Assembly: GCF_000003815.2 (NCBI RefSeq)
Contig: NC_049995.1
Span: 12,100,917-12,164,916 of the forward strand
DNA from: Branchiostoma floridae
Taxonomy: Eukaryota; Chordata; Leptocardii; Amphioxiformes; Branchiostomatidae
Direction of reading: 5' to 3'
DNA length: 64,000 bases
Part shown: piece by piece, positions 1 through 64,000 of the stretch
How the letters are laid out: each line of letters opens with the position of its first letter
Position numbering within the stretch: position 1 is the first letter of the stretch
The notes under the pieces: generated by a model
The model's input: the letters and a program-made list of their open reading frames with translations, nothing else
What the model was told of the DNA's origin: nothing
Database searches by the model: none
Made by a program: the position numbers and the translations under genes

Positions 1-713
1 TTATTCACGTAGGTTAAAGAAAACAAATGACGAGCCTTTTCACAGTGATTACTTTCGTTTCTCTTCAATATTGGTTAAACCTTTAAAATTATTTGTCGTA
101 AGTCGAAACCTAGACGAAGTAAATGAGCAGTCTTTCTGCTTATCTATAACGAATGTACCATTTTCTTAACATAGATGAAAAGGTAGTTTATGCATTGTAA
201 CCAAAAAACAACAACAACGACAGATTACCAATAGAAAATGAGAAATAGATATACTTAGGTATCTGCCAATGAACTTTGGAGTAAAGCAAGATATGATTTG
301 CTGAATGATATCCCGCAAAAGTAACACCTACCTGACGAATTTATATAGATGTGTGCAAATCTATAATTTTTCGATATTTTTCTGCATCATACATAATGTA
401 TGCATAAATGTACACAATAAACTGACCAACCTTTGTAAAGAATAAGTCATCAGTGATATTCCTTTTGAAGTCTTTGCTGCAGTACTAATTTTTCGAAGTT
501 ATTAAGGTTTTTTTACACGATTTGTATGGATGGAATTTACGGTTGGCGTTTGCAGCCTTTGCAATATATTTCAGCTTTTATGTTTTGTTTCATGTTAGTG
601 TCCATAATCAAAGGTCCAAAATGCATTGGTCACGAGCCACAGGTTAGTCACATGGTGCCCTGCCTGGTGTAAGACGTGTTTTTTTGCTGTCCAGAAAGCT
701 GACAAGTGGCAAC
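1..713 (+). other. 5' flank of lectin copy 1, duplicated ahead of copy 2
   Basis: No gene seen. The last several hundred bases, including a block with ATATATTTCAGCTTTTAT and the run GAAAGCTGACAAGTGGCA next to the ATG, recur before copy 2 at about 9000-9717. The tandem duplication therefore included promoter/5' UTR sequence as well as exons. No clear TATA box could be assigned. Confidence 0.6.
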
Positions 714-3494
714 ATGTTTGGATTCGGAAGGAAGCAACTTCCCAAGCCTAACAACACAGGAGGTAACGCGATTTCCTTCGATTCGTTTTAAATGTTTTTT
801 GTCACCCTTGAGCTCTGGATTCATGCTGTACTTGTGTAGCCACGTGATTGATTCTTTTAGAATGGTTTGAACAGTTTTTACCCTCTGGATTCACGCTGTA
901 TTTGGGGTCCTGTGACGTAGCTGTACTGTGTTTGGCACAGGAGCCAGAGGCCCTGGGTTCAAATCCTGCCATGCTACCGATTTATACACTTCACACACGA
1001 CCTGGTGCACTTTTGCTACCCTGGAAACCAGGCTTTTAGTCAGGACCGGCAGAGAAGTTGTTCGGCAGCCAGGGCAGATCTTCCCGAGGACCTTAGATAA
1101 GCACACCGGGGATAGTTTGCCTAGGCCCATGTGTGAAATGATTACTAGCTTATTATAGCTTCGGTTGGGGGTAACGCGTGGTGGCTTTATTCCCCATACA
1201 GTGCCTAAACACAGTGGATAAGTAAGAACCCACTGCCCCAACAGCCTTCTTCACCCTATTTGATTTGAAAGCTTGTGACGTTTTGTCGTTGTAATGGATT
1301 GTTGTGTTTAATGATTTCTATTCTATTTGTGTGTTTTCTTCTTGTCATGATAAATAGAAATGAACAGATATGTGTCGCTATGGCAAGTCTGTCAAGCTAA
1401 TTTAAAAGTATAAATGTGTCTAATAGTTCTATCTATATAGCTAAAATGGCCTTCGTACTCTATTCTGTTTAAAGTGCAAAGTTTGCACAATTGTTGCTCA
1501 TTGTGGTTGCAATTTTCATCCAGGCATTACGCCCATACAGCAGCCCCAGACTGATTGGCAGGCACGTGCCGACGCCGCTGCGAAAATACCCAACCCTCTG
1601 TACGCCTCCAGAGCAGGTAAACATTCTGTTTGATCTCTTGCTTTCTTATTCTCAATTATAAAATATTCTGTTCTTTATTTCTTATTAATATTCATTCGTT
1701 TTCCGCTAAGAGCATATCGATTAGATGATATGGATGACATCGGATACATCAATCTTCGTCTGTTCCCAGAAATATCTAACCATACAGTAAATCGTAGAAA
1801 TAGATAAGGATCCCCGGGATGAATAACAAAAAGAATGGATTACTCTGTGCACCATACTGTTTTCAGTCATTCGTTTAACTTTTCTGACAACTTAGATTTC
1901 ACAATGAGTATAACTTTTCTTCATTTGTACGCTGGCATTAGTATTGGCAAGGAGGTATTTTGCTTGTAAATACCATTTATATAGATAATAACAAATGACC
2001 TTAATGAGTTATGTAGATGAGGTCCAATTTGCATAATTAAAAAACCAAACCATATATAATGCTGTCTCGCCATAGTGTTGAATGATGTGACTTTGATACT
2101 ACATTTACAAAGGATGATTTCAATTCAGTAATTGTGACTGTTGAAGTTAGGTGGAGGTTCCACTAAGATGCACAGTTTTATTTTCAAAACTCCATTGATT
2201 ATTGGATTGGGATTCTATAAACCCTTATCCAACTTGGTTTAACCTTGTTAAACCCTTTTTTTTTATATTCAAACAGATGCGACCTACGCTGCAGAAGCTA
2301 ACAGCAAGAGGGCGAAATGTTGGGGCCTGTGGAAGAAGCTGTGGCCCGTCACCAGTGTTCTGTTCGTCGCCATCTACGCCATACTGCTGCCGTATTTTGC
2401 AGGTTAGTTATCTTATAGAACTTCAGAATTGAACAGGTCTTACTACATGGATGGTAGAAGCATCTACCGAGCATGTGTTAATGTCAAATTCTATTTGTAT
2501 TGTCTCTGTCAGCAGGGCTATTCCTTTGTAATAGATAGCTAGAGGTTAGCTTGACAACCCACGCTGAACAGACAAGCCGGTAGATAGAAAAATAAGAAAA
2601 TGGATACTACAGATGGCAGTAGCATAGTGATAGTTTCAATTTTCTAATAATTATTCATGATCGATTCATAGTAATGCAGTCGATTGAATTCTGTCAGTAC
2701 AAAAATCTGTTTTTCCAAACGGCATGGAATACCACATGTGTGTTTGCTTTAGTTTAAAAGTTGCAACATGATAACAACAAGTAATAACAGGGATCAAAGA
2801 TATCATTGATATGTAGATAAATTTATAAGTACTATATCTATTAAGCTCTTCCAGAGGTCAGTACGCATGTGGGGCTGACAGGAATTCTGGGTAATATGTC
2901 AAAGTTTAAGGCCTGATCCATGTAGAAATTCTCTGGGTGATATGTGAAAGGTTAAGTCCCAATAAAATGTAGAATTCCGCTATTTTGTAGGCGCCATTAC
3001 GTCCCGCAAATCTTAAGAATGGTCGAGACGAGACTTCGGATGGGCCTTTGCCTTTGACATATTCAACAGGATTCCTGTCGCTTGCGTATGCGCAATGAGC
3101 TCTGTGAAAGAGCTTATCATGGTCTCATATCTGTCTCCAATAAAAATGATTTGTTTGGGAATATTTAGCATGGATGATGTGGATTTTCAGATGTGGTCAC
3201 GGATTGATGCAATCATTTATTGTCATTGGATATACAGTTAAAGTCATCAGTTACTCTAGGGAGATGGCCAGGCTGACTGAAGAGATTACCAACCTGAACA
3301 GAAAGACTGAACTGCGCTTTGCTGAACTACTGCTAAATCGTAAGTAAATGTACCACTAAGATTACCTTCATAAAGATTGGAGATTTTATTGCAGCATTTG
3401 TGTATGTATATGTGTGCTTCCTCTTGTTTGTTTGTTTATCTGTATGTGTATTCGTTTGTTTGTGTGTGTGTGTGTGTGTGTTTGTTCGTTTGTT

Positions 3495-3538
<44 letters not shown>

Positions 3539-4965
3539 TGTGTGTGAAATGGGCACCTGTCAATTATTTTCCTATCATTCTGGAAAATAGTACAAATTGA
3601 TTTCCATGGGTGTTCCAAAGTCCAAAGTTTATTTATGGTTTTTAACGTGAAATGATTGTGACGTTTTCATGGTGAAAATCTACGGATACCGAGGATTTTT
3701 CTTCATGTAACAGTTTTTTAGTCTTGTTAGCAGGATCGCATGGACCTCGTGGACCTCAAGGAGAAAAGGGACCAATAGGTCCAGCAGGCCAGGGTGACAT
3801 GGGTCCGGCTGGTCCTGTGTCTGTTGGGCCTCCTGGACCTCCAGGAGAAAAGGGAGCCATGGGGCCGGTTGGTCCTGTGTCTGTTGGGCCTCCTGGTCCT
3901 CCAGGAGAAAAGGGAGCCATGGGAACGGCTGGACCTGTGTCTTTCGGACCTGTTGGTCCTCCTGGAGAAAAGGGTGACATGGGTCCGGCTGGTCCTGTGT
4001 CTGTTGGGCCTCCTGGACCTCCAGGAGAAAAGGGAGCCATGGGGCCGGTTGGTCGTGTGTCTGCCGGACCTCCTGGACCTCCAGGAGAAAAGGGAGCCAT
4101 GGGGCTGGTTGGTCCTGTGTCTGTCGGACCTTCTGGTCCTCCAGGAGAAAAGGGAGCCATGGGGCCGGTTGGTCCTGTGTCTGTCGGGCCTCCTGGAGAA
4201 AAGGGAGCCATGGTGCCGGCTGGTCCTGTGTCTGTTGTTGGGCCTCCTGGACCTCCAGGGGCAAAGGGAGCCATGGGACCGGTTGGACCGCCTGGTCTAC
4301 CAGGAAGCTCAGTGTGCCATGCTGGACCACCTGCAAAACCCAACGGACCCAATCTGCGCATGGAACATGCAGGTGAGGCATCTATTCTGAATATAAAGCT
4401 AACGTTGAATGATTATGATATTTCTCATCTATCATGACATAAAATGGCTTAATTCTATAACCTTATCCCATAGCATACAAAGTAAAGACATCTCCAACGA
4501 GTGTCTCTATGTCCGTTGTTTAATGAAATTTTGTTGTTTTTTTTTTGTTTTTTTTTTACAGAAACATGTCCCGAAGGCTATCGTGAGAGGCTTGGAAACT
4601 GCTTCAAATCGTTCAACTTTGCCCGTAGCTACAAGGAAGCGGAGAAGACCTGCAACAAAGATGGCGGGACCCTCGCCATGCCACGAGACGCTGAGACCAA
4701 CGCCTTTATAGTCTCCCTGATTAAGAAAGATTTGCATTACTGGATCGGCCTGAATGACCAGAAGAACGAAGCCGTCTTTGAGTGGGTTGATGGCTCTGCA
4801 CTTGGGAAATACAGCGCGTGGTTGCATGGACAGCCTAACAGTGCTTCTCACAATAAGGATTGCGTCTGTGTTGTCATATTCCGCGGGGCAGGAAAGTGGT
4901 TTGACATAGATTGCCGCTATAAACGACGTTTCGTCTGCCAGATCAGTCCAGGTACTAGTGCTTAA
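714..4965 (+). CDS. Type II transmembrane collagenous C-type lectin, copy 1 (six exons, 470 aa)
   Basis: Exons 714-762, 1524-1616, 2277-2402, 3238-3339, 3734-4372 and 4562-4965 join in frame (all introns phase 1, GT..AG) to 470 aa. The start is the ATG opening MFGFGRK, conserved in the downstream paralogue. Domains: cytosolic tail 1-70 without signal peptide; membrane anchor about 71-94; short coiled coil 95-123; collagen Gly-X-Y region about 127-313, made of eight 60-bp units that each carry a GPVSV-like break; C-type lectin domain 339-470 with six standard cysteines (C339, C350, C367, C437, C454, C462), WIGL and EWVDGS motifs. The sugar/calcium loop reads Q427-P428-N429 and the WND position reads W449-F450-D451; C439 is an extra cysteine. 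The plan resembles vertebrate collectin-12 or scavenger-receptor C-type lectins, so a surface glycan-binding receptor is likely; ligand and orthology are inference. Confidence 0.88.
915..1165 (+). repeat. Probable tRNA-derived SINE in intron 1 of lectin copy 1
   Basis: A near-perfect Pol III B box (GGTTCAAATCC, about 957-967) lies about 55 bp into a block whose start could hold an A box. The body is unrelated to the neighbouring lectin intron. Assignment rests on the B box alone. Confidence 0.4.
3467..3545. repeat. (TG)n microsatellite
   Basis: Nearly pure TG dinucleotide run, interrupted by a TTTGTTCG segment, in the intron before the collagen exon of lectin copy 1. A second TG-rich run lies at about 34787-34860 in GCLC intron 13. 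Open frames across them are artefacts of the repeat. Confidence 0.9.
3792..4272 (+). repeat. 60-bp coding minisatellite in the collagen exon
   Basis: Eight tandem units of 60 bp (one shortened by a deletion, one with an added codon), each encoding a version of [20 protein letters not shown]. The period keeps the reading frame, but each unit contains the five-residue step GPVSV, breaking strict Gly-X-Y once per 20 residues. Lectin copy 2 has one such unit (about 13810-13880), so the array expanded after the genes duplicated, or contracted in copy 2. Confidence 0.9.
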
Positions 4966-5403
4966 CACGCATTTACTGGATACATAGTATTACATAAATG
5001 AATGAAATTCCCATTATCCGTACCTTAGCATATTTAGAAGACATTTACGTTACATAATGTTAACTTCGATTGTACATTTGCAGGGCGGGCCTAGACAAGA
5101 GGGCGAGATCTCGAACCTGCTGGGACGTTTGGATTGAAGTGCCTTAGTCTGGTGTATTTACTAGTACTCATTAATCTACGTTGAAAAAAATCAGCATTCA
5201 ACATATAAGTATAGATACAATGGCCGAATGGGTAGAGCAATGGCCGAATGGGTAGAGTGTCCGTCTTGCGAAGGACGAGCTCTCGACGCCACTGAGACTT
5301 TTAGAGCAAAGAGCCTTACTTAGCCTGATGTTTGTACTGGTACATTATAATCTAAATGGAAAAAATTAAGTATTCAACAGAAGTATAGATGTGACAACTG
5401 GTG

Positions 5404-5690
5404 CAATGGCCGAGTGGGAAGAGTGTTTGCCTTGCATTCGGTAGGTCGTGAGTTCGATCTCCGGCCGAGTCAAACCAAAGGCTGTAATTATAATATTTAT
5501 ACAAGCTACTTTCTCTGCTTAGACCTCAGCATTCGGGAACGAGTATGAAAGTTAAAAACACGCTAATTCCAGTGGACTAGACCTTAGTTTTTGCAAAATG
5601 TTGTGTGGCCCAGGGCTACTGAAATGGAGATGGGCCTCGCCCTATGCGCCATCAGGCGCGGAAGGACTTTGACTTTGATTGATAGATGTG
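5404..5690 (+). repeat. tRNA-derived SINE, family 1 reference copy
   Basis: The head contains a Pol III A box (TGGCCGAGTGG, about 5408-5418) and a B-box-like run (AGTTCGATCTCC) about 40 bp later. The body ends in the complement of a sequence recurring across the window. Minus-strand copies are at about 44389-44617 and 49195-49470; tail fragments at about 30995-31160, 33030-33135 and 35755-35925; a plus-strand head at about 49632-49760. Tandem heads also lie just upstream at 5222-5300. Confidence 0.7.
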
Positions 5691-6025
5691 ACGTACTCAA
5701 TGGAATACAGGAACTAAGTACTTAAGATGTACATTTACACTTTTATCTAACTTTCATTACTTATGTTTGTACATCTACATGGGACTGTCAAAAAAAGTTG
5801 GACAACTTGAGTCCAGCGCGTCCATTTTTATTATCAATAATATCTTAACTTTAAAATGTTTCCCAAACCTAAATATACTAGAAAATATTTTATAGAAGTG
5901 TTGGCTTGAACGTTCCGTACCCATGCTTACTTTTGTAAGATTTTCAAAATGATGTTGAACAGGAATCCAACAAAATCAAATGTGTACAACGTAATTACAG
6001 CAACCTGCTTTAGAAGGAATTCATT

Positions 6026-6090
6026 CTTGTAATGTATTTTATTCTTATAATGTATTTTATTCTTATAATGTATTTTATTCTTATAATATT
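6026..6090. repeat. 18-bp minisatellite
   Basis: About four copies of CTTATAATGTATTTTATT in direct tandem; AT-rich spacer sequence without further signal. Confidence 0.85.
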
Positions 6091-7345
6091 ATTATGAAGA
6101 AGTTGAGGAGTTCTATGTAATACTATGTTTTTTTCTTCTCTAGAGAGCACTCAGCGGCTGATATTATACGCTGTACTTTTGAACTTTGAGTAATTTTTTT
6201 TAATACTAAGTTTACAGCAGACAGAACTGGAATAACCAAGAGCTGACTAAAGCTATCATTAAAGAGATCCACAGCTGCTATGTGTAGTGACACTACGAAA
6301 TGTGAACAACCTACTAGTATTTGGAATTTGCAAAGTAATAAAAGAGGATTGGATGTAAATTGCAAGTCTCTGTCACCCTTGTTAACATATCCTGTGCTTG
6401 AATGGATGGACATCAACTACCATAGTCGGGTCCATACTTAAGCTTAGTACTTGAAGGTTTGTAAAAGAAGACGAGGTGCAATTTAATTCTGTACTTGTCT
6501 TGCACTGTAACGGCCTTGCGTTACACGTGTTTGCGTGCTCCGAAATCCGTTGGATTTCCTACGAGTTCGTACAGAGGCGGTACGTACCACTTACAGATCC
6601 CAAAAGATTGCCCACGCTTTGACACGTAGACAGCACGTATTTGCACGTACGGCGGGTTGTGCCCTTAGCTTAGCCTTTAGAGAAGTGCATGAACTGAAGT
6701 GAAGTAACATTCATGTGATCATCTGTGTCAAGCTTTTTTATCAACTCATTTCATTATGAAGTGCTGTTGACTTGATCTGTAATGGGAACATTTTTTTAGA
6801 TGTTCTTGAATATATCACAGTACATACCCGAGAGAAGACAAGTCCAATAAAGCATCATATAAGATATGTACGTTATAATTAGGGACCTAGTGAACCGCAA
6901 GGGGTAACAAATCCTTGATAGAGCTTTTAAAAGTAAAACAATTGTTAACATACGTCGATTAACGTTAGACATCCAGGTAATAAGATACGCTAAATAAAAG
7001 TTGCTAAATGGATATTATATATATAACTGGATATTTTGTCAGTACGAAAATATTGGATGACACCTGAAACGTCTGACAGTTTCCAAAATCATATCTTGAT
7101 GCTTGAGTTTTAGTAACTGTCATTTGCTAATCGTGTACACGCAGCTTATATGATTACAGTTTACTGCATCATACTAGTTGATGCTAGATCTGATTCTTGT
7201 CGAGATGTTAGGAGGTTGATGTTAAATTATAAATGTCCACCCGTGAACAGTTTCATCAGGTTGGTACGTCACTGAATAAAGAGACTCTTTTTACACAACC
7301 AGTGCTTTATTCTCACCGACGTTTCGGTGACCGTCTGTCACCTTC

Positions 7346-7445
7346 NNNNNNNNNNNNNNNNNNNNNNNNNNNNNNNNNNNNNNNNNNNNNNNNNNNNNNN
7401 NNNNNNNNNNNNNNNNNNNNNNNNNNNNNNNNNNNNNNNNNNNNN
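7346..7445. other. Assembly gap of 100 N
   Basis: A fixed 100-base run of N inside the inverted-repeat element at 7241-7631. The palindromic structure probably stopped assembly; the true missing length is unknown. Confidence 0.98.
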
Positions 7446-7554
7446 TAAAACTCTCTGGATATACATATGTAAATACTTTTCGTTTTGTGACCGCATCTGA
7501 CCTGTGAGCAGCGACATCTGTCCTGCAGTACAATGTGAACCAGTCAGAATTGCC

Positions 7555-7587
7555 CTGAAGAAGGTGACAGACGGTCACCGAAACGTC
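7555..7587 (+). ncRNA. Hammerhead ribozyme-like core
   Basis: CTGAAGA at 7555-7561, helix II GGTGAC (7563-7568) pairing with GTCACC (7574-7579), GAAAC at 7580-7584 and GTC at 7585-7587. Helix I can form weakly between TTGCC upstream and GGTGA downstream (two G-U pairs). Helix III would be at most two base pairs, so activity may need a dimer, as argued for the very short helix III of Penelope-type hammerheads. Structure inferred by eye. Confidence 0.55.
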
Positions 7588-9717
7588 GGTGAGAATAAAG
7601 CACTGGTTGTGTAAAAAGAGTCTCTTTATTCTATAAATGTCCACTTTTACAATGGTGTAAAAAGAGAATCCAACAAATTAAATCTATTGAACGTATACAA
7701 CGTAATTACAGCTACTTTCAATAGAATTGTTGTAATTCTTACAATCAAGAAGTTGATGAGTGCTCTTTGTGATAAATGTGTTTGTGTGTGTGTGAAATTG
7801 CCAATTATCACTTTCTTTAGAACTTTCAAAGTACTTACGTACGTTGTTTGAGTTGATATCATGATCAGATTTTAAAAATATTGAGTAACTTTATTAAAGT
7901 AAACAAAGAAAGTAATATATGCAGGAGAAAGTAATATTATAACCAATTGAGAATAGCGGACTAAAGCTATTACAATGTACTAAAGACATCAAAAGCTACA
8001 ATGTAAAATAGCGTTATGTAAGCAAGCATTTAGCAACTAATAAAAAGCATTGGATGTACATTTCGAGTCTCTGTCATTCTCATTATCAATCTGTGCCTGA
8101 CTGAATGTGTATCAGCTACCAAATTCGACTCTATAGTTAAGACTTGTGAAAGAAGACTAGATATAATATTTTCTGTCGTGGTTGCCCAACTCAGTGATAC
8201 TTTTCTGTGGAGACCTACGTTACATATAAATAACACACTCAAGTAATACATGTACACATGTAAACAGTCACATACAAACAAAATGATGACATACAATTTA
8301 TCATAATTGTAATGATGATGATGTAAGCAATAATTCAAAAGATCAGATAATCAATAATGATATCATCCATAGCTATATATAGTCCAGTCCGTTCGTTAAA
8401 GTGAAATCTGCGTACGAGAAGAAATGGTATCGGAGTTATGCGTGTCATCTACATTCTTGAAATGTCAGCCTTTTACTTAGAAAGCTATGAGGCGTGGAGC
8501 AAATATACACACAGACTTACGTATTAAGACACACAAACGCATAAACACACAGATAATATTTATCAATTATGGTAACGTTATACCCTGTCTCCGATAGTCA
8601 GTAAACAATAGTCAGTATGACTCCATGTTTATGATTTCTTATCGATCTCACTGCAATGTGATAAAGGTGTGGATTTTCTGCTTAAAACGGAGTTGTTTTT
8701 TTGCCAAGATAAACTGAACATTATATTAAAATAAACATTATATCAGGAGGGATAAGCAGTCCATGTTTTTGCAATTTATTATTACTTTTTTATCTTTTGA
8801 TGATAGAATACCTGATATGTGGAAAACTACAAAGGACTTAGGAGAGACTTATCAACGAAATGATTTAAGGTAGACGGTATAACAACGAAAAAAAAAATAA
8901 AGTGGGAACATGTTTCAAGCGGGAAGGTATTCATTATTCATTTACTCATTTAGATATGTCTAAATAACAAATGTTGTGCATTTACACAGAGATCACATTA
9001 TTTTGTTTCAACTTTACCTAGCCTTTAAATGGTTTAACTAAAGTTGAAACCTCAACGAAGTAATTGAGCAGTCAATGTCTGTTTCAGAACGTTTTTTTTT
9101 GCAAACTGTAGTTTCACATCAACAAAATCGACAGTTCGTACATTGTAAGATAAAAAGACATCGACAAGAAATCAAATGAATTGACAAACATGGTAATCTA
9201 ACAACAAATGCGTCCATTTTTCTGACATTTCACATCGATATCCATTCGGTGGGTTAAAAAGTTCAGCTGGTTTGGAATCGTTGGGACAGTTTGGAGTAAG
9301 AAAACATGACTTTTGTATTGAACAATAGAAAATATGATTCGCTGAACAATTAAATAACGCCTACCTTGCGCGTATTGGCTATATATCTATACAAATCTAT
9401 GATTTTAAGTAAGTTCTTTTCTGCAACACATGCATGCTACTGTACAGCTTTTACAAACAATAAGCCACCAATCATATTATTTTTGATCTGTGTTTTTCAG
9501 GACTAAAATGTACGAAGTGATTAAGTTGCCTTCATGATTTGTCTGGATTTTTCCATGTATGACTTTTATATATTTCAGCTTTTATCTTTTTTTTTTCATT
9601 TAATTTCTATAATCAAAGGTAAAAATGCATTGAATATAGAGCCTTACTTACATCACCTGACGCCTTGCGCGGTTCAGGACGTGTTTTTTGCTGTCCAGAA
9701 AGCTGACAAGTGGCATC

Positions 9718-12700
9718 ATGTTTGGATTCGGAGAGAAGCAGCCACAGCCTAACAACACAGGAGGTAATGAAACGTGAATAGTTCAAATACAGTTTAATCT
9801 CTATAATAACTGGATAAAAGACGGAGATTTACTTCCTGGCCTTTCTATTTACATTTGAGTGACATTTGCATACGATCCCAAGGAGTTAGCGAATTGATGT
9901 GTTCAACCATGTTTTCCTAGTTAGCTGTACTTGTTTTGAATTGTTCTGCAAGTTCATTCTAGTGACGCTGAAGAGGAGTGACGGATGTCACTCAGAACTG
10001 GTAAATCCAGTGGTAGAGATTGAATATTGTTTACCTGGATGTCTAACCTTCATGAATATGTGATTATGTTTAATTCGCTCAGCCCATTGGATTCACCCTA
10101 CTTGATACGAAAGCTGGACTGTGATTTTGATGTCCTTTAGTGGATTTTATACTTCCTATTCCATATATGTGTTTTCTTCTTGCCAATAATGAAAATAAAG
10201 GAACAGATACACCATAGATCAGTCACTAAAGTAACTGGTTATGATCAAAGAATCAAATTCAAATTTATATCCAGTTGCTTGAGTAAATACTATTTGACGT
10301 ATTTTAGAATCTGAATGTCTAGAACGTTTATGGCGGTTAGACATTCAGGTAAACAATATTCAAATGAAATTCAATCTCTACTAGATAAAAACGGAGATTT
10401 ACTTCCGTATGAAGGACATGTTATAATGTCTAACCTTCATCGAAATATTTTTTTGCGATGACAAGTCAGTCTAGCTGCATTAGAAATATCAAGTTGCCAA
10501 CGGCCCTGGATAGGCCTAATCTTGTTGTTTCCTTTGAAGTATATGTTAGCTAGTTGAGTTAGTTATGTGTATTCAATGAGAAGTATAAATGTATGCATGT
10601 TTTGGCTGTCTGGGTTTGCCATGTATTGTATTATCTGCAATTTCAATAAATCTAAATCTGAAATGATAAAATATGGTTCGTACAAGTCTATACAGTTTAG
10701 TTCTATCTTGCTATATCTATAATCTATATTCTATCACAGTATGACGTTCATACTCCCTCCTATCCAAAGCACATGTACAATATATTTATGATTGTTGTGC
10801 ATTGTGATAACTATAATTTCCATCCAGGCACCACGCCCCAGCAGCAGCCCCAGACTGATTGGAGGCCAGTTGCAGACGCCGCTGCAAAAACACCCAACCC
10901 TCTGTACGTCTCCAGAGCAGGTAAATATTCTGTTTGATCTCTTGATTTCATATTCTTCATTATTATGTCCAGAAAAAGAATCTTTATAAACAAGTCCGCT
11001 GTATATTTCTTTTTACATTCGATTTAACCCATTGGTTTATCTAGAATCTAAGATATCTGCGTCAACTTTTACATGGTTCTTATGTTGATACCTGTAAAAG
11101 AATATAATTAGAAACTTTACAACGTTCTATGTGTCTTCAGAAAGGTTGGAATGTTGCCAGTGTCGCTTGTGGAATCCTGTTAACTGTCGTGCTGTTGTAT
11201 TCTTATTATATTGCAATCCATACATAGTATGGGATTGCAATATATTGTCTTTCCTTTGTTTCTTCTTCTTCTCCTGTCAAATCTTCAAATGGGATTAATT
11301 TTTTCATTTTTTGACCAAATGAGCTGAAATTTGGCACGGTGGTAGCAATAGCAAATACCCCCAGACTTTTTTTCACTTTCTTGATAGAGGCCTTAGAATT
11401 TATGATATTTACGGTTTTTGGTCATTTTTAGACAAAATATGTATATTTTGGGCCCCTGTGCCCTGGTATTACAAGCTAATGACCTGAAATTTGGTACAGA
11501 GGTGCATTGGACATATGAGCACAGAAACCCATCAACACTTTCTTCATAGATCACTTCAAAAATGAGTTATTTTAGGGTTTTTGGCCATTTTTTACTAAAA
11601 ATGTATATTTTTGGCTCCTATGCCCTTGTATTATAACCAAATGACCTGAAATTTGGTACATAGGTGCGTTTGACATATGTCCACAGATAACCATCAGCGC
11701 TTTCTTCATTGTTTACTCCAAAAATGAGTTATTTTAGGGTTTTTGGCCATTTTTGACAAAAAAATGTATATTTTTGGCTCCTATACCCTTGTATGAAAAC
11801 CTAATGACCTGAAATTTGGTACAGAGGTGCATTGAACATATGCTCACAGGACCCCATTGACACTTTCTTCATAGATCACTTCAAAAATTAGTTATTTTGG
11901 GGTTTTCAGCCATTTTTGACTAAAAATGTATATTTTGGGCTTCTATGCCCTTGTATGTAAACCAAATCACCTGAAATTTGGTAGAAAGGTAAATTGGACA
12001 TATGACAACAGGACCCCATCAACACTTTCTTCATAGAGCACTTATAAAATGAGTTACTTTGGGATTTTTAGCCATTTTTAACTAAAAAATGTATATTTTT
12101 GGCTCCTATGCCCTTATATTGAAACCAAATGACCTAAAATTCGGCATGAAGGTGTGTAGGACAAGTGCCCACAGTACTCCATTTTCCCATTGAGCAAACA
12201 TTACTTCAAATTGTTGAATTTTGGGATTTTTTCAAGGATGAAGATGGATTGCAATATGCTGTATTTGCTCCTAAGCAAATGTCGGCCTTTCTAGTTCTGT
12301 TTTTTATTTATTAGATTTTTAACTTGAAAATCATCGGTTTATTCAATACCTGTGTCAACCGTGTTATCTCCCTTGTTTGCTAAACAGGAAATGGTTGGGT
12401 AGAAGGTCAGCAATAGATTAGTTATGCAAATGAAGGGTTCATTTGCATTAATAATGAGAAAATCACGTATATACCATGGATGGACTTTTGATTTGATAAT
12501 TATACAATTTCATTTTCCGAGTTTTGAGTTTACGAACTCTTGTTCAATTTCCAATTTTGTATCATCGAACAGATGCGACCTACGCTAGCGCTGCAGAAGC
12601 TAACAGCAAGAGGGCGAAATGTTGGGGCTTGTGGAAGAAGCTGTGGCGCGTCATCAACATTCTGTTCGTCGTGATCAACGCCATACTGCTGCCGTACTTT

Positions 12701-14978
12701 GCAGGTTAGTTATATTATAACGTTAAGCGTTGAAGAGGTTTTACTTCTTTCAGTTGACACTCGCACTGCCACCACGACTACCTCATTTAACAGGAAACTC
12801 TGGGGCTGTCTTTGACTTCGACTTTATTTGGATCCACAACTAGGTTGGTATAGATGATCCCACATGTGTACACACTGATACTACCGGCCTACCCTCTTGA
12901 TGTAACCATTATAGACACCGCAGACGCTATTCTGGACCATTGAGAAGCATTATTTGAATGTACTTAGAATATTGTTATTGGTTGTTATTTTGCTGAAGTA
13001 AAATCCCATTTGTATTAGCTTTGTGTCGGTCTGCCCTTTGAACACGCTACAGGCTAGTTGTAATCATATTGGCATGTAGACAGCTATAAGTATGGCAAGC
13101 GTTCATAATTGTTTCCTATAGAAAATGATTTGTTTGGGCCGAGTGGATATTGTGGATCATCTCATGTGTTCATAGATTTAGTGTAACCGTTTCTTTTTGA
13201 TACAGTTAAAGTCACCATCTACTCTGAGGAGAATACCAGTCTGCGTGAACAGATGGCCAACCTGAACAGGACGATGGAACTGCGATTTGGTGAATTACTA
13301 GTAAATCGTAAGTAAAATGCATCATTAACATTGCCTCCATGAACATTTGAGACATTTATGTGTGTATGTAAAATGCAGAATGTAAATTGAGTTTTTGTGT
13401 GTAAAGTGCACCTCCGTGATTGTTTTTCAAATGTTTAATTTCGCCATCGGAACTTGTCATTCTGGAGATCATTGCAAGTTGCATCGTATGCCTCCTGCTT
13501 AAAGTGCTCATTATTTTCACTGAGTGTGCTGCACAACTTTGCCAACTTTACCAATATGCAAAAGAGTTGAAGGCAATTTTGGATTGTTCAATAAAAAATA
13601 AAATTAAAATGAATAAATGAAACATAACCAGGTAAGACAAGGTCAAGCCGAAGACGAAAGATAGTGGGTGATATCTGAAACATCTGACGTTTCGCATCCA
13701 GTTGCTTGAGTAACTACCTTTTGTCGTATGTTGTTACCTAGATGTCTAAACTTCATCGACGTAACAAATGTTTTCTATTTTCAGGAGAAAAGGGGCTCAT
13801 AGGGCCACCTGGACCTCCAGGGCCAGCTAGTCCTGTGTCTCTCGGACCTCCTGGTCCTCCAGGAGAAAAGGGAGCCATGGGGCCTCCTGGTCCCCCTGGA
13901 CAAAGTGGACCGGTGGGGCCGGCTGGCCCTCCAGGGAAACAGGGACCGAGGGGACCGGCTGGATCCTCTGGAAAGCAAGGTCTACAAGGCCTGATGGGAC
14001 CTCCAGGGCCGCCAGGAAACTCAGTCTGCCCCAATGGACCACCTGAACACCCTCAAACATTCACACGCCCAGGGTTAACTGGAGGTAAGTTCATGTGAAA
14101 ACCTGTAGTTATTACCTTCATTTGTTTCATTTGTGCGGGGGGGGGGGGGGATTGTTGCCCTAGTGTGTGTCACTGTGTCTGTGTGTTTGCTTGTTTTACC
14201 GGGTATCTTTGTGAATGTAATGTGGTTATATTTGGTATGTGTTTAGGTGTTGGGAAGATGAAGGTCAAAGCTCAAGGTCGAGCGAGTTGGTGTGGGATCT
14301 TGGTACAGCAACAGAACAGTTGTTTCGTACCTTTTGTTTTGAACATGATATGGAATAGATTTTTTTGGGTGGCAGATACTTTTCCATGTGATTAAGAAGC
14401 GATGTATGTTTCGGCCCCTGGTAATTTGCTCTCGAACTGCAGGGGCGTTTTTGTTAAACTCTTTAAAATAGGATAACTGTACAAAGGAATTCGAAGGGAA
14501 ATTTCCTTCACATTTTTTACGCACGTAGCTCAGACAGAAATGTACACAATGAGATGTATTGAAAGATGAATACTTTTTCCCCTCAGTGTCCTGCCCGGAA
14601 GGGTATACAAAGTTCCGTGAAACCTGCTTCAAAGCGTTCCAAACAAAAGTGAATTTCGGCGACGCGGTGAATACCTGTGCCAAGGATGGTGGAACCCTCG
14701 CCATGCCCCGAGACCCTGAAACCAGCGCCTTCCTCTCTCAGTTCACCGTGACGAGTACTAGCTACTGGATCGGCCTGCACGATCAGCGTAAAGAAGGAAA
14801 GTTTGAGTGGGTGGATGGGTCTGCCCTAGGCGAGTACGACTTCTGGATGCCAGAAGAACCAGATGACAGTGGCGGGAACGAAGACTGCGTCCGCCACTAC
14901 CCCTGGGTAGGGATGTGGAAGGACAGGCCATGCTACGACAAGCGACGCTTCTTCTGCCAGGTCACTCCAGGTACCTAA
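9718..14978 (+). CDS. Type II transmembrane collagenous C-type lectin, copy 2 (six exons, 354 aa)
   Basis: Tandem paralogue of the gene at 714-4965 with the same exon phases. Exons 9718-9763, 10828-10920, 12573-12704, 13206-13307, 13785-14084 and 14587-14978 give 354 aa. Cytosolic tail 1-72; membrane segment about 73-95; coiled coil about 92-124; collagen region about 128-204, less than half as long as in copy 1 because it has only one of the 20-residue units; lectin domain 227-354. Cysteines C227/C238, C255/C348 and C325/C340 fit a long-form C-type lectin fold. The calcium loop is E315-P316-D317 and the WND position is W335-K336-D337. In known families EPN favours mannose and QPD galactose; EPD is intermediate, so specificity cannot be read off. 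The stop follows PGT; an extra 3' exon would need splicing at 14971, which I do not favour. Confidence 0.88.
11201..12294 (+). mobile_element. Helentron/HINE-like non-autonomous element with six 162-bp repeats
   Basis: It starts TCTTATTATATTGC after a T and ends CTAG before a T, fitting insertion between two Ts. Subterminal inverted repeats: ATATTGCAATCCA at 11208-11220 and its complement at 12245-12257. A perfect 6-bp hairpin (TTTGCT/AGCAAA, loop CCTA) spans 12264-12279, 11 bp before the CTAG. The core is six diverged tandem units marked by GACCTGAAATTTGG at 11321, 11481, 11643, 11806, 11968 and 12131 (period 160-163). No coding frame. It lies in intron 2 of lectin copy 2. The architecture parallels DINE-1/HINE elements; class assignment is inference from structure. 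Confidence 0.6.
13650..13775 (+). repeat. Fragment of a fold-back repeat abutting a lectin splice acceptor
   Basis: Related to one arm of the inverted-repeat element at 26661-27080 (shared CCAGTTGCTTGAGTAACT and GATGTCTAA motifs). Its end lies within ~15 bp of the acceptor at 13784 of the collagen exon of copy 2, so the polypyrimidine tract may be partly element-derived. Further fragments are at about 7040-7130 and 17140-17190. Confidence 0.5.
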
Positions 14979-14999
14979 TTTATTTTATTTCATTTATGA

Positions 15000-15215
15000 A
15001 ACTTCAGGGTAGTCCCTGCAGTTACCAGGTAACTGATTTCCAACGGAGCTCGAAGTCATGTTCCCGTTTTTACACCTGGGTGAAGTGCGGAAGGTCGTGT
15101 AAAGTGGCTTTCCCAAAGACAAAACGTCTGCGGCACGGTGGGTATCGAACTCGGGACCTCTAGATTCCGAGACGAACTCTCTGCCATTTACGCCACAGGA
15201 CGTTTTAGGGTGGTT
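15000..15215 (-). repeat. tRNA-derived SINE, family 2
   Basis: On the minus strand it reads TGGCGTAAATGGCAGAG (A-box-like), then GAGTTCGATACCC (B-box-like), then a body with GGGAAAGCCACTTTACACG. A plus-strand relative with GGGAAAGGCACTTTACACG is at about 40960-41100, and a decayed one near 55060-55150. It begins ~20 bp after the stop codon of lectin copy 2, so it may be in the 3' UTR. Confidence 0.6.
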
Positions 15216-15917
15216 GCCTAAAACATCAACTGGCGTCGCCATTACAAAAAAATCTAAAATCCATATTGCCTTTTCACTGCCACCAGCTTAAAATATGTCG
15301 CAGATATTCTTCATATCACTTATAGTAACTTTGTTCATTTCCTACCAGCAGGGCGTACATATATAGGCGACAGCTCAAGCTCCATCACTATTGCAAAAGT
15401 TGTAATGGACCATCATCAGGGGAGTCGTGGAGTTCAATCTGAAGAGTACTTATATGGCCTTTTTCATTTTCTTGTAATCAATTTTGTGATCTTGTGAAGC
15501 AGGATGTAATTCATGAATTGAATTCTTATTGTTCATTCATTCATTTTCATTTATTTATCTATTTATGAGTTTTATATTTCTGGAGGGTGCCACAAAAGAA
15601 GGCTAGAATGTCGTTAAAGGGTAGTCGCTACTTAATGCAAGTAATTGGTAAAGATAAAGAGAGACAATTGAAATCTAAGTACCTTATGATTAATAAGTAC
15701 GCTTTCATTTTCAAACACAAGAGCTTGTATCAAATAGTTTGCTTGAAAACAAGCTTTACTATGATCTATTACTTTAAAGAGCAATGGGTTGTCTTTTCCA
15801 AAAGGTGATCGATGGATCCGGCAGTGTATTTTAGGAATTTTCATTCCAGCTACTTGTCATGTAATCAAGCGTTCGTTACTCTTTTTCAATCAGATCAGAA
15901 ACTTAATGAGTATGATG

Positions 15918-16178
15918 AATAAAGAGACTCTTTTTACACAACCACTGTTTTACTGAAACCGACGTTTCGGTGACCGTCTGCCACCTTCTTCAGGGCAATT
16001 CTGACTGGTTCACATTGTACTGCAGGACAGGTGTCGCTGCTCACAGTTTGGATGCGGTCAAAAGGCGTGAAGTAAGAAGGTGACAGACGGTCACCGAAAC
16101 GTCGGTTTGAATAAAACAGTGGTTGTGTAAAAAGAATCTCTATATTCAGTGACGTACCAACCTGATGAAACTATTCAC
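15918..16178 (-). mobile_element. Short retroelement with hammerhead-like cores, copy 2
   Basis: Same family as 7241-7631, opposite orientation, flanked by the 14-bp direct repeat TAATGAGTATGATG (15904-15917 and 16179-16192). A minus-strand hammerhead-like core is at 15961-15993 (CTGAAGA, GGTGGC/GTCACC stem with one wobble, GAAAC, GTC). The plus-strand partner at 16071-16103 keeps stem and GAAAC but has AGTAAGA in place of CTGAAGA, so it should be dead. The interior is continuous, showing what is missing in copy 1. Confidence 0.65.
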
Positions 16179-17331
16179 TAATGAGTATGATGTCACCGCT
16201 CTCTATGACAAGAAAGTTTCTGAAAAAAGCTGACCGGTGCGTATTTTGGAAAAAGCCTGGATGTTTAAAAAAATCACATGAAAAAAGAGTTTTTAAACAT
16301 CGAATTACTGAATTGGTCTGTCTTCTATTGAAAAAAAAATATTACATGAGATTTGTCTAACAAAGAAAAAAATTAAAATAAGCACAATCACCACATTTCA
16401 ATGTAAATCATGTCTTAGTATCTATGTCGAGTGTATCTGTAGAACGTCCAGGAGGTTATTTGCTTTTATACTTAGTCTAAATGTTATGACTGAACAATTA
16501 CATTCTGGTGGTTAGTGCTGATGACAAACAATTGTTTACAACTTTAGGCCACAGCAAGTAAGTTTTATGGATGACATCCTCTGCAGACTGCAAAATAGTG
16601 CGATAGGGCGGAAAAAGAACAAGATGGGTTAAAAAAACAAAACAAGATGGCTACATTTTCAAAAATAGGCACCATAAAGTTGGGATGACGGTTGTAAAAA
16701 GAATTAAAGGGACAAAACATGGTATCAGAGCCAACAAGGCATTCATTCCCGTATTCAAGACATGTACTGGTGTGGTAAAAGTGACACTAGTGTGGTAGCT
16801 TGCAATTGAATTGGCATCACCAACAATGTTGGTAACCACACTCATAGCTTCCATATTGGTGTCACTTTTACAACTATCAAATAAGTTTCATTTCTACAAC
16901 TACAGTCATGGGTACCGCGCAAGTGTCACTTCTACAAGTACAATTATTAGGCTACAACACAATCTATTTGCTCATTTTGGTACTTTATCGTCATGTTGAC
17001 CATCCCTGCAGAAGGATTTTTTTTCTGAACTCATGCAAAAATAATGCGCGCGCTGATGTCATCCATAAAATTTACTTGCTGTGGCCTTACACATAAGATG
17101 CCAGTAGTAGTTACAACTGGATTTGTAATCAAGTTAGTAGAAGCTGTCTGAACGTTTCCAAAATCATATCTAGTTGTTTCAGTAACGGCTAATTGTACAC
17201 ATAGCCAACGAAATGACAGTTTTCTGTTATTGCATCATAATAGTTGATTTTGAATCTAATGTTGATTGGGATGTGAAGAAGTTGTGTTAATAATTATTAG
17301 TGCCTCTTTGTGAGGCTAAATTTCTCTATTC

Positions 17332-18140
17332 TTATAATTTATCAATACGTACTTTAAAGGCTTGATTTATCAAAAGGCAATTTATACAATCTTGTATAAT
17401 TGGCATTTTATATATAATTTTGTATAATTCAAATGAATGTAGAACAGTTCGGTAACTAAGAGCTGACACGGCTGATTGCCAAACAGTTCCACATCTGTCA
17501 AGAGGGGGTAATTCATTAACAATAGAGGAAAAGTGATTATTGATAATATCGGCTATATCTTGTTCATTTGCATGCACATCATTAGGAAGCCTAATAGAAA
17601 TAGGTTGTCTACGGGAGGTCAACATTGTACGGAGGCAACTGTGCCACTTAGCTGGGTTTTCTTTCTTAAGAAAACCTATTTTGGAAACATAATGTTGCTT
17701 TTTAGCCTTAGAACATAAACGAATAACTTTATTTTGCAGGTTTCTGTATAATGGCAAGTTTCCTCCGTGAAAGGCTCTTTGGTGCCGTTTAATCATGGGT
17801 TTGATTTTGGAGACAGTCATCCACGCTTTGTCAGTGTTATGTTTGATGATTGTTTTAAAAGGAAAATGACTATCTATTTGGACCTTTAGGATGTGGTAGA
17901 AGTTGTCTACTTTGTACACGTGTACGTGGAGATCCAGCGTCCGAACGAGCGGACGTTCGAATCTCTCATTTGGCGAAAGGTGGACGTTACTTTCCTGTTG
18001 AGGGGTTTATGGTCTAAGGGCCAAATGACGGTATTGTGGTCACTAAGGCCAAGGGGCTCTTCAATACGGGGACTTTTATAGGAAGCCTTTAGATAAGAGA
18101 TTATTAAATCGAGTACAGCCTCACCTCTAGTGGGCTGTTG
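17332..18140 (-). pseudogene. 5'- and 3'-truncated non-LTR retrotransposon fragment
   Basis: Minus-strand translation shows an endonuclease C-terminus (GLSDHNTVIWPLDHKP near 18000-18060) with the Ser-Asp-His motif of APE-type nucleases. After a frame change comes a linker typical of LINE ORF2 before the reverse transcriptase (KPMIKRHQRAFHGGN, LKKENPAKWHSCLRTM, ADIINNHFSSI). The reverse transcriptase itself is missing: sequence below about 17500 no longer resembles it. Dead fragment; the clade (L2/CR1/RTE-like) was not resolved. Confidence 0.7.
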
Positions 18141-18340
18141 AAATAAAAGTAAACAAACAAACGAGTATTTGGTTTTTAATCTAATCTACTGACGTCCTGG
18201 TAGGGCACCGACCGTCGAATACCCCGGATATAATCAACAACAGCGATCGCCAGAAATAAAAACGCAGTTCATTCAAGTGTCCACAGGTCAAAAAACAGCC
18301 TAACCTCTGCTTGGAGAGGGAAAAAATAAAGCAACAAATT

Positions 18341-18350
18341 GCTGAGTCAT
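18341..18350 (-). promoter_or_regulatory. Antioxidant response element-like site upstream of GCLC
   Basis: Read on the minus strand the site is ATGACTCAGC, followed by A, matching the ARE core RTGACNNNGC and a TRE-type MARE half (TGCTGAGTCA on plus). It is about 368 bp upstream of the GCLC ATG. Vertebrate GCLC is a classic target of NRF2/small Maf and AP-1, so an element here is plausible. A 10-bp match can occur by chance. A 17-bp stretch just upstream (about 18303-18319) recurs near 55814, but that similarity ends before the ARE. Confidence 0.4.
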
Positions 18351-18552
18351 TACTAGGTTCCTGACTATTAAAGAAAAAGAAAGGTGTTCCAACTCCAATT
18401 AAGTTTATATGGCTTGTATTACTTGACGTCGACTTTTCCCCGACATCTTTGGTGGTAAAATGTGAAAACAGCCATTCACTAGGTCAAAATTGCAAGCAAA
18501 TTACGTGCAAAAATCTAACCCCATATCTGCTTAGAGATGACGCAATAGATTG

Positions 18553-18564
18553 TGCGCATGCGCA
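18553..18564. promoter_or_regulatory. NRF1-type palindromic site upstream of GCLC
   Basis: TGCGCATGCGCA is a perfect match to the nuclear respiratory factor 1 consensus YGCGCAYGCGCR. It lies about 154 bp before the GCLC start codon, where a TATA-less housekeeping promoter would be. The motif is seen; occupancy is inference. Confidence 0.55.
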
Positions 18565-18717
18565 CCAAGATATGACCTTTGCCCCAAATATGGCGGGTGT
18601 TAACATCATATTGTCTTAGACATACATCAATTCCTTCAAATGACAGCTTGTTGGCCCTAAGGGCGGTAAGACTACTCCTTTAAGAGGGAAGAGGGAGTGA
18701 GAGTACGCAGTCTAAAG

Positions 18718-21700
18718 ATGGGTCTGCTGTCGCTGGGTTCGCCGCTGAGCTGGGAAGAGACGAAGAAGTGGGCGGACCATGTCCGTAAACACGGCATCCA
18801 GCAACTTATCAACATCTACCGGCGACTTAAGGACCGCCATGGGGACGTCTTGAAGTGGGGCGACGAGGTAAGACGTTACTGAAGGTTTCCTTGAACTTCC
18901 TGTGAGATGCAGTACTAGTTGTCTCAGAACCGGCGCGGAAGACGTCCCGGGTATTTTGTAACCCAGCCAATTTTTCTCGGATGTGGAAGTAAAGCTTGAA
19001 AAAACACAACGTGTGAAAAGGGGGTGTTGTTGCGATCTCTTAAAACATCTGAAACACTTGTCTCGTACCTTCTTACAGTGAATTTGGTTCTGCATAAAGA
19101 CTACATTGTTTTTTAAAGGACATAAAGTTGTTAAGAACACTAGTAGGTCTACCCAGCCCTTAACCTTAAGGTCTTGCTTCTAGATTGTTCTATCTAGTTA
19201 TAGTTTTTTATGGTCCATGTTGTTTTCAGCCTGTGAAATGCCTTTCGGTACAAACTTTGATCCTTTGCAATTGGCTTTGACTACAAAAGGCAGAACGCCT
19301 TTGACTATTCAAATCTTTGGTTTGCTTTATACAATTGAGTTCAAAGTTGAGATGTTTATCTACATTGTTGTATTTGCATGTTTTCTTTTTTACACAAAAT
19401 ATATTTCTGCCATGTCATGCTGATATTTCCCAACTTGAAGTCACATGATTGTACTTTTAATTCTGTTTGGTATGTCAGAAGATCAATATATACTAAATAT
19501 ACCTGTTCAGCTAGATAAAATTAAAGCACATTATTTCCTTTTTCATGATGTTAGTGGTCACTGGGACATGTTTGACTGTACAGTCTGTAAGTTACAAGTG
19601 AAAAATTGGTACCTTCTGAACTGGGGTAGTGCCACCTTGTCTGCACACCTACAGGCTACAAGTAATCCATTTACGATGATCAGTCCAGGTGATTATGTTA
19701 ATTACTCGTTATGGACACGTCAGCAAAAATCAGCCTACAGTCAACCCTGATTATACTAATTACTCGTTATGCTAAACACCTGGAGAGGCAAGAACATGTG
19801 AATGTACACGTCACCAAAAAATCAGCCTACAATCAACCCTAATTTCAATCATGTGACAACCATACATAAGGAACACCTGGCCAATGTGACAATCTTTTCG
19901 TGGTCCCTTCTAACTTTGAGTTTTATACTTTTTTTAAATTATAGTTTCTCCCATTGAAACAAGAGTACTGTCTATAGCAACCACTTGTCCACAAACTGTG
20001 GTGTAACTTTTTTCTTTTCAAACACACAGAATACAGTCATCACAAAGTCAGCTCATCGCGACACACAGACAACTCATATTAACAAAATTACCCCTTCTTC
20101 CATTATCATTCAGTTCAGTTCAGTTCATCCTTGTAGTATTTATTTCATTCACATGTATTTTGTGAGTATCAGGCAAAAAGCACAGTTTGGTTATATAAAG
20201 CACACTCACTCACTATCCAGTTTAGCGTCCGTTGTTCCCTGTCTTGCAGAGGTTGGACGTATCGCCAAGTCGTTTTGGTCTAATTGCTACCCTCCATGAA
20301 AGCCTTCTTCTAAAAACATAAGCATAAAACAAGAGTAGTAAACAACATTCATACATAAATGAATACAAAATGGATAACAGAAAGATAGTTTATCCTTGTA
20401 GTATGAGGTGCCACGAAGAAAGAACTTAGAATTGTCATATAATAGTAGCTTGAGTACCCAGAAAATATTAATTAAGGTTCATATTTTTGAGGTACTAGGC
20501 CTTCATGATTCTAAAAGTGGATTTACTATATTTTGCAAGTCATCTTAACTTGGACTTCAAGTGTTAAACTGATTACTCTAAGTGCTGCTTAGTTTGCTCA
20601 TGACAACATGGAGTGGGTGTATAGCAGGTGGGACAAATATGTAATTGTCAGTATAGTAGGGTTGTATCCAGGACCCCTCCCTCTGTCCTTGGATAGAAAT
20701 TAGCTTGTTGGACAGACAAAAATGTCACCTTGTCCATCCATAAAATCTGAAATTGATTGATGAAAATTTGTTTTTGTATCTATAACTTAAAATAACAGAT
20801 TTATCAAGGAAAATATGGGCTCCTAAACAACAATACAGGCTCCCAAACAAAGTGAGACAGAAACAATTTAAAGCTGATGCCCTGCAGGATATAGATTGTG
20901 ACCTTGCAGAGGGAGGGGCAGAAACTCACTATCACGGCAAACTCCCTTCCTCAACAAACTCCCTTTCCCGGCACAATAGAACATAGCCAACGTTGAAAAT
21001 CACGGACCAATGCCCCCCCCCCCAAAAAAAAAACAGCCCCTTCCCGAAGACTGCAAGGGAGTCTAGCAGAGATCACAATAGTCTCTGTAGATGAGATTTC
21101 AATCTTGATCTAGATATCTACTAATAGAATCACCAACTGTACTGCTGGTAGACATCTTTATCGTGATCTCTATCAACAGAAACATTGATTTGTTTATCTA
21201 TATTTTTAGTTATTCATTTGTTTTCTTTGTACGGGGTTGAACACACTCAGTGCTTAGTGCACTGCTTTCCAGGCGTGCCCTGTAACGTAAAATACACAAA
21301 ATTAACAAAGAAAAAATAAGAGAAAATTTATCATGATCAGGATATGTACCAGCAAGATTACTGATTTTCCCTGATCAGAACCTCTACCATGACACCTACT
21401 ACTACTAGTAGTAGTACTAGTGTATAATTTTATGATGTAGTTGACCCTGACATTTGAGTGGGAGACCTTGTGCCGATTTTATCTGCTGTTTGGATGCTAA
21501 GAATGCTAAATGATATAAAACTGTGAAATGCGTGTGGTAAAAGATCTATGTGACACTGCTAGTTTTAGTGAAACTTTCTCTGAAATTTAGTTAGGAACGG
21601 TAAGAATTTTAGATAAGTCTGTTTTAGTGGCATAATTGACCTCACGTCAAGTATGCTGTGGGTTTGTTGCGTACACATATAATTATGTGAACTTAGTCAA

Positions 21701-24700
21701 CAATGTACACCCATGGTAGGATTGCTAATAGAGCAATCGTAGGGAATTTCGCTGACGGAAACGACCCTTGACCTCACTGAGCGACATCCGCCGGCTAGGT
21801 CGGCCGGGCTCGCATTTTGCTTACCTTTCATCCAAAAATTTCCTGGTTTTAGTTCTCATCAAGAGCTCTACCTAGCGTACAACGTGTCTTAACTACTGAG
21901 GCACACGATTCTGCCAGCAAACGAGGTTGGGCGACCGGATTCCCCTTGGAATCGGCCGATAGAGCGCTCCACCAAGACGGGCGAGCTGTTGGAACACCAC
22001 GCCATCGATCTAGCCACTTTCGACAGTCAGCAGCTTGCTCCACCCAGGGCTCCGAAACATCACGTCACTGAAACTAGGACTCAGAAGACCTTGCAGATTC
22101 CACGGGGGACATACCTGCTCTCATAGGGGCCGTACGGCCTAGCTAGAGACCAAACTGGAATTACCGCCCCCCACCGCAACAACTTCCCCGAACTCTCGCG
22201 AAATTTCGCGCCCTTTTCGTTCTCGCGAGGCGTCCGTGATTTCGGCAGCCATGTTCCTACCGGCGGCAACTTCGTAAACATCTCGAACGACACCTCCTTA
22301 CCCCTCAGTCTTTCCCCTTCCCGCCCGTACCTACAGGGACCCAGACAGTAGGAAGTTGGTGTGCACCTACAGCAGCATGCTGAAGACCCTCGGGACCCCC
22401 CACTTCGCAGCACTCCAGCTAGAGCTACGCGCCGTTGCATCCGCTCTCGGGCTAGCCTCTAGTTCTACTGCTCGCAAGTGCCAGGCGGAGTTCTGCAGTG
22501 CGATCTTCACCAGCTCAGGCCTGCACCCTGACACCACTGACTCTGCGTTCCTTCACAATCGACAACACAAGGAGACCAGCTCCAGCGGTGCGCTGAAGAC
22601 CCTCAGGACCCCTCACTTTGCAGTACTAAGTTAGACTCACCGCGCCGACGCACCTGTTTCCGGCCCGAGTCTACGCTGTTTGACAGTGCCCAGCGGCGTT
22701 CTGCAGGCGGATCTTCACAAGTCCTGGACTGTTTCTTTGAAAGCTGAACTGTAATTTTACATACTGAGTAACTCTCTACTTTACTACAATAACAATACTA
22801 TTCTCCACACATTTCCGCTACGCGGTTTGGGGCCACCTCACTACGCTCGGCTTGGCCGTTGATGTCTTTGCACAACCTGTAAGCCTCTCATCAAGCAGAA
22901 TAAAGACATCATTTGACCCCAAACCGCGTAGCTTTCTCCTTGTGTCATCTCGGAGTACGTAAGAGTAATTATGGTAGGATTGCTAATAGAGCAATCGTAG
23001 GGAATTTCGCTGACGGAAACGACCCTTGACCTCACTGAGCGACATCCGCCGGCTAGGTCGGCCGGGCTCGCATTTTGCTTAACCACCTTCCCACCCTTGC
23101 TGCCTTGAATATATCCTTTCAAAGAATGTTACCGTAGCACTACATGTATATGTACACTCACTGTATTGCTCATTGTTATAGCCAAGATCCTGGTCTTAGA
23201 CCCTACATTGTTGTAATCGGCAAGACCTTGGTCTTAGGCCGTTGATGTCTTTGCACAACCTGTAAGCCTCTCATCAAGCAGAATAAAGACATCATTTGAC
23301 CCCAAACCGCGTAGCTTTCTCCTTGTGTCATCTCGGAGTACGTAAGAGTAATTCTGATTTTCTGCCAAATGGGTCTGTGGTAGCGCATGACAAAAAATGG
23401 AGTTTTGCAGGTTCAGGACATTACATAGTTTGTTTCATACAACTATAGTATAGTATTTATTTACAAAACTACAAACTACTGATTCATAGATATGTCAGGG
23501 CCTCACCCTCAAAACCCTTTTTCACTAATCAAAATGTCTTGTCAGTAAACTTTGCCCATCAAAATGCAGGAAATAGCATTTGCATTTCAGAGGGCCAAGA
23601 TTTCAAAATTTACAGCCTAGATTATAAGTTTGGATGTGTTTCTCCTTCATCATTTGCATTCCAGGTTTGCAAGGGCATTCAAACATTTTGCTTTTTACTT
23701 GACCATATTGCCCTCCATGCTCTATTTTCTTTTATTTGTCACCTTCCCCCTCTAACACACCATTGTCTACCACCTTAAGTCCAACATCAAGACCGTGACA
23801 TAGCAGTGGTTTCGATTTCTTTCTGTTTTGTCCTCTGATGTTTAACCTTACACAATCATCAATTTAACTTGGTGGCATCTCATTTTGGTGTTTTGTAATT
23901 GAGCTGCTGGTTGTGTCAGTCAAAAAACAAATTGATCCTCAAAACGTCCTTCTGTGAGGTCAAAACCTGCCTGCTGGAATTTGCAGGATGGAAGACTCGC
24001 TTTAGGAAATTAATTTTAAAGTTATTTCTTTGGAGGGGGACCAAGAGTAACTGTGAAATGAGGGACAACCATAAACTGAAGCAATGCATTTATAAGTTTG
24101 TGGGGGTTTTATGTTTGCTGTTTTTGAAGTAGCCTAATTAAATCTCGCTTATAGCAGCCCACCAAACATCCGCCGGCCCCCCAGTTACAGCCCTGGACAG
24201 CGGAGTTTGTGTTACACAGACTATTTTTGAAGTTACAGCTTCAACACAAAGACAAAACCACCACAAACATTTTTGTTCTGTCTTCTGCCCGTCCACCACC
24301 TTGCCTAAATGCTAAGTACTGTTTCTACCTACAGGCTGATATTAGGATTTTACCATGGTCATTACTGAGAGAAGGGGCCCCAGCCATATACAGTATACAA
24401 TGTACTCTAATATATATGTACATGTACATGTAACTAGACACAAATGCATTGTACCGTGAGTTACTACTATGATGTGTTGGAGGCATGAAGGCTTAACAAG
24501 TTACTGTGCACCTGCTCTACAGTAATGTTTAGACAGGTGTGAATGAAAAGAACAAGTCTAGTAATATACCCAAAAGGTATAGTTTAGTTGGTTTAGTGAC
24601 AGTTCATGATCATGCCAGCACTACAGAAAGTGACTGTTCTGTCCATGTCTATAGTGCCCTTGTGGAGTTGCCAGTAGAAGGTTTCTGGTGACTGGCAGTC

Positions 24701-27700
24701 TGTACAGTAGAGACACCGGGGCTTTGATTACTGTGCAGTACAGTCACAGACAATTGCACTATCGCAAACTCATAGCCACCGCAGATACCCCATTTTGTCC
24801 TTACCCCAAAATCAAATGCCTAAAAACTTAAGTGCATTTAGAGCGAGCATTACAATAAAGTATACTGAACTGTTGACCTCATTTTTGTCTGAATCTGGGC
24901 TGCCTATACTGTACATATTCTAACAAGAAATGTGCCAGGAAATTTTGCTTTAAAGCAAAGAAACTGTTTCAAAGGTTTTTCCTAAAGTTTATTACAATTT
25001 CCCAAAGGAGTACATGTAATTAAGCTAAATCCACTCCTATACACGAATGATTGATCAACTTAAACGGTGTGAATGTGATTGGCATGTTATTAGCGGCATG
25101 AGAATGCAAATTACTGTAAAACTAGTTAAAAAGTTTATGAAAGAATGAAAATCAGTGATGTGAAAGTTAGTATACAAAGTCTAGATTTGCTTTGCTTAGC
25201 TAGGGCTATATTCATATTGGCTTGATAAAATAAACAAATCAGGAAAAGACTGTTGAGTTTGAAAAGCGTGTAAGGTTAGCCATTTTACAGTATGTGAACA
25301 GGAATGTCCTTAAGGGCTCAGTTGTAGTCTGTGTTGTGTAAACATATATAGCTGTAATAACAAGGTGCCACACCCCCTTAAGAAGCTGAATAACATGCGA
25401 AGAAGTGTAGCTTCATTAACTTTTATTTTGCAGTGGAGCAGAAAGATGGTTTTGAATTTTCATACTGTAAATGTATTTAAGTTCGCGGGGATTTAATTTC
25501 GCGGTAGTGGGAATATGGCTTTTCGCGGTGGATTTAAGTTCGCGGTAACACCGTAGACTGCAGTCTAATACCATAATAGAAAAACGTTCGCGGTGGATTT
25601 AAATTCGCGGTGAAGTGGTAACCGCGAAAACCGCGAACATTAATCCACCGCGAACATTTCTGCATTTACAGTATTTCACATGTATATGTATATTATCTTA
25701 ACCTTTAAACTGCCAGAGTTTCAGCCCTATAAAATGCTATCAGTGCCAGGGTTGGCCGCTGACCCCGAAAAGAGACACCCGAACAAGGCCGAAGTCCCTA
25801 ACTTTCGGGGTTTGTGCGCTATGCTGCTACTTTGGGGGAATATGCTATCCTGGTTAAAACCGGGCACGGCACACAGGGCATGTATATGTGTGCCGGATAT
25901 ATCCGGTTTTGGCAGTTTAAGGGTTAAAATTGAAACAAAATACAATTTGTGAAAAATAGCATGATAATGATAGTACATAAAGAGTCTATTCTTTCTTGGT
26001 AATGTAAGGCCACACTGTACGGCCACACTTGTAAAGCCACACTAATTTTTTAATGGATGACAACCTCTGGAGAAAACTAATAATGTGGGAGCCAGAAGAT
26101 AAATGTTCACGCAGTTCTCTCTTGCAAGTACATTCAAATGTATACTCTGTACTCTCAAATGTATATCTCAAAAGATTGAACAAAAAACGAATTATGAAAA
26201 ATATCATATAGCACATAACAAGTCCATTTTTGCTTGCTTTTTCTAACCAATTATTTAATGATGTCCACCCTGTTGTGTTTGTTACTAGGTGGAGTACATG
26301 CTGGTTGTTCTGGATGAGAACAACAAAACAGCTCGCCCCAGTCTGATTGAAAAGAAAAATGATATTTGAAAAATAGCATAGTCCAATTTTTTTCGTGCTC
26401 GTACGTAACTAACAATCGATGTCCTCCCTATTGTGTTTGGTTGTTCCATATAGGTGGAGTACATGCTGGTTGTTCTGGATGAAAACAACAGGACGGCCCG
26501 GCTGAGTCTGAAGGGGAACCAAGTCCTGGAACAGCTGGAGAAGAGGGAGAGAGAAAGCCCAAAGTAAAACTACAACTGTAATCTGTTTGTGTGGCAATAC
26601 CAGACTATACTGATTTACAACCTATAACAACAAACACCAAACACCAATACTATCGATTGAACTGTTTGTTGTCATCAATGAAGGTTAGAGTTAGACATCG
26701 AGGTAAAAAGATACTGCAAAAAAACAGTTACTCATGACAAGCAACTGGATATGGTTTTGGAAATGATCAGACATTTCAGACACCATCCGGTGTTTGTTTG
26801 TTTGTTTATTTAGATCTCCATTAGATTTTACAATATCTCGCAAAATAACTTCTTGGAGTCCATTTTGTCAGTGACACTGGAGAGATCTTGTTGGAGAGAG
26901 TATATTTATATATACTTAGTATATATCCTAACTATGCATTAAGATGCAAAAGAGATCTATCTGGAGAACAGGTTTATCCTAACTATTAACAAATCATATC
27001 CAGTTGCTTGAGTAACTGCTTTTGCTGTATCTTATTACCTGGATGTCTAACCTTCATATAGATGACAACAAACCGTTTAATCTATAGTAAAGACCCATCA
27101 GTTTGTACTGATGAAATAGCAGACAGGTAATGTCAAGTTCAAGGTAATCAAATCAAGAAAAAATTGTCCAAAACAAACATCAACAGTGTATACCATACTT
27201 TCCCCAATAAAGTAAGTAATAACCTCAATTGAAAAATGCACCAGGTCCTCTGATTTAGGGCAAGTCTTATAATATACATAGATAGAGAGAGTCAGTTAGA
27301 CATTTTAAATTTCTATAATATTAAAAAGTGCATATATTATCTTGTACTTAGTCTAGTACAAATGTACCTAAGTTGGTAATTCTGTAATTTTCTGTTAAGT
27401 GTTACCAAAATGTGAATGTAGATTGGTGTCTAACACCACAACCAAGACAAACATGGTGTGAAATGGCTACATTGATTTATCATAATAAAGTTTATTGGAA
27501 ATTCTTGCCCTTGGGCTAATTGAAGGTAACATGAAGGGTTCAAACAATGTAAGAAACGATATCACAGGTGTCTACTCTTGACTAGTCTAAATCTAGTAAA
27601 AGCTAACTCTAGATCCTGGGTTATTGGGTTTGACTCCTTTTTCAAAGACAGTATCATAATAGCAGGCTGCAATTTAACCAGAAGTTCCTTACTCCACATG

Positions 27701-30700
27701 CAGTGACCCCCCCACCACCTGGAGACCGGAGTACGCCAGTTACATGATCGAGGGGACACCCGGCAAGCCCTACGGAGGACTCATGGGGCACTTCAACATG
27801 GTGGAGTCCAACATGAGGCTAAGGTACAGGGTACACGTCGTTTTCACATCTAATCTATAGAAAGTTTGTCTTGTATCAGCCCAATCCTATAGCCTATCGC
27901 CTCTCTTGTTTGAACAAAAGACTTTCTAGAATGTTTTTATCATAATTTTAGTTTTCAAAGTCTCTTCTGGAGAATGTTCTAACATTCTCTTCTAATCATA
28001 ATTCTAGCAATATGTATATCAATGTATATTTTGCCTGCGCTGCAGCTGAACAATGATGATGATGATGATGATGATGACTTTGCATATTTTGCACATTTCA
28101 GGCGTGAAGAGCTGCTGTCATTGCTCGATCGGGAACTGGGAGAAACTGCCATTTCCTTCACAGTCTTTCCAAGGTGCAGAATTCAGTTGTATTATGTTGC
28201 TTTGATATCATTAAAAAAATTTGTTTCCATTCCATGCATAGAAAATAAAGAAGAAGGCAATGCTTTTTCAATTCTGTATCAGAATCTGTGTAGTTGGTAT
28301 AACCACGGCACCCTTCAATGTAACACACATTATATTTAGCTTTGCTGGTACACAGTGTGACAGCAGCTGGTTATAAGGCACTAAAGGGAAAAACGACATC
28401 AGATACAATTGAGTCTTTTATCTATTTCTCACAATAAGCTTTCTGGATATGTATCTTACTAGATTTTATGTTTTTTTGTACATCAGGCTTGGTAGCCCAG
28501 CCTTCACAGACCCGCAGGTTGAGTGTAACCCAACAGTAAACACGGCGTCACGATCGCTCTTCTTTCCTGATGCTGCAATCAACCATCATCCCAGGTTCAG
28601 GTAAGGAGTAGGAAAAATGATATACACTTGGTCTGGTATTTTTTTTACTAGCTTTAGTTTTGGGCTTGAGTTTGCAAATAGAGTGGTCATCCATCATTAT
28701 AAGTAGTACTGACTATTTTTTTTGTTTACCTAATTAATTTTTTTTCTGCCAATAGGACCCTTACCCGGAATATAAGGGAGAGAAGAGGGGAGAAAGTCTG
28801 TATCAACATACCAGGTAAATGATTTAGCATTGTCTAATGTATGTATGTGTTTCATGGGTGTAACGATCATAATTAATTCAGATGTCTTGTATTCTACTGT
28901 GTTATACACAAAATATGACCCTGGGACATTTACAGCCACAGAGAAGGACACTCAAAACTGATATTTCTGGTCTACGTTGACAGGTGGTTATTACAAATAG
29001 GATTCTTCTTGATTTTATCAATCAAAAGGAATGCTTGGTATGTTTTGGAAATGGGTATGTTGGACATGTTGACATAATAGGCTTAACAGTTGAGGGTACA
29101 GCCAACAAAAAGGCCACTCAAAATCAATAAATCTGGTCTACATTGATGTGGACAGTTGGTCACTATATACTGTAAATGCAGAAATGTTCACGGTGGTTTT
29201 ATCTAAACTTTGAACAGGGCTCGAAATACTGGGTGCATGTGCACCCAGGTGCACCCAAAATTGGAGCTGTGCACCCAATTATTTTCAGTGGGTGCACAGG
29301 GTGCACCCAAAAATTTTCTTAGGTTTATGTATGGAAAGATTTCAAGTATACTAGTATACATCATATTCTTGACATCTAAGTGTTAGAAAGATAATAAAAA
29401 TGTCTGTCATGTTACTTGTTTAAGAATTTGATAGCTTGTAACTAAGTTTTGTTATAAGGTTTTTTTTTTGCATTCTACTTACTAAAGATTTAAGTGATGC
29501 ACCCAAAAAAGTTTTGGTGCACCCAATTTTTCAAGCTGGGTGCACCAGTGCACCTAATCCCCAAAATGAATTTCGAGCCCTGTTGAAGTTTTTCACGGTG
29601 GCTGCTTCACCGTCAACTTAAAACCACCATGACCATTTCTCCATAATAGTTTTTGACTACAGTCTATAGCACTACCATGAACTTAAAACCACCGCCAGCA
29701 TTCCATTTTCCCGCTACCAAGAAAGTAAATCCCAGCAAACTTAAATGCATTTACAGTATAGGACTCTTAATAATTTTGTCAATCAAAGGGAAGGTAGGTA
29801 TAGGTGGTCCTTTTGCAGAGGTGGCTATTTTGCACAGGTTTCACTATAATATTATAAACTATAAAAAAAGCCTAATATGATTGGCCAAGTGGTCCTTATG
29901 CAGAGGTTGTCACCTGTAAAGGTTTGACTGTTGTACTTTAATTTACGGTTTGAAATTTTGATCCTTGAGACAATGACACCTTCATCATATTTGATACTTG
30001 TTAATTATAATTCACCATAATTCACCATAATCAAAGATGGAGAGAGGCTTTCTAGGAGAAAAGCTAACAATATTAACGTTTAATTCTGATGTCTAGTTTT
30101 CCAGGACAAAAACACACCAAAACCATTCAGGGAAACTTTTTCAAACGGTGACGAAGAATCGAGAAAGGCTGCTAAAGATGACCACATCTACATGGACTGT
30201 ATGGGGTTCGGTATGGGGTGTTCGTGTCTGCAGATGACGTTCCAGGCTTGTAATATAGACGAGGCAAGGCATCTGTACGACCAACTGGCTCCACTTTGTC
30301 CCATCTTTGTGAGTATTGAAATATGTACTAGATGATACATTGTTCTGTTTAAAAGGTATCTCTACATTAAATTGATGATGTCATGATACATTTGTATATG
30401 CGTAATATTATGCTGTTTTGTTGAAAGAAAGTTATGTAGCTTGTAATGATATTGTAGTTTTTAGCAAGTGAACACACAATGTATTGTACCGAGCTCTTCT
30501 TATACTACATTGACCTTGTGACAAATATTCAGTCCTGTTGTAGACATAACGTCATGCATTGGAGAGTGTTTGTTTGGGGGAAGGCTGTCAAGGAGTTAAG
30601 CCCACCTTTTTAAGATTTATTTCAAGACGAAATGGTGTGAACTGCATGGTACTTGACACAAGGTATTTTTTTCTGAATGAGCAAACTGTCAAGAAGGAAC

Positions 30701-33700
30701 GATCATGCATAAAAGCCCAGCAAAAGTGTGATCAAGGGTTACGTACTAGTCATGTAAATACTAAAACAAACTTGGCAACCTCTCCTTTGTTTGGTTAAGT
30801 CAGGTTTGTAGACACATACCTAATGGATAGACAAGGGGTCAGTGACTATACAAAATTTTGTTTGCTACCTTTTAGTGTTCCCCTTTCTTCCATTGCACAC
30901 CATGGTTTAAACCTAATGTTTAGACAAGTAAATATTGTTAACACTTGACTGTATGAGAACTTACATGTACATGCATACCCCCCCCCCCCCATTATACAGC
31001 AATCCATCCCCCAACTTTTGGTGTATATATAGGGCAGTAGAAGTACTGCCCATTTCTCTAGCCCTAGGGCTACACAGTTGTACCAAGCAGGTATAGATAA
31101 CCTCCTTGGTCGTACATTCAACCTCTACAGTAGGGCATTAGTCCACTGGTAGTGTGTTCAACTACAGCTTTTGTATCATAATATGTTCATAATTTATTAT
31201 GTTCAACTTCAAGCTTAAGTACTGAATCAGATTGAGTTTAAGTTCAGAATCATATAGGTTCATATTTATCAATGCTGACTCATAAGCAGAGAATTTTCCA
31301 TTTCTAAAACCTTTGGTATTACCAGGCTATTGTTCAAAACCTGTCGTGTCCTGAATGGAAAATGACTATGAATATGATATAACACTGAAGTTATTATTGT
31401 TTTTATCATCTGGTTGTTACCCACAAATGAATTGACGGTATACCTTGCTGCTGTAATCACTATAACAGAGACATGGCGGAGAATTTGTCATTGAAAAATT
31501 GTCATGTATGTCCCCAGTTGGCGCTGAGTGCGGCTGCCCCGGTGTATCGTGGGTACCTTGCGGACGTGGACTGCAGGTGGAACATCATCGCGGGATCGGT
31601 AGACTGTCGGACACGGGAGGAGAGGGGTCTGGAGGTAACTAAATATTAAATTTTGCAATATATAGTGTACCGTAATGTTTAAAATATGGAAGATATCATC
31701 ATAACAGGGTGTCTCCAGCTTTGAATTTCATTCTGTCCTACTCATTGTTTGGGAGCCAACATGTTGTCAATTAAAATCTGCTGTTTATAAAATTACATTT
31801 TTCATTGATTCAGTTTTTTGTCATGAAGCACTGATTTTTGAAATGGAGGGGTGGACTTTTTTCCCAACCCAACAAATAAATTTCTATCCCAGGGCGGAGG
31901 GACGGGTCTTGGAAACATCCCTGCATAATAAAATTAAACATTTACAATGTTACTTTTATCAGTTATTATAGATTTTGGTTATGTTAGTAAATGTGATTCT
32001 CATGAACCCATCACTTTGACCTGTTCCTCCACAGCCCTTGAAGGACGACAAGTTTGTGATTCCGAAGTCCAGATATGACTCCATCGACTGTTATCTGACC
32101 CCAGAGGCGCAGAAGTACAACGACATTGACCTTGTTCTGGACCAGGACATCTGCCAGCAACTGGAGGACGCAGGTTTGTTTGTTTATTTGAAAGATTCCC
32201 ATTGGTGAACATATACAATAATACTTATAACTTAATGTCTAGTATTCCTGGATTCATAGTAACTACAAACATGTACATCATACAGTATTACCAATTTGAA
32301 AGCTATTATTATGATAGCAACATACCTACACCTAAAATGACACGGCACCTGTTCTGACTGTCAACGACATTCTTAATTAAAAAATGGAGCTGAGTGGCGT
32401 TGTGTGTGGCGTAATTGGTAGAGCTTTCTTTGGGCTCAGGTAACAGCATAATTGTTAGAGTTGCTAGTTGTATGTAGCACCAAACAACCACGTCATGACA
32501 TGTGTTTTGATCCCCAGGAATAGACAGGCTCCTGGCCCGTCATTTCGCTCACCTGTTTATCCGGGACCCGATCTCACTCTTCAGTGAGAAGATCCACCTC
32601 AACGATGATGAGGAGTCGGATCACTTTGAGGTGGGATCAAACTCAGGATTTTTGTTTGTTTGTTTGTTTGTTTGATCTATTGAGATCCATATTCTCATCG
32701 TACCCAATTTTACATGTACCTATCTTCCTTGAGTCCTCACCAAATGTCTACAAGTAGAACATTTTTTTCAATGTTAGCTAAGATCACTTTGAGGTGGGAT
32801 CACACTGAGAATCTTTGTTTGTTTGTTTGGTCTATTGAGATCTCCATTTTATCACACTACCCAATTTTACATGTAGCTGAATACACTACGGACTCCAGGA
32901 AGAATGGAGATCCAAATAAAATGAACAAAGCTGCATTTCTTCCATAATTCCTCTTCAAATATCTTCATGTAGAGCATTTGCTAAGTGTAAATATTAAGCT
33001 TAAATTCTTCCCACACCTTTTGGTATATAGGGCAATGCCCATCTCCATTTTCAGAGCCCTTGGGCCTTACAGTTGAATGTGCAAATGCTACAGCAAAGGG
33101 GGCTAGTCTACTGGTAGTATTGTGTGTTCAACTATTATACCAGGACCTGCTAGAAGCTAATAAGAAGGCCGTGGCTTGGCTGCAGTACTGGTACGGAACG
33201 ATATGATGATGAACTATAATAATACTTTTGTATAACAAAAACATATTCTCCATACACAGCACTTTACATTAGACCTTTAGGTTAGATAATGCTTAGAGCC
33301 ATGCTGGTAGTTAAAGGTCAAGCTAAGATGGCTGACATGAACTTTTCTCATTTTCCAGAACATCCAGTCGACCAACTGGCAGTCCATGAGGTTCAAACCG
33401 CCCCCGCCCAACTCTCCTATTGGCTGGCGGGTCGAGTTTAGGCCAACGGAGGTCAGTGGAAGGGACAGACCAATCATTTTCAACTTTAAAACTTTAAGAT
33501 GCTCATAATTAGTAGCCTCTTGTCAGCTTTAAACTAGAAAATTATACCTTTGATACCATCCTCAGGATGAAGGCAGATCCAATGCCTGTGAGCTCTCGAT
33601 CTTTATTTTTGGCAAGTTGCTGTTTGTACTTTTCTCTCTTTCACAGTTTATCTAACCTGGATTTGAACTGATTCATAGACTTAGAAGTAATGAAAAATTT

Positions 33701-36700
33701 TGTTTCACTGCCAAAGCAAGAAGAGATGACAGACATATATAATTTGATAAGCTTGATTCAGAGGGAGAAACTTTGAGATGAAAGTAGTTTGCAAATAATG
33801 TTGACTTTTGTAACAACCCTTACACATGTTATAAAGTATCACATAAATGCTGTGTACTTTGCTTGGGAACAATTTATATACAGAAATGTTTTAAACTTTC
33901 TTTCTTTCATTTTTGTACAGGTGCAATTGACAGATTTTGAGAATGCTGCGTACGTGGTGTTCATCGTTCTCCTGACCAGAGTCATCCTGTCGTACAACCT
34001 CAACTTCCTCATTCCAATATCTAAGGTCGGTTTATTATTGACTGCAATAGATTGTTAGTGACTCAGTTTGTAACCCCTATAGTGTCTGTACCTCCTGCAG
34101 TGTTGTTACCACTGAAGTGTCCATACCCCCTATAGAAGCTTACCCCCTGTAGCATCTGTACCCCATGTAATGCCTGTACCCCCTGTAGTGTTTGTAACCC
34201 CTGTAGAGTCCATACCCCCTGTAGTGTCTGTACCCCCTGTACTGTCCACAAGCCCTGAAGTGTCCATACCCCCTAAGTGTCCAAAACCCAGGGCCTGAGT
34301 GTATAGTGTCTGTACACCCTGTACCCCCATCTTAGGTTCATTACAAGCTACATAAAATGCTCAATAATTGCTACAATTCTGAATGTTATCACTGTGACAG
34401 TGATTGTGGAAGCTTATAGACTTACCTGAGGAAACTATTTGTGGAAATGATGTAATTCAGTTTTCATGAGTTTAACTTTAAGAAATGTCGCCTTGTCCCC
34501 AACAGGTTGATGAAAATATGCAGGAGGCTCAGAAGCGAGATGCTGTCAGACAGGGGCTCTTCTGGTTTAGGAAGGAGGTCCTGCCTCCCAGTAAGTGTCA
34601 ACATCAGAGTTTTTTTTCTCCTTCACAAACATGGGCCCCCAAACAATGGATGGGATGGAACAAAATTTAAGCCACAGTGTAGAGATAGCCCAGATTTGTA
34701 CACTACACTTCACACATGTGTATGATGCTTTTATTTTTTACCTTAGCCAAGAAGGCTAATAGTATGTTTTCAGCAACGTTTGAGTGTGTGTGTGTGTGTG
34801 TGCGTGTGTGCATGTGTGTGACACTGTGTGACTGTGTACATTGTACATGTGTATGTGTGCATTGTAGGATTGTGTAGATGACCAGCATAACTCTAGAATG
34901 CATTGATGGTTTTTATTGATGTTGGTAGGTCCGACCTAGAAATGATCACATTTTGGGCCCCCTTGCAGCTTGTTATGGTACTGCAGCAGAATTCTCGAGT
35001 TCTATATATATAGTTGTCAATCATGTGAGCCTTCCCCCATTGACACCTGTATATTATTGTACTTTCTAGATGAGTGCTGTGAGGAGGATCCAAAACCCAA
35101 GCCGGCCGCCAAGTCCTACAGCCAGTATAACGGGTCCTGTCAGCAGGAGGAGTACACCAAGATGTCAATCAACGAGATCATCAACGGACAGGTCAGACAT
35201 GGAATGATGTTTACTGTTAAATTTTTTTTGGGTTTCTCCTGTCAATTGGACAGATGAGGAGGCAGACAGGCTTTTGCTTGTTAGCCTGACCTGCCGATGA
35301 CTTTTTATGGTGAAGGAGGCTAGGGGTGTGCAATTCCTTCTCCACCCTCTCGTCTACTGGAGCACTAAGTCTCACAGGGGCAACTGTATGCAACGTGTGA
35401 GGCGGCTCCAGCAGATGCAGCTTTGTTGTTCGGAGTATCCGTCTCCTAGGAGGACTTCCGACCAAGGATGTAAGGGGTTCCTCCTACCCCCGACTCGTGT
35501 GCCATGGCGGGTGCCACAAAGCCTCACCAAGGCCACACTGTTTACAGTAACATTAAAAGCAAAGCAATCACATAGGAATCAAAGATCTCATTCATGTGTG
35601 ACATATTGTCATGTAGATTATTTGTGAATACTAATTGATGATAGCTCTAGCCATCATAGCTATCCGTCTCCCACAAGGTGTAATAATCAAACAAAGATAT
35701 TGTTAAGTTAAAAAGTATATAATTACCCATATTAGTCTGATAATACAATGTATACAAAGGGATGGTGCCATCTCCATTTCTTTAGCCCTTGAACCACACA
35801 TTTGTGCAAGATATTACTACACGTAACATTGTACATCAGGGATCTAGTCTGCTGGTAGTTGTGTGTTTAACTCTAATGCATACTCAGCTCATCAGTGCTG
35901 AGTGCTAAGCAGAGAAGGCAATTTCTACTATGATCTCGTCATGTGACAAAGTTGCATTATTTATGTTTACCCAACAGGCCGGTGGATTCCAGGGTCTGGT
36001 GTCGTTGATGAACTCTTACCTGGAGACGGTTGAGATTGACGTGGACACCAGGTGCTCTGTACAGCAGTATCTCAGGCTCATCCAGAAAAGGGCTTCAGGT
36101 ACGACACGGAGAACGTATTGTACTTAAACTACTTAAAGATATAGTTAGAATTACTTTAAGAGTTTTGGTGTGAAGCTACATGTAGCATTTAACTGTCTTT
36201 GGCCCAACCAGAAGGTTGGCAAATTTCAAAATCTGCAGATTTTAAGAAATTAGATCAATTATAAGAAACTCAGAGAAGGGATTCAAGTAGGGCACTTGGC
36301 ACATTCTTTACTATCCTACTTGTCCCTACAGTACCTAGATGTAGTCCCTACGGGTCCTTGGGGGGATAAGATAGACACGAAGAATGCTGTCTCTAGGCTT
36401 ATCTTTCTATTCATATATAGTTAGTCTTTTGGCCAGGTTTAGGAACATCCAATCTGCGGTGTTGTCCTGCCAGGGTTTTCTGTGTTGCAATTCTATTAGG
36501 CTTGTCTATGCAAGGACACACCTAGAAATAATCTACAGTAACACGACTTTAAATGTGGATCTGAACTGTCTTAAGCCGCCGATTGATTGATTGATTTTCT
36601 TTTCATCTTTGATAGTCAAGAAATTGTAGTTTACTGTAAATGCATTTAAGTTCGCGGGGATTTAATTTCGCGGTTACACCATAGACTGCAGCCTAATACC

Positions 36701-37144
36701 ACAATAGAAAAATTTTCGCGGTGGATTTAAGTTCGCGGTGAAGTGATCACCGCGAAAACCGCGAATATTAATCCACCGCGAACATTTCTGCATTTACAGT
36801 ATTACCTAATCTGTACATTGTAAATCCAGACATTTTGGACTAAACTTCCTATTTAAAGGATGGACAAAAGCAAATCCCTGATTTCTTATTTTCTAGGGGA
36901 GCTGATGACAACAGCCCGTTGGATCCGTGCCTTCGTCCAGAACCACCCCAAGTACAAATACGACTCCGTAGTGTCCGACGAAATCGCGTACGACCTCACA
37001 AAGGTGTCGGACGAGATCACGAAGGGCATCCGCTCGTGTCCGGAACTCTTCGGAATGCTGAACTCGCGCACTAAAGTTTCCCTACCCCCTGTAGTGCACA
37101 AGAAACTGAGGAAGGAAAACCCAGATCACGATATTTTGACCTAA
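18718..37144 (+). CDS. GCLC: Glutamate-cysteine ligase catalytic subunit (16 exons, 659 aa)
   Basis: Catalyses ATP-dependent joining of L-glutamate and L-cysteine to gamma-glutamylcysteine, the rate-limiting cytosolic step of glutathione synthesis. Exons: 18718-18867, 26454-26563, 27704-27823, 28102-28173, 28487-28600, 28756-28814, 30097-30308, 31518-31634, 32035-32173, 32518-32630, 33359-33451, 33921-34025, 34506-34590, 35070-35191, 35978-36098, 36897-37144. All junctions are GT..AG and frames close exactly to 659 aa (human about 637). It opens [16 protein letters not shown] like the vertebrate enzyme. E50 and E52 (WGDEVEY) match conserved substrate/metal glutamates, C252 matches human C249, and C563 in VDTRCS matches human C553. 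Other family blocks are [31 protein letters not shown] and [19 protein letters not shown]. The last ~25 residues are poorly conserved. A degenerate copy of exon 2 lies just upstream of it. No GCLM modifier gene is in the window. Confidence 0.97.
21713..21823 (+). repeat. Module R, first of two identical 111-bp copies
   Basis: Identical base for base to 22971-23081 by eye. CpG-rich, starts ATGGTAGGATTGC and contains a small hairpin (ATTGCT...AGCAAT). No open frame of note; function unknown. Confidence 0.85.
22180..22270 (-). promoter_or_regulatory. CpG-rich promoter-like block inside GCLC intron 1
   Basis: Dense CpG with CTCGCGAAATTTCGCG and TTCTCGCGAGG, resembling E2F and CGCG-box promoter motifs. 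On the minus strand ACATGGCTGCC is a good start context at about 22250 and opens a 37-codon frame; a possible donor (AGCAGGTATGT) lies downstream near 22110. A cryptic or fossil minus-strand first exon is possible, but no second exon was found. Confidence 0.25.
22379..22715 (+). repeat. Two-copy tandem repeat of about 215 bp
   Basis: CTGAAGACCCTCGGGACCC near 22379 and CTGAAGACCCTCAGGACCC near 22592 start related blocks; each is followed by a related TTCTGCAG...GATCTTCAC block (about 22490 and 22695). Diverged tandem duplication, no convincing coding sense. Confidence 0.55.
22854..22970 (+). repeat. Module S, first of two identical 117-bp copies, joined to module R
   Basis: Identical to 23237-23353. 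It begins GGCCGTTGATGTCTTTGC and can fold on GATGTCTTT/AAAGACATC. The second copy of module R (22971-23081) follows with no bases between. Upstream, GCTACGCGGTTTGGGG near 22817-22832 is the inverse of CCCCAAACCGCGTAGC inside the module, giving a 16-bp inverted repeat. Confidence 0.85.
25465..25671 (+). mobile_element. TA-flanked MITE with CGCG-rich arms, copy 1
   Basis: Starts CTGTAAATG and ends CATTTACAG with TA on both sides. The interior contains repeated TTCGCGGTGGATTTAA-like motifs in both orientations. Related copies: 36634-36799, 29170-29756 (interrupted) and a diverged one at 42812-43062. TA target and TIRs suggest mobilisation by a Tc1/mariner-like or other TA-targeting transposase; none is encoded here. 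Confidence 0.75.
26286..26346 (+). pseudogene. Degenerate duplicate of GCLC exon 2
   Basis: After an intact acceptor (TTACTAG, ending at 26288) the sequence repeats the start of exon 2, [19 protein letters not shown], then diverges, has no donor and reaches TGA a few codons on. It lies ~165 bp upstream of the real exon (26454-26563); upstream intron sequence is also duplicated (about 25925-25999, 26160-26285 and 26345-26453). Using it would truncate GCLC at about residue 76. Confidence 0.75.
26661..27080. mobile_element. Fold-back element with ~95-bp inverted arms
   Basis: Left arm about 26663-26757 and right arm about 26991-27080 are imperfect inverted copies (GCAACTGGATATGG against CATATCCAGTTGC; GTTTGTTGTCATC against GATGACAACAAAC). 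The spacer holds TTTG repeats. No coding capacity. Located in GCLC intron 2. Confidence 0.65.
28053..28079. repeat. (ATG)n trinucleotide run
   Basis: Eight or so ATG/GAT triplets, ~25 bp before the acceptor of GCLC exon 4. Confidence 0.9.
29170..29756 (+). mobile_element. TA-flanked MITE, copy interrupted by another element
   Basis: Same family as 25465-25671, with CTGTAAATGCAGAAATG at the left and GCATTTACAG at the right, TA on both sides. The 368-bp element at 29215-29582 has inserted into it. The CGCG positions have largely decayed to CACG/CATG, consistent with loss of methylated CpG and an older copy. In GCLC intron 6. Confidence 0.7.
29215..29582 (+). mobile_element. hAT-like element with CAGGGCTCGAAAT ends, nested copy
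   Basis: Terminal inverted repeats CAGGGCTCGAAAT and ATTTCGAGCCCTG, flanked by the direct repeat TTGAA. Subterminal regions carry several GTGCACCCA motifs in both orientations, possible transposase-binding sites. The CAGGG start is typical of hAT elements; a 5-bp target duplication would place it near the hAT5 group rather than 8-bp hATs. Confidence 0.65.
32617..32900 (+). repeat. Tandem duplication spanning the donor of GCLC exon 10
   Basis: The exon end and donor region GATCACTTTGAGGTGGGATCA (32617 on) recurs at about 32781, followed in both copies by (TTTG)n, a GATCTATTGAGATC-like block and CCCAATTTTACATGTA. The second copy includes only the last ~12 exon bases plus a donor. Confidence 0.75.
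34071..34330 (+). repeat. Diverged minisatellite, period about 18 bp
   Basis: Repeated TACCCCCTGTAGTGTCTG-like units in GCLC intron 12. Open frames on the minus strand across it are repeat artefacts. Confidence 0.75.
36295..36600 (+). repeat. Possible LINE 3' end with (ATTG)n tail
   Basis: A block in GCLC intron 15 ends in CCGCCGATTGATTGATTGATT, a short tandem tail like that of CR1/L2-type LINEs. No coding part is attached. Confidence 0.35.
36634..36799 (+). mobile_element. TA-flanked MITE with CGCG-rich arms, copy 2
   Basis: Starts CTGTAAATGCATTTAAG, ends CATTTACAG, TA on both sides; closely similar to 25465-25671 but lacks ~40 bp near the left end. It lies ~100 bp before the last GCLC exon. 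Confidence 0.75.
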
Positions 37145-37683
37145 GAAATTAACAAATTAAACAGGATCAATTTAAAGTCAAACTGTCATTTCCAACAAAA
37201 AAATGTCCAACTCCAGTCTTTGTCAAGGAATATTAGCAATCCACTGCATCTGTGACATCACATTATGCAGATAGAACGTGTGACTTTGGTAAGTAGTGGA
37301 TCATTTGTAGAAAGTCTATGGTACTCAATGTTGAGGTATGGTTGTAAAGTTCTGACATAGATGGCTTCTTTTATAATTCCAGAAGGACTTATAGTTAATT
37401 TACCAACACAGATGAACTTTCAAGAGAACTGTGTGGAAAGTGGTGTTACAGTTAGTTTGTAGCTTTTCTTGTTTTAAGCTGGTTTTATGACGATTCCATC
37501 ATCACTTTGGAAAATACTGTTGAGTCATAAATTTCCGCAGTGGTTTGACTTCGTGCCAGGTTTTTGTTGTGTCAAAGTTTGCATTTAAAAAAAATCTTTT
37601 ACATTCTTAAAAGTTAAGAAACACAATCATATTCATAGTAATTCATGATTTCAGAATAGGTCCCTGTAAGAACAAACAGCAAA

Positions 37684-37689
37684 AATAAA
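37684..37689 (+). terminator. Candidate GCLC polyadenylation signal
   Basis: AATAAA about 540 bp after the GCLC stop codon. It is a signal of plausible position; later AATAAA matches exist, so the true 3' end is not settled. Confidence 0.3.
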
Positions 37690-40600
37690 CCACAGCGATC
37701 TTTTTAAGATTGTGAGTAATAGACATTTTCAGTATATATTATATCAATTAGTGTCACATCTTTTTCAAATCCACAGTAGCTGAAACAGGATTTCCCCCCC
37801 TTTATCTTTTAATTTAGCACAACTATTTAGAAATATACATTGTAGAAACAATCCAACAAGATATTATAATGTAATGTGTAATAGTATGCAAAACAGTGCT
37901 TTTCAAATGTTGATGTTAACAACATGATGTGGAATTTTGTCATATTTTTTGGCGATGCTCTTAGGAAGCGAGCCTATTGTTGTTAATGTGCTGGCTAGAG
38001 GATTTTTGACTAATGTGCAACTGATTTTAAAGGGGATAATATAATTGTATTTGGTGATGTTAACCAATAAGGAAGGGGATGTGCAAAATTCCATTCAAAA
38101 TTATTGTACAATGTATGTTGTATGTAAAAGGATGGCCGTATGGTGATACACATCTACATGTAATGGCTATTTTATATCTAAACAAGGGAGGGTGTCATAT
38201 TATATTATGGTGAATGAAATATAAAATTAATTTTGAATAATTTTGTTACACCACAGCCACTATAATGTGTTGTAAACATGCAGCGGAGGTAGCACATACA
38301 GCAAAGGCAACCAATGTACTGTACTGGCATGAAACGTATCGAAATAGTACTGACTTTGTACAATTTTAAGTCATCTGCTACTGCTTTGCTTTATTGATTG
38401 AAATTAGATACTGGGGGTACATTCAACTTTCATCATTCTGCCTGGTACCTTCAAGTTGATATAACCACATTATTCAATATTTCTTGAACACCTGGATATC
38501 TAAAATCTGCATTCTCTCAGGCTACATGTACCTTTCTTATGGGGTAGTTCTTACATTAGAGTACCTTCAAGTGTGAACTTATGAGACTTGGATACTTGTT
38601 ACTTAGAATTCTATGACAAATCTTCGATTTTACAGTGCCCATGTATAGTCTAAATTTGTAGCGTTAAGATTTGCAGTGTTCATATAAAATTAATGTAGTA
38701 ACATTATGGACTTTAGCATGGTTGAATGCGATATGATCACACCAACTTGTTATCTTGCTTTTCAAACATTTCAAAGTACCAAGAAAGCAAAAAGCCACAC
38801 TACATTTAGTCCCTGAAACAATTTTTACCGTGTAAAATTGCCCTCGAAGTGTAAAATTGTCATGTTGTGTTTCCTGCTTGCATTCACAAAATATTAATCC
38901 AATTTAAGAACAAAGTTTATTTGAATTGGATCAGCCTATTAGTAATTATAATAGATTGATGTTTTATTATCATGGTAAAGTGACCAAAGTGACATTTTCT
39001 TTTAATTAGCTTAGGACTGGTAACTAGGGGTGAGTATTGGAACAAATCCAAAAAAAGTTTCCTCAGCCAGTCTGATATAAATTATTAGATAGATCCAGGT
39101 TTGTCCATTACACACATAAATTTATAATAAGATAATATAGTATTGGCGGAACCCCTACTATTACATTTTGAAACACTCAAGTATATATCATCAGCATGGC
39201 ATATTATATATTAGGTAAGAAAAAAATATGGCACCTTATTCACTTACATTGTCCATTTAGAAGAAAACAATACTAGTCTTTTTCAATCTGTAGTATTCAA
39301 TTTTGTTCATATCGAATGTACTTCCAAACACAGAGAAACAACCATTGTACACAGTCCATTAAAACGTAGGCAATTGTGCATGAAGTTTTCAAGCCTGAAA
39401 AAAAAACACTCCTGGCCAGATCTTCAGAGATATGCAAGTCTTGAATTGTTAACTTCTCATTATCTCTGATAAAATTCTAAGCTGCCAATTCAAATACCTC
39501 AGGTACAATGTCAAAATGTGATGATTTTCAAAATATGCTTTTAGTTTGGTTTTACATCTATAAGAACTTACAAGTTTTTGTTACTTTCCTCTCTTGGATG
39601 TACTGCATTTTCCATTGTAGATGAACAAGTGGTTCTTACAAATTCACAATATCGCTGTGTGTGTTAGACAACAAATAGCCTGATTTAATCAATCTTCTAT
39701 ATGGCCTGCCCAGCAATATTGCTGGTCTCTAGAAGCTTGATGGAGAATAGCCCTAACTCAGGGGAACTGGCATGGGTTTTCCATATATGGCCAATTACAG
39801 CCCCGGACAGCAGAGTTTGTGTTACTCAAACTAGAAAACGAAAAACTGTAGCTTTTTTGTTTTCTAACAGGTTACCATACATCATGGTACATGTAGGTCA
39901 TGTATCATAATTCTTAGCTTTTTATAAAAGCATGACTGCCTACATGTCATCGTGTTGTGTTTGTGTGTAGGTATTCGTATAGTTACGCACGATTTTAGCA
40001 TTACAAAAAGAATCTTGTTTTGAGGATGTAACAGTACAGTAACTACTTTAAAATCACATATGAAAATGGTTTGAGTCTCGTGCACATGCAGTTTTTGTCA
40101 TCATCATCGCAGGCTGCTTGCCTGGACCAAGTCCAGACTCTTTCTCTCCAGACTGTTCTGTCCCCCATAACGTTCTTTAAGTCCTCGACCCACAAAATGT
40201 GTAGCATTAGTATACTGCGATGGCTTTAACATACGGAGAGTGCCATGGCAGTGTGGGAAGTTAAATCTATGTTGGAAGTGTCAAAACTTATGGTTCACTT
40301 ACAGAATACTAAAAATTCTAGCTCTCTACAATGCTGTGACTGTCTAGCTTTTTTGTGTTTTTTGTTTTAGATATCCCTTCATCAAATTAATTAATAAACA
40401 TTGTTAAAAGAAAATGGCTGTTTCAGATATAATTATACAATGGAGTTTACACTTAGTCTTAATCTTTGATCATGTGTGCGATACAGAATCTGATGTAACA
40501 CAAGATTAAACGCATGTCTATGCAACGAGAAGCATCGTTTGTAGTCTCCGTATTATATATAATGTAACTCTACAAGAAACTAGAGAGACAACATTTTCGT

Positions 40601-42811
40601 GAAAATACAGAATGTTTTCAAGCGGTTTTAAGGGTCACTAGTCGACCGCTAAATGTTCATCGTAGCAACCTTTTTGATTACATGAATCTGACATATCCCA
40701 GAGAAAGTCAGACTTTCGGCCAATCAAAAAGCTGGAAACGTGGATCACATGTTACAACTTCCATTTTTGTTCTTAGTTTGGAATATGAAAATGTTTGGAT
40801 AGAAACAATATTAGTATGTTTTCCTCTGGGAAACTTAATAACAGCCAGCGCTGCTATAAGTCTTTGACTAGAACACAGAGTTTCTGAGTCTAAACGTAAT
40901 ATCTGTAAAACTTAGCTTTTTCCTTGTCATCATTATATACTAGAGGATATCTTGTTCCAGTGAGATCGCGTGGAGCAATCAGCAGCGCATTGGGCCTGAG
41001 CTTGAATCTGGCTGACGCGTCACCGATCTTGTGCCCTTGGGAAAGGCACTTTACACGATTTTCCTCGCTTAACTCATGATCTGGTGTAAATGAGTACCTG
41101 TCTGCCTACCATTGTCTTCCGAGACAGATGGATGCCAACAAAAATGTCTTGTTCCAACAAGTTCCTAGCAAGTGGAAAATACAATAATTATTGTATATCA
41201 AAACACTTCAATTCATTTACATGTCAGTTTAATACATCATTTTTAATGACGATTCAACATTACAATGACAGGCAAAGAATGTTATTATTTGCTGTAAGTA
41301 CAGTTCATAGAAAGCAAGAATGCACATGTATTATTTGAATAGCTCCATACAGATTATACATTTATGTACAACATTGGTGTACATTTATGTTATTGCCCGT
41401 ATTGCCAACTTGTGAGGTCCAGTACCATTATCGACTTGTAGGTATATCATTTTAGTATTGATATGTTAAGCAATACTGGAAATTTTTCACACCTGTGTAT
41501 AAAAATACATAATTGTACAGTTTGTACAGTCATGATACAAGTACTTGATTTTTAAAAAAAACTAAGTCTTTTGAAAGTTGGTGAAATTTACTTGATGTAA
41601 AGAATGATATAAAATTAATGTAGTTTCCTTGTGCAGGTCATAATAAATACATTGAGTAACATCGAATTCAAAGCTGACTGACTGGAACTATTTAGATACA
41701 AAAATAGTTTCAATCCACAATTGTATTTCGGGTTTTGGGTGGGTCACTTTTTCACAATTTCTCCTTTGTAAGCTAAAGCGAGCATCTCACTGCACTGCGC
41801 CCAACTGCAGAGAAAATGCAGAGAATATTTAACCTAAAAAAATTGCAATTTCAGGGCACAAATTGTGATTTGCAGTGGTTTGGGAAGCCTGGCACAATTT
41901 GTTGAAATCCAGTGAAATTCCCGCGCTGGGTAGCATTTTGGCACAAAGTTATAAACTCAAAGAGTCAAACAGCAGGAATGGAAACGGACACGATCAAAAT
42001 TAGCCAAGAAATGAATGGCACATGACACATAATGCAGCAGGAGCAACTTTTTTGCATGAATTCAAAAGTTACGGAAAAGTATGCTTACTACTTTCTGCTG
42101 TGCAGAGATGAATCTGTGTCATAAAAATATCACATTTTTGTTTTTGCTTTGTGTAATTTCGTAAGGTAAGTACAGCTGTCTCTATTATTTGCAGACTATA
42201 CAGTAACTGTATGATTGTAAGTATATGAAAATTGAGAGATTAAAATAGCAACAAAACAACAAAATTCGCTCAACACACATCTTAATATACATCAATAGGC
42301 AAACAATGGTGAAGCTTTTTGCAATACATAACACGTTAGTAGCGACACATAAAAAATGGAATGGCTTGATCAATATCATTTTAAAATCATACTCGACACT
42401 TAGGGTCATAAAAGACAAGGAACAGTATTTTCTCTTTGACAGCAAAATTGAGTTAGAAACAGGTTAGTAAACTTAAATAAATATAATTATGATAAAGGTT
42501 AAATGTTAATTCAATGCTGACCTACACGTACAGGTATCTAGCAGCTCCATTTAGACATTAATAAAAGTAATAAACCTAACAGATATGCAAAAGTACTAAC
42601 AAAATTGCACAGTATCGAACATTAGAATAATATTATGTACTATACATGTACATGTAACTAACAGCACTTTGTACATTGTACAAAACATCATGCATATTTC
42701 CAGAACAAAGCAGGCATAACACTCAAATTAGCGGTGGATTGTCACATTGTAGCTGTTTAAAAAAAAATCTATACAGGCGGGTATTTTCTACCATACAGTA
42801 GAAACCAAATA

Positions 42812-43062
42812 CTGTAAATGCCTTAAAGTACATGGTGTGTGTACAATATATTTTCCAATTTAGTACATGTACTTATAATATAAAAGGTAGTAGGGAGAAA
42901 ATGGAATGCTTGCAGTGGTTTTAATTTTTTTTTGCATTTGAAACAATGTGGTAGCAAGCAGAAAACAGAACAATAGTTTTTATGCGGCAGTTTTGAGATC
43001 ACTGTGAAGAGGTTGTGGCAAAAATGGAGAACAAACCACCATGAAAATTTCAACATTTACAG
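42812..43062 (+). mobile_element. Diverged TA-flanked MITE
   Basis: Begins CTGTAAATGCC after TA and ends CATTTACAG, but the right-hand flank reads GGTA, so the right TA is not exact. Interior GGTGG/CCACC arms are recognisable. In the ASPH 3' flank or 3' UTR. Confidence 0.45.
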
Positions 43063-43284
43063 GGTATCATTAAGATTAACATCTAGATTGTAACTCTATA
43101 CATCGAATCAACTATCTAAAAAGTAAAGACAAACATCCTTTAAGCTAACTTGTCAATCTTCGTATCCATAACTGTCAATAACAATATGGAAAGTATTCAG
43201 CACCATGGACAGAACAATATGGAAAGTATGCAGTACTTAAGGTTAGCCTTTAACATTAAGTAAAACAATCGCAAAGCTATGATC

Positions 43285-46200
43285 TTAGATGGCTGTGAGA
43301 GTTTTCTTCTGTTTGTCGGATAGGTCTGGGTGCCACATGTCAATGATGAGGATCATGCGGTAGGAATCGGCCTCCTGCCAGACCTCGTGCTCAAAGGAGT
43401 CGTCGAAGATGATGACTTTTCCTTCTTCCCACGTTCTGAAACACAAGAAGTGCACATCTTTAGTTGTCACTTTAGCATGACGGGTCTTTGTTGGTTTTGC
43501 ATAGCCAGTAGTACACAAGAAAACAGTTACTGGATAGATTTTGGTTTTACAACTTACAATGTATAGACATCATATTTATTTGAAGGAAGAAATCGAGTGC
43601 GAGCAAATGAAAGTTGGCCACTGTTACAGTATGGACTGCCCAATGTGCCTCAAACGCCTGGGAGGAAAGAAGGTGCTAAGGTAAGGTGCTGTATGTTTGC
43701 CCAGCAATTGCTCCCTACTAGTAGTTAAAAGTAGGCCTAAATGTTAAAAAGGTTTAACCAAGGAAGTTAATATATATTACCCTCCTTGGTTTAACAATGT
43801 GCCTAGTAAATAAAAAGATTTAACAATGTCTGATATACTATTTAGAAACTGCAGAATGTCTTTCCCCTATCAGGTTACTGCTTACATCATGCAGAAAAGA
43901 AGTCACGTTACTTTTCAGTCAGCTGAGTGGACAAGTCACGTGACCCCCTACCCTAATGCTAATCCCTTTGACCCCATTTGCCCTCTGACCCATCCCTAAT
44001 CATTTGTGGCTTCTCCTTCACTGAGATCACTACCCTAAAGTAAAGGTGTGTGTACCAGTCTGTGAAATAGGCAGAAAACTTGCAAAGAGGAGAATAAGGA
44101 TTGAAACAATAAACTTTGTGTCCTTACTTTATGTCATCCGCCACCCGTAGCCTGGTGCCGTTCTTTGGTATGACCAGTCCCAGATGCATCCGTAACCTGC
44201 AGTTGGTGGGACCTGTGTGCGGCCACACGTGGGTACCCGGCTGCATGATGGAGTACTTTATCTGTGGGGAGAAAAAATGTGAAAACATAGATCAAACAAA
44301 CTTAGAACGTACAGTTGTCACATGGTGGTACCTCACTGAAAGTTAACGTTGCTTGTGCATCTTAAACTGTTACCTGTAACAGATGCTTAGGGGTGGCACC
44401 CATCTCCATATCTGTAGCCCGTGGGCCACACATTTGTGCAAGCCACTACAGTAGGGGGCAAGCCCGCTGGTAGTGATGTGTGTTTAGTAACTCCTATACT
44501 CATTAGTGCTAAGCAGAGAAAGCGGCATGTACCATTTTTTAAGTTTCTGGCCAGGGATCAAACTCACAACCTATTGAATGCAAGGCAAACATTCTACCCA
44601 CTCAGCCAGTGTACCGGTGAGTTCATTCAAGAGAGATACAATTTATCACTTTCATAACACAACAAGTGAAACCTTGTGGATGGACAACTTGGGGGCTGGA
44701 CAAATAAGGGACCAATTTGGACAGGTACAGCTGGCTTGAAGAGGATTGTCTCATATAAAAGGTTTCCAAGTCAGTGTTTTACAATATGTCAAATATCTGT
44801 CATCAAATAAACATTGCGTGATTTAAAACAGCAAAACTATCCAACTACCAACAGGCCTACAATGTATTTAATGTACGGATTGTAATACTATTCATGTACA
44901 TGTATGTACAAGTCAATTCACTGTCAGCGTGGGATTGTATTGTGTACATTGATGATTATGAATCATAAATAAATAATTTCTGCATACCTGTCCCCTTTTA
45001 CAGCCGGTAGCATCTTTGATGTTGCTGATAATAGAACACGTGTGTGGTGCTCTGTTACAGTTGGCTTCCTGCTTCTGGCCTAAACACAGTAGCAACAGAA
45101 AGGGATAAACAGTGTAAGGAAACAAAAAGATCAAAAGACATATACACACTGTAGGTGAGGTGGCAAGTTTTACAGTAACTGTAACATAGCCCAGGTACTA
45201 TTTGGGTTGTAATGTTTGCATCTCACCGAATGTTACTAAATTCAAATGCAGTGCCGTCTCCAGGACCTGTCCGGGACTGAAATTTGCTTGTTGGGACAGA
45301 AAAACTATCGCCCCATCTGTCCCAAAAAATCTGAACTTCATGACATGAAACTGTTGACAATCTATTTTCACGAGCTTAAAATTACACGTTTAACAAGGAA
45401 AATCAACAACATGGGCTCCCAAACAATGAGTGGGACGAAAAAAACATTGGAGACAGCCTGTTTCAAATGCCATCTTTTCTCTAATATTCAACTGATGCCA
45501 AACTACATGTACTCTGCAGGGAAATGGTAAATTGGAGATAATAATGGATATCAGTCATGACAATCAATGATTATTGATGAGTATACCCAATATAAAATGA
45601 TTACCTCTCTGATATAGTGTGAACTGTTTCCAGTCGCCTGTGTTCTTCAGGTTTTCTTCCTCCGGTAAAAAGACTCCCTTTTCAGCATCCATGTTCTTCA
45701 AACCCTCGTCTCGAATCACTTCCCAGTTCAACTCTAGTCTCTGTGTCAAGTGTAAAAAAATAATTGGTCAGTATACAATTATTAGAAAAATCCATTAGGA
45801 TGACCCTGAAAAAAAATGGACTGACAACAGAAGAGAAGGTCTTTTCATCTAGTCTCGGTTGCAATCTTTGAATGGGGCTGGTTTTTATTTTAGGGGGAGG
45901 GGGCGCTGGTTCGCAATTTTCAACGTTGGCTACTATTAGGTTCTCAAGACGGGGCAAACTCCTTTCCACAGCAAACTCCCTTCCTCAACAAACTCGCCTT
46001 CCTGGCATAAGAGAACCTAGCCAACGTTTAACATTGCTTTAGGCAAATGCAGTATCTAGTACGATACCATGGTGTGCTACGCTTTGTGTAATTAGTTTAA
46101 CAGTAAACGGTACATTCAAATAAAAGAGCATCAAACAAAGCAGTTAAACAGGAATAAAAAGTGAAGCTACTGTGAGTTTTCTGATCGAATACAGCAACTT

Positions 46201-49200
46201 GGTAATTGTACTTGTAGCTGACTATCAAAGTTAGGGCTTTTGTCACATGGCGTGCGAGTAGGAGACCACTGAATAGGTAATTTTGTCTGCACTTCAATGC
46301 TTTCTTTTCATTAAATCACACATTACAAATAAAAGATCATTAAACAAAGCAGAGACAGTAAACAGGCACCCATGTATACCTTGACAGCGCGGATGAAATC
46401 GTTTCCGCCGTCCTGTGGAGTCCAGAAGGGCTGAGCTCGGAGGTTGGGCTCGTTGTAGAGCGAGCGCTGGTACATGGAGGCAAACAGACCACGATCCGCA
46501 CCACTCTTATACCAATACTTTGCCTAAGAACAATGCGGGTGAATATAGATTGAATAAAATGTAGAGAGGCACTCCAGACAAAAAAAAAAAAACTAAAGGT
46601 AAAACGGCAAAAATGTCTGGTGCATCATATCCTAGACTGAAATCTTTCTCTGTACTCAACTTAGCAATCACCTTAGGTAGGTTACAGGATAGCCTTTCGG
46701 ACACAATGTCATGACGTAAGCAATTGTTAAAAAGTGTCAGGAAGGAAAAAATCAAGTATACACCTGTCTACTGTGTAACTCAGGCAAAGGATGGTGACTG
46801 TGCGAACATTCTCGAATACCGACCTCTTCCGGGTTCCCCATCCTGTACAGAGCATCCCCCAGGTGGAAGAAGAACCTTCTGTCGATGGTCCCCTCCTCCT
46901 GTCTGAATGCCCTCCCTCAGCAGGATTCATTCATTCACTCACTCAATTACCCCCAGGTGAAAGAAGAACCTCCCATCGATGGTCCCCTCCTCCTCAGTTT
47001 GGATACCCTCCCTCAGCAGCATTCATTCATTCATTCACTCACTCACTCACTCACTCACTCACTCATTCATTCATTCATTCAACCTTCTTGAGTACTGACC
47101 TCCTCTGGGTTTCCCATTCTGTACAGAGCATCTCCCAGGAACCTTCTGTCGATGGTCCCCTCCTCCTCTGTCTGAATGCCCTCCCTCAGCAGCATTTATT
47201 CATTCATTCATTCATTCATTCATTCATTCATTCACTCACTCACTCACTCACTCACTCACTCACTCACTCACTCACTCACTCACTCACTCCTTCACCCATT
47301 CTCGAATACCGACCTCCTCCGGGTTCCCCATCCTGTACAGAGCATCCCCCAGGTGGAAGAAGAACCTGCCTTTTGTTGTGCAATAAAATCAATCAATCAC
47401 TCATTCATTCAGTGATTTCCATCCAATCCGGGCATCCATCCATCAAGATTACAGACCTCCTCTGGATCCCCCATCCTGTACAGAGCATCCCCCAGGTGGA
47501 AGAAGAACCTTCCATTGATGGTCCCCTCCTCCTCCGTCTGGATGCCCTCCCTCAGCAGCATTCATTCATTCATTCATTCACTCACTCTTCCTAAGTACCG
47601 ACCTCCTCTGGGTTCCCCATTCTGTACAAAACATCTCCCAGGTGAAAGAAGAACCTTCCGTCGATGGTCCCCTCCTCCTCCTCCTCCTCACTCACTCACT
47701 CAATTACTCATCCATCCATCCATCCATCCATCCATCCATCAAGTCTTAGAGTACATGTACCAACCTCCTCTGGGTTCCCCATCCTGTACAGAGCATCCCC
47801 CAGGTGGAAGAAGAACCTCCCATCGATGGTCCCCTCCTCCTCAGTCTGGATACCCTCCCTCAGCAGGGGGATCGCCTCGTCATACCGAGTCTCTGTCTTC
47901 AGGATGAAGCCCAGGTGAACCTTCGCAAACCCATCTTCAGGCCGAATCTGAATCACCTGTACAAAACAAAAACAGTGTTAAGAAAACTGATGACAATCGG
48001 TAGTAGTAGTATCCATTATTTGATTATAATGCTGTTGGGATCCCTGACACAGAGGTTATTGTTTGGCAAAATTTAATATTTTGTCTCTGTCTTCAGGAAG
48101 AAACCCAGGTGTACCTGTACAAACCCATCTTCAGGCCGAATCTGAATCACCTGTACAAAACAAATTAAAACAGTGTTGAGAAAACTATTGCTTGGCAAAA
48201 GTTAACATGATCTCGTCTCTGTCTTTAGGATGAACCCCAGGTGCACCTTGGCAAACCCATCTTCAGGCCGAATCTGTATCACCTGTACATAGCAGATACA
48301 GTGTATTACTAACTAGAAATTAAACTAATGAAAATAGAAAAAATGATGGCTTTTGGAATAACTTGCCAGGGAAGTTTTGCTACCAGAGGCGTTGGCCAGC
48401 GGAGCGGTAAACATGGACTTGAGCGTGGCCAATTTTTCAGTTCAATTCCTGCACCCCCATATAGGAAGGCCTGGTGGAGGCTTAAGGCAAATGTGCAGAT
48501 GTTGGCACGATGGCACACCAAATCCGTGTGACTGTGTTTTGGGCACACTTTTTGACAGATAAGCTGAAGAGGTTCAGTGGACGTCACACCACCGTTATGG
48601 TGGGTATATCGCAGGGGTCTAGCCAGCTCGAATTTTTTTTCGTCAGCCAATTCCCATTGTCGCGAAAACACTATTCCAGGAGTTAGAGAGACTGATCTGA
48701 GACCTTGAAAAACGGGTTTTAATGAGATTATCGTATGCAAAAGGGCACCGACACACATTGTCAACAATCATAACAATAGCAAAACAAACAGTGTGTGGCT
48801 TTTACGGCCGTGGACGGCGTCCCCAAGCAGCCTGTAGCTTCCACCAAGGAGCTTTTATCAGATTTTTTTCCGTCAAAGTTGACGGATTGGTTTTAAAATT
48901 TTTCCGTCACACGCAGCAAATTTCTGTCAATTGACGGAAAAACGGACGCTGGCTAGAGCCCTGGTATATCATGTAAACTACCTTTGCCTAGAAAAGACGA
49001 CCTTGGGTGCTAGAAGCCCACGCCCTACCTCTCCAAATATCCTCTTGGCAGCGTTGTTGTTCCCCACCATGAGGTATGACACGCCCAGCTGGTTGAGGAT
49101 TTCCGGTTCTCCCGGCACCATCTCGTTCAGACGACCCATGGTTTTCACTGCCTGGCGAAGCTTACCTGCAAAATACACGAAACTAAAGTCAAGTCAAAGT

Positions 49201-52200
49201 CCTAATTCCCACGCCTGATGGTGCATAGGGCAGCACCATCTCTGTTTCAGTAGCCCTGGGTCACACAGCTTTGTGTAATCACTACAGCAGGGAGCTAGTC
49301 TACTGGTAGTGGTGTGTGTTCAATTTCCACCGTACTCATTCCTGAATGCTGAGTGCTGAGCAAGGAAAGTAGAATGTACCATTTTTTAAGTCTTTGGTAT
49401 GACTCAGCCGGGGATCGAACTCACGACCTAGAAGGCCAGCACTCTACCCACTCGGCTAATTACATCGGACAGAGGCAAATAAGATGCCAATTTTTCCAGG
49501 CAAAGGACGTCTACAAAATAATACTATGTAAGGGCACACAGTCATTTACATAGACTTGTATCAAATAGAACATCGGATTCTATAATACTTCTAAAATAAT
49601 AAATTAATTAATTTAACATGATCACTTACTATGGGGTGCAAAGGTTAAGTGGGTAGAGCATTTGGCATGCACTCGCTAAGGTCATGAGTCTGGTCCCAAA
49701 CTTTAAAAATGGTATACACACTGCTTTCTCTGCTTAGCACTCAGCATTAAATATTTTGGTTTAATGTAGTACAATATTATTCATGTGCACTTAGTCTCAA
49801 CAGGACTTTGGTCCCAAAATGGTCTGCCTTGCTGCCTTGGTGAAACACCTGCTTTAAATAACATTAGGCTTGGAAAAGAAGCAAACCTTGAAGCAAACCT
49901 TGTAATCAATCACCGTGTCCTGACATGTTTGACAAAATAACGATTTAACACCAACGTCTGTCAGACACTGCACGTGATCATGACCAGGGCTCGAAATCCA
50001 TTTTTTCTGCATACCTGCACTGGTGCAGGTAACATTAAAAATTACCTGCACCAGACAAATTTTACCTGCACCACTCTGAATTTAGGAAGTATGAATCATA
50101 CTAACATTGTTCAGGAACCATTGCTATTTCTTCTTCTGTATTTTATAGTTGGTATCAGCCAATGCAGCTATTATAAATAACAATCCACATAAACCTACAT
50201 CATAGGACATTTTATGTATAAAATCCTGTACATGGACCAGTGCAGGTTAGGTGCAGGTAGACACCAGAAATACCTGCACAGCTCCAATTTTATCTGCACT
50301 AACCTGCATATGCAGGTGGTATTTCGAGCCCTGATGACGTAGAGGTGAAGATTGTAAGTGGTTAAATTTCTGGCCATTTTTCATACAGCGCCATCCTCGG
50401 ATGATATTGTTGGTTTAACTTTTACTTAGTACATCTGTTTCTGCATGTTAGCAACTACACTGTAGTGGGCGTAAATACAATGTACATGCAAGTCAAGGAT
50501 ATATGTTAAATAGTTGCAAGCATGTTGCAGGGACTATAGTAATGTGAATTATACAGTTGTCAGGGGTTTGGCCTGACCTGAACAAACAATATTGTGGTCA
50601 CCATGCATGGTCATAACCTTAACCGGATTCAGGACAGCCACATTGGCGAGAAGTTAAATCATGGGGTCCGCACCATCGCACTCGGAGCCAGTGGAAATCA
50701 CACAGATAACTGTAAAAGATAGAGCGACGACTCCATCCTCCAGCTTCCAAGAACAGATCCGGGAAGAGCTGACCTGCAGTATCTGCTTGGACCTGTTCAT
50801 CCGTCCGAAAGCGCTTCCCTGTCAGCACACCTTCTGTCAGGACTGTCAACGGGACCATGCTGAGGTCAGAGTGCCTTTCCAGTGCCCAAACTGTCGTCTC
50901 GAGGTCAGTTTGCCACCCGATGGGGTCGCGGGTTTCCCTGACAACCACTTGGTTACAAGTTTGTGCGAGAAACTCCAGCACACAGAGAGTACAGAACAAC
51001 CCAAGTCTGAGAAAAGGTGCGGCATTCATATCTCAAACACTCTAAAACTTTACTGCACACAATGTCAGAAGCCGGTTTGTGAACTGTGTCTAGAGGAGAC
51101 GCATAACAACCACCGTACAACAACAGTTAACCAAGCTGCTCAGGAAAAGAGGTCTACAGTCCAGGCCTTGATCACAGAGGGAAGGCACATTCTGGAAAGC
51201 TACTGCAGCTTCATCAGAAGTCTGAGGGAAAAAGAGAAAACCCTGAATGAACAGAAACAGCAGACAGACAAGAGCATCCACCAAGCCTACAACCAGATGC
51301 TGCAGAAACTCATCGAGAGGAGAGAACAGCTCTTGTCTGAATCTGAACAAAATAGCCGAAAAAATTTAGCCACGATGCAAAGTGGTAGAGAAATAGTGCT
51401 GACAGACTTCAACGAACTGTCCGCTGCCTGCGATCAAGCGGAGAAAGAAATGGAGCAGGGAGGGGTTGAGTTTCTTGGTCAGGAGTCCATTCTGACGAAG
51501 GCAATAGAAAAGTACAGACGAAAAGCAGCACCAACTCCAGTGCGCACCCACCCTGCTGTCTTTGAGCCAATGTACACTGCGGACACCGCCGTACCGGTGT
51601 TAGGACATGTGAGGGTCCAGTCTCTCCCATCTGCACCAATCCAAGCAGCACCTGCACCAATCCCAGCAGCATTTTCATCATCTAGTAATGAAGCAGCAAA
51701 GGGCAGAGGTCATCACCGTAGAAACCACAGACAATCAGTCCTGTCTCTCCCATCTACTGCATCACTAGAAGTGCCTAATAGAAGTATTGACCGAAGACAT
51801 TCAGACCCACTTTTTCAGTCTTCTCCAATCCTTGAGGAGCCTGCCACTGCTGATGAGGCAGCTTTGGGCAGAGGTCATCACCATAGAAACCAAAGGCGAT
51901 TGTTCCAGTCTCTTCCATCTTCACCGATCCCAGCACCTCCTGCAACTAGTAGTAGTGGAGTGGGGAGCACAGGGCATCACTATGGTAAGAAGAATAAAGC
52001 GACCCAGACTCTTCCATTTGAATCAATCCTAGCAGCGTACACATCCAGTAAAGTTGCAGTGGGGGGCAATAGTCAGCGCCAGGGCAACCATAGGGAAGAG
52101 AAGCAGGGGTTTCAGAAGTGCTGCACCTTTGGAGGTCAGGGTTCAGGCACCGGACAGTTCAAGGGGTCACTTGGGGTCGCAGTGTCAGATGAAGGGGAGA

Positions 52201-55200
52201 TCTTTGTAGCAGACAAGGGGAACCAGAGAATCCAAGTCTTCACCCTGCAGGGGACGTTTGTCCACCAGTTCCCGACAGTCGTTCCTGATGAACGGGACAT
52301 GGAACCCATGGATGTAGCAATGGACGGGAATGGGAACCTGTGGGTGGTGGGAGAGACAGAGACTGGGCACTTTGCTGTGCAGTACAACAAACAGGGAAGG
52401 GCGCTGAGAAAGATTGAGCTAGAGAAGTCAGACTGGAGAAGAGGAGTTGCTGTGGACACCAGATGGAACCATGTTCTCATCACACACACTGCAGGCTTCA
52501 TCCTCCGACATGGTGAAGTTCAAGTGTTCAGGTCTGATGGGAAGCTTGTAAAAACCGTGGGACAGCGTCAGGGGATGAAGCGCCTTCAGTACATCACCGT
52601 GGACGGGGAGGGGAACATTCTCGTGTCCGACTTTCACAACCACTGCATCTACGTCTACAACAAGAACGGAAAGTTCCGCTTCAAGTTCAAGGGCGAGGGA
52701 AGCGGTAAACAGCTGTGGCATCCCTGCGGCATCTGTACCGACAGGGCGGGTAACATCATCGTGGCGGACAGCGGGAACATGCGCGTGGAGATGTTTGACA
52801 GGACAGGCAGATTCCTCGAACACATCGCGACCGACATGGACAAGCCGATGGCCGTTGCCATGGCAACACAGGGACGGCTGGTCGTGACCGATTGTCCTAT
52901 TCTGAAAAACCACACAGTCAATGTTTTTCAGGACTATTGAATCTGAGCAAAGTCATACTGAATTGCAAGCTTTTTATCAGCATATAGATCTATTCAGTAT
53001 CAAGTTACACACTTGACATGTTCCTGAATTGCAAATACGCCGTAGAACTGTTGTAAAATTGCACACCCCTTTTGCCAGTGGGTATTTCATGCAACAAATC
53101 TGGGTTGTGCAACAATGCAAAGTTATCCAGCATCGGTTTGGGATTTGGGGATTCCGTGCAATTAACAGAAGTGTGCGGTAATCTGTTGTGCGAGTAACTT
53201 CTTTGACTTTGACTTTATTCAGATCCACAATTAGCTTAACAATATGCTTCTGCTGAACAGTATCAACATTCAACAAACAACATTCTGTGGAGAAAGACTT
53301 TAAATTTGCTTCTAGTTGACAACTTCCAGACCTCTAAGTCTTGTAAATGCACACACCTACATGTATAGTAGCATGCAAGTAACTTTTGAAAAGGTGTCAT
53401 ATGGTAATATAATATGTACGAAATATAAAATTTGTGGGGAGTGTTTGTCTCAATGCAATTTAACATCCTTACCAACAACCATGATGGTAATAAATGATAT
53501 TAAATAATTTATCATATTATGACTTAAAGTTTATAAATTTAAAGCAGGAACACTACTGTGAATATTTCTGGGCGATCCTTCCCGCGGTCGGGTTGGTACC
53601 TCGGGTGATACGGAATACACCATGTTGTATTTTATTTATGTCATACTCACCTGAGAAAACACATAATTTCGATAAGAAATGCACCAGAAGTTGAAAAAAT
53701 GTTGTGTCCTTGAACAAAGGATTGTAACAACAGCAATTCTAACGTCCGAATCCGGTATTCGAATTTTCAACCATGCCATATTCTGCCCATTCGAAATAGT
53801 TTGATTTACTCAAAGGAAGCCTGTGTGATACAACTTAGAACCTGTGTGATACGGAAAGTTATCACACGGTCGGGAACACCCGTATGGAACGTTTTCTGGT
53901 CACAGGTATGACATAAAAAAATTACAACATGACAATGTATAAAACAAAAAGCCTACCATAAAAGGTGAGTCGGTTGGCTTGCCTAAGTAGCGCCTGTTTC
54001 TTCAGCTCTTTGGGACAGTTCTTTTGCGTTGGGACCTGAAATAAATTGGAAGGGAGGCAAATGAAGGTGAAACCTACTGTAAGGAACAGGGAAAGAAATT
54101 TGTTACCTAATGGCAACCAAAGAGAATGCATCAAACAGAACTATGGAAAAGATAATATTATACAGAACAAAGATTCAAAAGTGGATTTAGGCCACATCAA
54201 TTCATGATACTCAGATATTAATCACTGCCACTCAACCCAAGAATGTACGATCATAAGGCATTGTTGTATGAGGAAACTTTAGTAAATATCAAGGCTTAGC
54301 TTAAAGTTAACTTACAGTGATCATAAACAGCAATCAATGAAGAAATATCACAAATATGCTAAATCAAATTCTAGTTAACCAGTTTGTCAGTTGGTATAAC
54401 CAAATTAAATTTTAATCATTAACTTTATCAGCAAAACAACATTGGCCAGGCATTCTTTGGACTATATAGTATCAAACAACAATATTGGTACATTAGGGTA
54501 CATGTAAATCACAATCTTTGAAGCAGCTTACCTTGCCATAGCTTTCGATGCATGCTTGGAGCCACTCATTGCTTTTCCATTTATCCGCCACCTTATCCTC
54601 GGCCTGTGCACGGCCGAACAGCGCCCGCGGACTGTCGGGGAATATCTCCAACAGGGAGTCGTATTTCTTCAGGGCAGCATCATAGTCACCCTGGGTGGGA
54701 AAATTTGGTTTCTGTTGAGAAAACTTGTCATAATTATGTAAACTGCCTTAAGGGAACATACCAGGTTTATACTGAAGAGTACATTCAGGCTTCCTATCTG
54801 GATTTATTTGATCTTCATAGTTGTAGTCATAGTCACCCTGCTGGGTGGGAAAATCGTTTCTGTCGAGAAAACTTGTCTATATGACCTCCATTGGTCTTTG
54901 TAAACTGCCTAACACAAGCTATATAGCCAGACAGATTTACACATGTATTTGATCGACTCACATCGTGAAGGGCCATTTTCAAGAAATGTTGCAAGTTTTT
55001 GTGGTGTGGCTCTCCTTTAACAATGGACAGCCAAAGCTAGGCAATCATTTACACCTGAGTTGAGGGAGGGAATGGGTGTAAAGTGCCTTTCCAATGGGAA
55101 TAACATCGGAACCTGTCAAGGATTAGAAGTCCAGGGTCGCATGTAACTTACTGGCCACTAAAAGACATGTACAAAAAGTAATGACCATAATTATTCCCTA

Positions 55201-58200
55201 GTACATAGAGTTTGCTTGTGGGGGGGGGGGGGTCCTACTTCTGAATGGCTTTCTCTAATGACACGTTGAAATTCTTACCTCGTCAACGAGTTTGTCGGCT
55301 GCATCCAACTCCTTACGGATCTTCTTGTCCTCAGTGTTGGTGATGGCCTCCTTCTTTTTCGACTTGGCGATTGACTCCTTAACTTTCTTTACCTTCCCTG
55401 TTACGGACAGAATCAAACCATGCATTTAGCAAGTTATTCTGCTTACATAATTCAAATTAAAAGTACATTCTACATGTTTGTTGTTTGTACAATGTAACAT
55501 GCAAGGTATTCAAGGCAGTCTTTCACATTACAAGAAAGCATGCAAATGATGATTTACTTCGTACTCTCAAACAATGCATTTCAGTTTACAATGGATAACA
55601 AATTAATTTTCCAATAATGTACAAGTATGTCGTGTTAGTATGACAAGACAAGACCATGTGGGGACAAGGTGTAAGAAGAAAACAAAGGAATAAGAAAGAA
55701 AGTGAAAGAAGACATTCAGTTTTGCAAATGATTTAAATGCAATTCAATGCTCTTTGAAACAAGACTTAGTACTCACTTATGAGAAGCGCCTACTACTAAA
55801 TCTACGCGACTCAACCTCTGCTTGGAGAGTAAGACTAGCACACATGCTAGTGGTTGGTCAGAGCAAAACACAAGCAGCATGCCCTACTCAAGTGGTTACG
55901 TAACTATCCCACTTTTAAGCCATAAGGTCACATGTAGACTTGATTCTTGTCAGAGCTGTCACTTTCTTGAACCTTGATTGGCGGGAAATTTGAGGCTGTC
56001 ACAATGTCTGTTGATAAAAGCAAGTATGGACACAATGTGTGTATATCTAATGTGATTCCTCATTCAGTGGTTGACATGTTGCAAAAAACATGCTTGTGAA
56101 AAATCAACATGCAGTACCACTGTTGGGAGAAAGATGGCGCTTGTAACACATCCGGAAAATCCCAGATTGTCGTACCGCGTGGCAGCAACAGGTGGTGCTT
56201 TTGTAACATCTTTGTTCTGCAGTGCCAGGTTTAACACTAGGGGGAGCTCATGTGATCATTTTTAAGTACATGTAAAAAGCACAACTACAATTTTGTACTG
56301 TTTTGCAACCATATCTTTTATGAATCTGTTATGTGTACCTTTTAAAGGGGTGTCATTTTACATTTGCTACCTTTACAAATTCTATAGGTAAACATGCACT
56401 TTCATCAGGTTGTGTGAAAAATATGACAACTTAAGTAATCATTATGACTAATAAGTCTTAAAGTCATGTCAGCTTTTTGTTGTTTGTGGTGTCTGCTTGA
56501 TCTGGCCTGGAATTATGTTAAAATCTTACCAAATTAAACTTAGTGAAAATAATTCAGTCTGACAAGCGTGAAAATTGAATGGCACCAAGTCTTTATTACT
56601 GAGAAGATACACAATGAAATGAAACAGGTAACTTACAAACTCAATCAAAATATGGTATTGGAAATTGATACAGATAATTTCAAGAGACCAAAAGTGAAAC
56701 AAAGTACAAAATTACAAAATGGTATAAATCAAAGTATACAACTTCCAGACCAGACCAACACACAACTAAAAAAACTTCACATCTATTGGCTGCAAAGTTG
56801 TGACACAAATGTTGCACTGGTGGACAATTGTCTTCTGTCAACTAAAACACTCACAATGTTGCGAACAAGTACTGAGCAAATTCACATTGTGACTGTACGT
56901 CTTTTAGCCATTCTGTTGCAATTCAAAATCATTCAGTAACGAAAGGGCATAGGAATTCCCACTGATATGTCATCAAATGCTTTAAATTTGAAAAATCTAG
57001 AATTCAAAGCAATTGCTTTCTAAAAATACAGTCAACATGACAGTTCAAAATCAAAAAAATCAAATGATTTTATACAATGCTCAAATGCATTTTTCTTTTC
57101 AATCTAAAAAATGTTGGTACAGGGTTAATTTTGAAAGGCTGTCCTGGTCTTGCCTGGCTATCTGTACCATCCAAAGTTGTGCTTTTGTGATAACTCTATA
57201 AATGATACAGACACAGTACAGCGTGGTTGAACTATTGCAAAATTCAGCATCTTGCCTAACAGATAAAGCTACTACCTAATAGTTTTTATTTTTACCTAAT
57301 ATCTAGTATACTTATCTAAGTATACTTATCTAATATGCAAATTTGATACCTATTAAACATCAGGTATCTTCGGCTGTATTCTTTTTTTTCTTTTATGAGG
57401 GTGGGGGGGTCGGAGGGGTGAAGGCATTTTAGTGTGAGAGTCATGAAATCATGCCCCACCCCTTTCATATTATTTACTTAGATTTGTAAACAGAAAAGGC
57501 ACAGGTTGGGTCAACTGTAGGCTATCTACTGATACAATTGCATCAAAAGAGATAAAAAGGTATTTTCCCCCTTAAAATTCCTAATTGTTACATATTAGAT
57601 TAAAAACATTCAGATAGCTGCACCTATTTTTTTTCAAATTTTCACTTTAATGTAATATTGCTGACACCAAGTTGTTAAAAGGATCATTTGATGACAGAAT
57701 ATGTACATCAATTTTGCACATTATTTTTTGGATTGTCAGTTTTGTGTGGTGCAATCAAAAAACATGCATGGAAACATGCTCAACGCTAGATGCAGAGAAA
57801 GTTTTACTAAAATTTCACTTCATGAGACAGGGTACGATATGTGTGTTAGTACACGCAAAGTGTTGAATTTCAGACATTGACCATCATGTATACTAAAAAG
57901 ATGACAGAAAACATCCAACTTTGGACTTCTCCAAGCATTATACTTCGGGTAAAAAGTCATTTACAATGTGATATGATATGAACTAAAATCAGTACAACAA
58001 ATAATAAGAATTTAAAAAATGTTAATTACAAACAAGTGCTAGTCTATGTTGTTATATAACATATACATGGAAAAATTAAATGACACATTAATATTGTTAA
58101 TACAGTGGTTATTACATATTAGTTGTAAATACAAAATGTAGCAGCATGGTATATGATAATGTTAGTGTGCGTTGGCAGCGTATGGCAAAATTGTGCGTAA

Positions 58201-61200
58201 ACTAGTCAACACTGCTGTTATGAATTAATGAGAATATATGAAATACATGTTTGTGCATTTCAAACTATGAGAAGTCACTCAATTGTAACATAAATTTTAT
58301 ATTGCTAAGACTGCACTTTTGCAATATCAAGGAATTTCATATGACCATTTCACACTTAAACATCCCTCAAATATGTCCAACCAGACTAAATAGCAAAAAG
58401 CCTAGAAACCCAAAAATGTCTGGTGTTAAAAAACTCTGCTCAGCAGAAAATTTGCGACTTTTCAGCGATTTGTTCCTTTTCAGCCAGCGATTTCCCAAAA
58501 TGCCCATCAAAGATAATCCCAGATTTCTTGCCCTATACTTGACACCCCTCCATGAAATGGAATCATCCATTTTGACCAATTTTTTCTACACACAAGACTG
58601 TTTCATGTCAAATTCAGGGGTGATCAGGATAAAGCAGTAAACTTGTTGCAGCTGCAATGGCATGAGAAGACAGAAGGTACTATGAGGAAGGGTCTTGGTC
58701 CTCCTTACGTCTGAAGCTTTCTTCAGGATCAACATCTTCTTCTTCTTCATCATCTTCATCCTTTGTAGCTTCTTCATTATCTTCTTCTTGATCATCGTCT
58801 AAGATTGAAAAAAATTGAATGAATGATTATGAGGTGTGTCTTAATGAGATGTTTTTGATTAATCATGCAATTGTGTAATGATCTGTAGGCAAGATTAGAG
58901 TTTTGGTGGACTATGAGAGAAAAATGAAGGTACACCACAGAAAGTGAGTAATGAACCTTCTTCAATTGTCAATGACTGATTTGTGTGGTAGCAAACTTTT
59001 TGAATGTCCCTCATAGTGTTTAAATTTTTGATCAGATATGGAAGAAGTATATTTATTTGAAAACACTGGGCCATGAATGCTACCATACCAGCACATCTGA
59101 CTAAAAGCTTCTAGCGTCTCTAGAACTAGATGGCAAACACCTCCAAACAGGAAACCTAGAAATATTCTACCCCTCCCAATTCATGAGTACAGGATTGTGC
59201 ATGCTAATAAATGATCATGTAAGACTTGAATCTGTCGGTTACTATATGGTGTTACAGGATGCTATAACTGGTTTAAATGGCGATGGACAACCTTGAGCTC
59301 CTATAGGACGGTTTTGCACAGTGAAAGAAATCATGAGATTGTTTGCAAGGTTTAGGCTCAGTACATTCCTGGACTTATGCCTTTTTGTAAAAAAAAGACA
59401 AGACTTACTGTCATCATCTGCATCTTCCTCCTCATCATCATCATCATTTTCCTCCTCATTGTTTTTCTCCTCAGTTTCTCCTGCAGATGGCTCTTCAGAA
59501 TCAGCACCATCTTAGTCGAGAAAAAGATAAATAGTTGAATTAGTAAAAGCAGAACTCTCAAAACAGTGTTTCCGATGGTGGGTTAGTATTGCATGTATAA
59601 TATACTATGTCATGTAGTAACCATGCAATGCATCAATTTACAGTTACCTGCAAAAATGAGCAATTAGTTTAGTAATTTAAGTGTCAGTCAAAGTATAAAA
59701 TAATCAGTGTATTCCCATCAGTAGTTAGTTATCTGGAAAGAGAAAAATTGTTCCCATTTATCTGTATTCAAAACAGAGATTAACTTATGAGATTAATATG
59801 ATAACTCTTTAATTCAGATAATGTAGCTATGCATAACATAATTTCAACCATTATGTTCATAGACAAAGTCAGTGCACTGAGCAGTCCTTATTGTCTGAAA
59901 CATGCTTGATTGAGGATTGCTATGTACCATCCTCCTCCTCCTTCATATTACCATCCGATTCTTCTGCCTCTTCTGTAGATGGAGCTTCTGAAGGTTCCTC
60001 ATTGGAAGCTTTCTCTTCCTCTGTTTCAGACAAATCAATGTTATGATTAATTTATGGTCTATTGTGACACTACAATGTTAAAAAAATGATGACAAAACAA
60101 CAGAAAACATTATAAAAGAAAAGTAGAGCAATTGCAGTCTTTATTTAAGTTGGAAATGTGCTGACCAATGACATCGTTATCATCTTCTTCTTCAGGCTCT
60201 TGCTGTGCAGTTTCTGCTTCTACTTCTAGGAAAAAAAGTGTACAACAAACATTTTAACTTTGATAATGGATCACAAAATGGTTGTAGAAGGACTTCTAGC
60301 AAAACATTTATTGAAATGTTAGGGATACCATATCCTGAAACAGGTAAGCACTGGTTTATTCCAGATTACTTGTATGCATAAGTCACAATTTAATGTGAAA
60401 CGATGTTGGTGTCGATTCCTTACTTTCTTCTTCTTCTTCTTTCTGTTCTTCAGGATTTTCCTCTTCCACAGTTTCTGGCTCATCATCTTGGGCATCACCT
60501 ATCAGAATTTAATGACATTATCACTTTGTGTGTACTCTGTGTACAAGTTGTGTTGTTTGATGTGATGGTGTTGCTGACATCATTGTTATGTGTGTACCTT
60601 GTCCTGTGATGGTGTTGCTTACATCATGGTAATGTGTGTAGCAAAATAGATACATGAATATCAAACAAAATCACTGTAGATTGACAACAAACTTAGTTAT
60701 TATTGACTGAAAAAAGGAATCTACAATTTATCTTATTGCCAGGCATTAGTCATCATGCAGGCTGCAATATAAACACTTAATTTATATAACTGAAAATAAA
60801 TCTTACTATCATTGTCCTCATCATCGTAATCATCATCTCTTCCTCCAATAAAGTTGTCTAGAACTAGAAATAAATGAGAAAAGAAGAAATGAAAAAAAAA
60901 AACATCAGAAGCACTCAATGGTATAATTAAGTACTTGACTGCTATAATTGTTTCTAACTTATATTTTTCATATTTCTTGTAGTTGTACATTTTTTCTACT
61001 GTCAGACTAAAACTATAGAATTATGCATTCCATGGGTTGTTTCCATGCAAGGTCTAGAATACTACATCATTGTCATAATATCACTACAGTAACTTAGTGT
61101 AAGTCTTCAGATAGAGGTCCTTATTTTGTGCTGTTAGTGGAAGAATGCCTGAAACATTAAAAAAAACAATTATCAAAAAATGTATTAATTCATCAAGAAA

Positions 61201-64000
61201 TCATCTTACTGTCTTCATCGTCATCATCATCATCATCTGTAACTTGAGGAGGGGGGATTTCTGGGGCGGCCACTGCTTCCTCTGGAACTGCCTGTTCCTC
61301 ACCTTTATATGACCAGAAATTCAGTTATCATTATGACTGTATAACTGGTGTAACAAACGTATGAATGCTTCTTAATGCATTCACGTGCTCGTCCTAGATG
61401 GGCCTTAATACAAGACTTAGTTGTAAAAATGACATTAGAAAATGCTTTCTCTTTTTATTTAGTGTTAATATGTAAAACCACAAAACGTACATATAAAAGA
61501 TTATACTTAAGTTATAGCAATCTTAGACTACTGGTTTCATATTCAAAATTTGTTATCCTCCAAAACCATAATCAATCATAGTTACATAATGAGTACTGAT
61601 GGCAAAGCTGTCTGCTAAACCAAAGTATGTCATAGATATCTTGACCAGCAAAAAGTCCAACTACCAAAGACTGTTTAATGTAAAAGTAAACCTAATTGAG
61701 ACTTATCCTAAGATTTACCATTTATGCATGTATACAATGCACATGACTGTATAACAATGAGATGGGTACATGTAGAATGAAGTGATGTATTTTTACCATC
61801 TTCTCCCCTTGCTTGCTCCTCCTTTGCGATGGCATTTTCATCCGGTAAGTCTCCCTCCTCCACTGCCTCAGCATCCTCTGCTGTATCGTTGCCATGGAAA
61901 CGTGGTGATGGTCAAAAAGCAACAAAAATACATGGTCCCATACAAACAATGTGCATTTGGGGGATATTGATTTGCACATACATTGTAGATGACATGGGGC
62001 TATATGACATGTTGGGGCTATAATTGGTGAGTGGGGACAATGAGACATTCGCAAACATCAATCATATTATGTATCATTCATTTGGGAGATTTTAAATGCT
62101 CAAAAAAACTCCGTACTCATCAAAGTATGGGGTAGTTGTTTTTGTAGTTCTTTTCATCATATTTTTATTCTATCTTTTAATATCATTTGTAGATTATCCA
62201 GTTAGTCAATCATGGCTTTTATTTACACCTTATTGTCATGGCCCAATGTTAATTGATGATTTATGAGCTGGTTATTTTACACTGACAAGCTCACATTTAT
62301 CTGCGGGGTAAAGATGACATGCTCTAAATTACCCTAAGTAAAAATAGATTTTTATCTATTGGGAAAAGATTGCACATTAAATTCCTTGTGATTAGATGAT
62401 TGTAGAGTTAGCTGGAGGAGAACAGGTACTGTACCAGGAGCTTGCTCCGTCTCATCGGTGCTATCATCTTCATCAGCTTCGGCAGTATCCTCGCTGACAG
62501 GCTCCTCTGCCTCCCCCTCAGGTTCTTGCTCCTGCTGTGCTTCTTCTGATGCTTCTTGAACTTCCTCTTTTGTATCTTCAAGTTCTTGAGCTTCATCCTC
62601 AACTGCTTCAGGTTCGTCTCCATCTTCACTGGCAGGTTTCTCTGCTTCTGCCTCAGGTTCTTGCTCCTCCTGTGTTTCTTCTGATGCTTCTTCCTCCTTG
62701 GCTACTTCAGGTTCTTGAGCTACTTCTTCACTGGGCTCCTCCACACCTTCCTGTTCCTCCTCAGATGCTTCTGCAGCAACTTCAGGCTCCTCTGCAGCAG
62801 GCACTTCAACATTTTCTTCAACGACTTCAAATTCAGGCTCTTTCTCTTCTTCTACATCTTGCTCCTTGGTGTCCTCCCCTTTATCTTCAGCAACATCTTG
62901 GTCATCTGCTGCGACTGGTTCCTGTTCAGCTGGTGCATCTGCTTGTATGTCATCTTGAGACACTTCAGGTTCCTCGTCCTCAGCAGGATCTTCAGGCTCT
63001 TCAAGATCTTCTTTCACATCTTCAGCAGCTTCTTGTTCTTCCGCAGCTACTTCTGGTTCCTCACCAGCTGGTGCAGGGTCTTCAACAGGTGCTTCAACAG
63101 GTACCTCCTCAGTAAGTATCTTGGGTTCCTCTTCAGCTGCTTCTTGTGCAGGTTCATCGTTGTCCAGTACCCAATCAAGATCAAGATCAAGATCAAGATC
63201 TAGCTCTTCTTTGACATCTTGTGCAGGTTCTTGCACAACTTCTTGTGCAGGTTCCTCTACAACTTCTTGTGCAGGTTCCTCTACAACTTCTTGTGCAGGT
63301 TCCTCTACAACTTCTTGTGCAGGTTCCTCTACAACTTCTTGTTCAGGTTCCTCTACAACTTCTTGTGCAGGTTCTTCTACAACTTCTTGTTCAGGTTCTT
63401 CCACAACTTCTTGTTCAGGTTCTTCTACAACTTCTTGTGCAGGTTCCTCTACAACTTCTTGAGCAGGTTCCTCAACTTCTTGTGCAGGTTCCTCTACAAC
63501 TTCTTGTTCAGGTTCTTCCACAACTTCTTGTGCGGGTTCCTCTACAACTTCTTGTGCAGATTCTTCCACAACTTCTTGTGCAGATTCTTCCACAGCTTCT
63601 TGTGCAGCTTCTTCCGTTTCTTCTACAACTTCTTGGGCAGCTTCTTCTGGTTCTTCAACAACTTCTTGAGCAACTTCAACGTCTTGAGCAGGTTCTTCTA
63701 CAGCCTCTGGCGCGGCTTCTTCAGTTTCTTCTACAACTTCTTCCTGTCCTTCTGCAACCATTTCTAGCTCTTCAACAGCTGCCTCAGGTTCTTCAGCCTT
63801 GTCTTGTTCTTCAGTGTCCTGTTCTTCAGTAGGAGCATCTGCTGCCTCTGCAACTTCCTCAGGCTCATCTTCAGTTGCTACGGGTTTCTCCTCTTGCACA
63901 GTTTCAGGTTCTTCTACTTCCTGAGTTTCCTCTTCTGCAGTTTCTTCCACTGGTGCTGGTTCTGTTTCTTCTTCTTCTTCTCCCTGCTCTTCTTCCAGTG
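43285..64000 (-). CDS. ASPH: Aspartyl/asparaginyl beta-hydroxylase, 5'-partial (19 exons in window, 1184 aa visible)
   Basis: ER type II membrane 2-oxoglutarate/Fe(II) oxygenase that hydroxylates Asp/Asn in EGF-like domains. Exons in gene order: 64000-62435 (open past the window), 61880-61797, 61302-61210, 60857-60807, 60498-60424, 60225-60166, 60020-59928, 59510-59409, 58798-58709, 55397-55279, 54690-54532, 54035-53957, 49165-49029, 47956-47765, 46523-46380, 45740-45605, 45079-44988, 44261-44128, 43435-43285. The first nine encode an acidic luminal stalk; a Lys-rich stretch (RKVKKVKES) follows, then TPR-like helices (GDYDAALKKYDS, EILNQLGVSYLMVG, DGFAKVHLGFILK), then the catalytic domain. 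Metal-site histidines are in VWPHTGPTN and DDSFEHEVW (human H679 and H725 from memory); the 2OG-side motif is YRMILIIDMWHPDL. It ends in TAI. The visible part already exceeds full-length human ASPH (~758 aa) because of the acidic expansion. N-terminus and membrane anchor lie beyond 64000. Confidence 0.95.
44389..44617 (-). repeat. tRNA-derived SINE, family 1, minus strand
   Basis: On the minus strand: TGGCTGAGTGGGTAGA (A box), then GAGTTTGATCCC (B box), then the family body. In the ASPH intron after exon 44988-45079. Confidence 0.65.
46806..47700 (-). pseudogene. Array of partial copies of the ASPH TPR exon (3' part) mixed with CATT/CACT repeats
   Basis: Six partial copies of the 3' half and donor region of exon 47765-47956, at about 46809-46920, 46950-47020, 47085-47192, 47296-47365, 47445-47560 and 47590-47690. 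Each still shows the code for EEEGTIDGRFFFHLGDALYR or part of it, and most keep the donor side (RMGNPEE then GTNGGTA). They are separated by CATT, CACT and CATC microsatellites. None has the 5' half or an acceptor, so they should not be spliced in. They lie in the intron downstream of the real exon. Confidence 0.8.
48081..48290 (-). pseudogene. Two partial copies of the same ASPH exon (5' part)
   Basis: At about 48081-48156 and 48207-48284, on the upstream side of the real exon. Each has an acceptor-like run ending in TACAG or similar, then codes for VIQIRPEDGF and a version of VHLGFILKTET, then loses similarity; the second soon meets a stop codon. Neither has a donor. Together with the array at 46806-47700, the real exon is bracketed by copies of its own 5' half upstream and its own 3' half downstream. 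Confidence 0.8.
48612..48963 (+). mobile_element. Non-autonomous hAT element with 8-bp target duplication
   Basis: Ends CAGGGGTCTAGCCAGC and GCTGGCTAGAGCCCTG are inverted with few mismatches. Flanks GTATATCG and GTATATCA agree at 7 of 8 positions. The interior has TCCGTCA/TGACGGA motifs in both orientations. No transposase frame. In the ASPH intron between exons 47765-47956 and 49029-49165. Confidence 0.7.
49195..49470 (-). repeat. tRNA-derived SINE, family 1, minus strand
   Basis: Body and head match the family, ending in GGGATCGAACTC (B box complement) and CCCACTCGGC (A box complement). It begins ~30 bp from ASPH exon 49029-49165 on its acceptor side. A plus-strand head of the same family follows at about 49632-49760. 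Confidence 0.65.
49985..50333 (+). mobile_element. hAT-like element with CAGGGCTCGAAAT ends, second copy
   Basis: Terminal CAGGGCTCGAAAT/ATTTCGAGCCCTG inverted repeats flanked by the direct repeat ATGAC (49980-49984 and 50334-50338). Subterminal motifs are ACCTGCACC in both orientations, instead of the GTGCACCCA of the copy at 29215-29582. It ends ~330 bp upstream of the TRIM-NHL start codon. Confidence 0.65.
50661..52940 (+). CDS. Intronless TRIM-NHL protein, predicted RING E3 ubiquitin ligase (759 aa)
   Basis: One uninterrupted 759-codon frame. RING finger C3HC4: C39, C42, C54, H56, C59, C62, C75, C78. B-box 2: C120, H123, C132, C135, C140, C143, H148, H151. Coiled coil about 160-290. A Ser/His/Pro-rich linker about 300-480 carries repeated RGHHxRN and QSLPS-like motifs and is probably disordered. 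NHL beta-propeller from about 485 to the end, with repeats such as GVAVSDEGEIFVADKGNQRI and ICTDRAGNIIVADSGNMRV. The RBCC-NHL order matches the TRIM2/3/32/71 class, but the one-exon structure and divergent linker suggest a lineage-specific member, so I give no symbol. Substrate unknown. It lies wholly within an ASPH intron (between exons 49029-49165 and 53957-54035) on the opposite strand. A candidate polyadenylation signal AATAAA is at 53489-53494. Confidence 0.95.
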   Translation: MGSAPSHSEPVEITQITVKDRATTPSSSFQEQIREELTCSICLDLFIRPKALPCQHTFCQDCQRDHAEVRVPFQCPNCRLEVSLPPDGVAGFPDNHLVTSLCEKLQHTESTEQPKSEKRCGIHISNTLKLYCTQCQKPVCELCLEETHNNHRTTTVNQAAQEKRSTVQALITEGRHILESYCSFIRSLREKEKTLNEQKQQTDKSIHQAYNQMLQKLIERREQLLSESEQNSRKNLATMQSGREIVLTDFNELSAACDQAEKEMEQGGVEFLGQESILTKAIEKYRRKAAPTPVRTHPAVFEPMYTADTAVPVLGHVRVQSLPSAPIQAAPAPIPAAFSSSSNEAAKGRGHHRRNHRQSVLSLPSTASLEVPNRSIDRRHSDPLFQSSPILEEPATADEAALGRGHHHRNQRRLFQSLPSSPIPAPPATSSSGVGSTGHHYGKKNKATQTLPFESILAAYTSSKVAVGGNSQRQGNHREEKQGFQKCCTFGGQGSGTGQFKGSLGVAVSDEGEIFVADKGNQRIQVFTLQGTFVHQFPTVVPDERDMEPMDVAMDGNGNLWVVGETETGHFAVQYNKQGRALRKIELEKSDWRRGVAVDTRWNHVLITHTAGFILRHGEVQVFRSDGKLVKTVGQRQGMKRLQYITVDGEGNILVSDFHNHCIYVYNKNGKFRFKFKGEGSGKQLWHPCGICTDRAGNIIVADSGNMRVEMFDRTGRFLEHIATDMDKPMAVAMATQGRLVVTDCPILKNHTVNVFQDY
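54671..54920 (-). repeat. Tandem duplication across the acceptor of an ASPH exon
   Basis: The start of exon 54532-54690 with its acceptor and ~80 bp of intron (about 54671-54770) recurs at about 54822-54920. The extra copy includes the codons for GDYD and a CCCAGCAG acceptor-like run, then no further exon sequence. Confidence 0.65.
55398..58708 (-). other. ASPH intron separating the acidic cassettes from the TPR part (3.3 kb)
   Basis: AT-rich, with a decayed SINE-like stretch near 55800-55990 and several G-runs. An unbroken 123-codon plus-strand frame at 56568-56939 has no recognisable motif and is Gln/Thr/Lys-rich as AT-rich DNA tends to be; I do not call it a gene. In vertebrates the equivalent boundary is where junctin/junctate-type products diverge by alternative 3' exons; none could be identified here. 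Confidence 0.5.
62435..64000 (-). repeat. ASPH: Coding octapeptide minisatellite in the giant acidic exon of ASPH
   Basis: This single exon encodes at least 521 residues, almost all Glu, Ala, Pro, Val and Gln with no long hydrophobic stretch. Between about 63210 and 63600 the protein is a tandem octapeptide EEPAQEVV, with EEPEQEVV and EESAQEVV variants, roughly 18 copies at a 24-bp DNA period; a few units are shortened. At about 63174-63201 a (Leu-Asp)n run comes from a GATCTT hexamer repeat. The reading frame is open to the window edge. In vertebrate ASPH/junctin products the corresponding luminal Glu-rich segment binds calcium and partner proteins; such a role here is inference. The long plus-strand open frames over this exon are antisense shadows of the repeat. 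Confidence 0.85.

Follow-up and report, generated by a model that had tools for sequence, protein, structure and literature searches.

Mirages are minisatellite-like tandem duplications of exon-intron boundaries in amphioxus genes, reported for the globins BflGb6 and BflGb9, with Adh3 as a cited example (PMC3087553). As presented in that report, their units measure 150-160 bp, may cover either boundary and in many cases contain splice signals, and the arrays are said to leave regular splicing undisturbed (PMC3087553). A mirage was found to differ in length between two haplotypes (6 versus 3 units), and one globin mirage appears to be aberrantly assembled in the genome draft (PMC3087553). Imperfect repeats of 60 bp and 108 bp over splice sites were also described for exons 3 and 4 of lancelet PGBD5; these were suggested not to disturb splicing, and Adh and troponin C were cited as similar cases (PMC3902484).

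We analysed a stretch of 64,000 nucleotides of Branchiostoma floridae DNA, hereafter the window, which contains exons of a gene for aspartyl/asparaginyl beta-hydroxylase (ASPH) on the minus strand. The exon of interest, 47765-47956, is 192 nt long, has 64 codons without a stop and is bounded by AG and GT. Its translation matched the human protein over residues 2-63 (E 1.6e-20) and gave consistent TPR matches, although 8/8 of these fell under the Pfam cut-offs. Other ASPH exons were located by tblastn with a human sequence, and the last exon placed in this manner gave a Pfam Asp_Arg_Hydrox match (1.7e-15). A plus-strand ORF of 760 codons (50658-52937) lies between the minus-strand ASPH exons and has RING, B-box and NHL matches, i.e., it is of the TRIM-NHL type.

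A search with the exon and 60 nt of each flank returned eight partial copies (Table 1) with BLAST E values from 8.7e-45 to 3.1e-25; as all values were 3.1e-25 or smaller, the copies are not due to chance. The inventory confirmed what had been reported in a sequence-only reading of this DNA, namely six copies of the 3′ part of the exon on its donor side, among which CATT/CACT tetranucleotide tracts are present, and, on the acceptor side, two copies of the 5′ part, no copy being whole (0/8). Tandem duplication of the whole exon was rejected for the same reason, as none of the eight is whole with both splice sites. That reading had also assigned donors to the donor-side copies, which holds for 5/6 of them but not for C5, while the acceptor is kept in 2/2 R copies; the boundary is thus carried by five of the six copies on one side and by both on the other.

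Table 1. Features of the duplicated ASPH exon boundaries (window coordinates; exon nucleotides counted from its 5′ end)
Feature	Position	Strand	Content or basis
Authentic ASPH TPR exon	47765..47956	-	64 codons; acceptor TTTTGTACAG|GTG, donor GAG|GTTGGT
C1	47603..47680	-	exon nt 115-192; donor GTCGGT
C2	47457..47558	-	exon nt 91-192; donor GTCTGT
C3	47314..47370	-	exon nt 136-192; donor GTCGGT; 5′ end interrupted by unrelated sequence
C4	47100..47192	-	exon nt 91-192, 9-nt deletion; donor GTCAGT
C5	46951..47019	-	exon nt 91-159; without donor; 97% identity to exon
C6, outermost on donor side	46824..46924	-	exon nt 90-192, 2-nt deletion; donor GTCGGT
R1	48083..48150	-	exon nt 1-68; with acceptor
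R2, outermost on acceptor side	48215..48282	-	exon nt 1-68; with acceptor
CATC tract between real donor and C1	47709..47740	.	sequence
CATT/CACT tract between C3 and C4	47200..47289	.	sequence
CATT/CACT tract between C4 and C5	47020..47081	.	sequence
Boundary duplicate at second ASPH exon	54827..54877	-	duplicates 54680-54729, taking in 11 exon nt and about 39 nt from the intron end, AG included

The breakpoints inside the exon recur. An inner junction at exon nt 90/91, beside GAAT/GAGT repeats, is common to 4/6 C copies (C2, C4, C5 and C6), with C1 and C3 starting at nt 115 and 136, and both R copies end at the junction 68/69; none of the copies includes the central 22 nt of the exon. C5 stops at nt 159, where it adjoins a GAGT tract. 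Units are spaced about 95-215 bp apart: successive donors are separated by 162, 146, 143 and 214 bp, C4 and C6 by 276 bp for two units, and the acceptor-side spacings are 194 and 132. The authentic boundaries form the inner ends of the two clusters, and the duplicates lie in the intron. Outside the outermost units the sequence departs from the array, and the intron that follows C6 is not common to most units. Because the array sequence ends there, the original intron junctions are probably those at C6 and R2, and the coding exon would use the innermost sites. Scored against the exon over the aligned bases, the differences of the copies (C1, 7/78; C2, 6/102; C3, 2/57; C4, 9/93; C5, 2/69; C6, 7/101) showed no trend, which argues against strict outward ageing with the furthest unit the oldest, and the copy closest to the exon is C5, second from the outer end.

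With low complexity masked, region 46700-48400 matched nothing else in the window at E 1e-3, and a dispersed repeat or mobile element was rejected as the source of the units on these grounds. A stretch of the form AATAAA-(TCAA) between C2 and C3 (47371-47400) resembles a retroelement tail; a 20-base probe from it, beside C3, occurred once in the window with up to 3 mismatches allowed.

These arrays are almost certainly two mirages of the amphioxus type, one at each boundary of a single exon. Like those of BflGb6 and BflGb9, the ASPH units are tandem, overlie an exon-intron boundary and mostly retain splice signals, and their size is minisatellite-like, although some spacings exceed the 10-160 bp given for the published cases consulted. 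In contrast to the globin mirages as described there, the ASPH arrays affect both boundaries of one exon, their units are interleaved with tetranucleotides, and an excess of silent changes was measured in them; haplotype length variation is documented for the globin mirages, whereas the ASPH arrays are known from one assembly. The PGBD5 repeats resemble them in overlapping splice sites but concern another gene, shorter units and, in the portions consulted, two different exons instead of the two sides of a single exon. An exon with both boundaries duplicated is not described among the amphioxus cases in the consulted portions of PMC3087553 and PMC3902484, and ASPH represents such a case. Also comparable is the intron-gain model of Rogers, discussed in PMC3087553, in which an internal duplication with AG/GT could found an intron; the ASPH copies are alike in carrying splice signals but never take in the entire exon, nor is a new intron visible.

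The differences between exon and copies are mostly silent. Counting each distinct change once and placing it at random among bases of the same kind, we expected 10.85 silent changes among the 31 distinct differences on which the analysis is based; 24 were observed, and 0/20,000 draws were as high. The excess was present in the C array (16/20 silent, expected 7.9, P 0.00015) and in the R array (8/11, expected 3.0, P 0.00065), and it was also found among the copies alone (C, 16/20 silent, 0/5,000 draws; R, 5/8, P 0.002). It was confined to frame 0, with no excess in either wrong reading frame. This, together with the placement matched for base and change, argues against mutation bias as its source; CpG sites accounted for 4/31 differences. 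The ratios of silent to replacement changes relative to the exon were 6:1 for C1, 4:2 for C2, 2:0 for C3, 8:1 for C4, 2:0 for C5, 6:1 for C6, 3:3 for R1 (P 0.18) and 5:0 for R2; taken singly, C2, C3, C5 and R1 were not significant at 0.05.

Pooled over the 21 pairs of exon and C units, which are not independent, pS was 0.30 and pN 0.023; the intron flanking the donors had a mismatch of 0.23 (15 pairs, likewise not independent). For exon versus R1, pS was 0.19 and pN 0.06, and for exon versus R2, 0.31 and 0. The hand-summed pN/pS between the exon and its copies was about 0.05 (5/383 over 28/109). Four incompatible site pairs among the C units fit exchange between units, although site 136 is common to 3/4 of them and recurrent mutation there could account for these.

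We compared these values with a crude simulation of seven units, one of them coding, in 100 haplotypes, with conversion of whole units and lethal selection. Exchange within one chromosome gave a pN/pS of 0.36-0.51 between coding unit and copies, and was rejected as the sole process given the observed value of about 0.05. With exchange between alleles, the ratio fell from 0.64 (r 0.001) to 0.44 (r 0.01), 0.27-0.32 (r 0.05) and 0.14 (r 0.1), reaching 0.03-0.09 at r 0.2-0.5; a match to the observed ratio thus needs a very high exchange rate in the simulation. In the matching runs, pS between coding unit and copies was 0.11-0.20 (theta 0.04-0.1) and fell short of the observed 0.26; silent diversity in the coding slot was also raised, to about 0.10-0.17. 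Polymorphism in amphioxus has been reported at about 3% to 5.4% (PMC8994340). Runs with three units, the number present on the acceptor side, yielded a pS of 0.07-0.13 versus the observed 0.19-0.31. One-way copying from the coding slot was rejected; with pN/pS of 0.33 and 0.10 (the latter at r 0.05), it gave a pS of only 0.07 and 0.04. In this model, strong exchange between alleles reproduces the ratio without the full silent depth, and the fit is qualitative because the matching runs fall short of the observed pS.

The explanation that we consider probable overall is that of two mirages on the ASPH exon whose units have continued to exchange sequence with it. Each array would have started with a tandem duplication between an exonic and an intronic breakpoint, and would then have grown by unequal exchange while the tetranucleotides expanded at unit junctions. 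A duplication running outwards from within the exon leaves the whole exon innermost, with 3′ parts beyond its donor and 5′ parts beyond its acceptor. The sequence-only reading took this polarity as a clue to breakpoints inside the exon and to repeated slippage or unequal exchange. As the same pattern can be reasoned to follow whenever one end of a tandem duplication lies in the exon, polarity has no such value; the process itself agrees with the geometry and is published for mirages, but slippage alone does not explain the in-frame silent excess. That excess suggests that fragments and coding exon still swap sequence, mostly across alleles. Protein-damaging changes would be purged once a unit occupies the coding position, and silent changes would persist. 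We give this exchange step by itself a little under an even chance.

Without exchange, the same geometry would be fully accounted for by tandem duplication, one-time or stepwise, followed by neutral decay of the fragments as intron, and both the deletions found in C4 and C6 and the shortening of C1, C3 and C5 resemble such decay. A copy free to diverge from a constrained exon should, however, reach a pN/pS of about 0.5 or more by our reasoning, as opposed to the observed value near 0.05; the simulation without exchange gave 0.72 for copies versus exon and 0.93 between copies, and the copies alone also show the silent excess. One-time duplication with neutral decay does not fit this excess, and we regard decay as unlikely. 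The copy number of such arrays can come out wrong in an assembly, as appears to be the case for the globin mirage in the draft (PMC3087553), so that collapsed or misjoined haplotypes might be suspected. Misjoined haplotypes should repeat whole stretches including both flanks, whereas the ASPH units, at about 95-215 bp from each other, have distinct junctions and indels and concern two boundaries; an assembly artefact is scarcely credible.

The silent-site signature could also arise if the fragments were under coding constraint of their own, being spliced and translated in some transcripts, and the exon part of R1 and R2 does have an open frame. This is quite improbable given their structure. 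On the coding strand the C units are preceded by purine-rich GAAT/GAGT sequence with no visible acceptor, and a GT is missing from the inner end of the R units; moreover, 2 nt are deleted in C6, and C5 lacks a donor. When the three acceptors were combined with the six donors, 17/18 pairings reached a stop at codon 26, 27 or 83, and the only one open throughout joined the innermost acceptor to the innermost donor. Nor does a plus-strand ORF of 271 aa (46779-47591) explain the signature, since by hand comparison, in C2 to C6, the third positions of the exon coincide with codon position 1 or 2 of this ORF. Another conceivable role is in splicing: the donor-like motifs of the GAGT tracts, which yield GTGAGT every four bases, might recruit U1 beside a weak donor or regulate inclusion of the exon. 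Scored with a donor frequency matrix, the real donor (GAG|GTTGGT, 0.37 bits) was the weakest of the six and that of C4 the best (3.52), and 35 GT sites in 46540-48399, the real donor included, scored at least as high as 0.37 bits, many of them GTGAGT in the tracts. Because the real donor scores weakest, competition by decoy sites, which the sequence-only reading had raised, is possible on paper, although 17/18 pairings meet a stop early on and the published mirages and PGBD5 repeats suggest that regular splicing is left undisturbed. The tracts are ordinary microsatellites, though, and published mirages are said not to interfere with regular splicing (PMC3087553); a splicing role, judged from sequence, is highly improbable. 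We do not expect the fragments to serve as exons, and splicing would be expected at the innermost acceptor and donor.

Beyond the reading of two mirages in continued exchange with the ASPH exon, we tentatively suggest that a mirage may represent a population-wide pool of interchangeable exon halves, in which the coding position feeds, and is fed by, the intronic fragments through frequent exchange between alleles. If so, selection at one position would clean replacement sites in all units, silent diversity between units would exceed the single-copy level, and silent polymorphism of the ASPH exon would lie clearly above that of neighbouring exons. A silent excess in apparently non-coding fragments offers a direct test of exchange between array and exon, a process that bears on how intronic repeats may shape coding variation and on the origin of new introns.

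A second ASPH exon, near 54511-54690, has a copy of its acceptor boundary 147 bp upstream (54827-54877, E 8.6e-13). Local copies, within 3 kb at E 1e-4, were thus found at 2/8 ASPH exon cores searched and not at the other 6/8; further ASPH exons, among them one within 49.2-54.5 kb and others lying upstream of 54.7 kb, fall outside this set of eight. With two exons affected, ASPH joins the few mirage genes named in the sources consulted.

Repeats occur elsewhere in the window as well. Tandem repeats of 60 bp lie at 3780-4289, an array with units of about 160 bp and copies 71-81% identical at 11314-12230, and densely packed tandem repeats, which contain long open frames, at 62464-63742, at the far window end upstream of the ASPH exons. 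A perfect 72-bp inverted repeat (7274-7345 and 7560-7631) flanks a run of N and is possibly an assembly effect. On the plus strand, 13742-14975 holds an ORF with collagen repeats and, after it, a C-type lectin ORF, and ORFs at 35909-37138 match glutamate-cysteine ligase (Pfam GCS).
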